A stretch of DNA of 45,293 bases, taken from Candidatus Wirthbacteria bacterium (lineage in GTDB: Bacteria > Patescibacteriota > CG2-30-54-11). The position numbers and the translations under genes were made by a program. The stretch is taken from NCBI GenBank assembly GCA_903889905.1, contig CAISZI010000050.1:1-45293 (forward strand), in the 5' to 3' direction. This document shows, one piece after another, positions 1-45,293 of this stretch (position 1 is its first letter; the number at the start of each line of letters is the position of its first letter). Under the pieces are notes generated by a model. That model searched no databases. It saw nothing but the letters and a program-made list of their open reading frames with translations, and had not been told where the DNA came from.

Positions 1-99
1 ACGAAGTGGTATTGAATATCATATGTTGCGTTACTAGTACTCTTTTTCATACCCCTACTTTATCACGCTTCTGACCTTGCTTTAAGGTGTCGTATTCAT

Positions 100-126
100 C
101 CCCTGGCTTAAAAGCCAGGGGTTTTC
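100..126 (+). terminator. Intrinsic terminator-like hairpin at the window start
   Basis: CCCCTGGCTT pairs perfectly with AAGCCAGGGG (10 bp, loop AA) and is followed by TTTTC. It lies just before the start chosen for the first gene, so it probably ends a transcript from outside the window. Hairpins of the form CCCCTGGC..GCCAGGGG also occur at IS200/IS605 ends, so a remnant of such an element is an alternative. Bases 1-99 hold nothing else I can support. Confidence 0.6.
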
Positions 127-161
127 TACGACGCAATAAATATTATTACGGAATAATACAT

Positions 162-1016
162 ATGGACAGAGAACGCATTTCCATTACAGTCCGCAAAAAT
201 CTGCTTGCCAAACTCGACAGTACCGTCGATGGCGTCAAAATCCGCAGCCGCTCACATGCCCTGGATTATTATCTCAGCAAGGCGCTCAGCCCGTCGGTGA
301 GCAAAGCCATCATCCTCTGCGGCGGCATGGGAACCAAGATGCGACCTTTTACCTACGAAATGCCCAAAGCCATGTTGCCCATCCATGGCCGGCCACTACT
401 GGAACACACAATAGAACTGCTGAAACGCTATCAAATCACCCAGATTATCCTCTCAGTCGGTGACCTGGGCGACAAAATTCGTGACCATTTTGGCAGCGGT
501 GAAAAATTCGGGGTCCGCACCACTTATCTGCGTCAGCCTGGTGCGGTGGGCACGGGTGGGGCGCTGGCCATGGCTGAAGGCATGCTCCAGAACGAAACCT
601 TTCTGCTCATGCACGGCGACATTCTGGCCGACATCGACCTGGATGACCTGATCAGTTTTCACCAGGAGTCGGATTATGTCTGCAGCCTGGCGCTGACTTC
701 GGCCAGTAACGCAGCCGACTTTGGTGTGGCGCAGGTCAAACGCAACCAGATCGTAGCCTTTGACGAAAAACCTGACCCCAAAGATTCAGCTTCCAACCTA
801 GTCAACGCGGGTATTGCCATATGCGAACCAGCGATTTTTGCGCTGCTCCCGATCCGTACGCCTTGCTCGCTCGAAAATGACGTTTTTCATCCCATGGCCA
901 CTCAAGGCAAACTCGGAGGTTATTTTTTTGCCGGCAAATGGTTTGACATTGGCACGCCAAAGCACTACGAACAGGCGCTTAAAGGCTGGCATAAAAACCC
1001 TGCTGCTTCACTCTAG
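162..1016 (+). CDS. Ribbon-helix-helix domain fused to NDP-sugar nucleotidyltransferase
   Basis: The C-terminal roughly 235 residues form a sugar-1-phosphate nucleotidyltransferase of the RmlA/GlmU-N/GMP type, which makes NDP-sugars from NTP and sugar-1-phosphate. The signature AIILCGGMGTKMRPFTYEMP includes the nucleotide-binding glycine loop, with Lys where most members have Arg. Other landmarks are PGAVGTGGALAMAEG, the metal-site HGDILADID and a late FDIGTP. The first about 45 residues (from MDRERISITV) look like a CopG/Arc-type ribbon-helix-helix DNA-binding domain. ATG 162 is chosen because GGAATA precedes it and because a longer reading frame from 87 would run through the hairpin at 100-121. 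It stops 16 bases before glpX and is probably co-transcribed. The sugar substrate cannot be told from sequence. Confidence 0.85.
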   Translation: MDRERISITVRKNLLAKLDSTVDGVKIRSRSHALDYYLSKALSPSVSKAIILCGGMGTKMRPFTYEMPKAMLPIHGRPLLEHTIELLKRYQITQIILSVGDLGDKIRDHFGSGEKFGVRTTYLRQPGAVGTGGALAMAEGMLQNETFLLMHGDILADIDLDDLISFHQESDYVCSLALTSASNAADFGVAQVKRNQIVAFDEKPDPKDSASNLVNAGIAICEPAIFALLPIRTPCSLENDVFHPMATQGKLGGYFFAGKWFDIGTPKHYEQALKGWHKNPAASL

Positions 1017-1032
1017 AAAATAGGAGCTCAAT

Positions 1033-2013
1033 ATGGAAAAAGCACTCGGACTGGACCTGCTACGGGTCACCGAAATGGCGGCACTGGCAGCAGCCCGCAC
1101 CATGGGATGTGGCAACAAGGATTTTTCTGACCAGAAAGCCACCTCCAGTCTGCGCGAGGAACTGAACAAACTGCCCATGCGCGGCACGATCGTGATCGGT
1201 GAAGGCGAACGCGACGAAGCTCCCATGCTGTATGTCGGCGAACATGTCGGCACCTGGGAAGAAGGCGCCGGGATCATAGAGGTGGACATTGCTGTAGACC
1301 CGTTGGAGAACACCAATGCCACTGTTAACGGTCTCAATAACGCCATTGCTGCCATTGCAATGGCCGAACGGGGCGGCCTGCTGCATGCGCCGGATGTATA
1401 CATGAACAAAATCGTCGTGGGCCCGACCGCCGCCGGTTGCATCGACATCAATGCCTCACCCACCGACAACATCCACGCGATTGCCAAAGCCTACGACCGC
1501 ATGCCCAACGAAATCGTCATTGCCGTGCTCGACCGCGACCGTCATAAAACGCTGATCGCCGAAGTACGTTCCACCGGCGCCCGCATCAAACTGATACCCG
1601 ATGGTGACTTAAGTGCCGGCATTGCGGCTGCCATGCGTGGAACCGGTGTGCATGCCGTACTCGGCATTGGCGGCGCGCCCGAGGGCGTCCTCACGGCTGC
1701 GGCACTGCGTTGCCTGGGTGGTGAAATGCAGGCCAAACTGGTCGCGCTGAGTGCCGCTCAGACAATCAGACTTCAGGAACTTGGCGTCAACGACCAGGAC
1801 AAAATTTACAATACCGAAGACCTGGCACCCGGAAATGAGCTGATTTTTGCCGCCACCGGCGTCACTCCTGGTGATTTGCTTCAAGGCGTCCGTTTTTTCA
1901 AAGGTGGCGCACGCACTGAAACGCTGATCATCAGCATGCAAAGCCGCAAAGTACGCTTTGTCGACACGATTCATTTGCTCTCGCACGACCGGGTCAAAGT
2001 GATGTTTAAATAA
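1033..2013 (+). CDS. glpX: Class II fructose-1,6-bisphosphatase (GlpX family)
   Basis: Hydrolyses fructose-1,6-bisphosphate to fructose-6-phosphate, the committing step of gluconeogenesis; some family members also act on sedoheptulose-1,7-bisphosphate. At 326 residues it has the usual GlpX length. Family landmarks include GEGERDEAPMLYVGE near residue 57, the metal-site region DIAVDPLENTNATVNG near residue 87, DRDRH near 166, and GIGGAPEGVLTAAALRCLGG near 215. A TAGGAG ribosome site sits 8 bases before the ATG. It follows the nucleotidyltransferase by 16 bases, which suggests one transcript feeding sugar phosphates into sugar-nucleotide synthesis; that link is inference. It is the only FBPase seen in the window. 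Confidence 0.95.
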   Translation: MEKALGLDLLRVTEMAALAAARTMGCGNKDFSDQKATSSLREELNKLPMRGTIVIGEGERDEAPMLYVGEHVGTWEEGAGIIEVDIAVDPLENTNATVNGLNNAIAAIAMAERGGLLHAPDVYMNKIVVGPTAAGCIDINASPTDNIHAIAKAYDRMPNEIVIAVLDRDRHKTLIAEVRSTGARIKLIPDGDLSAGIAAAMRGTGVHAVLGIGGAPEGVLTAAALRCLGGEMQAKLVALSAAQTIRLQELGVNDQDKIYNTEDLAPGNELIFAATGVTPGDLLQGVRFFKGGARTETLIISMQSRKVRFVDTIHLLSHDRVKVMFK

Positions 2014-2102
2014 CAGCTTCGTTTGTCAGCCAGGCTTTCACTTGTTTTGTCAGCAGTGTTGGCCTATGCTTTTTGGGAATTCAGGCATTCCTTCATTTAT
2101 TA

Positions 2103-2993
2103 ATGCTGTGTAATAACTTGGACCACCGCGTTTATCTCTCCGACGCCCGCACCATGGCACAACTTCATGTCGAAAGCATTGACCTGGTCTATACAGCGCC
2201 CCCTTTTTGGAACCACCTGAAGTATTCCGACGACAAGGCGCAACTGGGCAACGTTAATGATATTGCGACGTTTTATACCGAGTTGCTGCAAGTTTTCCGC
2301 GAAAGCGTGCGCGTCCTCAAAACAGGACATTTGCTGGTATTGCAATGTTTCGACTTTTATCAAACAAAAACCGGCGAAATCGCCGAGCTCATCCCGTTTC
2401 ATGCCCGGATGTTGACTGACTTGCCGAGGCTCGGCCTGGTTCCCGTGGATCATAGCATCTGGCTTACACATGAAGCCAAAAATAACCCCACATTGCCACA
2501 GGACGGCAACGCTCTCCGCCAAAGGCAGGATTTGCTGCAGCAACGCCTGACGCATGTGCTTGTCTTTGTCAAAGGCCAGGTAACGGCAGCAACCCCGGCT
2601 TTGACACAGAATTACTGGCAGCCGGTCAAGCGCAGCACCGAGCACTCCCGGTTACTGCATTCGCATCAGCTTTATCGCGTTTCCCGCTGGCTGCTGTCCT
2701 TGCTTCCCCAAAAAACAATCGATCGGATCAAGCGCATTGGCAACCAGAAACAAGTCGTACAGCACACCGCTCGTCAGTATGAAGCAGAATCGGCAGCGGC
2801 CCCCTGCGAGGACGCGATTTTGCGTTATTCCAAGCCAGACGAAACTGTGCTGGACCCCTTTGTCGGAAGTGGTGTCACCATTGCCTGCGCTGAAGCGCTT
2901 CAACGCAACACGATCAGTTTCGAAATCAACCCAAAAATGAGCGCCATCATCCAGGATCGGCTCCAAGACACCCAAATTGTATTTTTAACTTGA
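2103..2993 (+). CDS. DNA methyltransferase-like protein (N4/N6 class, circularly permuted)
   Basis: Looks like the DNA methylase N-4/N-6 family: the catalytic motif comes first and the AdoMet-binding motif last (beta order). Motif I is DPFVGSGVT near residue 260, followed by AEALQRNTISFEINP. Motif IV reads TAPPFW near residue 32, where active enzymes usually have (T/S)SPPY or SPPW. The first Ser is therefore Ala and the aromatic is Phe, so activity or substrate may differ. ATG 2103 is preferred; an in-frame TTG at 2073 would add 10 residues, and neither has a strong ribosome site. No restriction nuclease is adjacent, so it would be an orphan methylase or a methylase-fold protein with another role. 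Confidence 0.7.
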   Translation: MLCNNLDHRVYLSDARTMAQLHVESIDLVYTAPPFWNHLKYSDDKAQLGNVNDIATFYTELLQVFRESVRVLKTGHLLVLQCFDFYQTKTGEIAELIPFHARMLTDLPRLGLVPVDHSIWLTHEAKNNPTLPQDGNALRQRQDLLQQRLTHVLVFVKGQVTAATPALTQNYWQPVKRSTEHSRLLHSHQLYRVSRWLLSLLPQKTIDRIKRIGNQKQVVQHTARQYEAESAAAPCEDAILRYSKPDETVLDPFVGSGVTIACAEALQRNTISFEINPKMSAIIQDRLQDTQIVFLT

Positions 2994-3109
2994 TCCGATT
3001 TCTCTCGCCTGACTCCATGTCTATCTACTCAAAAACAATCATACTTGATTATCAATGAGTTGATTGCAATAATGCGACCATGTGTTATTAAAAAAAAGGA
3101 TGACAACGC

Positions 3110-4591
3110 ATGTTTCAATGCCAGGAAAGATATGATGTGATTGTGATCGGCGCCGGGGTTGTCGGTTGCGCCATTGCGCGCGAGCTCTCCAGGTTCCAGC
3201 TCGACATTCTCGTCATTGAGAAAGAAGACGACGTCGCGAGCGGCACGTCCAAAGCCAACAGCGGGGTCCTGCACGCCGGTTTCAATGTTCCTACCGCATC
3301 GCTCAAAGCCAAAACTAACGTGGATGGTCGTGCCTGCTTTGAACAACTTCACCAAGAACTGCACTTTCCCATGCGCATCGATGGCAAGCTGGTTATTGCC
3401 AAAAATGATGAAGAACTCCCCTATCTGGAAAAGCTTCTGGCCCAAGGGCTGAAAAACGGCGTCAAGGGGCTCGCGATCATTGACCACAACCAGATTAAGC
3501 ATCTGGAACCCAATGTCGAAGGCAAATACGCACTCTTTTCGGCGCTGACCGGCGTCATTTCACCCTACCAGTTCACGATTGCGCTGGCCGAAAACGCCGC
3601 CCAAAACGGTACCCATTTCCTGTTTGACGAAGGGGTAACCGAATGCCGGCCTGCTGCAGGCAAAGAAGAAAGCAATTTCACCATCGTCACATCTGAAGGC
3701 AACCATTTTAAATCTCGCTGGGTGATCAATGCCGCTGGCCTCGCGGCGGACAAGATTTGCCAGCTGATCGGCGAGGATCGTTATACTGTTTGCCCCTGCA
3801 AAGGTGAATATTTCATTACCGACAAAGTCCCGCCCAGTGTCCTGGGCCGTCCCATTTATCCGGTACCACCCAAGCATGGTGCGGGCCTTGGGGTACATCT
3901 GACCGTCAGCATTGACCGCAATGTGCTGATCGGGCCGTCGGCTGAATACTGTGATTCAACCGATGACATCCAGAACACGCAAGCAACCATGCAGGTGCTC
4001 AAAAATGAAGCCTACGAACTAATGCCTGTGCTGCGGGACGTTCCCTTTATCCGCAGTTATGTCGGCATCCGGCCCAAGTTGATCCAAACCAAAAGCCGGG
4101 AAAATTTCGCCGACTTTGTCATCCAGCCCAATCAAAAATTTAATCATTTCATCGAACTGGTGGGCATCGAGTCGCCAGGACTCACCGCTTCCCCCGCCAT
4201 TGCCAAAATGATCGTGGACATGATCGGTGCCCAGGAAAAGTTGAAAAACAGAGAACGCTGGAATCCCGAACGAAAAACAACCCCGTCCTTTCACACTTTG
4301 CCCGTAGAAGAACAAGTCAAACTCGCTGACCAGGATCCGCTCTATCGCGAAATCATCTGCCGTTGTGAACTGGTGACCAAACGGGAAGTGGTGGACGCCA
4401 TCAATAACACTCTCGGTGTCACAACGCTGGATGCCATCAAACGACGCAGCCGGTCCATGATGGGCCGCTGCCAGGGAGGTTTTTGCTCCACCAAAATCGT
4501 CGACATCATGATTCGTGAATTCGGGATCAAGCCAGAAGCGATCCGGGTCAATAACAAACAATCAAACCTTTTTGTGGGGAAGATCAAATGA
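3110..4591 (+). CDS. FAD-dependent oxidoreductase, GlpA-like, with C-terminal [2Fe-2S] domain
   Basis: A DAO-family flavoprotein of the anaerobic glycerol-3-phosphate dehydrogenase type (oxidises G3P to dihydroxyacetone phosphate). The N-terminal FAD loop is VIVIGAGVVGCAIARELSRF, followed by GTSKANSGVLHAGF. The last about 95 residues carry a BFD-like iron-sulphur domain with cysteines in ICRCE and GRCQGGFC. A ribosome site (AAAGGATGA) precedes ATG 3110. The next gene starts inside its stop (ATGA overlap), and the third gene follows 6 bases later, the usual operon for this enzyme type. L-2-hydroxyglutarate or other 2-hydroxyacids are alternative substrates for the fold; the operon partners favour G3P. 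Confidence 0.85.
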   Translation: MFQCQERYDVIVIGAGVVGCAIARELSRFQLDILVIEKEDDVASGTSKANSGVLHAGFNVPTASLKAKTNVDGRACFEQLHQELHFPMRIDGKLVIAKNDEELPYLEKLLAQGLKNGVKGLAIIDHNQIKHLEPNVEGKYALFSALTGVISPYQFTIALAENAAQNGTHFLFDEGVTECRPAAGKEESNFTIVTSEGNHFKSRWVINAAGLAADKICQLIGEDRYTVCPCKGEYFITDKVPPSVLGRPIYPVPPKHGAGLGVHLTVSIDRNVLIGPSAEYCDSTDDIQNTQATMQVLKNEAYELMPVLRDVPFIRSYVGIRPKLIQTKSRENFADFVIQPNQKFNHFIELVGIESPGLTASPAIAKMIVDMIGAQEKLKNRERWNPERKTTPSFHTLPVEEQVKLADQDPLYREIICRCELVTKREVVDAINNTLGVTTLDAIKRRSRSMMGRCQGGFCSTKIVDIMIREFGIKPEAIRVNNKQSNLFVGKIK

Positions 4592-5847
4592 TCGAACGCA
4601 ACGTCGACGTCGCCATCATTGGTGGTGGCCCATCCGGCCTTGCGGCTGCCATTGCCGCCAAAAGAAGTGGAAGCCAAAACGTCCTGATTCTCGAGCGCAA
4701 CAATTTCCTGGGCGGAATTCTTATCCAATGCATTCACCCGGGTTTTGGCATGCATTTATATCAGGAAGAATTGACCGGCCCGGAATTTGCCGCGCGGCTC
4801 ATCGCTGACGCTGCGAAAGAAGGTGTCGAATACCTGCTCAAAGCCATGGTCGTCGATTTAAACGACCAAAAAGAACTGATCGTGGACTCACCTCAAGGTT
4901 TGATCAAGATCAAGGCCAAAGCCGTGATCCTGGCCATGGGTTGCCGCGAACGGACCCGAGGCATGATCGGGATCCCGGGATTCAGACCTGCCGGCGTCTT
5001 CAGTGCTGGTACGGCACAAAACTATATTAATATGCAAAACCTCCAGATCGGACGCGAGGCCATCATCCTGGGTTCTGGCGACATCGGTCTAATTATGGCA
5101 CGGCATCTAACGCTCGAGGGCATTCATGTGATCGGCGTTCATGAAGTGCTGCCGTATTGCAGCGGCTCGATCCGCAATCGCGTGCAGTGCCTCGAGGATT
5201 TCGGTATTCCACTCCATTTGTCCTCAACCGTCACCGACATCCACGGCAAACATCGGCTGGAAGCCGTCACGGTGGCCAAGGTTGACGGCAAGTTGCAACC
5301 CATCGCCGGAACCGAGCAAAAAATCGCCTGCGACACCCTGCTGCTCTCCGTCGGTTTGATCCCTGAAAATGAACTCGCCCGCAAAGCCGGCGTGAAACTT
5401 TCGGTACAAAGCAAAGGCGCGGAAGTCGACGACCATCTCGAAACATCGGTGCCGGGAATATTTTCCTGTGGCAACGTGCTGCACATCCACGACATGGCCG
5501 ACTACGCCAGCAACGAAGGACTGACAGCCGGTCAAAAAGCCAGCGAGTACGCCAGCCACAAAACCCAAAAAGTGCAAAACTTTTCGGTCCACAGCGGCGA
5601 GGGCATTGCTACGGTCATCCCGCAATTTGTGCGTCAGGATACACGCGAAGTTGAAATCAAATTCCGCATCAGAAAGCCAATGTATGACGTCCAGCTCCAG
5701 ATTACCAATCGCGGTCAACCCATTCATACCCGCCGTTTCCAGACCCTGCTGCATTCCGAAATGCAGTTAGTCAAACTCAAGAGCACAGAACCGCTTGATG
5801 ATCTCAAAATCGAAATCGTTCCAATTAGCCAACCCAATGCAAGGTAG
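4588..5847 (+). CDS. FAD/NAD(P)-dependent oxidoreductase, second subunit of the GlpA-type operon
   Basis: A pyridine-nucleotide-disulphide-type flavoprotein. It has an N-terminal FAD motif VAIIGGGPSGLAAAIAA, a GCRERTRG segment near residue 114, a second dinucleotide motif AIILGSGDIGLIMARHL near residue 153, and a late FAD motif GIFSCGNVLHIHD near residue 290. A C-terminal beta-rich tail of about 80 residues follows. It overlaps the upstream dehydrogenase by 4 bases (ATGA), so translation is probably coupled. In this operon type it is thought to pass electrons from the dehydrogenase to another carrier; that role is inferred from context. It lacks the redox-active CxxxxC disulphide of true reductases, as is usual for this group. 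Confidence 0.85.
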   Translation: MIERNVDVAIIGGGPSGLAAAIAAKRSGSQNVLILERNNFLGGILIQCIHPGFGMHLYQEELTGPEFAARLIADAAKEGVEYLLKAMVVDLNDQKELIVDSPQGLIKIKAKAVILAMGCRERTRGMIGIPGFRPAGVFSAGTAQNYINMQNLQIGREAIILGSGDIGLIMARHLTLEGIHVIGVHEVLPYCSGSIRNRVQCLEDFGIPLHLSSTVTDIHGKHRLEAVTVAKVDGKLQPIAGTEQKIACDTLLLSVGLIPENELARKAGVKLSVQSKGAEVDDHLETSVPGIFSCGNVLHIHDMADYASNEGLTAGQKASEYASHKTQKVQNFSVHSGEGIATVIPQFVRQDTREVEIKFRIRKPMYDVQLQITNRGQPIHTRRFQTLLHSEMQLVKLKSTEPLDDLKIEIVPISQPNAR

Positions 5848-5853
5848 CAACAG

Positions 5854-6222
5854 ATGACCGAACTCAAACAAATCTACTGCATCCTTTGCCCCAATGCCTG
5901 CGCGATGGCTGTCAGCGTGGACAGCGAAAATAAAAGTATCGTCACCGTAAGTAACAACCGATGCAATCGCGGCCCCAAATACGCCGCTCAAGAAATCCTG
6001 CTCCCCAAACGCACCCTGATCACCACCATCCCGATCGACTCCCAAGACTGGCCCGTGGTCAGTGTCCGCACTGCTACCGCTATCCCCAAAGAACGCATGT
6101 TTGATGTCTACAACGAAATCAAACGCTGCCACCTCGCCGCCCCGGTTACCATTGGCGACGTGGTGATTAAAGATGTGTTAGGACTGGGAACGGATGTAGT
6201 GGTGACGAGGACGATCCGGTAG
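5854..6222 (+). CDS. DUF1667 iron-sulphur-type protein
   Basis: A 122-residue protein with the DUF1667 pattern: an N-terminal CILCPNACAM, then CNRGPKYAAQEI, then a LITTIPI strand and a C-terminal region with VTIGDVVIKDVLGLGTDVVVTR. Four cysteines (two in CxxC spacing, one five residues on, one in CNRG) could hold a metal or Fe-S cluster, which is inference. Genes of this family are regularly third in operons with GlpA-like and NAD(P)/FAD oxidoreductases, exactly as here (6-base gap after the second flavoprotein). A strong terminator follows within 35 bases, so the operon ends here. Confidence 0.85.
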   Translation: MTELKQIYCILCPNACAMAVSVDSENKSIVTVSNNRCNRGPKYAAQEILLPKRTLITTIPIDSQDWPVVSVRTATAIPKERMFDVYNEIKRCHLAAPVTIGDVVIKDVLGLGTDVVVTRTIR

Positions 6223-6255
6223 AAACACGCAACAAAACGGCCCGACCAAGTTTTT

Positions 6256-6286
6256 AAAAAGCCTCCGAAGGTGTCGGAGGCTTTTT
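6256..6286. terminator. Bidirectional intrinsic terminator
   Basis: AAAAAGCCTCCGA pairs with TCGGAGGCTTTTT around a 5-base loop, with T-runs on both strands. It lies between the end of the flavoprotein operon and the convergent metallophosphoesterase gene and can stop both. Confidence 0.9.
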
Positions 6287-6294
6287 AAAAGGAT

Positions 6295-7722
6295 TCATAA
6301 TCTATTCTGACCAATCTCAAAAGATCTCAGCTCTTGACCGTCAGGATCGCGGAAGATCAGCTCCATTGTAGTAGGTAATACTCTCACGTCCAGAAAACCG
6401 TATTGCTGCGGGGCATACCAGATCGAGGCAGGCGATAGATGGGAAGCTCTCGGGTCAAGCTTACCGCCCATGGCACCCACCACAGCGTAGCTGACGCCAT
6501 TATGCTGCAGGAACTCCAGGTCATGGTCGTGGCCAGAAACGACCAGGTCAACTTTGTATTGCTCCAGCAGCGGAGCTACCTCAGAAACCATGTCGGCAGG
6601 GTCATACCAGGCCATACCGTTGAATTCGCTGCTGGAGGCGTAGACCATGGAATGGAGCATAACGATGGTCCAGTCGTCCACGGGGATCGCTTGAAGTTGT
6701 CGCTCAAACCACTGCCGTTGCTGCGGGGAAAAACTCTCGACACCCCACAGCATTTTGAGCAGAATAAAATGGACTCTGCCTGAATCGATGCGATAATACG
6801 TGGAAGTACCTGTTTGTGTAGCCATGCCATTCGGGTACAGATAGGCGACATACTGCGGGCTGCCGTTGATGATCGCGTCATGATTCCCCATGAGCGGCCG
6901 CCAAGGCACAGCACAGGTGGATGGCGCAAACGTATTCAGGGCTGCTTTCCAGTCGCCGATGCTGGAACCCATATTGACCAGATCGCCGGTGATGAAAAAG
7001 GCGTGGAAACGGTTTTGTGGTGCAGCGATATAGTTCAGCATCTTGGACGTGACTGCGACGTCTCCGCTCGCGCTGTCCCCCAGACCCGCGCCAAAATGCG
7101 GGTCACTGCCGACGGCGAAGTGGTAGAGCGCATTACCATCAGTAGTAAGTGGTGGGGTCGTGAAGGTGCAGACTTCGCCGTCATCCAGTTTCCACTGGTA
7201 CCGGGAATCTGGCAGCAGGTCTGTGACCGGTAGGACGTGATTCGTGGTCGGGCCAGACTCTGTCACCACCTGGTCGAACGAATCGATGCCGTACCTGAGG
7301 GTGCGGATAGATTTATGAGGCGTACGAAAAACGAGCGCGAGATTGGGGACTCCGCTGGATCCTGTGCCGTCGGCCATCAGCAATAGCGGCGGAGTGGACT
7401 CTGCAAAGATGAAGGAAGTGCGTAGAAAATACCCGCCGATTGCAAGAGGAATAATGATGCCAACAATCGCGAAAACAATAGAAAGACGTCGAAAAATGGC
7501 GAACCGGCAGCCGGCAAATGCAAGTAGTGGAGCGACCAACCCAAGTCCGCCGACAGCGTAGAACAGGATTCGGTATAAACCCATCCATTGGAACAATCCC
7601 AGTGTACCATCGACGCTGAAGAGCCACAGCAATACTGCTGCCGTAGATGCCGGGGCAGCAGCGATGAGGATCAGGTAGAGCACTTTGTGAAAGCGATCTT
7701 TCATTTTTTTGTTTCTCGTCAA
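6295..7722 (-). CDS. Membrane-anchored metallophosphoesterase (purple acid phosphatase-like)
   Basis: The 475-residue product starts with three hydrophobic segments (about residues 13-35, 48-68 and 75-100). A fibronectin-type beta domain follows (around YGIDSFDQVV to CTFTTPP), then a calcineurin-like phosphoesterase domain. Metal-ligand motifs are GSDPHFG near 206, ITGDLVNMG near 244, MGNHDA near 278, HS in VMLHSMVY near 356, and SGHDHDLEF near 400. The domain order is that of purple-acid-phosphatase-like extracytoplasmic enzymes that cleave phosphomonoesters or diesters. The catalytic part should face outward if the helices anchor it. Start choice is uncertain: MKDRFHK, six residues on, is an alternative. 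The gene reads away from the integrated element to its right. Confidence 0.85.
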   Translation of the reverse strand: MTRNKKMKDRFHKVLYLILIAAAPASTAAVLLWLFSVDGTLGLFQWMGLYRILFYAVGGLGLVAPLLAFAGCRFAIFRRLSIVFAIVGIIIPLAIGGYFLRTSFIFAESTPPLLLMADGTGSSGVPNLALVFRTPHKSIRTLRYGIDSFDQVVTESGPTTNHVLPVTDLLPDSRYQWKLDDGEVCTFTTPPLTTDGNALYHFAVGSDPHFGAGLGDSASGDVAVTSKMLNYIAAPQNRFHAFFITGDLVNMGSSIGDWKAALNTFAPSTCAVPWRPLMGNHDAIINGSPQYVAYLYPNGMATQTGTSTYYRIDSGRVHFILLKMLWGVESFSPQQRQWFERQLQAIPVDDWTIVMLHSMVYASSSEFNGMAWYDPADMVSEVAPLLEQYKVDLVVSGHDHDLEFLQHNGVSYAVVGAMGGKLDPRASHLSPASIWYAPQQYGFLDVRVLPTTMELIFRDPDGQELRSFEIGQNRL

Positions 7723-7840
7723 AACAAAACTGACTTACCGAACTATACCAAATCCAGGCATGCTTCAAAACTGCCATTGCTCTTCAAGTCTAGGATACAC
7801 GGGCAAGAATAATATTCACGGTGGGTATTTGATACAAAAA

Positions 7841-7876
7841 AAGGGATTTCGACGATTTTCATCATCAAAATCCCTT
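7841..7876 (-). terminator. Orphaned intrinsic terminator, probably once that of tRNA-His
   Basis: Read on the minus strand, AAGGGATTT pairs perfectly with AAATCCCTT (9 bp) and is followed by a run of seven T. No minus-strand gene directly upstream needs it today. Two bases away is the proposed left junction of the integrated element. If the element is removed, this hairpin falls directly behind the CCA end of tRNA-His, so it is best explained as the displaced tRNA terminator. Confidence 0.7.
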
Positions 7877-7877
7877 C

Positions 7878-7883
7878 TGGGGT
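7878..7883 (+). other. Proposed left attachment core (TGGGGT)
   Basis: TGGGGT here matches TGGGGT at the right junction, in direct orientation. Outside the left copy stands the orphan terminator; inside, the sequence becomes clearly A+T-rich. A six-base match alone would be weak. The support comes from the terminator, the tRNA end and the recombinase end all making sense after excision. Confidence 0.55.
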
Positions 7884-8035
7884 CAGTTGGTAAGCGATGT
7901 TATAACATTTTTTTCCAACTCACTTCAGCCAATACATATTCCACAATGCCAGGCAAAACAATAAATTCCATCTGTCCTTGTCTGTTGTTATCCCTACGCA
8001 ATATACTGACAGTGTTAATACTTTAGAAAGCTGAA

Positions 8036-8656
8036 ATGACCGATCAATCTCTATACCTATTCTATGATGAATATCCTGCCGATTTACATCAACAGGATAT
8101 TATGTTTGGAGCGATTATTAATCATCCTTCTGTACTGGATTCCAGCGTTATTAATGATGAAAAGTCATTTCAGACCGATTTGCAAAATTACTGTACGTGT
8201 AATGAACTGAATAAAATTGTCGGTTTTGTTAGAAAAACAGAATTAATTAAAAAATACCTAAATATTAGGATAACAAACTACAGAGAAGAGGCAGGAACGT
8301 TTTCTGGAACTAATCAACTATGGCTGAATTTATTAGCAACATGCGTAAGTATGTATCTCATTAAATATTACAAACTCAATAAACCGCCTGACATAATTAT
8401 TGTGTACGATCCCAAGAGTCTGAGGAATAAACATCAATCACGTTTTTTTACCTTCATGAAGGACGAATTCAACCAGTTTCAAAAACAATTCACAAAATAT
8501 GACGTAAACATTAATTTCCAGCTAGGTAGCAAAAGCATGACAGGAATTGCTATTGCTGATCAAATTGTCAGAGCTGCTTTCTCAACACAAGTTGGAAAAG
8601 ATTTAACGGCATACATCGAAGAAGTGGTTAGAAGCAATCCAAATGTATTTCGTTAA
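8036..8656 (+). CDS. Unknown protein, possibly DUF3800-like
   Basis: A 206-residue protein I do not firmly recognise. It opens with a strand rich in acidic residues (LYLFYDEYPAD), has a central strand DIIIVYDPKS, and ends with SKSMTGIAIADQIVRAAF. This order loosely recalls DUF3800 proteins (N-terminal FYDES, C-terminal S..GLQLADLI), which have an RNase H-like fold and turn up in mobile elements and defence loci. The match is by eye and weak. It is the first gene inside the left end of the element and converges on the next gene with a 4-base overlap. Confidence 0.6.
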   Translation: MTDQSLYLFYDEYPADLHQQDIMFGAIINHPSVLDSSVINDEKSFQTDLQNYCTCNELNKIVGFVRKTELIKKYLNIRITNYREEAGTFSGTNQLWLNLLATCVSMYLIKYYKLNKPPDIIIVYDPKSLRNKHQSRFFTFMKDEFNQFQKQFTKYDVNINFQLGSKSMTGIAIADQIVRAAFSTQVGKDLTAYIEEVVRSNPNVFR

Positions 8657-9405
8657 TTTTGCAGTATTAATGATCTAATTTCCCCAAAAGTTTCGGGGAA
8701 ATTTCTCTCGCTAATAATCGGATTCCTAGGACTCCGTGGCGTCAAATACTTAAAATCTTTCAAAGCCGGTACAGATTTTAACCAACGATCTTCTCCACGC
8801 ATTACGATTACTGTTGCTTTGCGGCAAAGAACCGCGGTCAGCAGATCAAAACCGTACTTTTGCGACTCCAAAATACTATTTAAGGCTTGGGCTTGCACCG
8901 AGTGATAAGGTAAATATTCCAAACAAGACACATTATTAGCAATACGTTGATAATCCTGAATATCTGAAATCATAGGGCTAAAAATTCGCGACCAGTAACG
9001 GAAACCACTTATTAACCTGTGGGCGGGATTAAGATAATAAAAAGGGAACTCACCATACCGATGAATGATGTTATTCCGATTATCCTGATCAAGGGTGGGA
9101 AATATCTGGTGTTCTAAAATCTCATTTGGTTCAATAAAACCCGGCGAAAAATCAGAACCAGGATTTAACTGCAATAAGATGACCTTCGCCGTCATTGGAT
9201 CGCCAATGAAAGGGAGAGGTGGGGTTTGCAAGTTGAATCGATATTCTTTAGTTGCCTCAATATTAAATTGGTCAACAATTTGTCGATCACAATCCAAAAT
9301 AAATGGTGCTGATAACGGGAGATTTACCCACGGGTTTTGCATTGCTAATAAACCATAAAATATAATTTCGTTGAAAAGTGTATCTCCATCCTCCATGCAA
9401 GACAA
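8653..9405 (-). CDS. Unknown protein with uracil-DNA-glycosylase-like features
   Basis: A 250-residue cytoplasmic protein. The stretch LPFIGDPMTAKVILLQLNPGSD near residues 63-84 resembles the first conserved region of the uracil-DNA glycosylase superfamily (strand followed by a G/NPG turn). A later strand TVIVMRG followed by TPRSPRN could match the second region. SCLEYLPYHS lies between. These are structural echoes, not a firm hit, and the usual active-site Asp/His pattern is not clear. It is one of two minus-strand genes inside the element (the other is the small ORF at 10420-10590) and shares 4 bases with the gene at 8036. An alternative start is MEDGDTL, three residues in. Confidence 0.55.
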   Translation of the reverse strand: MSCMEDGDTLFNEIIFYGLLAMQNPWVNLPLSAPFILDCDRQIVDQFNIEATKEYRFNLQTPPLPFIGDPMTAKVILLQLNPGSDFSPGFIEPNEILEHQIFPTLDQDNRNNIIHRYGEFPFYYLNPAHRLISGFRYWSRIFSPMISDIQDYQRIANNVSCLEYLPYHSVQAQALNSILESQKYGFDLLTAVLCRKATVIVMRGEDRWLKSVPALKDFKYLTPRSPRNPIISERNFPETFGEIRSLILQN

Positions 9406-9446
9406 TCCTCACCGACGTTCCTTTAGTCAACAACTAAGGAGGCACT

Positions 9447-10430
9447 ATGTTTACCGGCTACCTCGGGATTCCACAAGACGGGATCGAACCGCTCCCAAAA
9501 CAATGCCCAATGGTCAAAGACTCAAAATCGCCACATTATTTCTTTAACGACTATAGAATCGCTATTGCATATCACCACAACAAAAAAGACCAGACCTCGG
9601 GTATCGGAATTATGACTTTTGCTCCAAATGGTCTTCTTTGGTGTAAAACGGGACGGTACGCCTTTGACTTTAATGAAATAGGTGGTATTTATCACGGCTT
9701 AGACGAAGCCTTGGTTGAGGCAGACAAAAGCAAGGCAAGGAATATTACTGTTATCCTCAACAACGCAAAAATAGTGGAGATGCTGAACAGCTCACAGCCA
9801 TTCGAGGATCCAACCTATATGCAGTTACATGCCTCTATTAAAGACAAACTTGCAAAATACAATAGTTTCCAAGCGCTCTATCGAAAATCTTTACCCGACA
9901 CTGTCCAGTCAAGGTTGAACGAGCAAGCAAAGCTGGCAGCAAGACCACCCCTATTTGATGGACACAACAAACACTGGCTTAATGCACCAGACACCATTTA
10001 TGGCAACATAGTTTCAACAGACGAAGAAGAGGAATTGTGGGCCAAGAAAATGGCTAATTTGCTTTTAGATTTCACACTAAACTACATGAATGAATACAAA
10101 AAGGATTACGGAAAAGAAGGTCTGGACAAACTAAACAAAAAAATCAACTCTGGCAAGGCAAAAGGTCTCCCCCCGTTAAAAAAGAATCTGGATAAGCAGG
10201 TAAAATTGGTGAAGGCCAAGGAATTCAAACCTATAAAGAAAAAAGTCCTTTGTCATCATTGCCAAAATGAAATGGACTTCGAAGAATGCCTTCTGGAGAA
10301 ACCAACTGGAAACCTCAAATACCATTACCGCTGCAAAGAATGCCTAGCTACAAAAGTCCTTAACGATCAAGGACGGACGCTGCTTTATGGTAAATATCCA
10401 CCAGAAATTAAAAAACCACCTATTCAGTGA
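9447..10430 (+). CDS. Unknown protein: possible inactive RNase H-like domain plus C-terminal zinc ribbon
   Basis: A perfect AAGGAGG ribosome site precedes ATG 9447. Residues about 36-115 (YRIAIAYHH, GIGIMTFAPNG, GGIYHGLDEALVEA, ITVILNNAKIVEMLN) follow the strand-strand-strand-helix-strand order of RNase HI. The positions expected to hold catalytic Asp/Glu look like His, Gly and Asn, so it would be inactive as a nuclease if the fold is right. The middle is Lys-rich and helical. The C-terminus has a CHHC..CKEC zinc ribbon (about residues 267-296). Together these suggest nucleic-acid binding. The gene converges on a small minus-strand gene with an 11-base overlap. Confidence 0.65.
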   Translation: MFTGYLGIPQDGIEPLPKQCPMVKDSKSPHYFFNDYRIAIAYHHNKKDQTSGIGIMTFAPNGLLWCKTGRYAFDFNEIGGIYHGLDEALVEADKSKARNITVILNNAKIVEMLNSSQPFEDPTYMQLHASIKDKLAKYNSFQALYRKSLPDTVQSRLNEQAKLAARPPLFDGHNKHWLNAPDTIYGNIVSTDEEEELWAKKMANLLLDFTLNYMNEYKKDYGKEGLDKLNKKINSGKAKGLPPLKKNLDKQVKLVKAKEFKPIKKKVLCHHCQNEMDFEECLLEKPTGNLKYHYRCKECLATKVLNDQGRTLLYGKYPPEIKKPPIQ

Positions 10431-10590
10431 ACCTTCTGGCTTTCTTGTTCCTCTGATCAATTTCTAATAACAACTTAAAGAACCTCAAAAGCCGATCAGC
10501 GGCCTCATTTGCCTCAATATCGCTTAGATATTCACCCTTCTCGACATAAACCCGCTGGAGCGACACTGCGAGGTTATTTAGACTTGTCAT
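10420..10590 (-). CDS. Small protein of unknown function (56 aa)
   Basis: The start at 10590 is supported by GGGAGGAATTT directly before the ATG; a longer frame to 10674 lacks this. The product is short, charged and probably all helical (MTSLNNLAVSLQRVYVEKGE at the start, basic at the end). It overlaps the end of the zinc-ribbon gene tail to tail and diverges from the large sigma-4-like gene. It could be a small regulator of that gene, which is only a guess from position. Confidence 0.55.
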   Translation of the reverse strand: MTSLNNLAVSLQRVYVEKGEYLSDIEANEAADRLLRFFKLLLEIDQRNKKARRFTE

Positions 10591-10700
10591 AAATTCCTCC
10601 CTAAAAAAAGGTTGTATTTTCATTAATACAGTCCCTATATAGTATTGGGAAGGGAAAAACTCCCTCGATAACAACCTTATGCGTTTATGAAAGGATTTAT

Positions 10701-12599
10701 ATGCAAAAGCGCGTCATCTCTTCAAATCTCGAAATCAAATCAATAAATGGCTCCACCTTATATTCATTTCCATTTCAGATTCAAATTGAATCATCACTCA
10801 TTACATTCTCCAGCAAATTAAACAACAGCAACCTTAAAATAGATCTTCCACATATCGATTTTGTGTCCAAAAAAGACTATGGAGCTATGTTAAATTATCT
10901 GATTACAATTCTTGGACTAGAAAAGGCAAACTGCCCAAAAGAAGAACAAGCATGGCATGAAGAAGCTGAAACATTCTTTTTGATTCACTATTACTTACCA
11001 ATTGACGATTTGAAAAGAAAACGTAAATTTTGGTTAGGTAGTTTTGATAAAGTAGATTCCCTACGTGAACTAAAAAAACTTGCTCTTGAAAAAAGAGATA
11101 AAGCAACTGATTCATCAGTTGAAGCGGTCTTAAAACTAGCAGCAATTCACTCTTCGGAAGACTCACAAACACTTTACAAAAAAGCTGTCTACCTCAATAC
11201 AACTATTGTACTGCCTTATAAATTCGATAGATATGAACAGTTTAAACAAAATATGCTGAAAAACTTCAGAGACTTTGTAGATACTATCGAAAAAGGGTTT
11301 GCCCAAATTGAAGGATCCCTAGCAGGCCATGCTGAGCTTCGAGAAAAACACATCAACAAGATTCTTCAGGAAGCAAATACGAAATTCCGAAAAAAACATG
11401 CCTCTTTAAATGATGTAAAGAAAAGCTGGATAAAACGTCACTTCGACAAACTTAAACAGCAAAGCCAAAATTTTGCTCATACTTTTCATGATATCAATCA
11501 AGAAGCACATTCCCTTCTGCAGACCTCCTATGGCAAAGCCGGAATTAGTTGTCGGAAAAATGAATTAAACCTCAAAGATGGCGAAAGTCTAAAACATAGC
11601 AAAATCGAGTGGCATAGACTTGAAGACAATTTTGACATGACTAGAGCATCGGAATTAATGGATCGGCTCATATCTAGAATGCAAAAAAAATATGGGTACC
11701 CAGCAGTTGAATTATCCAATAAAGCCGAGATCAATAACCTTCTCAACAATAAAGAAGATGGTTTAATAGGTTTCTATCTATGGGCGAACTACGCCAGGGA
11801 TAAAAACGACTTCATAAGTCTTTGGGACATCTGTATCCAAATAACTGATCAATTTGTCTCTGAGGAACAAAGTCTCGATTTGTTTCTACGTGACTGTGAT
11901 GCCATGTATAACAATGTCCTGGCTGTTGGCTATGAGGCAGTATATAAGGCTATCAGCGATCAACTGTCACCAATTGAACAAAGGGTTTACCAGTTGTCTT
12001 ATTTCAGGCAGGCGATGATTGACAACAGAATTCCTCTATTTGAACCACTGACAATGAATTTTCTGAAAGAAATGGGCACAAGCACTGTCGGATTGGTGAT
12101 TTTAGTCTTAATTTTGCAAAAAGACTCACTATGGGACAACAAAAATCTTTCTAATGAACTAAAGACTCGTTGGTTATCATACTTAAAATTTTATCCCTTC
12201 TGGGTCGAAATAATGCAAGACAGTGACCGAGAAAAGTATTATCAAGAAACAGTAAAACCAAGCATCCGTTCCTTATCTGAAACTATCTCAGAGGATGGTT
12301 CCATTACTCTAGGAGACACAATCAAAGACGAGTCTCAAAACGATGCTATTTATCCCAACATGCTCCAAGCCGTTGTTCTCAACCATAACGCCGAAAAATT
12401 TGAGAATTGGATTGACTCTTATTGTACAGACAAACAAAAGAATATTTTGCAAGCTTATTTTTATAATGACTTCAACCAAAAGGAAATTGCCCAAAAGGAG
12501 GGAATAAGTCAACAAGCCGTCGCTAAAATGCTCAAACAGGGCATTAAACGACTTAATGAAGGCCTAACCAGTCAAGGGATTATCTCAACAGATGTCTAA
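10701..12599 (+). CDS. Large unknown protein with C-terminal sigma-70 region 4-like HTH
   Basis: A 632-residue, mostly helical, Lys/Glu-rich protein. Only the C-terminal about 55 residues are recognisable: TDKQKNILQAYFYNDFNQ followed by KEIAQKEGISQQAVAKMLK reads as a sigma-70 region 4 or LuxR-like helix-turn-helix. No sigma region 2 is visible, so it is unlikely to be a normal sigma factor. A likely amphipathic coiled part lies around residues 150-290, and one hydrophobic stretch (STVGLVILVLILQKD) near residue 465. GAAAGGA precedes ATG 10701. The next gene overlaps its stop by 8 bases, starting a run of small co-oriented genes. Confidence 0.75.
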   Translation: MQKRVISSNLEIKSINGSTLYSFPFQIQIESSLITFSSKLNNSNLKIDLPHIDFVSKKDYGAMLNYLITILGLEKANCPKEEQAWHEEAETFFLIHYYLPIDDLKRKRKFWLGSFDKVDSLRELKKLALEKRDKATDSSVEAVLKLAAIHSSEDSQTLYKKAVYLNTTIVLPYKFDRYEQFKQNMLKNFRDFVDTIEKGFAQIEGSLAGHAELREKHINKILQEANTKFRKKHASLNDVKKSWIKRHFDKLKQQSQNFAHTFHDINQEAHSLLQTSYGKAGISCRKNELNLKDGESLKHSKIEWHRLEDNFDMTRASELMDRLISRMQKKYGYPAVELSNKAEINNLLNNKEDGLIGFYLWANYARDKNDFISLWDICIQITDQFVSEEQSLDLFLRDCDAMYNNVLAVGYEAVYKAISDQLSPIEQRVYQLSYFRQAMIDNRIPLFEPLTMNFLKEMGTSTVGLVILVLILQKDSLWDNKNLSNELKTRWLSYLKFYPFWVEIMQDSDREKYYQETVKPSIRSLSETISEDGSITLGDTIKDESQNDAIYPNMLQAVVLNHNAEKFENWIDSYCTDKQKNILQAYFYNDFNQKEIAQKEGISQQAVAKMLKQGIKRLNEGLTSQGIISTDV

Positions 12600-12810
12600 A
12601 ACACCTCAACTACAGTTAGAGCAGGAAATCGAAGAGCTGATTCAGTTACGCCTGGCACTCGTACTAATACCTGCCAAACGGGTATTTAAGCGGGCAGGTA
12701 GTGAACAGTTGTATCAAGAGATTTGTAATCTAGTTCAATCTACACGTCCAAAGATCACTCAAATTATTAGCCAATTCCAGGTAGAAAGGAAACCCAGCAA
12801 TGCCAAGTAA
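12592..12810 (+). CDS. Small helical protein of unknown function (72 aa)
   Basis: Overlaps the sigma-4-like gene by 8 bases and the next gene by 11, so the three are probably translated as a coupled unit. The product is almost entirely helical with an acidic start (LQLEQEIEELIQLRLALVLI) and a basic end. I do not recognise the family. Confidence 0.6.
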   Translation: MSKTPQLQLEQEIEELIQLRLALVLIPAKRVFKRAGSEQLYQEICNLVQSTRPKITQIISQFQVERKPSNAK

Positions 12811-13033
12811 ACAGACCTATGAAACAGCAGATTTTTATCTCGCTGCCTTCCTCAAAGCAAAAGGACTTAAAATTGACAGAATCGAACGAGACGGACGCAA
12901 AACGATCTTCATCTTTGAGAATACCGCCACCAGGGAAGGATTAATCAAAGACTTCTACAATGAAGGATTAGTTGGCGTAAACGACTACAAAAACGCCATC
13001 CAGGACATGCGGGCTATCGTCTACAACTGGTAA
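12800..13033 (+). CDS. DUF5659-like small protein
   Basis: A 77-residue protein with the pattern of DUF5659: YETADFYLAAFLKAKGLKID, a basic strand, IFIFENTATREGLIKDFYN, and a helical end NAIQDMRAIVY. Members are small, of unknown function, and common in mobile elements. The start ATG lies inside the previous gene with an AAAGGA ribosome site 9 bases upstream. The family call is from memory of its F-L-A..L...G and F.F..T....L...F patterns. Confidence 0.7.
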   Translation: MPSKQTYETADFYLAAFLKAKGLKIDRIERDGRKTIFIFENTATREGLIKDFYNEGLVGVNDYKNAIQDMRAIVYNW

Positions 13034-13081
13034 GACGATAAGTCCAAAGTTCACCGTAAAAGCCAGTATTCTTATGCAAAG

Positions 13082-13336
13082 ATGAAATTATGCAATGATA
13101 TAGGGATACTGGATTTAATTTGTCTAAAAACCGTGATTTCACCCGCAGGGCTTCGACAGTTTAAGGACATCTACCTTAAAAAATATGGCAAACAGCTTAC
13201 AGACCAAGAAGCTCTTGCTATTGCCTTGCCCTTTCTCAGCTGCATTAAGGTCATCTACCGACCACTAAAGAAATCATGGGTTGAAAAACAAGGATGCAAT
13301 GATGAGCAAACGCAAGCACAACTTACGCCTGATTAA
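13082..13336 (+). CDS. Small protein of unknown function (84 aa)
   Basis: Starts at ATG 13082 after a 48-base gap; the nearby AAAGATG is a weak ribosome site. The product has GLRQFKDIYLKKYGKQLTDQ, then a hydrophobic helix ALAIALPFLSCIKVIYRP. The 3' end overlaps the next gene by about 35 bases in another frame. Its position between the DUF5659-like gene and the recombinase partner fits an accessory gene of the recombinase module. No function can be assigned. Confidence 0.6.
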   Translation: MKLCNDIGILDLICLKTVISPAGLRQFKDIYLKKYGKQLTDQEALAIALPFLSCIKVIYRPLKKSWVEKQGCNDEQTQAQLTPD

Positions 13337-13769
13337 AGCGAAAGATTCATATTCCACAAAGGAAATTGTCGAGCTTCTCGCAGTACATGCCAAAACAGCC
13401 CAGAACTGGCTACGTGATGAAACTCTAGCAAAAATTGAAGGAATTTACCCTCCAGTTGTTCGAGGAATTGATCTTAAAGAATTCCTGACAAAAAGGATCT
13501 TAAAGTCAAAAGTGACTTTGGCTAATGATGAATTCTATTGTCCCCACTGTAAGGGAGCTCGGAAAAGTAGAATTATTACCATCGAGAGTAACGGCATAAT
13601 ACTAGGCAAAGATCATCAAAAAATTACAATTAAAGGGAAATGTGAAATCTGTATGACGCAACTAAACAGATTTGACACTCAGGACAACTACAATCTCAGG
13701 CAGCAAGAACCCATAAGTCAGGACAAACATGCATTAGAAGCACGCCAGCAGCTTAATTTATTTGGGTAA
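13302..13769 (+). CDS. HTH plus zinc-ribbon partner of the tyrosine recombinase
   Basis: A 155-residue protein with an N-terminal helix-turn-helix of the excisionase type (YSTKEIVELLAVHAKTAQNW). It continues into a winged-like segment (GIDLKEFLTKR) and a C-terminal zinc ribbon (CPHC near residue 85, CEIC near 118). The start at 13302 is chosen over 13281 and 13299 because AAGG lies 8 bases before it. Proteins with this layout commonly precede integrases of the kind found just downstream, so it probably directs or regulates that recombinase. The pairing is from my knowledge of similar loci; the regulatory role is inferred. Confidence 0.75.
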   Translation: MSKRKHNLRLIKAKDSYSTKEIVELLAVHAKTAQNWLRDETLAKIEGIYPPVVRGIDLKEFLTKRILKSKVTLANDEFYCPHCKGARKSRIITIESNGIILGKDHQKITIKGKCEICMTQLNRFDTQDNYNLRQQEPISQDKHALEARQQLNLFG

Positions 13770-13775
13770 ATGGCC

Positions 13776-13826
13776 GGAGTGAAGCAAGGTATTAAGTATG
13801 TACTAATATCCCTGCTCTAACACTCC
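13776..13826. promoter_or_regulatory. 51-base nested inverted repeat between HTH partner and recombinase
   Basis: GGAGTG (13776-13781) pairs with CACTCC (13821-13826), AGCA with TGCT, and the inner TATTA with TAATA around a loop near 13795-13803. It starts 7 bases after the HTH gene and ends 31 bases before the recombinase ATG. It could be a binding site, an RNA hairpin controlling the recombinase, or a recombination site. No T-run follows, so it is not a standard terminator. Confidence 0.6.
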
Positions 13827-13856
13827 TTTCCAATCACCATTAGTAAGGAGAATATC

Positions 13857-14957
13857 ATGTCATCAAACAGGGCAAAAAACGAAAAGATAAAACGCCAGTA
13901 TTATCATTGGTTAAGGGAAGCTCAGAACAGTTCCGAGAAGACCGTCGATGCCATCAAAAAGGCACTCTGGGTTTATGACGAATTTTCTAATTATGAAGAC
14001 TTAGGGCTGTTTGACGGTAATCGAGCTGTCGAGTACAAAAAGTGGCTTGCCGTAAGAAAACATCCCAAGACTGGAGAGAAGATTTCCCCAGTTACCCAGT
14101 ATCACTACCTCAGACACCTCAGGGCATTCTTGCTTTGGCTATCAGATAAACGTGGTTATCGATCAAGGATTTTTCCTTCAGACATCGCCTTCCTCAATAT
14201 GGATAAGAAATATGCTAAGGCAGCCCTGGATCCCACAAAGCAAGAATATCCCCCTCTGAGTTATGTAATCGCCCTTTGTAGATCAATAGATATCGTAACT
14301 GAGATTGATCGCAGGGATAGGGCTCTTATCGCCTTCACGGCCATAAGTGGCGCCAGGGACGAAGCAATTTCCACTCTGACTCTGCAATGCTTTGACGAAC
14401 AAAAGCTTGTTATTTACCAATATAAAAAATACGGTGTTCAAACCAAGTTTGCTAAAGATATCACCACTTACCTGATGGTATTCGATCAGGAATTGCTTGA
14501 TTACTTTTTGGATTGGGTCAAATACCTACGGCAGGAAAAACATGCCTCATCGAGTTTTCCGATTTTCCCGCAAGACAAGCAAGAATGCTTACGGGACAAT
14601 AATGTTTGTTTCTTTGCAGAACATGTTGACGACAAGCCCTGGAGTGGTGCTGGAGGCATCCGCAAAGTATTCGAAAAGAGGGCAAAAGCCGCAGGGATGG
14701 ATTACTACCCACCTCACAAATTTCGTCATTTAGCAATAGAACTTGCCAGGGGAAAATGTCACGATCTTAATGAACTAAAGGCAGTCTCTCAAAATTTTGG
14801 GCATGAAAACATTGAAACAACAATGGTTTCCTATGGGAACTTCAATGCAACTCAGATCGGTAAAATCATTGGAGAAATTGATTTCCAAGGAAAAAACACC
14901 AGCAAACTTACGGAAAAGGAAAAGCTAGAATGGATTAGGAAAATTAAAGCGCTTTAA
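13857..14957 (+). CDS. Tyrosine recombinase (integrase family)
   Basis: A 366-residue phage-integrase-fold recombinase. Residues about 15-110 form a SAM-like core-binding domain (TVDAIKKALWVYDEF, VTQYHYLRHLRAFLLWL). The catalytic domain shows the Arg in SGARDEAISTL near residue 165, a Lys in the QYKKYGVQTKF strand, HKFRHLA near 285 (HxxR), GHENIETT near 313, and the nucleophile Tyr in VSYGNF near 323. AAGGAG lies 7 bases before ATG 13857. It belongs to a widespread group accompanied by an upstream HTH/zinc-ribbon gene, as here. The element also has a serine recombinase at its end, so this enzyme may serve another site or be a remnant of an older element. Confidence 0.88.
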   Translation: MSSNRAKNEKIKRQYYHWLREAQNSSEKTVDAIKKALWVYDEFSNYEDLGLFDGNRAVEYKKWLAVRKHPKTGEKISPVTQYHYLRHLRAFLLWLSDKRGYRSRIFPSDIAFLNMDKKYAKAALDPTKQEYPPLSYVIALCRSIDIVTEIDRRDRALIAFTAISGARDEAISTLTLQCFDEQKLVIYQYKKYGVQTKFAKDITTYLMVFDQELLDYFLDWVKYLRQEKHASSSFPIFPQDKQECLRDNNVCFFAEHVDDKPWSGAGGIRKVFEKRAKAAGMDYYPPHKFRHLAIELARGKCHDLNELKAVSQNFGHENIETTMVSYGNFNATQIGKIIGEIDFQGKNTSKLTEKEKLEWIRKIKAL

Positions 14958-14971
14958 TTAGTCAAAATCCT

Positions 14972-15029
14972 GTGCTATATTCCCTGTAGTGTTTGATAAT
15001 GTTTAGTAAAGTAATTGAAAAGGGTAACT
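14972..15029 (+). promoter_or_regulatory. Likely extended -10 promoter of the restriction module
   Basis: TGCTATATT in the 72-base gap after the recombinase is an extended -10 (TGnTATAAT-like). It is followed by AAAAGGG about 6 bases before ATG 15030. No good -35 is visible, as is common with extended -10 promoters. It would drive the Mrr-like, MerR-like, R-M, small-protein and serine recombinase genes, all of which are tightly packed. Confidence 0.45.
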
Positions 15030-15908
15030 ATGTCCCGCTCACAGGATTTGGCAGCAAAAGTTATCTTCGCAGCGATGCAGATACTCAAAGAAAATGGCGG
15101 GGAATTACCAGGCAAAGAAGTCATCGCCCAAGTTGAACAAAAAGTGGATTTTGACCAATGGGCAAAAGAAAAATACGAAAAAACAGGCTATATCCGCTGG
15201 CAATCGATACTACACTTCCACACAATCGGTTGCATCAAAGGCGGATACCTAATTAAAAGGAAGGGCGTCTGGTATTTAACACCAGAGGGGGAAAAGGCAT
15301 TAGAAAAAGGAGAAGCAACTTTTTTTGCTTTGACGAGACAAGCATATGCCGAATGGAACAAGCAACATCAACAGGAACCAACCGAATCGATAGTAGATCA
15401 TGTTGAAAGTGAAGAAGAGCAAAAGATTACCCTAGATGAGGCAGAACAAGTAGCCTATGAAGGATTGAAACAACATGTTCGGGAGATGAACCCATATGAA
15501 TTCCAGGAATTAGTAGCTGCCCTCCTGAGAGGTATGGGGTACTACACTCCATTTGTAGCCCCCAGAGGTCGTGACGGTGGGGTTGATATTATCGCCTATC
15601 GAGATCCCCTCGGCACTATCCCCCCACGTATTAAAGTACAGATCAAACACCGCCAGGACGCCGCAGCCGTTGATGAAATCAGAAACCTAATGGGTATTTT
15701 GCAACAAGACGATGTAGGAATTTTTGTATCAAGTGGTGGTTTTACTTCTGATTCAAAGACTACGGCAAGACAAGCTCATGTTCACGTTGAATTGATAGAT
15801 TTTACAAGGTTTCTTCAGCTTTGGCGTGAATTCTACAACAAACTGACTGATGAAGATAAAAGTCTGCTTCCCCTATACCCTATCTACTTTTTAGCACCAG
15901 TTGAATAA
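15030..15908 (+). CDS. Mrr-family restriction endonuclease-like protein
   Basis: A 292-residue protein with an N-terminal winged-helix domain (about residues 1-95, as in Mrr_N) and a C-terminal PD-(D/E)XK nuclease domain. The nuclease part begins at MNPYEFQELVAALLRGMGYY. The core RGRDGGVDIIAYRD provides the catalytic Asp and VQIKH holds the Lys strand, where many members have QCK. GIFVSSGGFTSDS follows, as expected. Mrr enzymes cut modified (often methylated) DNA and may thus act as a type IV restriction enzyme. ATG 15030 is chosen over TTG 15015 because AAAAGGG precedes it. The next gene overlaps its stop by one base, so the module is co-transcribed. Confidence 0.85.
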   Translation: MSRSQDLAAKVIFAAMQILKENGGELPGKEVIAQVEQKVDFDQWAKEKYEKTGYIRWQSILHFHTIGCIKGGYLIKRKGVWYLTPEGEKALEKGEATFFALTRQAYAEWNKQHQQEPTESIVDHVESEEEQKITLDEAEQVAYEGLKQHVREMNPYEFQELVAALLRGMGYYTPFVAPRGRDGGVDIIAYRDPLGTIPPRIKVQIKHRQDAAAVDEIRNLMGILQQDDVGIFVSSGGFTSDSKTTARQAHVHVELIDFTRFLQLWREFYNKLTDEDKSLLPLYPIYFLAPVE

Positions 15909-16093
15909 TGGCAACCTTAAAAGACTACCTTACGATCAAAGAAGTGGCGGAATTGCTCAACATGTCTCCAAGCACGCTTAGACTTTGGGACAAACAAGGC
16001 AAGCTCAAAGCTACGCGCCATCCGCTCAACAACTATCGGTTATATAAAAAAGCCGATATCGAAAAGCTCATCAATGCAATTACCAAGGCCTAA
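15908..16093 (+). CDS. MerR-type/excisionase-like DNA-binding protein
   Basis: A 61-residue single-domain winged HTH: LTIKEVAELLNMSPSTLRLW, followed by RHPLNNYRLYKKADIEKL, the standard MerR N-terminal pattern without any effector domain. It starts at the last base of the nuclease gene (overlap TAATG) and ends 1 base before the R-M enzyme ATG. Small regulators of this type often sit directly before type ISP-like R-M genes, so control of the R-M genes is likely. An excisionase role for the element is an alternative. Confidence 0.85.
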   Translation: MATLKDYLTIKEVAELLNMSPSTLRLWDKQGKLKATRHPLNNYRLYKKADIEKLINAITKA

Positions 16094-16094
16094 A

Positions 16095-19000
16095 ATGTCA
16101 CGACAACTTATCGAAAATTACCTAAGAGAAGTTGAAAACATCAAGCAATACGGTGGGGAAAAAGCCCAGAATGAGGGATCTCTGGAAGTTGCCGTGATGA
16201 ACTTAATCCGTGGTTATTGCCAGTCCAGACACTATATTCTTGTACCAAAACTAGCATACAAGGCTGATCGCATAATACCAGACGGAACCATAAAGAATGC
16301 CCTTCGTCTCGATTGCGGATACTGGGAAAGTAAGGATAAGTATGACGACCTCGACACCGAGATCCAAAAAAAAATTGAAGCGGGCTACCCAACAGACAAT
16401 ATTCTCTTTGAGGACAAGGAAACAGCCATTCTAATTCAGAATGGCAAGGAAGTTCTACGGGTTAAGTTCCAGGACGAAGAAAAACTAAACACTATCCTGA
16501 ATACTTTCGTAAATTATGAACGTATAGAGATTACCGAATTTAATCAAGCTCTCGAACAATTCAAACATGACTTACCTGCAATCCTGGATGCTTTGCGAGA
16601 TGTTCTTGATGAACAGGGGGCATCAAACCAGAATTATCAGAAATCCAGGGATGGTTTTTTAGAGCTGTGTAAAAAAGCCATCAATCCGACCATCACGCTT
16701 CTCGACATCCGAGAAATGATCATCCAGCATATCCTGACCGAAGATTTATTCATGAGCGTATTTGACGAGACCCAATTCCATCGAGAGAACTCAATTGCCC
16801 ATGAATTGTCGCATATCGTCGACACATTTTTTAGCCATGAAGTAAAACGAAATACTCTAGATCGCATCCAGCATTACTACAAAACCATCAAATCAAGAGC
16901 CTCTCAGATTGCCGACCATCATGAGAAACAACACTTTTTGAAGGTGCTTTATGAAAATTTTTACAAAGCCTATAACCCCGATAAAGCTGATAGGCTAGGG
17001 GTAATCTACACACCCAATGAAATAGTGCGGTTCATGATTGAGGGGACAGAGCACCTCCTGCAAAAGCATTTCAACAGACTCCTCAGTGACCCAAATGTTG
17101 AGATACTCGACCCTGCTACAGGTACAGGCACATACATCACGGAAATCATCGACTATCTGCCGACCCCCAAGCTCGAATACAAGTACAAAAACGAGCTACA
17201 CTGCAATGAAGTCGAGATTCTGCCTTACTACTTAGCCAATCTCAATATCGAATTCACGTATCGCCAGAAGATGGGAAAATACGAAGAATTTCCTAGTGCC
17301 TGCTTCGTGGATACTCTCGACAATATCAATTTTGACTACAAAGGCAAACAACAGGACTTTTTCTTCAACCTAGGCGATCAGAACCTGGAACGCATCAAGC
17401 GACAGAACAGCAAGAAAATATCCGTTATCATCGGCAATCCGCCATATAACGCCAATCAGCAGAATGAAAACGACAACAACAAAAATAGGGATTACTTCAA
17501 TGATCAAAAACGTAAAATAGGCGGTGTGGATGGTAGAATCAGGCAAACCTATATAAAAGAAAGCACTGCTCAGAAGACTAAAGTAACCGATATGTATGCC
17601 AAGTTCTATCGTTGGGCGAGCGATAGGCTAGATGATAACGGAGTGATCGCCTTTATTACCAATCGATCATTCATTAATAGTAGATCGTTTGACGGATTTA
17701 GGGCATGTATCGAAAAGGAATTTGCATTTGCCTATATCATCGATACCAAGAGCGATGTTCGGGCAAATCCCAAGATCACTGGAACTACACACAATGTGTT
17801 CGGGATACAGACTGGAGTGGCAGTGATGTTCTTGGTTAAGAAAAAAAACGAACAGAACCAATGCCAAATTCAATACTTCACTCTGAGGGATGAACAGAAA
17901 CGTGAAGAAAAACTAGAATGGTTTGCGAATAATCATATTAGGTCAATCCCTTTCGACCACGTCACGCCAGACACGAAGCACAACTGGATTAACATGGCCG
18001 ATAATGATTTTGATGAATTGCTTCCCTTAACTAGTAAACAAACGAAATTTTCAAAGTCGGCAAGTGGAGAGAACGCTTTATTTAAAGTTTTTTCGAATGG
18101 AATCAATACAGCAAGAGATGGTTGGATGATCGATTTCTCCAGCAAACAATTAGTGAAAAAGGTCACCTGGTTTATTCAAGTGTATGAAAATGAAAAACAA
18201 AACACCCATATCAAGTGGTCAAGAAACCTCAAAAATCGTTATCGTCAAAGTCTTAAAGAACCCTATAGGTCATCAAGAATTGTAGAATATTTTTATCGTC
18301 CATTCGTAAAAAAATATATTTACAAATCCGACATTTTTATTGATGAGCTGGGACTTGATAAACAATTATGTATCAGTCCAAAGAATGCGGCTATTTGCCT
18401 CCGTCATGTATCCAGTTCAACAGACTTCATGACTATCGTTTCGCCAATAAGTGTGGATTGGCATTTTCTCGGTGATACAGCATATTTCACCTTAAATCGT
18501 TTTGACTCAGCGGGTCATAGAATTGACAATATTACAGAATGGGGATTGCAACAATTCCAAAAAAAATACAGCTCTATTCAGATTACTAAAACGGATATCT
18601 TTCAATATGTTTATGCAATTTTGCATCATCCTTTATACCTGGACAAATATAAAGTTAATCTCAGAAGAGATCTCCCTCGAATCCCTTTGTATGACAATTT
18701 CTCGCAGTGGGCAAAATGGGGACAAGAATTGATGAATTTGCATATCAATTTTGAAACAGCGAAACCATTCAGATTAAAACGAGTGGATCTTAAAACGGAC
18801 AATTCAGACAAAAAGCCAAAACCGAAGCTGAAAGCAGATAAGGCATCCGGTGAGATCATCCTCGACGAAAATACAAGTTTAACCGGTATCCCAGCGGAAG
18901 CGTGGGAGTATCGCCTGGGTAATCGTTCAGCTCTGGAATGGATCCTTGATCAGTACAAAGAAAAAAAGCCAAAAGATCCAACAATACGGGAAAAGTTCAA

Positions 19001-19130
19001 TACCTATTGCTTTGCTGACTACAAAGAACAGGTAATCGATCTACTACAAAGGGTTACAACAGTAAGCGTTGAAACATTAAAAATCATAAGGGAAATGGAA
19101 ATCATTAACGATGGAGTTGCCAATGATTGA
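16095..19130 (+). CDS. Single-chain restriction-modification enzyme (type IIG/ISP-like)
   Basis: A 1011-residue enzyme with an apparent nuclease, methylase and specificity part in one chain. Near residues 60-85, IIPDGTIK and RLDCGYWESKD give a PD-(D/E)XK-type site (Asp 73, Glu 78, Lys 80), followed by the DDLDTEIQKK and GYPTDNILFED landmarks of this family. The N6-adenine methylase has AdoMet motif I DPATGTGTY near residue 339 and catalytic motif IV NPPY near residue 448. The C-terminal half matches the ISP-type target-recognition region, ending in YRLGNRSALEWILDQY. There is no RecA-like helicase between nuclease and methylase, unlike classic type ISP enzymes. ATG 16095 follows the MerR gene directly; an in-frame ATG at 16074 lies inside that gene and is less likely. 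It probably protects the element's host from foreign DNA. Confidence 0.88.
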   Translation: MSRQLIENYLREVENIKQYGGEKAQNEGSLEVAVMNLIRGYCQSRHYILVPKLAYKADRIIPDGTIKNALRLDCGYWESKDKYDDLDTEIQKKIEAGYPTDNILFEDKETAILIQNGKEVLRVKFQDEEKLNTILNTFVNYERIEITEFNQALEQFKHDLPAILDALRDVLDEQGASNQNYQKSRDGFLELCKKAINPTITLLDIREMIIQHILTEDLFMSVFDETQFHRENSIAHELSHIVDTFFSHEVKRNTLDRIQHYYKTIKSRASQIADHHEKQHFLKVLYENFYKAYNPDKADRLGVIYTPNEIVRFMIEGTEHLLQKHFNRLLSDPNVEILDPATGTGTYITEIIDYLPTPKLEYKYKNELHCNEVEILPYYLANLNIEFTYRQKMGKYEEFPSACFVDTLDNINFDYKGKQQDFFFNLGDQNLERIKRQNSKKISVIIGNPPYNANQQNENDNNKNRDYFNDQKRKIGGVDGRIRQTYIKESTAQKTKVTDMYAKFYRWASDRLDDNGVIAFITNRSFINSRSFDGFRACIEKEFAFAYIIDTKSDVRANPKITGTTHNVFGIQTGVAVMFLVKKKNEQNQCQIQYFTLRDEQKREEKLEWFANNHIRSIPFDHVTPDTKHNWINMADNDFDELLPLTSKQTKFSKSASGENALFKVFSNGINTARDGWMIDFSSKQLVKKVTWFIQVYENEKQNTHIKWSRNLKNRYRQSLKEPYRSSRIVEYFYRPFVKKYIYKSDIFIDELGLDKQLCISPKNAAICLRHVSSSTDFMTIVSPISVDWHFLGDTAYFTLNRFDSAGHRIDNITEWGLQQFQKKYSSIQITKTDIFQYVYAILHHPLYLDKYKVNLRRDLPRIPLYDNFSQWAKWGQELMNLHINFETAKPFRLKRVDLKTDNSDKKPKPKLKADKASGEIILDENTSLTGIPAEAWEYRLGNRSALEWILDQYKEKKPKDPTIREKFNTYCFADYKEQVIDLLQRVTTVSVETLKIIREMEIINDGVAND

Positions 19131-19395
19131 GTTAAAACTCACGGAAACTCAGTTTAAAAACCTTTTTGACACATTTACGATTGGCGCAATCGCCAAATGG
19201 TATTGGAATGACATTCAGAATATTGCACAAAAGCCAGATGAAGAAATGACAATTTTTATGCAAAGATTAGCCGCACTACACTATCCTGAGACAGTAGCAA
19301 AAAGTGAACAACATGATATTGCATACAATGCTGACTACCATGACAAGATGCAGGACATTTTGATTGCTGCTATCGATTACATGCTTAATCAGTGA
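19123..19395 (+). CDS. Small protein of unknown function after the R-M enzyme (90 aa)
   Basis: ATG 19123 is supported by GGAG 6 bases upstream and overlaps the R-M stop by 8 bases. The product is helical, acidic and Trp/Tyr-containing (TIGAIAKWYWNDIQNIAQ, ILIAAIDYMLNQ) with no recognised motif. Coupled translation with the R-M gene suggests a partner or inhibitor of it. Its stop (TGA) overlaps a GTG start of the recombinase. Confidence 0.65.
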   Translation: MIELKLTETQFKNLFDTFTIGAIAKWYWNDIQNIAQKPDEEMTIFMQRLAALHYPETVAKSEQHDIAYNADYHDKMQDILIAAIDYMLNQ

Positions 19396-20975
19396 TTGCA
19401 ATGCATAATCCTCTAAAATACTTTATTTACGCCCGTAAATCTTCCGAACCAGACGAGAAGCAGATGCTTTCGATCCAATCTCAACTTTTCGAAACCCAAG
19501 AAAAAATCATTACTCCTTTAGGCGTTGAAATAGTTGACACGATCACTGAGTCACACAGCGCCAAAGCCCCTGGCAGACCCGCATTTGATCACATGATTGA
19601 ACGCATCAAAGCAGGTGAGGCAAACGGCATCATTGCTTGGCATCCTAACAGGCTCTCCCGCAACTCAATTGATGCAGGACAGCTAATCTATATGCTTGAT
19701 ACCAAAGAGTTACTTGACCTTAAATTTTGCTCATACACGTTTGAAAACACCCCAGAAGGCAAGTTTTTCCTTAATATGATGTTTACCCAGGGCAAATACG
19801 ACGTCGACAAACTCTCAGTAGACGTCCTCAGAGGCTTTAGAACCAAACTCAGGGATAAAGGTCAGCTCATCACCAGAGCACCTATCGGTTATCTGAACGC
19901 TGGGACGGAAAAAGGCAATAAACATGCCATTGTTGACCCTGAACGATTCCCCGTTATACGCAGACTTTGGGATTTGATGTTGTCAGGGAACCATTCTGTT
20001 GGCGATATTGTTGATATCGCCAATAATGAATGGGGTTTCCTGACGCGTAAGACTAAAAAGAGAGGTGGAAGCCCACTTGCAGAAGGCACCCTCAATAAAA
20101 TGTTTCACAACGCATTCTATTGTGGCCTTTTGACCTATAATGGCCAAGAATATAGCGGCACACATACTCCAATGGTTACGAAAGAGGAATTTAACCATGT
20201 CCAGGACTTATTGCATGGCAGAAGCTCTCCTCGTCGCCAAAAACACGTATACGCCCTAACAGGACTGATCCGCTGCAAAGAATGCGGAAGCATGTTTACA
20301 GCCTCTCCCCGCCGCAACAGGCATGGCAAGCTCTACGACCACTATCATTGCACAAGGAAGAATAAGGCCGTCGAATGCCATCAGAGCGTCCTACAGAAAC
20401 ATATACTGGAGACCCAAATAATAAACGAGCTCAAAACGCTCACTTTTGACCAAGAATGGCTTGACTGGGCCATCAATGAGATCGAGCACCGAAAGCCCCA
20501 GGAAGAAGCCCAAATTGACTCTACAGAAGCTTCCATGCAGAAAAAACTTGAAGCTCTGGAAAGCGAGAAAAGAAATTATGTCCGTATGAAAGCTAAAGAA
20601 CAAATTAGCGAGGAAGATTTTGTTTCTGAAGTCAATCGTGTCACTAAAGAACTTGACCAGATTAAAAGTAAACAACAAACAAAAAAACGTCCCTGGGAAG
20701 AGACGTTGGAGCTTTCAGCCAAAACATTTAATTTCTCGTTTTATGCCTCTCTGTGGTTCCTAAATGGGATCAACAACGACAAACGGGCCATTTTCAACGC
20801 AATTGGTTTGAACCCTCAGATCTTCAATAAAGAACTAGACTTTGAGGTCAAAGAGCCCTTTTATACTTTCAAAACTGGTCTGGAAAGAATCAAAAGGTTT
20901 GAACCCTTGGGTTCTGGCGTTATACCAAACAAAAAAGACGCCGAAGCGTCTCTTTATCAACTATGGGGTGACTGA
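19392..20975 (+). CDS. Large serine recombinase (integrase of the element)
   Basis: A 527-residue large serine recombinase. The resolvase domain (about 1-150) has the nucleophile Ser in YARKSSEPDEK and the conserved RLSRNSIDAG. The recombinase domain follows (GYLN..AIVDPERFPVIRRLWDL), then a zinc ribbon (IRCKECGSMF and YHCTR) and a coiled coil about residues 345-430. It starts at GTG 19392 (overlapping the previous stop) or ATG 19401. Its last four codons and stop (L W G D stop) lie in the CCA end and acceptor stem of tRNA-His, so the reading frame crosses the attachment core. In the excised circle the frame would continue past the core for 26 other residues before a TAA. It very probably integrates and excises this element. 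Confidence 0.92.
   Translation: MIAMHNPLKYFIYARKSSEPDEKQMLSIQSQLFETQEKIITPLGVEIVDTITESHSAKAPGRPAFDHMIERIKAGEANGIIAWHPNRLSRNSIDAGQLIYMLDTKELLDLKFCSYTFENTPEGKFFLNMMFTQGKYDVDKLSVDVLRGFRTKLRDKGQLITRAPIGYLNAGTEKGNKHAIVDPERFPVIRRLWDLMLSGNHSVGDIVDIANNEWGFLTRKTKKRGGSPLAEGTLNKMFHNAFYCGLLTYNGQEYSGTHTPMVTKEEFNHVQDLLHGRSSPRRQKHVYALTGLIRCKECGSMFTASPRRNRHGKLYDHYHCTRKNKAVECHQSVLQKHILETQIINELKTLTFDQEWLDWAINEIEHRKPQEEAQIDSTEASMQKKLEALESEKRNYVRMKAKEQISEEDFVSEVNRVTKELDQIKSKQQTKKRPWEETLELSAKTFNFSFYASLWFLNGINNDKRAIFNAIGLNPQIFNKELDFEVKEPFYTFKTGLERIKRFEPLGSGVIPNKKDAEASLYQLWGD
20931..20951 (-). terminator. Minus-strand terminator for tRNA-His inside the recombinase gene
   Basis: On the minus strand AGACGC-TTCG-GCGTCT is a perfect 6-bp hairpin with a UUCG tetraloop, followed by six T. 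It begins 13 bases beyond the CCA of tRNA-His, so it can end the tRNA transcript. It lies wholly within the last codons of the serine recombinase (K K D A E A S), so the same bases serve both purposes. Confidence 0.8.
20964..20969 (+). other. Proposed right attachment core (TGGGGT) at the CCA end of tRNA-His
   Basis: TGGGGT overlaps the complement of the CCA end, discriminator base and first acceptor pairs of tRNA-His. It matches the left core at 7878-7883. Upstream is element DNA, downstream the chromosomal tRNA gene. Confidence 0.55.
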
Positions 20976-21041
20976 AGGGACTTGAACCCTCAACATCCGC
21001 CTCCACAGGGCGGCGCTCTAACCAGTTGAGCTACAGTCACC
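20964..21041 (-). tRNA. tRNA-His (GTG)
   Basis: The minus-strand cloverleaf has a 7-bp acceptor stem GTGACTG/CAGTCAC, anticodon loop CTGTGGA (anticodon GTG) and T-arm GGGTTCAAGTCCC. The histidine identity pair is present: an extra 5' G at 21041 faces C73 at 20967. CCA is encoded at 20964-20966. The 3' end carries the element attachment site. Confidence 0.97.
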
Positions 21042-21138
21042 ATAAACTCCTGAACCGATTCCCTGACTAACACCTGCCGTTCCACTACTTGTCCCCCGAA
21101 GCTGCATCAGCGTAGGGGGAAGCTACAGTCACCATAAA
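21029..21138. repeat. 18-bp direct repeat of the tRNA-His 5' end
   Basis: AGCTACAGTCACCATAAA occurs at 21029-21046 (the first bases of tRNA-His plus leader) and again at 21121-21138, 92 bases apart. The outer copy lies directly beside the likely -10 box, so a 92-base segment appears to have been inserted or duplicated between the tRNA promoter and the intact gene. Confidence 0.8.
21090..21124 (+). repeat. Divergent copy of hairpin repeat family 2
   Basis: TCCCCC (21092-21097) pairs with GGGGGA (21115-21120), flanked by TTGT and AGCT as in the copy at 21884-21916. The loop differs more than in the other copies. It lies inside the 92-base insert upstream of tRNA-His. Confidence 0.5.
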
Positions 21139-21149
21139 ACCGAACGAAA

Positions 21150-21155
21150 ATTATA
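21150..21155 (-). promoter_or_regulatory. Likely -10 box of tRNA-His
   Basis: A perfect TATAAT on the minus strand, upstream of the tRNA-His leader. No good -35 is visible. With the 92-base insert, the transcript would start near 21142 and carry a false tRNA 5' end before the real one. Confidence 0.5.
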
Positions 21156-21240
21156 CTACCAAATTTTTGCACCAAAACTCAACCGCCTGCCTATTTTACC
21201 ATAAAAACCTTATAGCACTATCAGTCCATTTATATCGACC

Positions 21241-21543
21241 TTAGGGAAGGTAATTGATCCCTAGCATCGTAATTTTCTGCGTACTTACACCCAAAACAGC
21301 AAAGACTTCTCTAACCACCAGATAGGATCCATAAATAATTACCAATCCAATAATCGCATGCATAAATGTATCCCGGGCATTCTGGGCTTTTTTCTGGTCC
21401 CCGGCTGCAGCAATATACTTCAAGGCGCTCAAAAAAATGTACAAAAGTGCAAGCAGTGGTGCAAAGGCATAGACATAGTCCAGCACGTGCGAAATCAGCG
21501 GCAGCAAACTCTTGAAATCACTCACATTGGTCACCTGATTCAT
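21241..21543 (-). CDS. Two-helix pilin-like membrane protein (T4SS-pilin family type)
   Basis: A 100-residue protein with two hydrophobic helices (YAFAPLLALLYIFLSALKYI and AIIGLVIIYGSYLVV) separated by a short hydrophilic turn with AAAGDQKKAQNARD. This is the VirB2/TrbC-like layout that is very common and multi-copy in Patescibacteria. The start at 21543 is chosen over 21564 because GGAGCAGGGGCG precedes it. It stands alone without secretion-system genes nearby. Its function in these bacteria is unproven; it may form a small membrane pore or a pilus. Confidence 0.75.
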   Translation of the reverse strand: MNQVTNVSDFKSLLPLISHVLDYVYAFAPLLALLYIFLSALKYIAAAGDQKKAQNARDTFMHAIIGLVIIYGSYLVVREVFAVLGVSTQKITMLGINYLP

Positions 21544-21591
21544 CGCCCCTGCTCCTATTCTCAATTAGTCTCCCATCCCCAATTGTAATCC

Positions 21592-21677
21592 GTTTGTTTT
21601 ACGCAGAGCCGTCTCAAGTAAAACAAACACCTTTTGTTTCTTTTTGCCCACTTTTTACTTTTTGAAAGAAAAAGTGG
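21592..21677 (+). repeat. Twin-hairpin repeat, copy A
   Basis: Stem 1: GTTTGTTTTAC / GTAAAACAAAC, perfect 11 bp around the 15-nt loop GCAGAGCCGTCTCAA. After a T-rich spacer comes stem 2: CCACTTTTT / AAAAAGTGG. Located between the pilin-like gene and the 3' end of tRNA-Arg. See copies at 24016, 24135 and 30453. Confidence 0.85.
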
Positions 21678-21758
21678 AAGCTTCCCATTCAAGCCCGATG
21701 ACGGGCTTCCAGGGATAAGTTCAACTAATCATTCGCAGACTCATGAAGTTGAGCTTTA

Positions 21759-21835
21759 TGGCGTCCCGGGTCGGAGTCGAACCGACGACCTACTGCTTAG
21801 AAGGCAGTTGCTCTATCCAGCTGAGCTACCGGGAC
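21759..21835 (-). tRNA. tRNA-Arg (TCT)
   Basis: Minus-strand cloverleaf with acceptor GTCCCGG/CCGGGAC, anticodon loop CTTCTAA (anticodon TCT, reads AGA/AGG) and T-arm GTCGGTTCGACTCCGAC. Discriminator G at 21762 and encoded CCA at 21759-21761. Confidence 0.97.
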
Positions 21836-21883
21836 ATAGATAAACCGACTTAACTACTGATTTGCTGAAGATCCTGTCATTCG

Positions 21884-21930
21884 TCCTGTCCGCCATAGCC
21901 ATGCGACGGCGGAAGCTTTATGCGAAGGAT
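21884..21930 (+). repeat. Hairpin repeat family 2, copy a
   Basis: CCGCC (21890-21894) pairs with GGCGG (21908-21912) around ATAGCCATGCGAC. It is followed by AAGCTTTATGCGAAGGA. About 30 bases match the copy at 34743-34776 in reverse orientation with one difference. Confidence 0.8.
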
Positions 21931-22055
21931 GAACCGGGACACAACCAACATCAAAATTATAACAAACATCCTTGCCAGAACCAACGTTTGCTAAACCTTA
22001 TTTTACAACATGTAGTCGTGTTACAATATTTTTGATCAATCAGAAGGAAAACCCT

Positions 22056-23102
22056 ATGCCAGCTCCAGCTTCCCTCCAAGCTTTTCAAACTCAAATCAAC
22101 GAACAACTCCGTATTTATTTTGACGCCGAGATTCTCCTCGCGCAGCAAGTCAATCCCTCCGCCGTGGCCATGATCGAAACGATCAAGGAATTTACCCTGC
22201 GCGGCGGCAAACGCGTTCGCCCCGCGATTATGTTTCTAGCTTACCAATGTTTTACCGCTGAGAAGCTCAATGATGCACTGCAAGCCTCCATGTCCATTGA
22301 ACTCATGGAAACATCGCTGCTGATTCACGACGACATCATGGACAATGCGCCACTGCGTCGGGGCGGCACTACCGTTCATCTTCATTACCAGCAAATTGCC
22401 AGTGACGCTGGCTATGGTCGTTCCTCCGCCATTTTGGCGGGCAATGTGGCCGGATATCTGGGGACTAAAACACTTATCCAATCCAACTTCCCTGATGATC
22501 GGAAATTACAGGCGCTCGCTTTTTACCAACAAGTGATGACCGATGAATGTTATGGCCAGCTCATGGATTTAAATGGCGAAAGATTTGGCGAAATCAACGA
22601 GCAACAGGCACTGAATATTATTTATTACAAAACCATCCGCTACACCTTCGATGCGCCACTGTGTATGGGAGCATCCCTTGCTGGAGCCCCAACCGAGAGC
22701 TACCCCATCCTAATACTGATTGCCCGTGAACTGGGCAATGCATTCCAAATCGGCGACGATATACTCGGCGTTTATGGCGACGAACAAAAAACCGGAAAAA
22801 GCAGCCAAAGCGACATCAGCGAAGGCAAACAAACCGTACTCATTCTGCACGCCTTGAAACATTCTACGCAAAGCGACCAGACCCAATTGAAATCCCTGCT
22901 GGGCAAAAAAAACCTGACAACATCAGAGCTACATCAGGCACAAAAAATCCTACAAAACACTGGTTCCAAACAATACGCCCTCGACCTCGTCAAATTATCG
23001 GTCAATCGGGCAAAACAGCTCATCAATCAAACCAACTGGCGGGATACTGGCAAACATTTCCTGCTTGAAATCGCCGATTACCTCCAAACACGCGAAGTTT
23101 AG
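22056..23102 (+). CDS. Trans-polyprenyl diphosphate synthase
   Basis: Condenses isopentenyl diphosphate with an allylic diphosphate to make a longer isoprenoid, probably a quinone side chain or lipid-carrier precursor; product length cannot be read. The 348-residue chain has GGKRVRPAIMFLAY near residue 49, the first Asp-rich motif HDDIMD near 91 followed by RRGGTTVH, and the second Asp-rich motif GDDILGVYGD near 234 followed by EGKQTVLI. AGAAGGA lies before ATG 22056; a longer frame from 21972 has no support. It converges on lemA with a shared hairpin terminator between. Confidence 0.93.
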   Translation: MPAPASLQAFQTQINEQLRIYFDAEILLAQQVNPSAVAMIETIKEFTLRGGKRVRPAIMFLAYQCFTAEKLNDALQASMSIELMETSLLIHDDIMDNAPLRRGGTTVHLHYQQIASDAGYGRSSAILAGNVAGYLGTKTLIQSNFPDDRKLQALAFYQQVMTDECYGQLMDLNGERFGEINEQQALNIIYYKTIRYTFDAPLCMGASLAGAPTESYPILILIARELGNAFQIGDDILGVYGDEQKTGKSSQSDISEGKQTVLILHALKHSTQSDQTQLKSLLGKKNLTTSELHQAQKILQNTGSKQYALDLVKLSVNRAKQLINQTNWRDTGKHFLLEIADYLQTREV

Positions 23103-23106
23103 TAAC

Positions 23107-23138
23107 AACAAGAGTCACCCTCGGGGATGACTCTTGTT
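23107..23138. terminator. Hairpin terminator between convergent genes
   Basis: AACAAGAGTCA pairs with TGACTCTTGTT, with further CCC/GGG pairing in the middle. It lies between the polyprenyl synthase stop and the end of lemA, and T-rich bases on either side are short. Probably works for both genes. Confidence 0.75.
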
Positions 23139-23165
23139 AAACACTGATGATGACTCAAATCAGAC

Positions 23166-23711
23166 TTAGAATGCGACTTTGACGGCTTCGCGGGCACCGG
23201 CTTCGGCTTCGAAGAATTGCTCAGCCTGGAAACCCATCATGCCGGCAATAACCACAGCCGGGAACACCTGGATCTTGGTGTTGTAATCCAGCACGTTGGT
23301 GTTGTAGAACTGGCGAGCATAGGCGATTTTGTCTTCGGTGTCGCTGAGTTCAGTCTGCAGTTCCTGGAAGCTGGCCTGGGCTTTGAGCTCGGGATAAGCT
23401 TCGGCAACGGCAAACAACGTTTTCAAGGTCCCGGTTAAAGCATTGTTAGCATCGGCTTTTTCTTTGACTGATCCAGCACCCATTAACGCAGCGCGGGCTT
23501 GAGTCACTTTTTCAAAAACTTCTGCTTCATGTTTGGCATAGCCTTTGACAGTTTCGACGAGGTTGGGGATCAGGTCAAAGCGGCGTTTGAGTTGCACATC
23601 AATGCCTGAGAAGGACTCTTTGACACGCATACGTGATGTCACCAAACCGTTATAGGTCATCCACAGAAACCCGACGATCACCACAATTATCAGTACTACC
23701 CAAATTCCCAT
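23166..23711 (-). CDS. lemA: LemA family membrane protein
   Basis: A 181-residue protein with an N-terminal membrane helix (about residues 4-22, [19 protein letters not shown]) and a long helical cytoplasm- or periplasm-facing domain. Family landmarks are [62 protein letters not shown] and [26 protein letters not shown] precedes the ATG. The molecular role of LemA is unsettled. No partner gene (such as an HtpX-like protease) is adjacent. Confidence 0.95.
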
Positions 23712-23835
23712 TTTTTCTCCTTGTTAAAACAAAATTAATCAGCCGGCATTACTGGCTGAAATGCTACACCTAATCCAGTATTTACGCCACTTGTGTGGAG
23801 GAATGATGAAGGCTAAATCAAAAACAATATTGAAG

Positions 23836-23885
23836 CCCTCCGTCGCATAAAGCTATGGAGGGCAGCCTTCGCTTTGCTAGCCCAC
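23836..23885 (-). repeat. Hairpin repeat family 2, copy b
   Basis: CCCTCC (23836-23841) pairs with GGAGGG (23857-23862) around GTCGCATAAAGCTAT. The loop matches the other copies while both stem strands differ in a compensating way. Read on the minus strand it aligns with copy a. It stands upstream of lemA and downstream of tRNA-Thr. Confidence 0.7.
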
Positions 23886-23932
23886 ATCAAGATTCCAATG
23901 TGGCCTGCCAGCCGAAGCGGCCTCGCGAAGGC

Positions 23933-24008
23933 TGGAGCCAACGGTCGGAGTTGAACCGACGACCGACTGTTTACGAAACAGTTGCTCTACCAACTGAGCT
24001 ACGTTGGC
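23933..24008 (-). tRNA. tRNA-Thr (CGT)
   Basis: Minus-strand cloverleaf with acceptor GCCAACG/CGTTGGC, anticodon loop TTCGTAA (anticodon CGT, reads ACG) and T-arm GTCGGTTCAACTCCGAC. Discriminator U at 23936 and encoded CCA at 23933-23935. Confidence 0.97.
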
Positions 24009-24015
24009 AAGGATT

Positions 24016-24097
24016 CGACTTTTCTTTCAAAAAGCAAAGTCGCCAAAAGAAACAAGTTGTGTTTATTTTTCTTGAAGCGCTTCTGCGAAAAATAAAC
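24016..24097 (-). repeat. Twin-hairpin repeat, copy C
   Basis: Read on the minus strand: stem 1 GTTTATTTTTC / GAAAAATAAAC, perfect 11 bp around the 15-nt loop GCAGAAGCGCTTCAA. A spacer containing CTTGTTTCTTTTGG follows, then stem 2 CGACTTT / AAAGTCG. It ends 8 bases from the 5' end of tRNA-Thr. Confidence 0.85.
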
Positions 24098-24134
24098 CGA
24101 TTGCATCGTGATGATTATTAAAGATCATTGTTTG

Positions 24135-24221
24135 TAGTGTTTGCGCCGAGGCGCCTCAAGCAAACGCTACTCCACTTGTTTTCCTTTTGGCCACTTTGCC
24201 TTTTTTGAAAAGGAAAAGTGG
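24135..24221 (+). repeat. Twin-hairpin repeat, copy B
   Basis: Stem 1: TAGTGTTTGC / GCAAACGCTA with one G-T pair around the 15-nt loop GCCGAGGCGCCTCAA. The spacer is CTTGTTTTCCTTTTGG. Stem 2 is CCACTTTgCCTTTT / GAAAAGgAAAAGTGG. It ends 5 bases before the CCA end of tRNA-Gly. Confidence 0.85.
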
Positions 24222-24226
24222 CTTCT

Positions 24227-24300
24227 TGGAGCGGGATGCGGGAATCGAACCCGCGTCTCAACTTTGGGAAAGTTGCATTCTACCATTGAACCAATCCCGC
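24227..24300 (-). tRNA. tRNA-Gly (CCC)
   Basis: Minus-strand cloverleaf with acceptor GCGGGAT/ATCCCGC, anticodon loop TTCCCAA (anticodon CCC, reads GGG) and T-arm GCGGGTTCGATTCCCGC. Discriminator U at 24230 and encoded CCA at 24227-24229. Confidence 0.97.
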
Positions 24301-24315
24301 GCAACAAACCAACCG

Positions 24316-24349
24316 ATGTCATCCTGAACTTGATTCAGGATCTAACCCT
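24316..24349 (+). repeat. Palindromic repeat family 1, intergenic copy
   Basis: The core TCCTGAACTTGATTCAGGA is an interrupted palindrome. All 34 bases match, in reverse orientation and with one difference, the block at 25676-25709 inside leuS. Such ATGTCATCCTGAACTTG repeats are widespread in bacterial genomes. Confidence 0.85.
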
Positions 24350-24465
24350 AATGTTCGCAACGCAAGTGACAGAATAACAAAATTGTCATTATTGGGCAAC
24401 GGTTGCTTAAAACCGCCAAGTCATCCTACACTGTGGCTGTTACAAGCTTTAATCAAAGGCAACCC

Positions 24466-25131
24466 ATGCGTTTTTTCATCCTGCACGGCTCGTTTGGTTC
24501 ACCCGACGATAACTGGTTCCCATGGCTCAAAGCTAAGCTCGAAAACTTCGGACACGAAGTGCTCGCGCCCCGCATGCCGGTTGAAGATGAAGAGAGTTTC
24601 ACCGCCGCTGTGGTAACAGATCCATCAACTCCTGCAACCAACCAGAATCTCACGAACTGGCTCAAGGCTTTCGAACCTTATCTCAAGCAAGCAGACAGCG
24701 AAACTGTTTTCATTGGCCATTCACTGGCTCCAGCTTTCATCTTACACTTGCTGCAAAAAATCAATACGCCCGTCAAAGCCTGCTTTTTTGTTTCACCTTT
24801 TTTGTGTCTGGGTGCGGGCGGTGCTTATGACGCGGTTAACAAATCATTTGTCGAAACATCTGTGGATTGGGATAAAATCACGTCGCATTGCAACGCCTTT
24901 TATCTGTTCTGGGGCAATAACGATCCCTATGTTTCGCGTCAAGATTTTGAAACTTTCCAAAAGGCGTTGCAAGCAGCGGCGACTAAACGTGGCATACCCG
25001 TTAAAGTGATCATTATACCCCAAGGTGGACACCTCAATGCGGAATTTGGGTATAGGGAATTTCAGCTTCTTTTGGAAAAGATCGAAGATGTGCTGCCGAA
25101 ACGCAATTCACCCTCAGCTGTCTCTCGATGA
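24466..25131 (+). CDS. RBBP9/YdeN-like serine hydrolase
   Basis: A 221-residue alpha/beta hydrolase of the RBBP9/YdeN type. It starts MRFFILHGSFGSPDDNWFPW, has the nucleophile elbow FIGHSLA with Ser near residue 87, a catalytic Asp in GNNDPYVS near 151, and a His in GGHLNAEFGY near 186. The substrate of this family is generally unknown. ATG 24466 matches the usual N-terminus; a frame open from 24403 has no ribosome site or homology-like content. The gene converges on leuS with an 11-base gap and no visible terminator. Confidence 0.88.
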   Translation: MRFFILHGSFGSPDDNWFPWLKAKLENFGHEVLAPRMPVEDEESFTAAVVTDPSTPATNQNLTNWLKAFEPYLKQADSETVFIGHSLAPAFILHLLQKINTPVKACFFVSPFLCLGAGGAYDAVNKSFVETSVDWDKITSHCNAFYLFWGNNDPYVSRQDFETFQKALQAAATKRGIPVKVIIIPQGGHLNAEFGYREFQLLLEKIEDVLPKRNSPSAVSR

Positions 25132-25141
25132 CTCGAGCCTC

Positions 25142-27667
25142 TTACTTCACCACCACGCTCAACAATTTACCAGCCACAAACACCACCTTTATGATTTCCT
25201 TGCCTTCCAAGTACTGCTTTACCTTAGGTAAGGCAAAGGCCATGGCTTTGGCATCAGCTTCACTGATCGTTTTGCTCGCCACAAACTGGTCGCGGATTTT
25301 GCCATTGATCTGCACCATGATCGTGCCCGTGTCTTCGACCAACTGGGCTGGATCAAACGTTGGCCATGCCTGATTATGCACACTATCTGTGCCCACCAAT
25401 GCCCAGGTTTCCTCGGCAAAGTGTGGAGCAAAAGGGGCCACCAGGATTGGCACTATCTGTTGGATTTGTTGCCACTGCTTAGCCGAAAACTGCTCCAGGT
25501 TTTCCCGGATCCAATTTGACATCTCCATCAGGGCAGCAATCGCGGTATTGAATTGAAACTGTTCAATGTCCTCGCCGACTTTTTTGATCGTGGCATGCAG
25601 TTTGGCCATGGACACCCCTCCTGCCTTTGATGTCATGCCGAACTCGATTCGACGTCTCTCTTCGCCTTTACCGGGAGGGTTAGATCCTGAAACAAGTTCA
25701 GGATGACATCTGTCGGAGGTCAACAGATCCCACACTTTATCAAAAAAACGTACCGTACCCATGATCCCGCGATCGTTAAAATCACCGCCATCTTCGAACG
25801 GCCCAATGAACAGCATATAGGTGCGGAAAGCGTCGGCGCCGAACTTCTGCAGGTATTCGTCCGGATTCACCACATTACCGCGCGACTTGCTCATTTTGGA
25901 GCCGTCTTTGATGATCAGGCCTTGATGGCGCAAACGCGTCGCGGGCTCGTCAAAATTCAAATGCCCCAAATCATGCAAGACCATGGTGACAAAACGAAAA
26001 TAAAGCAAATGCATGGTGGCGTGTTCGATACCACCAATATACATATCTACGGGTTGCCATTTGGCGTTCCTGACTTGGTCAAACGGTCGGTCATTGACCT
26101 TGCCTGCGCCTTCAAAGATGTCCACGGATGGATAGCGCAGTTGATACCAGGCCGAATCCAGGAATGTATCTGACACATCGGTTTCGCGTTTGGCGGGTTT
26201 GCCGCACGTTGGGCAAACCGTATTGACGAATTCAGGGACATTGGCCAAAGGCCCGCGGCCACTGCCATCGGGCTGGTAATTTTCAATCGGTGGCAATTTG
26301 ACCGGCAAATCCTCGACTTTGACCGGCACCCAGCCGTGCTCATCGCAATGGATCATCGGAATCGGCGGCCCCCAGTACCGCTGACGGCTGATACACCAGT
26401 CGTGCAAGCGGTAACTGGTCGTACGCTTGCCCCAACCATTTTTCTCCATATGGTCCATGATCGCTTCCCGTGCTTTATCCCAGGTCATGCCATCCAGAAA
26501 GCCAGAATTGACGGCTTGACCGTCGTCTTCCCACACGTCATCGACGGTTTGGATCGCATCCATTTCGCCTTGTTTGGACAAGACGCGGAGAACGGGCAAA
26601 TCAAACTTCTGGGCAAACTCAAAGTCACGTTTGTCATGCGCTGGTACAGCCACGACAACGCCTGTGCCAAAGTTACGCAGCACAAAATCGCCCAGCCAGA
26701 TCGGCATTTTTTGCCCAGTCAGGTCGTTGATGCAATAACTGCCGGTAAAGACACCGGTTTTGACCTTGGCCATTTCGGTGCGTTCTAACTCGGTTTTCTT
26801 GCGTACTTCGTCGCGATAGGCGGCCACTGCCACTTTTTGCTCTGGCGTGGTGATCGCGTCCACCATCTCATGCTCCGGCGCCATGACGACAAAAGTGGCG
26901 CCAAAATTGGTTTCCGGCCGTGTCGTAAAGCAGGTGACAAATTTGTCCGGGTTGCCATCGATGCGATAACGAATGTCAATACCGGTTTTCTTGCCAATCC
27001 AGTGGCGCTGCAGGGATTTGGTGCGTTCCGGCCAGTCGATCTTGTCCAAGCCGGCAAGCAACCGATCGGCGTATTTAGTAATTTTAAAAAACCACTGCTC
27101 CAGGTCTTTTTGCACCACTTCGGTGCTGCAGCGCTCGCATTTGCCATCCACGACCTGTTCGTTGGCCAGCACAGTTTGGCACGACGGGCACCAGTCTACG
27201 GCTTCCTGACGGCGTTCCACCAGGCCGGCTTGGTGCATTTGGATAAAGATCCACTGTGTCCATTTGTAATAATTCGGGTCGGTTGTGTCTACCTGGCGCG
27301 ACCAGTCAAACATGCAACCTAACTTTTTCATCTGATCGTCGCGAAAATGCTTGATGTTGCGCGGCACCACCACCTGTGGGTTTTGGCCGATTTTGATCGC
27401 ATAGTTCTCGCTGTGGATGCCAAAGGCGTCAAAACCCATGGGTTCAAACACATCATAGCCCTTGAGCCGCATGTAGCGACCAAACGTATCAGTACCGCCA
27501 TAACAGTACACATGCCCCACATGCAGCGCCTCGGCTGAGGGATACGGGAACATCGTGAGGTTATAGTACGGGTTTTTGGCGTTCTGGAAGTCCATTTCGT
27601 ACAATTTAGACTTATCCCAGCGCTGCTGCCATTTGGCTTCCACGGTTTTATGGTTGTATTTGGCCAT
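25142..27667 (-). CDS. leuS: Leucyl-tRNA synthetase with an in-frame repeat insertion
   Basis: Charges tRNA-Leu. In order: the HIGH-type motif PSAEALHVGHVYCYG near residue 45; a zinc-ribbon-like CPSC..CERC near 158; the CP1 editing domain with FTTRPETNFGATF and GTGVVVAVPAHDKRDF; a second CPTC near 480; the KMSKS motif SKMSKSRGNVVNPDEY near 594; then the anticodon-binding helical part. Between WDLL and LHATIKKV about 35 residues are inserted (including CHPELVSGS), encoded by palindromic repeats at 25628-25709. The start at 27667 (MAKYNHKTVEAKW) is supported by AAAGGG upstream; longer frames lack support. It is transcribed away from the GH15 gene by a shared promoter region. Confidence 0.95.
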   Translation of the reverse strand: MAKYNHKTVEAKWQQRWDKSKLYEMDFQNAKNPYYNLTMFPYPSAEALHVGHVYCYGGTDTFGRYMRLKGYDVFEPMGFDAFGIHSENYAIKIGQNPQVVVPRNIKHFRDDQMKKLGCMFDWSRQVDTTDPNYYKWTQWIFIQMHQAGLVERRQEAVDWCPSCQTVLANEQVVDGKCERCSTEVVQKDLEQWFFKITKYADRLLAGLDKIDWPERTKSLQRHWIGKKTGIDIRYRIDGNPDKFVTCFTTRPETNFGATFVVMAPEHEMVDAITTPEQKVAVAAYRDEVRKKTELERTEMAKVKTGVFTGSYCINDLTGQKMPIWLGDFVLRNFGTGVVVAVPAHDKRDFEFAQKFDLPVLRVLSKQGEMDAIQTVDDVWEDDGQAVNSGFLDGMTWDKAREAIMDHMEKNGWGKRTTSYRLHDWCISRQRYWGPPIPMIHCDEHGWVPVKVEDLPVKLPPIENYQPDGSGRGPLANVPEFVNTVCPTCGKPAKRETDVSDTFLDSAWYQLRYPSVDIFEGAGKVNDRPFDQVRNAKWQPVDMYIGGIEHATMHLLYFRFVTMVLHDLGHLNFDEPATRLRHQGLIIKDGSKMSKSRGNVVNPDEYLQKFGADAFRTYMLFIGPFEDGGDFNDRGIMGTVRFFDKVWDLLTSDRCHPELVSGSNPPGKGEERRRIEFGMTSKAGGVSMAKLHATIKKVGEDIEQFQFNTAIAALMEMSNWIRENLEQFSAKQWQQIQQIVPILVAPFAPHFAEETWALVGTDSVHNQAWPTFDPAQLVEDTGTIMVQINGKIRDQFVASKTISEADAKAMAFALPKVKQYLEGKEIIKVVFVAGKLLSVVVK
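25628..25709 (-). repeat. Palindromic repeat family 1 inserted in frame in leuS
   Basis: Bases 25676-25709 match the intergenic copy at 24316-24349 in reverse with one difference. Bases 25628-25658 form a second, related palindrome (TGTCATGCCGAACTCGATTCG). Together they add about 35 codons without breaking the frame. Confidence 0.85.
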
Positions 27668-27700
27668 CAATCTGCCCTTTTGTGACATTAAAACGGCGCT

Positions 27701-27740
27701 AGTATACCATTTGGCAATATTTTCAGCCAAATGGTATAAT
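27701..27740. promoter_or_regulatory. Symmetrical overlapping divergent promoters (leuS / GH15)
   Basis: TATACCATTTGGC (27703-27715) and GCCAAATGGTATA (27726-27738) form a perfect 13-bp inverted repeat with a 10-base spacer. On the plus strand TTGGCA and TATAAT are 18 bases apart, pointing to the GH15 gene. On the minus strand TTGGCT and TATACT are 18 apart, pointing to leuS. The two promoters cover the same DNA. Confidence 0.75.
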
Positions 27741-27786
27741 GGAATGAAGCCTTATTTGCCAACATCATAGGTAAAGCACCACAACC

Positions 27787-28929
27787 ATGCTCTCCCCCGT
27801 TCGTTCCCGCTATTACATCCAAATGATCAAAAACCACCTGAGCACGCTTGACGACCTCAAGTACGAAAGCGGTCTGTTTGCCGCATCCTCCAAAAAGGTG
27901 GCCACCGGCTATGACAAATCCTGGCTGCGCGACAACTTTTACGAATGTCTGGCATACGAAACGGTCGGCGACTGGGCAACTGTGCAACACACTTACGACG
28001 CGATCATGAAGATTTTCCTCAAACATGAAAAGAAAATCGATCACGCCATCAAGGTCAAACCCAATCACGGGTATGAATACATCCACGCCCGCTTTAATCC
28101 GCTGACGTTTGATGAATTCTGGGAAGAATGGGGCAACAAGCAAAACGACTCGATTGGCGCGATTTTGTTCAAAATTGGTGAAATCGAACACCACCAGAAA
28201 TTCAGCCTGCTCAAAAACCCCGACTACCTGCGCATCACCCAAAAACTGATCAATTACCTCGAAGCCATCCAGTATTGGAAGGACAGCGACAACGGCATGT
28301 GGGAAAACGACGAAGAAGTCCATTCCTCCTCAATCGGGGCCTGCGTCGCCGGGCTCCAGAGTCTCAAACGCCATGCGCACCTGCATGTGCCGCATTATCT
28401 GGTTTCCCGCGGCCAAAACACGCTGCACAAACTACTGCCACGCGAATCCCAAAAACGCTTTGTCGACCTGTCACTACTTTCACTACTTTACCCTTATGAT
28501 GTGGTGACCATTCCCGAGCGGACACAAATTCTGGACAACATCGAATACCACCTCGTCAAACAGCGTGGCGTAGTGCGCTACCGCAATGACTGGTATTACA
28601 ACCGTAACCCCGATAGCTACAGCGAAGAAGCGGAATGGTGTTTTGGTTTCAGCTGGCTGGCGATTATTTATGAACACCTCGGCAACCGTCCCAAAGCCCG
28701 TTTTTACCTCAAAAAAGCCATTTCCGTCACCGACGAAGAAGGCAATGTACCTGAACTCTACTACTCAAATTCCCCCATTCACAATGAAAATACGCCACTG
28801 GGGTGGGGTGAAAGTCTGTTCGTCACCGCCATCTACAATTTGCTCAAAGCCGAGCTGCCCAAGGAACTTCCCAAACTGCTCCTGGACATGCATGTTGGCC
28901 TGAATTGGGAGCACACCAATGCCAAATAA
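27787..28929 (+). CDS. GH15-like glucoamylase/phosphorylase-kinase-fold protein
   Basis: A 380-residue (alpha/alpha)6-barrel-type protein of glycoside hydrolase family 15. Landmarks are YDKSWLRDNFYECLAYE near residue 42 (the SW.RD pattern), GMWENDEEVHSSSIGACVAG near 176 with the first catalytic-type Glu region, EEAEWCFGFSWLA near 283, and VPELYYSN..ENTPLGWGESLFVTAIYN near 320-355. The family cleaves alpha-1,4-glucan or trehalose-type bonds. There is no signal peptide and no N-terminal beta domain, so it probably acts in the cytoplasm, or is regulatory. It overlaps the following small gene by 11 bases. Confidence 0.8.
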   Translation: MLSPVRSRYYIQMIKNHLSTLDDLKYESGLFAASSKKVATGYDKSWLRDNFYECLAYETVGDWATVQHTYDAIMKIFLKHEKKIDHAIKVKPNHGYEYIHARFNPLTFDEFWEEWGNKQNDSIGAILFKIGEIEHHQKFSLLKNPDYLRITQKLINYLEAIQYWKDSDNGMWENDEEVHSSSIGACVAGLQSLKRHAHLHVPHYLVSRGQNTLHKLLPRESQKRFVDLSLLSLLYPYDVVTIPERTQILDNIEYHLVKQRGVVRYRNDWYYNRNPDSYSEEAEWCFGFSWLAIIYEHLGNRPKARFYLKKAISVTDEEGNVPELYYSNSPIHNENTPLGWGESLFVTAIYNLLKAELPKELPKLLLDMHVGLNWEHTNAK

Positions 28930-29176
28930 TCCACACAAATTAACCCCGCACGAACGCCGCAAACGCCGGCAAGCCAAGCAACAACCAGAACTGGTGCACT
29001 TTGTCCTGGGTGATGTCAATTCACCCGAAAGTTCCCTGATTGACCGCGAGCTGCACAAAATTTTCAACAAACTCAACCAGACGCAGTCGCACAGTTTCAG
29101 CGTTTATTCCCCCATGCTGCAGCACAAAGTAAATAGCTTTATCGATGAAAAGCGCCGCGCCAATTTTACATTTTAG
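28919..29176 (+). CDS. Small basic protein of unknown function (85 aa)
   Basis: GGGAG lies 8 bases before ATG 28919, inside the end of the GH15 gene. The product has a very basic N-terminus (ERRKRRQAKQQ) and a conserved-looking middle (VLGDVNSPESSLIDRELHKI). I do not recognise the family. Coupled translation suggests a link to the GH15 protein, and the basic start could bind RNA or acidic lipids; both are guesses. Confidence 0.65.
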   Translation: MPNNPHKLTPHERRKRRQAKQQPELVHFVLGDVNSPESSLIDRELHKIFNKLNQTQSHSFSVYSPMLQHKVNSFIDEKRRANFTF

Positions 29177-29188
29177 GAAATACATTTC

Positions 29189-29944
29189 ATGGATACCGTC
29201 AGTAACCCCAAAACAAACGAAAACCTGGAAGCTCTGTTTGACGAGACTCCACCTGAAACTGATCTAAACAAAATCAACAACCTGCGCGATTTTGACCGGT
29301 ATCTCTTTGAAGTCATTCCACAGTCTGATATTGCACAGCATGCCTCAGAGCTCCTGGATTGGATCTTGAAGCAGGACAACCATAGCCGTTATGCCGCTAT
29401 CGAAGTTTTGTGCCAGGCGCTAGGGAGCCGATGTTTCAACGAACTTAACACATTGCCAACCAAGAATAATTCCGCAGACAAAACTAACCAAACACTTGAA
29501 GAAAAACTGCAGAATGCCGATGCACAATTCGGCACTATCCTGTTTACATTTTTAAAAGAATATCGGTTGATCAAAGATGCACGAGACAAAGATAGGTCGC
29601 CGGATGAGACACCAAAAGACTCAGAAAATAGAAAAATTACACGCCAGCTTGACGCGGTGCTGGGTCCACCCATGACCCCATCTGATTTGGTCGAAAACAT
29701 GATCCACATTGCCGACGACCAAGACACACCCGCATTACAAAAACGAGTCTTTGAATTCGGCATGACCAGAATTAACGAATTCGCCAATCACGCTGCCATT
29801 TACGACACCGCCAACCTCGATGCAGCCCAAAATAGTCGCTATCAGATTGACATCGAAAACGCTAATATGCTATTTGCAAAAGCTCAATGCTGGGTCGCAG
29901 ATCGACACAGGAAAAAACGTAAGGCACCTACCGGTAATTCGTAA
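29189..29944 (+). CDS. Unknown cytoplasmic protein (251 aa)
   Basis: TTAGGAAA precedes ATG 29189, 12 bases after the small basic gene. The product is acidic and mostly helical, without membrane helices or cysteine motifs. Segments such as LRDFDRYLFEVIPQSDIAQH and GMTRINEFANHAAIYDTANL do not call up a family I know. It is third in the likely GH15 transcript and ends 17 bases inside the 3' end of yajQ, tail to tail. Confidence 0.7.
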   Translation: MDTVSNPKTNENLEALFDETPPETDLNKINNLRDFDRYLFEVIPQSDIAQHASELLDWILKQDNHSRYAAIEVLCQALGSRCFNELNTLPTKNNSADKTNQTLEEKLQNADAQFGTILFTFLKEYRLIKDARDKDRSPDETPKDSENRKITRQLDAVLGPPMTPSDLVENMIHIADDQDTPALQKRVFEFGMTRINEFANHAAIYDTANLDAAQNSRYQIDIENANMLFAKAQCWVADRHRKKRKAPTGNS

Positions 29945-30419
29945 ACTGCAGCGGCATCTTATAATCCAGCTGCTTCAGAAATCCGATCACTGCCTGCAGT
30001 TCGTCACGCGCTTTGGCAAACACACGCACGGCGTCACCCTGAATCTGGACGCGGACTTTGGGGTATTGTTCACGGATTTTTTTGTTGATTTCCTTGGCTT
30101 GCTCGGCGTTCAAACCCTGCTTCAGCAGAATTTCCTGTTTGGCTGTGCCGCCCAGGGCGGATTCGATTTTCTGTGGATCAAAAATCTTGAGCGAGAGTCC
30201 ACGTTTGACCGCTTTGGATTGCAGGATGTCATAGAGCGCCTTGACCTTGTAATCGTCACTTGAGGTAAGTTTGATTTTGTCTTCCTCGAGTTCGATCTTG
30301 CTGTTGGTACCTTTGAGGTCAAACCGATTCGTGATTTCACGCAAAGCAATATCAATCGCATTGACCAATTCCTGATGGTCAAATTCCGAGACAATATCAA
30401 ACGAACTTTCTGACGCCAT
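29928..30419 (-). CDS. yajQ: YajQ family nucleotide-binding protein
   Basis: A 163-residue protein of full family length starting MASESSFDIVSEFDHQELVNA. It has the repeated two-domain pattern typical of YajQ: RFDLKGT near residue 33, the strand ASSDDYKVKAL (here TSSDDYKVKAL) near 55, VRVQIQGDAVRVFAKARDELQ near 125, and the C-terminal LQFTNYR. Members bind nucleotides, reportedly including cyclic di-GMP, or tRNA/nucleic acid; the cellular role is not settled. ATAAGGAG lies before the ATG at 30419, ruling out longer starts. A twin-hairpin repeat lies directly upstream. Confidence 0.95.
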   Translation of the reverse strand: MASESSFDIVSEFDHQELVNAIDIALREITNRFDLKGTNSKIELEEDKIKLTSSDDYKVKALYDILQSKAVKRGLSLKIFDPQKIESALGGTAKQEILLKQGLNAEQAKEINKKIREQYPKVRVQIQGDAVRVFAKARDELQAVIGFLKQLDYKMPLQFTNYR

Positions 30420-30452
30420 GGGTGACTCCTTATGAAAAAAAATCCTTATGCC

Positions 30453-30534
30453 GTGGCATTTCTGCACAACCGCTTCAAAGAAATGGCACACAACTTTTTT
30501 CTTTTGCCTACTTTGCTTTCCAAAAGAAAAGTAG
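30453..30534 (+). repeat. Twin-hairpin repeat, copy D
   Basis: Stem 1: GTGGCATTTCT / AGAAATGGCAC, 10 of 11 pairs, around the 15-nt loop GCACAACCGCTTCAA. The spacer is ACTTTTTTCTTTTGC. Stem 2: CTACTTT / AAAGTAG with inner CTTT / AAAAG pairing. The tail GAGCTTTA provides the stop codon of the neighbouring minus-strand gene. Confidence 0.8.
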
Positions 30535-30539
30535 GAGCT

Positions 30540-31481
30540 TTACGGAATATCGCTTGTCGTCAATGCCCGTGTCGCTGCTGTCGCAGCTTTGCCCATGGCG
30601 CCCAGGTCCGTCCCATTCAATGTCAACACCGTGGAGCTGGCATTGTCAGTGGTGATGACGATACTTTCATTGGCAGTGAACTGATAATTTTGACCAGCGT
30701 AAAGGGTGATGGCAGCTTGTGGCGTTCGATCCACTGTTGCCCGTAACGTAGCCGTTTCTGGAAAAACATTGACCGTCAGCACCAATTGCTGCGCCGGGAT
30801 GTTTGGGTTTTTGGACTGATTCAACCTGGTCTCGATTTCACTGAGGGCAGCGTTTTCCTCTGACGTCAAAGCGGACGTAATCGGGCTAGAAAGTGGCGTC
30901 GTCATCTGGGGGACATAGCTGTAGGTTCGAATATCATGATGACTTTGCCTGCCAATGGTGAGGAACAAATCGACTGTGTTTTTGCCTGGTTGCAGCGGGA
31001 GCTGGAGACTAAACCAATTCTGGGCATTAGGTTCAACCTGAACGTCGTTGATTACCAGGCTCATTCCGTTCCTTAGCGTGCCACTCACATGCAGCACTGG
31101 TTCATGCAAGACTGTCCCGTCAGCTGGGATATACAGATTGCTTTCAGAAAAAAGACGAATCAATGAAAAATTCAAGGCCGACTGCCTGTCTACCGGTTCC
31201 GCCTGACGCAGTAAAGCCAAAGGTTGCAGATAAGAAATCACCACGAGTACGGCAACGATCGCAAGTGCCAGCAAGGCGTAAACCGTACCGCGCACACCGC
31301 CAATATGATGTTGGCTGCGGGCAACCGTAAACGGGTGCAATACCTGGGTTTGGCCCACAGCAGGCTCTTTGATCTCATGCAAAATCACCTCGTCGATTGA
31401 CAGCCCTTTGGGGGAACTGGTGCGTTTCGATTTGGGCGCTTTGTTTGGATTTTGCTTTCCCGCCGCAGCTTGTTTGGGCAT
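30540..31481 (-). CDS. RodZ-like membrane protein lacking the HTH domain
   Basis: A 313-residue single-pass protein. A basic, disordered cytoplasmic tail covers about residues 1-65 (LSIDEVILHEIKEP within it). One membrane helix follows (TVYALLALAIVAVLVVISYL, about 66-85), then an outer Ig-like/glucodextranase-type domain (YIPADGTVLHEPVLHVSG onward). The C-terminus resembles the RodZ DUF4115 fold (ITLYAGQNYQFTANESIVIT, then LNGTDLGAMG). It follows the HTH-containing RodZ-like gene by 27 bases, so the two look like a duplicated pair that has divided the work. A role in cell shape or wall synthesis is inferred. Confidence 0.75.
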   Translation of the reverse strand: MPKQAAAGKQNPNKAPKSKRTSSPKGLSIDEVILHEIKEPAVGQTQVLHPFTVARSQHHIGGVRGTVYALLALAIVAVLVVISYLQPLALLRQAEPVDRQSALNFSLIRLFSESNLYIPADGTVLHEPVLHVSGTLRNGMSLVINDVQVEPNAQNWFSLQLPLQPGKNTVDLFLTIGRQSHHDIRTYSYVPQMTTPLSSPITSALTSEENAALSEIETRLNQSKNPNIPAQQLVLTVNVFPETATLRATVDRTPQAAITLYAGQNYQFTANESIVITTDNASSTVLTLNGTDLGAMGKAATAATRALTTSDIP

Positions 31482-31508
31482 TTTCGGCCTAATTGGGTGT
31501 CGATTAAC

Positions 31509-32492
31509 CTAAGGGGCAATATCGGCTTTGGTCCAGGTACGAATGACTACCGAAGTGTCTCCCATCACGACTTCCGGTCCACCATTGAGGCTAACATAAG
31601 TGGCGTAGGCTTTACCAGAGTGGACCGTGATTTTGTCGGTTGCCTGCAGCACTCGCGTCTGGCCCTTATCGAGGATAAAATCCTGCTCTGATGAGCTGTC
31701 GGTCGTAATCCCAAACCAGACCTTGTCCGTCACCCGCAGCACCATTTCCAACGCTGTGGTGCGCGTTGCCGCCGGCGGGGTACTGGTCGTGGTAGCCGCC
31801 CCGGTCGTGGCCTGACCCGCAGGAGGGACGACAACGACTTCCGACGAGGGCAGATCAATCGTCACCATACGGGTCACTTTGGTGGTGGTACCGCTGATCC
31901 GGTTTTTGGCAACAATTTCCAGCTGCACTGGGCCATTTTTGACCGCACTGTAATCCTGCTCAAAATCGCCCTGGGAACTCAAGTTGACCGAACTGCCATT
32001 GATCGAGAGGTATGCCGATGGATCGGTATGGCCTTCGATCACGACCGTTTTGACACGATAGACATCCGAGTCATGCGGCAAATAAACCAATAGTTGCGGG
32101 GCAGCGTTCAGTGAACGGTATTCTTTGAACAAGTACCACAGCAGTGTCAGGCTGGCGACCAGAATGACAAACCCGATCAGTTTGCCCGCGGTCATGACAA
32201 AATGAATGCCATGCCGCCTTGATTCAGCTGGAGAAAGCGTTTCATTAATCCGCTCTGGCGAGTGATGATGGAGTAAATAGGCATCTTTGAGTTCTTTGTA
32301 GCCAATCCCCAACAGCAAACCGTAATTACGCAAAAACCCCAAGACGTAGGCGCCTTGAGGTAGTTCCTCATATCGATCTTCTTCCAATGCCGCGAGGTAT
32401 TTTTCGCTGATCCGAAGACGTTTGGCTGCGCCACGCAGTGTGATGTGTTGAGTTTCACGCGCTTCCCGCAGCCTTTGCCCGATATCTCCCAT
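31509..32492 (-). CDS. RodZ-like cell-shape protein
   Basis: A 327-residue protein. It has an N-terminal HTH (MGDIGQRLREARETQHITLR then RISEKYLAALEEDRYEELP), as in RodZ, which binds MreB. One membrane helix follows (about residues 112-132, LIGFVILVASLTLLWYLF). Outside are an Ig-like domain (VYLPHDSDVYRVKTVVIEGH), a Thr/Pro/Ala-rich linker and a DUF4115-like C-terminal domain (LEMVLRVTDKVWFGITTD onward). The start at 32492 matches the family; the longer frame reads back into rpmF. It lies 18 bases after rpmF and is probably in its transcript. Confidence 0.85.
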   Translation of the reverse strand: MGDIGQRLREARETQHITLRGAAKRLRISEKYLAALEEDRYEELPQGAYVLGFLRNYGLLLGIGYKELKDAYLLHHHSPERINETLSPAESRRHGIHFVMTAGKLIGFVILVASLTLLWYLFKEYRSLNAAPQLLVYLPHDSDVYRVKTVVIEGHTDPSAYLSINGSSVNLSSQGDFEQDYSAVKNGPVQLEIVAKNRISGTTTKVTRMVTIDLPSSEVVVVPPAGQATTGAATTTSTPPAATRTTALEMVLRVTDKVWFGITTDSSSEQDFILDKGQTRVLQATDKITVHSGKAYATYVSLNGGPEVVMGDTSVVIRTWTKADIAP

Positions 32493-32509
32493 GGCAACTG
32501 GCCTGATTA

Positions 32510-32704
32510 TTATTTTGTTTTCTTGGCGGCGATCACCAGGACTTGTTGGCCTTTGTAGGTGCCACAGGTATGGCAAACCTGGTGGGGCAATTTCTTGCTG
32601 CCGCACTGGGGGCATTCGGTCAGGGTGACTTTGGTCAAGGCTTCGTGGGAACGGCGTTTACGGCCACGGGCCTTGGTCATCTTCTGTTTGGGTAATGGTG
32701 TCAT
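32510..32704 (-). CDS. rpmF: 50S ribosomal protein L32
   Basis: A 64-residue L32. It has an N-terminal PLPKQKMTKARGRKRRSHEA, then a zinc-binding set of four cysteines (CPQCG and CHTCG) and a basic end. GGAG stands 7 bases before the ATG at 32704; a TTG two codons earlier is less likely. It has its own good promoter at 32734-32762 and leads the two RodZ-like genes. Confidence 0.96.
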   Translation of the reverse strand: MTPLPKQKMTKARGRKRRSHEALTKVTLTECPQCGSKKLPHQVCHTCGTYKGQQVLVIAAKKTK

Positions 32705-32733
32705 CGTCAAACTCCAAAGATAAAAACAGGGGT

Positions 32734-32762
32734 ATTATAAAACCAAAAACAAACCTGCTCAA
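32734..32762 (-). promoter_or_regulatory. Promoter of rpmF operon
   Basis: On the minus strand TTGAGC (-35) and a perfect TATAAT (-10) are separated by 17 bases, and transcription would begin about 20 bases before the rpmF start codon. Confidence 0.75.
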
Positions 32763-32823
32763 CCGCAGATGGGTCAACAGGCAGGTAGTTTAGCATTAAT
32801 TACGGCATTTTGCCAGAGAGTAT

Positions 32824-32853
32824 TTGGACAGAAAGGCGTATTTTGATTATAAT
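32824..32853 (+). promoter_or_regulatory. Promoter of the ROK/hexokinase-like gene
   Basis: TTGGAC (-35) and a perfect TATAAT (-10) with an 18-base spacer, ending 39 bases before the GTG start at 32893. Confidence 0.7.
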
Positions 32854-32892
32854 TTTACTCCTGTGCCTATTTTATTATCCACAAGGTGACCT

Positions 32893-34659
32893 GTGGAATT
32901 TGATCAAATCTACGCAATGCCTACCGCAGAACACATCAATTTGGGTGAAACGGCCAGGGAATTTTTTAACGAGAAGGAAGCGTTAACATTTCAACAGGAG
33001 TTGGCGCAAGGCCTTGCGACACTCGAAGCCGTGCTGGACGAACTTCAGAATCCGCTGCTCGATATTCGCACTCGCAATGAATGGATGCTTGAGCTGCTCA
33101 ATGAAGCCAGTCATTTGAACCGTAATAAAACACTTTTCTCGGAATTTGCTATCAAAGCATCCACTGCGGAAAAAATCCAGCAATTTGGTGAAAGAATTGA
33201 GCTGTTTCGCCAACAGTTAATGGCGCTGCAAATTCTGGAAGGACGTCATTTCCTCGAAACTCAGGAAAGTCTGGATGGATTGGGAAGTAGTTTTGTGCAT
33301 AGTCTGGGCCAGGAGTTGGTCGCGCAGGCGTCCATGTCGCACCGCAGGCAATATTCCAACTTTGACATGCCCGTCACTGTGGAAAAAATTCCAGCCGGTG
33401 AAATCAAAGACCGTCCTAAGTCCGGAACATACCTGGGACTGCTCGTGGGTGGTACCAACACCAAATTGACTATGGTCAGTCTGAATGGAACAGGCACGCC
33501 AGAAGTACAGGAATTCGCCCTGGAAACCAAACGCCAATGCACGGCTGCTGAATTTGTCGAACACCTCAGTTCTCAAGTCAAAGCAAAACTCGCGGAGCCG
33601 CCACTTGCTAACAAAACCGACATTAAGGCGCTCTCGGTGGGTGTGGCAGGCCCGGTAATCGAGGGGCGCAAAATCACACGCCTCGGTAACCTGGATGTGG
33701 GTCAACCCGGCGTCCAGTTTGATCTACTGAGTGAGCTCCAAACCAGCCTGCAAAATGTCGTGCCCGTCAAACACATTGTCAATGATATGAAGGCGGCGCG
33801 ACTCGCGTACCAAAGCCCCTCCTTCATGAGCGAACACCCCTGCGGCGTCCTGGTCATCTGTGGCACCGGCACAAATATTGAAGTCTACGTCACTGGCGCA
33901 CAGATCAAAACGATGCTGCGCGAGCAAAAATTAATCAAAACCCACAATCAAGCCGAAATCGATCAATTTTATCAGGATAACGCAACCTATTTCATCAATC
34001 TCGAAGGCGGTCACTTTCGGAACAAATCATCCGACTATGACTATATTCCCTGCGGTTGCGGCAAAGGCGAGCATGGTGGTCACCTCGAAACGGAAGTTGC
34101 CGGCGCTGGCATACGTCAACTGGTCCAAAACATTGCCCATGACCACGCTCACAATGAACGCTTGTCCCATCCGCTGCCAACTGAACTTTCGGATATCCTG
34201 GAACAGTGCATCCAGCCACGTGGCAAAGACCCGGTTCCCGGTGCTCTGGACACGCGCGAACTCCATCAGCTGATTAATGCCAACGATAGCGAACGACGCG
34301 CCATCTTGAGCCGAGCAATCAGCCAGATCGCACCTGAGACTCAAGCGAAACTGAAAGCGGTTACTGCCGCTGACCTGGAAGTCCTGGCTATGAACAATCG
34401 CAACACCTTTGCTCGCGCTGGCGCCAAAAACGGTGCCATCATCACGGCATTAATGCAGTCATTTCATATGAAAAACCCGGCGATTATAGAAGAAGGTGGC
34501 CTGTTTGCCGCCGCTTACTTTGTCGAAGCATTAACCCGCGTGCTAAAGCAGACTGACACCAATTACCTGGAACTCAATGGCAGCAGCTTTGGTCCCACTT
34601 TCAAAGGCGCTGTCGGTGGACTGGGAACGGCATTGAGCGGCGCTATTTCCTCGAGTTAG
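32893..34659 (+). CDS. ROK/hexokinase-like protein with an extra N-terminal helical domain
   Basis: A 588-residue protein. Residues 1-175 are helical and unlike any kinase part I know. The rest follows the actin-fold sugar-kinase pattern: LVGGTNTKLTMV near residue 185 (phosphate-1), SVGVAGPV near 252, the catalytic-type IVNDMKAARLAY near 298, CGTGTNIEVYV near 325 (phosphate-2), and CGCGKGEHGGHLE near 390, which resembles the ROK zinc motif CGCGxxGCxE. The Asp usually found in D-x-GGT is replaced by Leu/Val, which may affect metal binding. GTG 32893 follows AAGGTGA. It is flanked by its own promoter and no sugar genes, so the substrate is open. Confidence 0.75.
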   Translation: MEFDQIYAMPTAEHINLGETAREFFNEKEALTFQQELAQGLATLEAVLDELQNPLLDIRTRNEWMLELLNEASHLNRNKTLFSEFAIKASTAEKIQQFGERIELFRQQLMALQILEGRHFLETQESLDGLGSSFVHSLGQELVAQASMSHRRQYSNFDMPVTVEKIPAGEIKDRPKSGTYLGLLVGGTNTKLTMVSLNGTGTPEVQEFALETKRQCTAAEFVEHLSSQVKAKLAEPPLANKTDIKALSVGVAGPVIEGRKITRLGNLDVGQPGVQFDLLSELQTSLQNVVPVKHIVNDMKAARLAYQSPSFMSEHPCGVLVICGTGTNIEVYVTGAQIKTMLREQKLIKTHNQAEIDQFYQDNATYFINLEGGHFRNKSSDYDYIPCGCGKGEHGGHLETEVAGAGIRQLVQNIAHDHAHNERLSHPLPTELSDILEQCIQPRGKDPVPGALDTRELHQLINANDSERRAILSRAISQIAPETQAKLKAVTAADLEVLAMNNRNTFARAGAKNGAIITALMQSFHMKNPAIIEEGGLFAAAYFVEALTRVLKQTDTNYLELNGSSFGPTFKGAVGGLGTALSGAISSS

Positions 34660-34730
34660 GCCAAAGCCAAAGTTGACCTTCTGATCATCTCTCCCTACAA
34701 TTGCCTAAACGACGAAGCACTAAATCCTTC

Positions 34731-34795
34731 CTCCTTCGCCATGAAGCTTCCGCCGTCGCATGGCTATAGCGGACAGTACGGAGGACAGGAACCTC
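34731..34795 (-). repeat. Hairpin repeat family 2, copy c
   Basis: TCCGC (34749-34753) pairs with GCGGA (34769-34773) around CGTCGCATGGCTATA. AAGCTTCCGCCGTCGCATGG matches copy a in reverse. A second small hairpin GGAGG / CCTCC follows at 34781-34795. It occupies most of the 209-base gap before alaS. Confidence 0.8.
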
Positions 34796-34868
34796 CAAAC
34801 GAAAAAGGAGTTAGAATTTTGTCGGTCGGCCAGGTTTGCTTATTAGCTATTAGTATTTAGGACTTGCT

Positions 34869-36929
34869 ATGCAACATATGACCTCCAAAGCCATTCGCCA
34901 GGCTTTCCTGGATTTCTTTGTCAAAAACGACCACCAGTACTACGCTGGCTGCTCGCTCGTTTCCCCCGACCCATCGCTGCTCTTTACCTCGGCCGGCATG
35001 GTACAGCTCGTGCCGTTTCTCAAGGCCGAACAAAAGCCACCCTACCCGCGGCTGGTCAATTACCAAAAATCCTTCCGCACCGGCGACATCAATGACATCG
35101 GCAGCGATGGCCGGCACCTGACTTTTTTTGAAATGCTCGGCCAATGGTCCATTGGCGATTACTACAAGGAACGTGCCATTGAACTGGCTTATGATTTACT
35201 CGTCAATGTTTATGGTTTTGATCCCAATCTGATGTATGCTTCGGTCTTTGCTGGCAACGAACAACTCCCGAAGGATAAAGACTCGATCCAAGGTTGGCTC
35301 AAGGTTGGCATTCCACGCGAAAGAATCATCGAGCTAGGCTACAGCGACAACTTTTGGATCGCCGGCCAGACTGGCCCATGCGGGCCGTGCACCGAAGTTT
35401 ATTACGACATGGGCACCGATGTGGATCCCAACGCCAAACCCGGCACCAACAACGACCGCTTTATTGAAATCTGGAATGCCGGCGTGTTCATGGAATACTT
35501 CAAAGACGAATACGGCAATTTCAACGCACTACCTCAGAAAAATGTCGATACCGGCGCCGGCCTCGAACGGCTTGCCGCCTTTATGCAGGGCAAAAAAAAC
35601 GTCTTTGATATCGACTTGTTTCGGCCGCTCGTGGACCTGATCAGCCTGACACTCAAAGTGGATTACGACCATGATCCCAAAGCCACCAAGGCGGTTCGTA
35701 TCATTGCTGACCACATCCGCGCTTCTACCTTTCTGGTGGGTGACGGCGTCAAACCTTCTAATGTACAGCGTGGCTATGTACTGCGCCGCCTGCTGCGTCG
35801 GGCCATTGCACAAGCTCGACTGATGGGCAATCAGGAACCGATCCTTGCGCGCTTTGTGAGTGAAGTGATCGACACCTATCAGGACGTTTATCCCGAACTC
35901 GACCAGAACCGCGCCCGTATCGTTGGTATCATTGAAGAAGAAGAAAAAGCCTTTGCCAAAACGTTGAATCAAGGCTTGCGGGAACTCGACAAAATTCTGG
36001 CAGCGAATCCCAAAGCCATCAGTGGTGACGATGCCTTCAAACTGCATGACACCTACGGCTTCCCCATTGACCTGACACGGGAATTTGCCGAGGAAAAAGG
36101 CATTGCAGTGGACATTGCCGGCTTTGACAAAGAATTGCAGAAACAAAAAGACCGCTCTCGCATTGGTAGTGGCTTTACGCTCGGCAAGACCATGGAAAAG
36201 GATTACGCAGAGACGCCGCTTTCGACCTTTGTTGGCTACGAGACATTAAGCACGCAAGCCAAAGTTGTCCAACTGAGTGTGATTGACGACGAAGCGCAAC
36301 TCGTGCTGGACCAAACTTCATTCTACGGCGAAGGTGGTGGCCAGACCGGTGACAAAGGCGAAATTGTTGGCCCAAACGGTAAGCTGACCGTGACGACAAC
36401 CAAGAAAACCAAACGCGGCGTGTTTGTGCACGTTGGCAAGCTCGCCGGAACGATAGCCGAAGGCGAGAGTGTAACCGCGACCGTCGACGAAATGAGCCGC
36501 AAACAGATCATGCGTTACCATACTGCCACACACTTACTCCACAAAGCACTGCGCGACACATTGGGCCCGCTAGTTCAACAAAAAGGTTCCTCGATCACCG
36601 CCGACCGACTGCGCTTTGACTTCAACTTTGACCGGCCGCTCACGGCCGAAGAGATTGTCAGGATTGAACAGATCGTCACCGACCTAATACGCAAGGATCT
36701 GCCGGTTGTGGTACAATATATGCCTTTGGCCCGGGCCAAAGAAAGCGGCGCCATGGCGCTGTTCGAAGGAAAATACGACCAGGAAGTGCGCGTGCTGGAC
36801 ATAGGTAGCGGTATCAGCCGCGAGCTTTGCGGTGGAACACACGTGACCCACACCGGCGAGATCGGCCAGATCAAAATCGACAAACAGGAATCCGTGGGCG
36901 GCGGGATACGCAGAATCAAGGCAGTGTAA
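34869..36929 (+). CDS. alaS: Alanyl-tRNA synthetase without the C-terminal region
   Basis: Charges tRNA-Ala. The 686-residue chain has the catalytic domain (LFTSAGMVQLVPFL, RLVNYQKSFRTGDINDIG, THLTFFEMLG-type sequence, GPCGPCTEVYYD, DTGAGLERLA). The editing domain follows, with HTATHLLHKALRDTLG near residue 555 and CGGTHVTHTGEIG near 658. It ends at GGGIRRIKAV, directly after the editing domain. The oligomerising and C-Ala parts present in most bacteria (about 870 residues) are missing, as is common in Patescibacteria. An AGGAC ribosome site precedes ATG 34869. A strong terminator follows 32 bases after the stop. Confidence 0.95.
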   Translation: MQHMTSKAIRQAFLDFFVKNDHQYYAGCSLVSPDPSLLFTSAGMVQLVPFLKAEQKPPYPRLVNYQKSFRTGDINDIGSDGRHLTFFEMLGQWSIGDYYKERAIELAYDLLVNVYGFDPNLMYASVFAGNEQLPKDKDSIQGWLKVGIPRERIIELGYSDNFWIAGQTGPCGPCTEVYYDMGTDVDPNAKPGTNNDRFIEIWNAGVFMEYFKDEYGNFNALPQKNVDTGAGLERLAAFMQGKKNVFDIDLFRPLVDLISLTLKVDYDHDPKATKAVRIIADHIRASTFLVGDGVKPSNVQRGYVLRRLLRRAIAQARLMGNQEPILARFVSEVIDTYQDVYPELDQNRARIVGIIEEEEKAFAKTLNQGLRELDKILAANPKAISGDDAFKLHDTYGFPIDLTREFAEEKGIAVDIAGFDKELQKQKDRSRIGSGFTLGKTMEKDYAETPLSTFVGYETLSTQAKVVQLSVIDDEAQLVLDQTSFYGEGGGQTGDKGEIVGPNGKLTVTTTKKTKRGVFVHVGKLAGTIAEGESVTATVDEMSRKQIMRYHTATHLLHKALRDTLGPLVQQKGSSITADRLRFDFNFDRPLTAEEIVRIEQIVTDLIRKDLPVVVQYMPLARAKESGAMALFEGKYDQEVRVLDIGSGISRELCGGTHVTHTGEIGQIKIDKQESVGGGIRRIKAV

Positions 36930-36960
36930 AAAACTCCAATTGCTGTCTAAAAGCAAAACA

Positions 36961-36991
36961 AAAAGAGAACCGCAGGTATGGGTTCTCTTTT
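36961..36991 (+). terminator. Intrinsic terminator after alaS
   Basis: AAAAGAGAACC pairs with GGTTCTCTTTT (11 bp) around a 9-base loop and ends in a T-run. Confidence 0.9.
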
Positions 36992-37012
36992 AGTTATTAA
37001 CGTGGACGCCCC

Positions 37013-39247
37013 TTGGCCAAGCACCATCATCCCGACAAATACGAAAAGACATGGCAGCACACTGTCGAACAGCCCAAAAAACCGTTACCACAGTTAATTA
37101 ACGCGCACGACTTAAATCCCCAACAATATGACTTGGCAAAATTAAATTTACGTTATTTTCCAAAGGAAATTCACGAAGGTGTCGGGCATTTGCTCGAAAG
37201 GACAGGCGGTCATGAGGAAATCTGCCTCTGCGTTAATTTGGGTCTGATGATCGTAGCTGATATCCAATTAACACCCGAAATCCTGAACAAAGAAATCATC
37301 CCTCGTGCTGGTCATGGCCATGTGCTAGAGAGGGCAGATTTTGAGGATCTCGATATAACCCTGAAAGATTTTATCTCTCTGGTTGAAAAATGTTCCGACT
37401 TGTTCCTGAGTTACCTCAAACGCCTTAAATTGCCTGAGGTGATTAAACAGTTACCTGTCGAGTTTGGCCCGCCCGGCGCCATCTACAGTGCAAAAAAAAG
37501 AGACAGGGCTCGACGGTTAGAATTAGACAAAAAAATGAAAAAAGGGAAACACCCACAACCCGCTGCTGACAGACCCTTTGGTCAAGAATCAATACCCATC
37601 CAAACCGCCAGACAATCACGCAAACAAGAACGCTTCCAGCGTCAAACCGAACAGGACCCCATTGCCAAGGATTTAGGGGATCCGCTTGTACGGCGTGACG
37701 ACCTTTCCACAACTGCTGTTGTCCGTTCCGGACCGATTTTGACCGGAATAGCAACCAAGGAAGCAATCGGTCTGCTGGAAAACGCCGCAACAGTTGCAGC
37801 ACTCGGCCTATCCGGAGACTCCACCTCCGACCCTGTCCTGGAGCGCGAAAAACTACCGTCTCACCGGGACAAATACACTATCGGGCGTAAGCTCCTCCAT
37901 CGCCGTGACCATGTCCAGCCCCACGACAATGCCCTTCAAGTAGCAATTTCGCAGTTAGACCTTCACCTCAAGGACCAACCCAACTATCCCAAAGAATTTG
38001 AAATCTTCGACGCTGTGCGCAATGACTCTCCCACGATGGCCCTGTCGCCATATACCAATTTGATGCTGCAATCTATTTTGGAACTGGTGGAAATGGGAAT
38101 GGATTTCCGGGACGTAATTGCCTGGGAGTTGGCTTGCGGGCGTGGGTATGCCGCTATTCTGCTTGCCAAACTCAAAGCCAAGGTCATCAGCACCGACTTC
38201 TTTCGTGAATGTACCGAAGCAACAAAAGCCAATGCGGCAGCAAATGGTATCAACGTGCTGTCTGAGTTCCCGAGTCACGAGACAAAAAATCGGGGAATCT
38301 ACATTAGTCAAAGTGACATGCTGGAGCTGGCCATGGCAACCCAGAATCCTGACAGCAAAGCCGCAACCGCACTGACTGAACTGATTTTCATGACCACCAA
38401 CCTGCCGCAGGTACGAGAACAAGACCACCCCCGCATCCGTGATAAAGCGCGAAGAAGTGACGCCGCCGTTATTGACGCGACGCTGAATGCGCGGCATGAC
38501 CACCATATCAACAGAAACCGCGCCCAAGGGACAATGAATCCTGCCCTGCTCCCGGCCATCCGAAGACGCGAAGGCGTTACCCCAGACACCCACGAACACA
38601 CGCTGCACGAGATCGACATGAGCGGAACAACTGTCAGGCAAGGAATATATGGTGCCGGCCAGAATGGCAGGCAATTTGTCAAAAAAGCCATGCATGATTA
38701 TCGTTACTGCACCGAACCGGGGAGCATCTTGACAATCATTTTCAGTAGCATGAGCGACTTGAATGCCTATTTTGAACTGGCCGAGCTTCAAGGTTATAAC
38801 GCTTCCATCCTTTGTGCTCAGGAACTGGAAATCCGTCCGCTCTATCGGCAGGCTTCCGGCGTTGACATCAATGCCAGTTATCATCACACCTTTGCCGACT
38901 ACCTGCGTGAATGTGAAGCTGACGAATCGCCCAAGGTTCCGCTGGTTTTCAAAAAAGGGAATCAGGATACGGAACTGATCATGAGTGCCGCCTTAGTCCC
39001 GAGCAAAGAATGGTACACTTTTTTAGCACAATTCCGTCGTTCAGATAAAAAATTAATCCTTCCGCCGGAATCGATCGACCTCATCTGGAACGATCATGAA
39101 GCATGGTCCGATTTCATTGCGCAGGAAACAAATGGCGAGCTGGCTAAACTGACTAGTGACAAAGACGAGGTCATTCGTCTGGCTCGCCTATTTCTCGAAG
39201 GTGATTTTCGATCATGGCAAAGTACCACTGCGTCAAATAAATCATAG
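37013..39247 (+). CDS. Large protein with a degenerate class I methyltransferase domain
   Basis: A 744-residue protein I cannot name. The first about 150 residues (YDLAKLNLRYFPKEIHEGVG, ICLCVNLGLMIVADIQLTP) are folded but unfamiliar. A basic, Gln/Arg-rich linker of about 100 residues follows. Near residue 365, DVIAWELACGRGYAAILLAK reads as AdoMet-binding motif I, with KVISTDFF as motif II and FMTTNLPQ near 460 in the place of the HemK-type NPPY. A later block (PGSILTIIFSSMSDLNAYFE) fits the end of a Rossmann methylase. The only start is TTG 37013, 22 bases after a terminator, with a weak ribosome site; the next ATG is too far in. It precedes the asparaginase cluster and may be expressed with it. 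Confidence 0.65.
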   Translation: MAKHHHPDKYEKTWQHTVEQPKKPLPQLINAHDLNPQQYDLAKLNLRYFPKEIHEGVGHLLERTGGHEEICLCVNLGLMIVADIQLTPEILNKEIIPRAGHGHVLERADFEDLDITLKDFISLVEKCSDLFLSYLKRLKLPEVIKQLPVEFGPPGAIYSAKKRDRARRLELDKKMKKGKHPQPAADRPFGQESIPIQTARQSRKQERFQRQTEQDPIAKDLGDPLVRRDDLSTTAVVRSGPILTGIATKEAIGLLENAATVAALGLSGDSTSDPVLEREKLPSHRDKYTIGRKLLHRRDHVQPHDNALQVAISQLDLHLKDQPNYPKEFEIFDAVRNDSPTMALSPYTNLMLQSILELVEMGMDFRDVIAWELACGRGYAAILLAKLKAKVISTDFFRECTEATKANAAANGINVLSEFPSHETKNRGIYISQSDMLELAMATQNPDSKAATALTELIFMTTNLPQVREQDHPRIRDKARRSDAAVIDATLNARHDHHINRNRAQGTMNPALLPAIRRREGVTPDTHEHTLHEIDMSGTTVRQGIYGAGQNGRQFVKKAMHDYRYCTEPGSILTIIFSSMSDLNAYFELAELQGYNASILCAQELEIRPLYRQASGVDINASYHHTFADYLRECEADESPKVPLVFKKGNQDTELIMSAALVPSKEWYTFLAQFRRSDKKLILPPESIDLIWNDHEAWSDFIAQETNGELAKLTSDKDEVIRLARLFLEGDFRSWQSTTASNKS

Positions 39248-39328
39248 AACCAAGGCCAGTTTGCTAACGATACCAATTGCCACTACAATTACTCAAACTC
39301 CTCCTCGCCTATTATGAGGAAAACCCCA

Positions 39329-40342
39329 ATGTCCAAACCCAAAATCCTGATCATCTCGATGGGCGGCACCATCACTGGCAAAATGTTGGCCAAAGGCTCG
39401 ATCGCCTCCGGACAGTACGGGGCTGAAGAATTCCTGCGCGTGGCCCCCGAACTCCGCCAGGTTGCCGAGATGCACACGCTGGAACTGATAAACCTCGATT
39501 CCGTCGACATGCTGCCCGAGAACTGGCTGCAACTGGCTGACACTATCCAAACAAATATCTCCAAATTTGACGGCATTGTGGTCACACACGGGTTGGACAC
39601 ACTGCAGTACACCGCCACCGCCATTGCCTTCATGATGCAGGACCTTCCGATTCCGGTTGTCTTTACCGGGGCGCAACTGCCGATCCATTTTGTCGCTTCC
39701 GACGCCCGCCAGAACATTGTCGCCGCTGTCCAGGTTGCGGCCCAGTGCGATCTCGGCGAAGTCTGTGTCGTAAGCGATAACCTGATCCATCGCGCAGTAC
39801 GCTGCCGCCGGCTCAAGGCTATTGAAACCGATGCTTTCAGCAGCCTGGGTATCAATCCGCTGGGCACCGTCCGCCATCAGATCGAAATGCGCGGTCATCA
39901 ACAAAAAAGGAACACCGGCAGGCACAAATATGTCTTCAACCCTAGCCTCGACACCAAAGTTGCCGCGATCACGCTGACGCCTGGATTTGACCCCGAGCTC
40001 ATCAATGTATACCTGGAGCGCAACTACCGGGCCTTGCTGCTCATCGGTTTTGGCTTAGGCTATGTTCCGACGCACAACCGTTTCTCACTAATCAAAGCCA
40101 TCCAAGTGGCGACCGAACGCGGCGTGCCGGTGATCGTGGCGAGCCAGGCTAACTTCGGCCACTATGAAATGGAATTTTACGAAGTTGGTTCGCAACTGAA
40201 GCAAGCCGGGGCGATCTCGGCGAGGGATATGCTTTGGGAAACAGCCTTTGTCAAATTAATGTGGATTCTGGGCCAAACCCAGGATTATGCTGGTATCGTC
40301 AAACTTTTCCAAAAAAACTATGTCATGGAAATGGTGGTTTAA
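39329..40342 (+). CDS. L-asparaginase-family protein, paralogue 1 of 4
   Basis: A 337-residue type I asparaginase/GatD-fold protein. It has the first catalytic Thr in SMGGTIT (Thr 14), a Ser/Asp loop NLDSVDMLPENW, and VVTHGLDTLQYTA near residue 85. Further landmarks are TGAQLPIHFVASDARQN near 110 and the C-terminal domain with ITLTPGFDPELI. In asparaginases the second motif is HGTDT, where Thr-Asp is part of the catalytic set; here the Thr is Leu (residue 89), while Asp 90 remains. The later catalytic-Lys region reads HRAVRCRRLKA. ATG 39329 has GAGGA 8 bases upstream, better than ATG 39314. Activity on asparagine should not be assumed. Confidence 0.85.
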   Translation: MSKPKILIISMGGTITGKMLAKGSIASGQYGAEEFLRVAPELRQVAEMHTLELINLDSVDMLPENWLQLADTIQTNISKFDGIVVTHGLDTLQYTATAIAFMMQDLPIPVVFTGAQLPIHFVASDARQNIVAAVQVAAQCDLGEVCVVSDNLIHRAVRCRRLKAIETDAFSSLGINPLGTVRHQIEMRGHQQKRNTGRHKYVFNPSLDTKVAAITLTPGFDPELINVYLERNYRALLLIGFGLGYVPTHNRFSLIKAIQVATERGVPVIVASQANFGHYEMEFYEVGSQLKQAGAISARDMLWETAFVKLMWILGQTQDYAGIVKLFQKNYVMEMVV

Positions 40343-40381
40343 CGGCTACCGTCCGACAAATTCATTAACGAAAGTTGCCCC

Positions 40382-41500
40382 ATGACATCATCCCGGACCA
40401 GGTCCACAAAAAAAGTTCTGCTGTTATCAACCGGTGGCACCATTACCGCCAAAGAAATGAAACACAACACCTTGCATGCTGATATTTTCGACAAGCCAAG
40501 ACTGCTTAAGGCCATACCGGACCTGGAGCAAATCGCCCAAATCGACATGCTTGAACTGATGCGGGTCGATTCTGTCAATATGACACCCAGCGACTGGGTC
40601 AAAATCGGAACTGCCATCAATGACAACATCAATGCTTATGACGGCATTGTCGTCCTGCACGGACTCGACACCTTACCCTATACTGCCTCGGCGTTGTCAT
40701 TTATGTTCCGCAACCTGCCCATTCCGATCGTCCTGACTGGCTCAACGGCTCCGCTCGAGTATGTTTCCTCAGATGGCAAGCGTAATTTGATCGATGCGAT
40801 TCAGGTCGCTGCATTGTCGGACCTGGCCGAAGTCTGCGTGGTGAGCGATGGACACATTTTTCGTGGCAACCGCATCAAAAAAGTCGAAGAAGTTGATTTT
40901 TGCACTTTCCAAAGCATCATCGTGCCGCCGCTTGGATTGATTAAAGGGAACCCGATCCTCTCCAATGGTTACCACAAACGAAACCCCAAAAAGAAATTGG
41001 TCTTTGACCCACGTTTTGAGACCGATGTTGTCGCCCTCATCACCTATCCGGGATTTAATCCCAGGATTTTGGACCACATTCTCACCCTCAACCCCAAAGG
41101 CCTTGTGCTGGTCGGCTATGGATCGGGCTGTGTGCCTGTGGATGGTGAACATTCCATTCTGCCCCAAATCCGTAAATTCAACCAACAGCAAGGCCATATC
41201 GTTGTGACTACGCAGGTCACTTTTGGTCAATGCTATATGTCGATGCACGAAGTTGGCAGATTAGCCTTGGAGGCTGGTGCTTTTTCGGCACTGGATATGA
41301 CGTACGAGACGACCATTGTCAAACTGATGTGGGCTCTCGGCCGTAGTAGCAATAAGGAAAAGGTGCTGAAAATAATGCAAACCAATTACGCCGGCGAAAT
41401 CACACCCGACATTATGGAGGGTGGTGAAGACAGGTTTCATCAGTACCTCAGTTACGCGGATTATGTCTCGGAAAACACCTCCTCAAAAACAGAAGACTAA
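40382..41500 (+). CDS. L-asparaginase-family protein, paralogue 2 of 4
   Basis: A 372-residue paralogue starting 39 bases after the first. It keeps STGGTIT (Thr 20), RVDSVNMTPSDW, and VVLHGLDTLPYTASALSFMF with Leu 95-Asp 96 in place of Thr-Asp. FRGNRIKKVEEVDF near residue 160 retains the Lys expected in the catalytic set. A C-terminal tail of about 30 acidic residues (GGEDRFHQYLSYADYVSENT) is extra compared with the neighbours. The gene has only a weak ribosome site (GAAAG), so coupling to the first gene is likely. Confidence 0.85.
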   Translation: MTSSRTRSTKKVLLLSTGGTITAKEMKHNTLHADIFDKPRLLKAIPDLEQIAQIDMLELMRVDSVNMTPSDWVKIGTAINDNINAYDGIVVLHGLDTLPYTASALSFMFRNLPIPIVLTGSTAPLEYVSSDGKRNLIDAIQVAALSDLAEVCVVSDGHIFRGNRIKKVEEVDFCTFQSIIVPPLGLIKGNPILSNGYHKRNPKKKLVFDPRFETDVVALITYPGFNPRILDHILTLNPKGLVLVGYGSGCVPVDGEHSILPQIRKFNQQQGHIVVTTQVTFGQCYMSMHEVGRLALEAGAFSALDMTYETTIVKLMWALGRSSNKEKVLKIMQTNYAGEITPDIMEGGEDRFHQYLSYADYVSENTSSKTED

Positions 41501-41521
41501 TTCTAAGGTAAATCATGCATC

Positions 41522-43219
41522 ATGAACACGGCTTCTCCTGCGTTAGAAAATACATTCGAACTCGAGTCCCCTGAATCTCATCTGTCCAGAGCACTGATTA
41601 CTATCTATGGCAGACAAAACGTGGAAGCATCCATTTACAGTGTCTGGGGAGATGCTGTGAGTGATAATCCTATTGTTTTTTTGGAAAGAAAACTTCAAGA
41701 CATACGACCCAAAACAGATATTAGCTACATACACGGTGGTGGATCGATTATTTCAGAAACAACGAATACAACTGGAGCACGTGATTACAAATCTGCTACT
41801 TTAGGTTTCACCTTAGTGCACAAACTGGTTCAAGATCTTCTATCCGAACGGTTTACAACAGATACCGATCGCAGCGTTACAGATGCGTTACATGAATTAA
41901 TCGGACAATTAGAAATCATTCGGCCGGAGATTGCTTATGAAGGGGGTAGCGAAGAACTTGACGAGGCAATTGTTGAAGAGACTTTTATACCGAAGATAAC
42001 CAGACAACTGGATGACGGTCGAGTCAAAGTAATCATGCTGACAATGGGAACGGATCAAATGGTTGATGTGGCTCAATACATCAAACAATATTTTTCAAAA
42101 CGACCCCATAAAAATAATAATAAAAGAAAAAAACACGCCAGTGATCCGACTTTCCGTTCGCTGAATAAACCAATCATCATTACGGGCGCTAACTTTGGTT
42201 GGAACGAAACGGAATCCGATGGACCCATGAATGTGGCCTTGGCAGCAATTTGGGCTCGGCTGCCGAGTTTGCCCAATGATGTCTTCATCGCCTTTGGTGG
42301 TCGGATTATCCCTGCCCGTAATGCCGTCGAAGCTCCCAGCGATTCTTTTGAACCCGGCCTTAAACTCATTGATACTCGTAACGCTCAAGAAACTGCTTAC
42401 GCCAATGCTTATCGTAATCTTGCAGCTACCCAGACCAACAATATTATCGAGGCTGCAACTCGTTTAAAATTACCCAAAACCAGCCAAACGTTGCTAACCG
42501 AATTCACGATAAGAGAACGACTTCGACTTTCGAGACCAAATACAATTCCTGCTCAGGAACAGGCTATTGCCGATCCAGACAGAATTTGCACGCAAGTGAT
42601 CCATTTTGACTTGCATCCACTCTCAACCACCAATGATGCGCTCAAACCCTTACTTGAGACCGAGAATGCCCCGGTCCCATCTATTATTATTATTGAAACG
42701 CATCATTGCAGCTCCTTGCGCAGAGGCTTCCTCGAAGATATCGGAAAATTGACCTCTCTGGGACATGTGGTTGTGGTTATTCCACATACCGGCGAAAGAC
42801 GAACAATGCTGGATTATAAATCCACGGAAGCCATTTTGTACAAGGGCGGAATCCCAGGACTGGGGGTTGACGTGGAGTCACTCAAGGTTAAATCATTGTA
42901 TGCCTTGGACTATCTGAGACATATAAAAAGTAAAAGAGAAAACGACCATTTACCCCCGCTTACATTAAAAGAACAACAACGCATTATGATTGATGTTCTG
43001 TACTATGATTTCGCCGGAGAAATGCATCTCAGCGAAAATTTAACTGGAGCATTGTCGCCTGACAAACGGATTAAAATAGATAAGATTTTGGAAGGGTACA
43101 TTTCGAGTCTCTGCGGTCCACCTTTCCTTCATCCACTATTAACCGCGAACAGGGCTCATGTTCTCAGAACCCGCCCTGCATTAGACGGCCTTTTTGAAAG
43201 ACAGCAAAACAAGCATTAG
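41522..43219 (+). CDS. Divergent asparaginase-like protein, paralogue 3 of 4 (565 aa)
   Basis: Not obvious at first sight, but the order of asparaginase motifs is there: SYIHGGGSII near residue 67 (the GGTI position), VIMLTMGTDQMVDVAQYI near 173 (the HGTDTM position, with Thr 177-Asp 178 kept), IIITGANFGWNETESDGPMN near 222, VFIAFGGRIIPARNAVE near 258, and a C-terminal domain IIIIETHHCSSLRRGFLEDI then VVVVIPHTGE. It is about 200 residues longer than the neighbours, with inserts between the first two motifs and in the linker. It is A+T-richer and less conserved-looking. It lies inside the cluster in the same orientation, so it is probably an ancient paralogue with a changed role. Confidence 0.75.
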   Translation: MNTASPALENTFELESPESHLSRALITIYGRQNVEASIYSVWGDAVSDNPIVFLERKLQDIRPKTDISYIHGGGSIISETTNTTGARDYKSATLGFTLVHKLVQDLLSERFTTDTDRSVTDALHELIGQLEIIRPEIAYEGGSEELDEAIVEETFIPKITRQLDDGRVKVIMLTMGTDQMVDVAQYIKQYFSKRPHKNNNKRKKHASDPTFRSLNKPIIITGANFGWNETESDGPMNVALAAIWARLPSLPNDVFIAFGGRIIPARNAVEAPSDSFEPGLKLIDTRNAQETAYANAYRNLAATQTNNIIEAATRLKLPKTSQTLLTEFTIRERLRLSRPNTIPAQEQAIADPDRICTQVIHFDLHPLSTTNDALKPLLETENAPVPSIIIIETHHCSSLRRGFLEDIGKLTSLGHVVVVIPHTGERRTMLDYKSTEAILYKGGIPGLGVDVESLKVKSLYALDYLRHIKSKRENDHLPPLTLKEQQRIMIDVLYYDFAGEMHLSENLTGALSPDKRIKIDKILEGYISSLCGPPFLHPLLTANRAHVLRTRPALDGLFERQQNKH

Positions 43220-43279
43220 ACATCAATCAACTGCTCGTTTATACTCAATTCAATTCGATCCTAATTCGAGGAACTATTA

Positions 43280-44320
43280 ATGTCCCTCCCCAAAATTCTG
43301 GTCGTGACGACCGGCGGCAGCATCAGCAACGAAGGCGATAATGCCAAATCCTTTGGTGCAGTGCGTTACAACGCGCCCAACCTGCTCAAGCTGATCCCGG
43401 AAATCAGACAAATCGCCACCATCGAACTGATGGACATGATGAGCCTGGACTCCATTGACATCCTGCCCGAAGATTGGCTGATGCTGGCTGAGTATCTGCA
43501 CGACAATATCAACCGTTACGATGGCATTGTCGTCACCCATGGTCTGGATACCATGACCTACACCGCCTCAGCAATCGCCTTTATGCTCCAAAACCTGCCC
43601 ATCCCGATTGTTTTTGCCGGTATTTACAAGCCATTATCCGAATCATCGTTTGATGCCCGCAACAACTTCGTGGCCGCGCTCAAAGTTGCCGCCCAGGCGG
43701 ATCTCGCTGAAGTTTGCATCGTCAATGACCACAAGATTCACCGTCCAGCACTGACTAGATTACTGCGTGCCACTGATGCCCGCGCCTATACCACGATTGG
43801 CGTCCCGCATCTGGCTGAAATCAGTGATACCTTTCACTTCAACTTTCCCGTCAACCCACGCGGCAAACGCAAAGTCAAATTCACTCCGACGCTGGACGCC
43901 CATGTTGGCCTGATCGTGGTTCATCCAGGCTTTGATCCCGACATCATCAGCCAGTATCGTGACCACAATTACCGTGGCTTTCTCATCCTCGCCTATGGTT
44001 CCGGCTGCGTCCCAAGCCACAGCCGTTATTCCTTGCTCCCAGCCATCAAAGCGGCCACTGACGACGGTATACCTGTACTGGTTACCAGTCTGGCAGCTTT
44101 GGGCGGCGCAGTCACTGTGCGCGCTGACCTGGAGAAAAAACTGACCGCCTCAGGTGCCACCCTGATCCCCAACATGCTCTGGGAAACCGCCTGGGTCAAA
44201 CTGATGTGGGCACTGGGGCAAACGAGTGACTATGCCAAGGTTTTGAACCTGATCAACACCAACTTTGTTCACGAAATCACCAACCCGGCCGACGCGTCGG
44301 ACAAGATCAGTGTGGACTAA
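43280..44320 (+). CDS. L-asparaginase-family protein, paralogue 4 of 4
   Basis: A 346-residue paralogue with GAGGA 9 bases before ATG 43280. The first motif is VTTGGSIS, so Ser 14 replaces the catalytic Thr. The second is VVTHGLDTMTYTASAIAFML with Leu 89-Asp 90. FAGIYKPLSESSFDARNN follows where TGAxRP..SDG is usual. The C-terminal domain has IVVHPGFDPDIISQY and GSGCVPSHSRYS. The catalytic-Lys region (HRPALTRLLRATD) shows no clear Lys. With two or three catalytic positions altered it may not be a normal asparaginase. It ends the cluster, 87 bases before the FtsA/PilM-like gene. Confidence 0.85.
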   Translation: MSLPKILVVTTGGSISNEGDNAKSFGAVRYNAPNLLKLIPEIRQIATIELMDMMSLDSIDILPEDWLMLAEYLHDNINRYDGIVVTHGLDTMTYTASAIAFMLQNLPIPIVFAGIYKPLSESSFDARNNFVAALKVAAQADLAEVCIVNDHKIHRPALTRLLRATDARAYTTIGVPHLAEISDTFHFNFPVNPRGKRKVKFTPTLDAHVGLIVVHPGFDPDIISQYRDHNYRGFLILAYGSGCVPSHSRYSLLPAIKAATDDGIPVLVTSLAALGGAVTVRADLEKKLTASGATLIPNMLWETAWVKLMWALGQTSDYAKVLNLINTNFVHEITNPADASDKISVD

Positions 44321-44406
44321 GCAGGCGGGTTTGCAGATAGACAGCGCCAGCAAAAATCTTTATACTCTGCGCGTGCGTTTTGGCCTGCAATGCACGCTTG
44401 TTTTTT

Positions 44407-45293
44407 ATGTACAAAACCAACCCCATGCCTATTTTCGACAAAATCAAAAAAGCCTTTGTTCCCAACCTTTCGGTCGCAGATTACTGCCTCTCGCTGGATG
44501 TGGGCACGGAATTTGTCAAAGCATTGATTTTCAAAAACACCAATGGCAAAGCCCAAGTCGTGGGTGTCGGACGGTTTAAACAGGGACTCGAAGACATGCA
44601 GTCCGGCATGGTGACGGACATCGATGGTGTCGTCAAAAACTGCCGCGAAGCCATTGGCCAGGCCGAAGACCAGGCGGGCGTCTCACCGGATCAGGTGATC
44701 ATCGGCATTGCTGGAGAACTGGTCAAAGGCGCTTCCACCATCGTCAAATACGACCGCGCCAAACCGACGACCAAAATTGAAATGAAGGAACTGGAAGAAA
44801 TTGTCCAAAAAGTCCAGTGGCAGGCCTTTGACGAAGTACGCAAACAGCTCGCTGCCGAAACCGGTTACCAGGAAATTGAAGTCAAACTCGTCAATGCCGC
44901 AGTCGTGGACGTCCAGATCGATGGTTACCGTGTCAACAACCCGATCGGTTTTCAAGGCAAACGCGTTAGTGTCTCGATTTTTAACTCGTTTGCACCGCTG
45001 GTGCATCTCGGTGCGCTTCAAACCATTGCCGAAGAACTCGACCTGGACCTGCTCAGCATTGCCACCGAACCATATGCCGTGGCGCTCTCAGTCGGCAGCC
45101 AGGAAGCCGGCGAATTCAGCTCTATCTTTATCGACATTGGTGGTGGCACCAGCGACATTGCGCTCGTCCGCAACGGCGGCGTCAGCGGTACCAAGATGTT
45201 TAACCTGGGCGGCCGCGCCTTTACCAAACGCCTCAGCAGCCATTTCAACATCCCCTTCGACCGCGCCGAACAGATGAAACTCGATTACGCCAA
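44407..45293 (+). CDS. FtsA/PilM-like actin-fold protein, cut by the window end
   Basis: The frame is open to the last base, giving at least 295 residues. YCLSLDVGTEFVKALIF is the phosphate-1 motif. IIGIAGELVKG, an inserted SHS2-like segment (EMKELEEIVQKVQWQAFDEV onward), then FIDIGGGTSDIALVRNGGVS (phosphate-2) and LGGRAFTKRLSSHFNIPF follow, the order of FtsA and PilM. FtsA links FtsZ to the membrane; PilM belongs to type IV pilus assembly. The part seen cannot decide between them. ATG 44407 or ATG 44425 (MPIFDKIKKAF) may be the start; neither has a strong ribosome site. Confidence 0.85.
   Translation, partial: MYKTNPMPIFDKIKKAFVPNLSVADYCLSLDVGTEFVKALIFKNTNGKAQVVGVGRFKQGLEDMQSGMVTDIDGVVKNCREAIGQAEDQAGVSPDQVIIGIAGELVKGASTIVKYDRAKPTTKIEMKELEEIVQKVQWQAFDEVRKQLAAETGYQEIEVKLVNAAVVDVQIDGYRVNNPIGFQGKRVSVSIFNSFAPLVHLGALQTIAEELDLDLLSIATEPYAVALSVGSQEAGEFSSIFIDIGGGTSDIALVRNGGVSGTKMFNLGGRAFTKRLSSHFNIPFDRAEQMKLDYA

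Follow-up and report, generated by a model that had tools for sequence, protein, structure and literature searches.

A large serine recombinase gene that ends within tRNA-His

In the 45,293-nucleotide stretch of Candidatus Wirthbacteria DNA analysed here (contig CAISZI010000050.1, hereafter the window), the frame of a large serine recombinase (LSR) runs into the 3′ end of a tRNA gene on the opposite strand. The encoded protein scored above the cut-off for the Resolvase (PF00239, 56 bits), Recombinase (PF07508, 41.3 bits), and zinc ribbon (PF13408, 40.9 bits) domains, and carries a YARKS serine motif (of the YxRxS type) of which the serine was invariant in the alignment. This is the domain composition of a large serine recombinase (i.e., a serine integrase), and recombination activity is predicted for it. 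Since ARAGORN places tRNA-His on the minus strand (20964–21040), the last codons of the recombinase gene are antisense to the CCA end of the tRNA, and the gene closes with TGG GGT GAC TGA (20964–20975), i.e., W-G-D-stop, 12 nt inside tRNA-His.

An earlier note on this DNA had claimed that the free and integrated forms of the element encode recombinases with different tails, and its coordinates (recombinase frame 19392–20975 with its W-G-D-stop, core at 7878, and TAA at 7962–7964) all proved exact. The claim itself is supported by the sequence, in which the core stands at both ends of the element and the recombinase frame continues for 26 codons beyond the left-hand copy. In the predicted circle junction, the recombinase end CTATGGGGT is joined to CAGTTGGTAAGC, and the tail read from 7884 in the recombinase frame is QLVSDVITFFSNSLQPIHIPQCQAKQ (26 codons). 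The open length of 26 codons was rejected as evidence for a tail, chance often yielding such frames; the case for the tail was built on its motifs, its reading frame, and the pattern of substitutions.

The crossover would lie somewhere within the shared TGGGGT, and the boundary so placed is probably right. Upstream, 57 sites had 6 nt or more in common with the tRNA end, and among these the in-frame tail score was highest at 7878 (12.1); out of frame, the highest score in the element was –1.2. Moreover, the left junction is not a chance match, because a minus-strand terminator (7878–7839) occupies the position expected for the tRNA-His terminator before insertion. No empty site was found for this element in a comparison with two other genomes of the family. 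A CAACT..AGTTG palindrome around the core was rejected as a candidate for the attP arms, its conservation being too low to rely on.

Table 1. Features of the integrated element in the window, and core-plus-tail units in relatives (last three lines, in coordinates of the respective loci).
Feature	Position	Strand	Remarks
LSR gene, integrated form	19392..20975	+	GTG start 19392, ATG 19401, TGA 20973–20975
Detached C-terminal LSR tail	7884..7964	+	26 codons plus TAA (7962–7964); joined to the LSR in the circle only
Presumed zinc-ribbon motif, right attP half-site	7899..7906	+	GTTATAAC; distance to core start 21 nt (16 nt for the T-loop motif in tRNA)
Integrated element	7881..20966	+	~13.1 kb; bounded by two core copies, with a displaced and a replacement tRNA terminator
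Right-hand core TGGGGT (attR)	20964..20969	+	Antisense of tRNA-His CCA end, discriminator, and last acceptor base
Left-hand core TGGGGT (attL)	7878..7883	+	Recurrence of TGGGGT; left end of the element
tRNA-His (GTG), integration target	20964..21040	-	ARAGORN; 3′ end restored by the element
Displaced original tRNA-His terminator	7839..7878	-	18-pair intrinsic hairpin with T run; adjoins left core
Replacement terminator for occupied tRNA-His	20932..20955	-	Intrinsic; element-borne, within the last LSR codons
Core plus VRT tail units behind one LSR (L118)	11482, 13951, 15040
Core plus VRT tail units behind one LSR (L297)	1502, 2920	-
Core plus VRT tail units behind one LSR (L117)	11461, 13552

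The same design recurs throughout the phylum

A relative of the window LSR was present in 181 of 287 genomes of the phylum, and the public relatives carry CPR/Patescibacteria names; among cultured phages and plasmids, only distant LSRs (~25% identical) were found. The set that was assembled comprised 170 distinct frames, mostly from CPR and some from other phyla, of which 140 were of the long type with sequence available beyond the stop. As many as 105 of these 140 read into the 3′ end of an opposite-strand tRNA, and many kinds of tRNA were involved. The layout, which the earlier note had expected to be unusual, is instead the usual one among these tRNA-targeting LSRs, and the rumA ICEs of streptococci provide a published version of it with a protein-coding target (PMC4701971).

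In the integrated state, the LSRs end in unconserved antisense-tRNA peptides (e.g., RRGRDSNSR); LSRs in tandem or tRNA-free contexts end in W..L..DVRT. The mapped far ends of 37 elements consisted of the core followed by an in-frame tail, roughly W..IV.DVRT..........IPxL. When a profile of the W..L..DVRT-type tail was run over the core-sharing sites upstream of the LSRs, scores of at least 12 were obtained in frame for 19 of 85 elements, and out of frame for none. Some of the 37 far ends were picked on their in-frame tail score, which biases that set, and a frame-blind search for the DNA motif is the fairer test: it yielded 22 exact matches in the LSR frame and 4 out of frame, the latter lacking a conserved tail. 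The window tail (WGQLVSDVITFFSNSLQPIHIPQCQAKQ) fits the pattern of its relatives, with which it has the in-frame VxT and IP motifs in common, although it reads VIT instead of VRT. A second LSR in the same genome, located at tRNA-Gln (L229, WLAVVNNIVTILRNHKGHIYIPDLRPI), likewise fits. No core positioned elsewhere and no stops or frameshifts in the tail, the findings by which the note had proposed to disprove its claim, were seen in the relatives.

A conserved KxEALTS peptide preceding the core was rejected as a protein motif, as the antisense tRNA terminator accounts for it. In one locus (L066:11580-11895), the tRNA at the LSR end received no ARAGORN call; an insert, perhaps an intron, seems to interrupt it. 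Four further loci (L255, L257, L259, and L196) showed near-identical tails on both strands of one stretch, i.e., two att sites in inverted orientation.

The proximal part of the tail is constrained as DNA

The codons of the V-R-T motif were nearly fixed (GTT/ATT, AGA/CGA, and ACN, i.e., GTT-MGA-AC), GC-rich hosts included, and as judged at the sequence level VRT is constrained as DNA and not clearly as protein. The distance from the core start to the start of the motif is 21 nt in the far ends and 16 nt in the tRNA genes, where the same motif is the T-loop. For the Listeria (A118) integrase, attP has its zinc-ribbon motif 5 bp farther out from the centre than attB does (PMC3783163). Since the offsets of 21 and 16 nt match this known attP/attB geometry, the VRT motif presumably represents the zinc-ribbon DNA site, and the T-loop appears to serve as the zinc-ribbon motif of attB. 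The 5-bp shift expected of LSRs was thus present, as seen for the right half-site only. Unlike the apparent T-loop motif of the window, the attB of the A118 integrase is not in a tRNA gene (PMC3783163).

The distal part of the tail is constrained as protein

Beyond this half-site, the pattern of conservation was of another kind. An I-P pair 12–13 residues after the V was found in frame in 12 of 37 tails (in 11 of 37 before their stop), versus 0/37 and 0/37 in the other two frames. In the 16 motif-bearing tails the IP codons varied freely (ATA/ATC/ATT 8/4/4 and CCA/CCT/CCC 6/5/5), and the LSRs belonging to 13 of these 16 tails had a median identity of 36%. For four tail pairs, each located on a shared contig or locus and three of them from non-CPR hosts, the pooled pN/pS after the motif was 0.36 (p 3e-5), and in the three pairs tested identity fell from 76–92% in the tail to 20–33% in the 150 nt past the stop. 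Over 11 diverged tails the pN/pS signal was weaker, with 0.67 in frame versus 0.91 and 1.21 out of frame. The LSR frame was also kept where the spacing to the core had changed (L204, L200, and G012C1a).

These data support protein-level selection on the distal tail, and pure DNA constraint, which we accept as the cause of conservation for GTT-MGA-AC, was rejected for this part. The purifying selection on the 26-codon tail for which the note had proposed to look was therefore borne out, by shared motifs in the window and by statistics in the relatives. As the tail is selected and present in the circle only, integration would detach a selected C-terminal module. Tail length varies, and the distal tail is not universal, since some tails stop just 3 residues after VRT (IRTDLG*). 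An AlphaFold2 model of a natural full-length relative (L118) showed a confident LSR fold matching the SPbeta, Bxb1, PhiC31, and A118 integrases, with the tail itself predicted at low confidence.

Proposed mechanism and alternatives

We find it moderately probable that the element's own LSR, with attP in the 3′ end of its gene, puts the 13.1-kb element into the 3′ end of tRNA-His, and that the full-length enzyme integrates while loss of the tail makes integration self-limiting. Once the element ends are joined, the frame encodes an LSR with an extra C-terminal tail. This full-length LSR would be the integrating enzyme. In the integrated form, the tail is left at the far end and the LSR ends in a few unconserved antisense-tRNA residues, and the element restores the 3′ end of the tRNA and brings a new tRNA terminator within its LSR codons. 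If tail loss is indeed self-limiting, remobilisation would need a full-length enzyme or a directionality factor, and the former could come from another circle or from a neighbour in tandem that refits the LSR with its own tail. The circle-only tail, the selection on it, its detachment upon integration, and the restored tRNA end and terminator are the components that the sequence data support. That the change of tail switches the LSR between integration and excision, as the note had suggested, is something we infer.

The same anatomy and selection data would fit a tail that acts as a brake on excision, in which case the full-length LSR could only integrate and removal of the tail would license or ease excision, with or without a directionality factor. 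Since one of the solved LSR complexes was deposited as an autoinhibited PhiC31-attL state, regulation of LSRs by their C-terminal parts is plausible; the unconserved integrated tails, however, give no hint of a retained function, and we consider such a brake unlikely. Less room still is left for the tail being a functionless by-product of an attP that merely happens to lie at the gene end, with VRT conserved only as a DNA-binding site. The GTT-MGA-AC codons frozen even in GC-rich hosts, the very short tails of some elements, and the low-confidence tail in the AlphaFold2 model would agree with a by-product, but it leaves unexplained an IP motif that lies 60 nt from the core, occurs only in frame, and has free synonymous codons. 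Together with the pN/pS of 0.36, conservation that stops at the stop codon, and a frame maintained despite altered core spacing, this makes a by-product distinctly improbable.

The element also encodes a tyrosine recombinase (13857–14957), and tyrosine integrases are known integrators at tRNA genes (PMC4383910), so that this enzyme might have integrated the element, with the overlap between LSR and tRNA-His being coincidental. Against this coincidence, the LSR–tRNA overlap recurs throughout the phylum, the shared core is short, the motif shifted by 5 bp is a signature of LSR att sites, and the displaced terminator agrees with the predicted element end; an origin through the tyrosine recombinase is accordingly hardly credible.

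Tandem arrays and cassette-like units

A second element entering the same tRNA would come to separate the tRNA from the first LSR, and the latter would thereby be refitted with the tail of the newcomer. An arrangement of this kind was found in the L159 tandem array, where the frame of the upstream LSR_A continues into the element B tail (PMWLHMLNEVRTYALRGEPVNSGK) and the second LSR ends in tRNA-Asn 8.6 kb further on; L175 and L140 resemble it. Contigs of Abditibacterium and Acidobacteriota carried further core-plus-tail units behind one LSR, at a spacing of 1–2.5 kb (Table 1), with no tRNA found near them within the stretch read. These units resemble gene cassettes following a recombinase. It is a slightly less than even prospect that integration is one-way and self-limiting, that the module of an incoming relative can reset it, and that LSR-less core-plus-tail cassette arrays such as those outside CPR could refit a recombinase. 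In L140 and L007, an LSR with a refitted VRT tail was located only ~670 bp from tRNA-His, and this stretch may represent a tiny satellite element that lacks its own recombinase.

Relation to known systems

The streptococcal rumA ICEs have a direct repeat in their single serine integrase gene, and upon integration the integrase and its target swap their 3′ parts (PMC4701971). The design described here is similar in that the att repeat lies inside the integrase gene and integration alters the sequence and length of the C-terminus; the rumA ICEs, as described there, target the protein-coding gene rumA (PMC4701971), whereas the window element targets tRNA-His. The pertinent section of that paper describes changes of frame and contains no selection test on the exchanged tail (PMC4701971). 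In archaeal suicidal tyrosine integrases (of the SSV1/pTN3/pT26-2 type), attP likewise lies in the integrase gene, the target is a tRNA, and the whole enzyme is encoded by the circle only; such self-disrupting recombinases have been termed exclusively archaeal in a review (PMC8371274). The window enzyme shares these three traits but is a serine rather than a tyrosine recombinase, and where the archaeal gene is broken into an Int(N) and an Int(C) piece, both inactive, the window LSR swaps only a short tail and keeps all its catalytic domains intact. It works partly like an archaeal suicidal integrase and is not one.

In mycobacteriophage integration-dependent immunity, too, attP lies within a gene, and integration alters the C-terminus of a protein and hence its behaviour; there it is the repressor that changes, and a tyrosine recombinase acts as the integrase.

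C-terminal exchange of a serine integrase at integration is already known from the rumA ICEs (PMC4701971). The tRNA targets, the phylum-wide use, the selection on the tail, and the embedded tRNA terminator were not found in the literature searched and appear to be new. The authors of Islander stated that serine integrases at tRNA genes were not known (PMC4383910, published 2014), and our literature searches, with most subscription journals outside their coverage, did not turn up any paper on CPR serine integrases that target tRNA genes. If true, the proposed mechanism would give the archaeal suicidal integrases a bacterial equivalent built on a serine recombinase, and one whose lost part is selected according to the sequence data. 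It would also offer a natural pair of enzyme forms distinguished by their tail alone, by which one-way integration becomes testable. The LSR–tRNA overlaps also show that serine integrases use tRNA genes on a large scale, apparently reading the universal T-loop as the zinc-ribbon site of attB.

Further features of the element and its host

The genome hosting the window element measures 2.0 Mb; the other genomes of the phylum are mostly 0.5–1.7 Mb. Within the element, the region 15015–19130 encodes an Mrr-type endonuclease and a type ISP restriction-modification protein, which likely constitute defence cargo. A small protein (13082–13336; F..iy..kYG..L.d.eA) might act as an accessory or directionality factor; judged by eye alone, similar proteins lie directly upstream of the LSRs of G001C2, L170, L171, L183, and L286. 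The 94-aa gene immediately upstream of the window LSR was dismissed for such a directionality role, as no homologue was found in the other loci. Finally, an exact 18-bp repeat (AGCTACAGTCACCATAAA) occurs at 21029–21046 and 21121–21138, 92 bp apart; it corresponds to the 5′ end of tRNA-His plus its flank, and is possibly the remnant of another event there.

Follow-up and report, generated by a model that had tools for sequence, protein, structure and literature searches.

Among described proteins, those reported here can be compared with the type I cytoplasmic L-asparaginases (AnsA; TIGR00519, PF00710 plus PF17763) and with GatD, the ammonia-producing subunit of the archaeal Glu-tRNA(Gln) amidotransferase, which requires amidase activity. 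The accepted catalytic set of the type I asparaginases consists of Thr, Tyr, Thr, Asp, and Lys. In the type-1 enzymes, the Tyr is contributed by the second subunit of the intimate dimer, and in the accepted mechanism the Thr89-Lys162 pair protonates the leaving NH2 group and activates the second water (PMC8256714).

Published mutants at the second Thr and Lys positions show a 10^3- to 10^5-fold loss of activity. The T100V mutation of PGA, at the position occupied by Leu in the proteins described below, gives a kcat with Asn of 0.0061 vs 31 s-1, K173M gives a kcat of 0.00028 s-1, and the T100V plus K173M double mutant has no measurable activity (PMC7567106). The equivalent yeast mutants T141A and K215A lose 99.9% of the activity (PMC5099943). 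The E. coli asparaginase II mutants T89V and T89V,K162T (4eca, 6pa3, 6pa8) bind Asp/Asn without normal turnover. According to their titles, 6pa3 and 6pa8 contain the double mutant in complex with L-Asn, and thus, such an altered site can still hold a ligand.

Here, we describe a cluster of four consecutive genes, named w1 to w4, from a Candidatus Wirthbacteria bacterium (Patescibacteriota). They are located in the analysed stretch of 45,293 nt (assembly GCA_903889905.1, contig CAISZI010000050.1), hereafter the window. The cluster is a variant within the known asparaginase fold family.

Organization of the cluster

The four ORFs are intact and co-oriented, with 39, 21, and 60 nt between successive ORFs (Table 1). 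The first-pass annotation, which had described them as asparaginase-family genes with altered catalytic residues, is confirmed. A scan for promoters and terminators returned counts at about chance level.

Table 1. Coordinates of the w1-w4 cluster and of the genes that border it in the window.
Feature	Position	Strand	Length (aa)	Description
alaS	34869-36929	+		Left syntenic border; alanyl-tRNA synthetase by translation; syntenic with alaS of the sister genus (G001)
744-aa protein	37013-39247	+	744	Divergent Rossmann methyltransferase core; directly upstream of w1; weak methyltransferase-family matches
w1	39329-40342	+	337	Type-I asparaginase-fold paralogue; intact ORF
w2	40382-41500	+	372	Paralogue; orthologue of the single sister-genus gene L012; intact ORF
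w3	41522-43219	+	565	Divergent asparaginase-like protein; extra N- and C-terminal segments; intact ORF
w4	43280-44320	+	346	Paralogue; sister of w1; intact ORF
pilM-like ATPase gene	44428-45293	+		Right syntenic border; runs off the window; 67-73% identical in the sister genus (G001) and in a third genus (G002)

The 744-aa methyltransferase-like protein has a syntenic counterpart in the sister genus, a methyltransferase-like protein of 587 aa (pair comparison E 3e-4). Its gene is the sole other constant companion of the asparaginase-like gene(s) in both genera, which ties it to the cluster through guilt by association only. PADLOC matched this protein weakly to a MADS methyltransferase model and to nothing else, and a known defence system was discarded for the cluster, as the same search matched none of w1-w4. 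Elsewhere in the window there is a mobile-element-like region (13281-20975) that encodes a phage integrase, an Mrr-type endonuclease, a type ISP/IIG restriction-methyltransferase (1018 aa), and a serine recombinase. There is also a 632-aa protein (10701-12599) whose recognised part is a C-terminal sigma-70 region 4 domain only.

Fold of the encoded proteins

The PF00710 and PF17763 profiles span w1, w2, and w4 end to end (PF00710 E 5e-55, 9e-56, and 2e-46, respectively). In the whole genome, PF00710 matches five genes, the fifth being a canonical copy that lies on a different contig from w1-w4. Against the TIGR00519 cut-off of 260.5 bits, w1 (291) and w2 (273) score above and w4 (235) and w3 (21) below. 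Structure prediction of the single proteins with AlphaFold2 gave a confident asparaginase fold for w1 (mean pLDDT 94.7, pTM 0.93), whose best match among solved structures is GatD 2d6f (Z 44.9, 328 residues, 1.8 A, 36% identity). GatD 1zq1 (Z 43.8), which is the nearest solved structure by sequence too, and archaeal type-I asparaginases follow. The fold of w1 is predicted to be undamaged.

Although GatD provides the nearest solved structures by fold and sequence, the cluster proteins differ from GatD in three features, namely the N-terminal extension, the equivalog score, and the gatE partner. They lack the N-terminal GatD domain, so that the match begins at profile position 60-62; the score is 276 bits vs an equivalog cut-off of 324; and no gatE-like gene was found among the neighbouring genes read, the genome using gatC-gatA-gatB. 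In addition, the catalytic Thr-Lys pair is lost here.

The canonical copy lies in a gatC-gatA-asparaginase-gatB arrangement (L133:5934-10422, contig C51 of this genome), immediately preceded by a glutamine synthetase-like ORF. It encodes a fully canonical type-I asparaginase with HGTDT and the Lys kept. The gatA-asparaginase-gatB order is also found in the sister genus (L132), and in the third genus gatA directly adjoins gatB (L155). The arrangement is reminiscent of archaeal GatD providing ammonia to GatE. Since a canonical asparaginase is encoded elsewhere in the genome, the w1-w4 set was free to diverge.

The w3 protein, which had been called a barely recognisable relative that keeps Thr-Asp, matches PF00710 as a fragment only (residues 210-276, E 3e-12). 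Using hhalign, the asparaginase profile covers both domains (residues 168-463, probability 96.3, E 1.7e-9) and places MGTDQM on the HGTDT motif, in line with that description. Its AlphaFold2 model is poor (pLDDT 58.9) and the alignment input was biased towards asparaginases, and therefore the structural match adds little to the sequence evidence. A search of 359 further genomes from the phylum gave no relative of w3, whose G+C content (43.8%) is below that of the neighbouring genes (49-54%). The w3 gene may have a different origin from its neighbours.

Loss of catalytic residues

To survey the catalytic positions, w1, w2, w4, and L012 were aligned with 51 canonical relatives. The HGLDT motif that had been noticed in three paralogues is found at residues 87-91 of w1, 88-92 of w2, and at the equivalent place of w4. 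The canonical relatives have Thr (48) or Ser (3) at the second catalytic position, and w1, w2, w4, and L012 have Leu, which, judging from this alignment, is not there by chance.

The losses go further, and the five-residue set is incomplete in each of w1-w4. In the order Thr, Tyr, Thr, Asp, Lys, the w1 protein shows T14, Y284, L89, D90, and R161, and w2 shows T15, H284, L90, D91, and K162, the Lys being kept. In w4, which reads GGSIS, the Ser for the first Thr seen in the first pass is S14, and Ala, Leu, Asp, and Leu follow; L012 has Thr, His, Leu, Asp, and Arg. The w3 protein has Ser at the nucleophile position, keeps Thr and Asp, and lacks the Lys. Therefore, the nucleophile Thr has become Ser in two of the four cluster proteins (w3 and w4), and the Lys, invariant in all 51 canonical relatives, is absent in three of the four (w1, w3, and w4) and in L012. 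The C-terminal Tyr, equally invariant (51/51), is replaced in w2, w4, and L012; this column (w1:284) is presumed to be the partner-supplied Tyr because it is invariant and falls within the C-terminal domain. Gln116 (50/51) is gone in w2, w4, and L012. The damage exceeds the Leu substitution reported earlier.

The Asp-Ser pair that contacts the ligand alpha-carboxylate (Ser60 in EcAI) is kept in w1, w2, w4, and L012. The clade also has invariants of its own (Ser2, Ile, Val, Phe, and Thr) at sites without a known catalytic role, and F149 is changed to Ser/Asn. In short, the proteins resemble AnsA in the two-domain fold throughout, in the Asp-Ser pair, in the catalytic Asp, and, for w1 and w2, in the nucleophile Thr. 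They differ from it in the Leu that replaces the second Thr, in the loss of Lys, Tyr, and Gln in most of them, and in the score of w4 under the TIGR00519 cut-off. Compared by alignment with the mutants described above, w1, w4, and L012 are natural counterparts of the double mutant, whereas w2 corresponds to the single mutant and has lost the Tyr as well. The same residues are altered, but the E. coli proteins are engineered type II enzymes, whereas these are natural, have Leu and not Val, and carry further losses.

A second natural lineage with altered catalytic residues is found in the same phylum. It is a conserved single-copy asparaginase-like family (f63, L103-L117, about 15 genomes) with GGSIGM/GGSIG and HGTNT motifs. 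In contrast to the cluster, its changes are nucleophile Thr to Ser and Asp to Asn, not Thr to Leu, and it forms a separate branch of the tree. Another phylum genome (G372) contains a more degenerate asparaginase-like ORF (L122) with HDFDN replacing HGTDT.

Distribution, phylogeny, and selection

Among 379 genomes of the phylum, the HGLDT motif was found in three. This genome has three such genes, the sister genus, which belongs to the same family, has one, and the remote genome G009 also has one; motifs were read in the 30 best-matching loci and in the loci of one further search. When 84,980 GTDB species were scanned with a pattern that catches HGLDT, it was absent from the best 80 of at least 591 confirmed relatives. 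The idea that the Leu is a normal feature of an active subfamily was discarded, as neither the 51 canonical relatives nor these best 80 GTDB loci have it and the readable viral relatives show HGTDT.

This genome and the sister genus share the order leuS, GH15-like, yajQ, two rodZ-like genes, alaS, methyltransferase-like, asparaginase(s), and pilM. The four-gene set itself is not conserved in the two related genera. The alaS-pilM interval of the sister genus contains one HGLDT gene (L012) and a small further ORF, and the third genus of the same family (87% complete) has no PF00710 match genome-wide. In the latter, the contig end past alaS and the contig end before pilM share sequence and carry a different ORF. 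The sister-genus relative is single-copy, but it reads HGLDT and not HGTDT, so that neither of the observations named in the first pass as refuting its proposal (Leu as a normal residue of an active subfamily, or relatives with only single HGTDT copies) was made. Because it is an orthologue of the gene at 40382 (w2) at the same alaS-pilM site, and the third genus has none, the Leu predates the four-gene expansion. The class is sampled by three genomes, one 68% and one 87% complete, and the clade and the synteny are shared by one relative outside this genome, i.e., conservation is seen in two genera only.

The tree agrees with this order of events. The w1, w2, w4, and L012 genes form a clade (support 98/93) in which L012 groups with w2 (46% identical, 100/99) and w1 with w4 (100/98). 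A recent tandem duplication within this genome was rejected, since a w1+w2+w4 clade excluding the sister-genus gene gave an AU p of 0.0017, and the AU test (p 0.026) was also against the HGLDT genes being close copies of the canonical asparaginase of the family. The distant HGLDT protein of G009 (L007, L130:9468-10529), which has Gly at the nucleophile position and lacks the Lys, is placed elsewhere in the tree, and its HGLDT possibly arose independently; a single HGLDT clade including it was not rejected (AU p 0.091). This gene adjoins two small ORFs that by eye resemble a HEPN/nucleotidyltransferase pair.

The Leu codon is different in all five HGLDT genes (TTG in w1, CTC in w2, CTG in w4, CTT in L012, and TTA in L007), and therefore the Leu looks maintained by selection. 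Differences per codon position 1/2/3 are 0.46, 0.30, and 0.69 between w2 and L012, vs 0.37, 0.25, and 0.62 for the canonical pair of the same two genomes. Third-position changes outnumber second-position changes by about 2:1, which indicates protein-level constraint on the genes; synonymous sites look near saturation. In the tree, the path between w2 and L012 is 1.33, vs 0.89 for the canonical pair, which amounts to a 1.5-fold faster divergence. The genes evolve somewhat faster than the canonical pair, yet they are still constrained coding sequence.

Possible functions of the cluster

The first-pass proposal of a new function instead of redundant asparagine breakdown stands in part. A function other than redundant breakdown is favoured because the Leu is real, ancestral to the clade, maintained, and absent from the active subfamilies seen; the new reaction proposed there is a candidate function. 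We think it fairly probable that the cluster arose as a lineage-restricted expansion of pseudo-asparaginases, non-hydrolytic proteins that probably bind a ligand or have a regulatory role. The proteins have the marks of pseudoenzymes, i.e., a conserved fold, lost essential residues, and retention by selection, and their inactivity is predicted from that of the homologue mutants. A type-I asparaginase-fold gene, ancestral to the set and now found between alaS and pilM, would have exchanged its second catalytic Thr for Leu and then duplicated into a w2 lineage and a w1/w4 lineage. These would later have lost the catalytic Lys and the Tyr that the partner supplies, and w4 its Thr nucleophile too. 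The proteins, which keep part of the ligand pocket, including the Asp-Ser pair, and the catalytic Asp, should attain a normal fold and probably a normal dimer, and they would hydrolyse asparagine at trace rates at most. Most likely, they would bind a ligand resembling Asn, Asp, or Gln and serve as a sensor or as a regulatory/structural subunit, possibly in homo- or hetero-oligomers of the cluster proteins. We infer the ligand binding from few conserved residues, and the oligomer make-up is putative; w2, keeping Thr, Asp, and Lys, could still have a slow or changed activity.

The same residues could also belong to changed enzymes (w1, w2, and the sister gene) that still form an acyl-enzyme, either with a substrate whose leaving group can do without a proton from Thr-Lys (ester, thioester, or lactone) or with another acyl acceptor (amide transfer). 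These three proteins keep the nucleophile Thr and the Asp, w1 also the Tyr, and the loss of Thr-Lys fits a changed leaving group because this pair protonates the leaving NH2. However, w3 and w4 lack the Thr nucleophile, no conserved new catalytic residue was found in the alignment of the HGLDT clade, and the Lys, Tyr, and Gln losses vary between paralogues, which looks relaxed and not redesigned, making this reading unlikely. The genes might also be weakly active but ordinary asparaginases, or decaying duplicates without a function of their own. The faster divergence of w2 and L012 is expected under relaxed constraint, and the third genus lost or never had the locus, but the frames are intact past >50% amino-acid divergence and the Leu is kept with differing codons in all copies, so that we give this reading a rather low probability.

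The early idea of hetero-oligomers sharing catalytic residues is not upheld. A hetero-oligomeric asparaginase, with four proteins complementing each other's missing residues, would suit four linked genes and a type-1 active site at the intimate-dimer interface, where w1, with its Tyr, could complement w2, which keeps Thr, Asp, and Lys. The Tyr is, however, the single residue that the partner supplies (PMC8256714). The nucleophile, second Thr, Asp, and Lys all belong to the same chain, and because each of the four proteins lacks at least one of them, a complete site is out of reach for any combination. Moreover, the sister genus keeps its single HGLDT gene without such a partner at the locus, and we consider this asparaginase very improbable. 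It is likewise a long shot that w1-w4 assemble into a hetero-oligomer that binds amides without hydrolysing them and works with the adjacent methyltransferase-like protein, for example by presenting an Asn/Gln-type amide for N-methylation or by gating the methyltransferase in response to free Asn/Gln. If so, the asparaginase fold would have turned into a sensor or substrate-presenting module.

For the pseudo-asparaginases that we favour, the interest lies in natural asparaginases without the Thr-Lys pair at a conserved site, which are a test of what the fold can do without hydrolysis. They also test the use of the second Thr and the Lys in the still debated mechanism of the type-1 enzymes. Should Asn or a related metabolite prove to be their ligand, a drug-enzyme scaffold would have given rise to a new class of sensors, in a group of bacteria whose biochemistry has hardly been studied.
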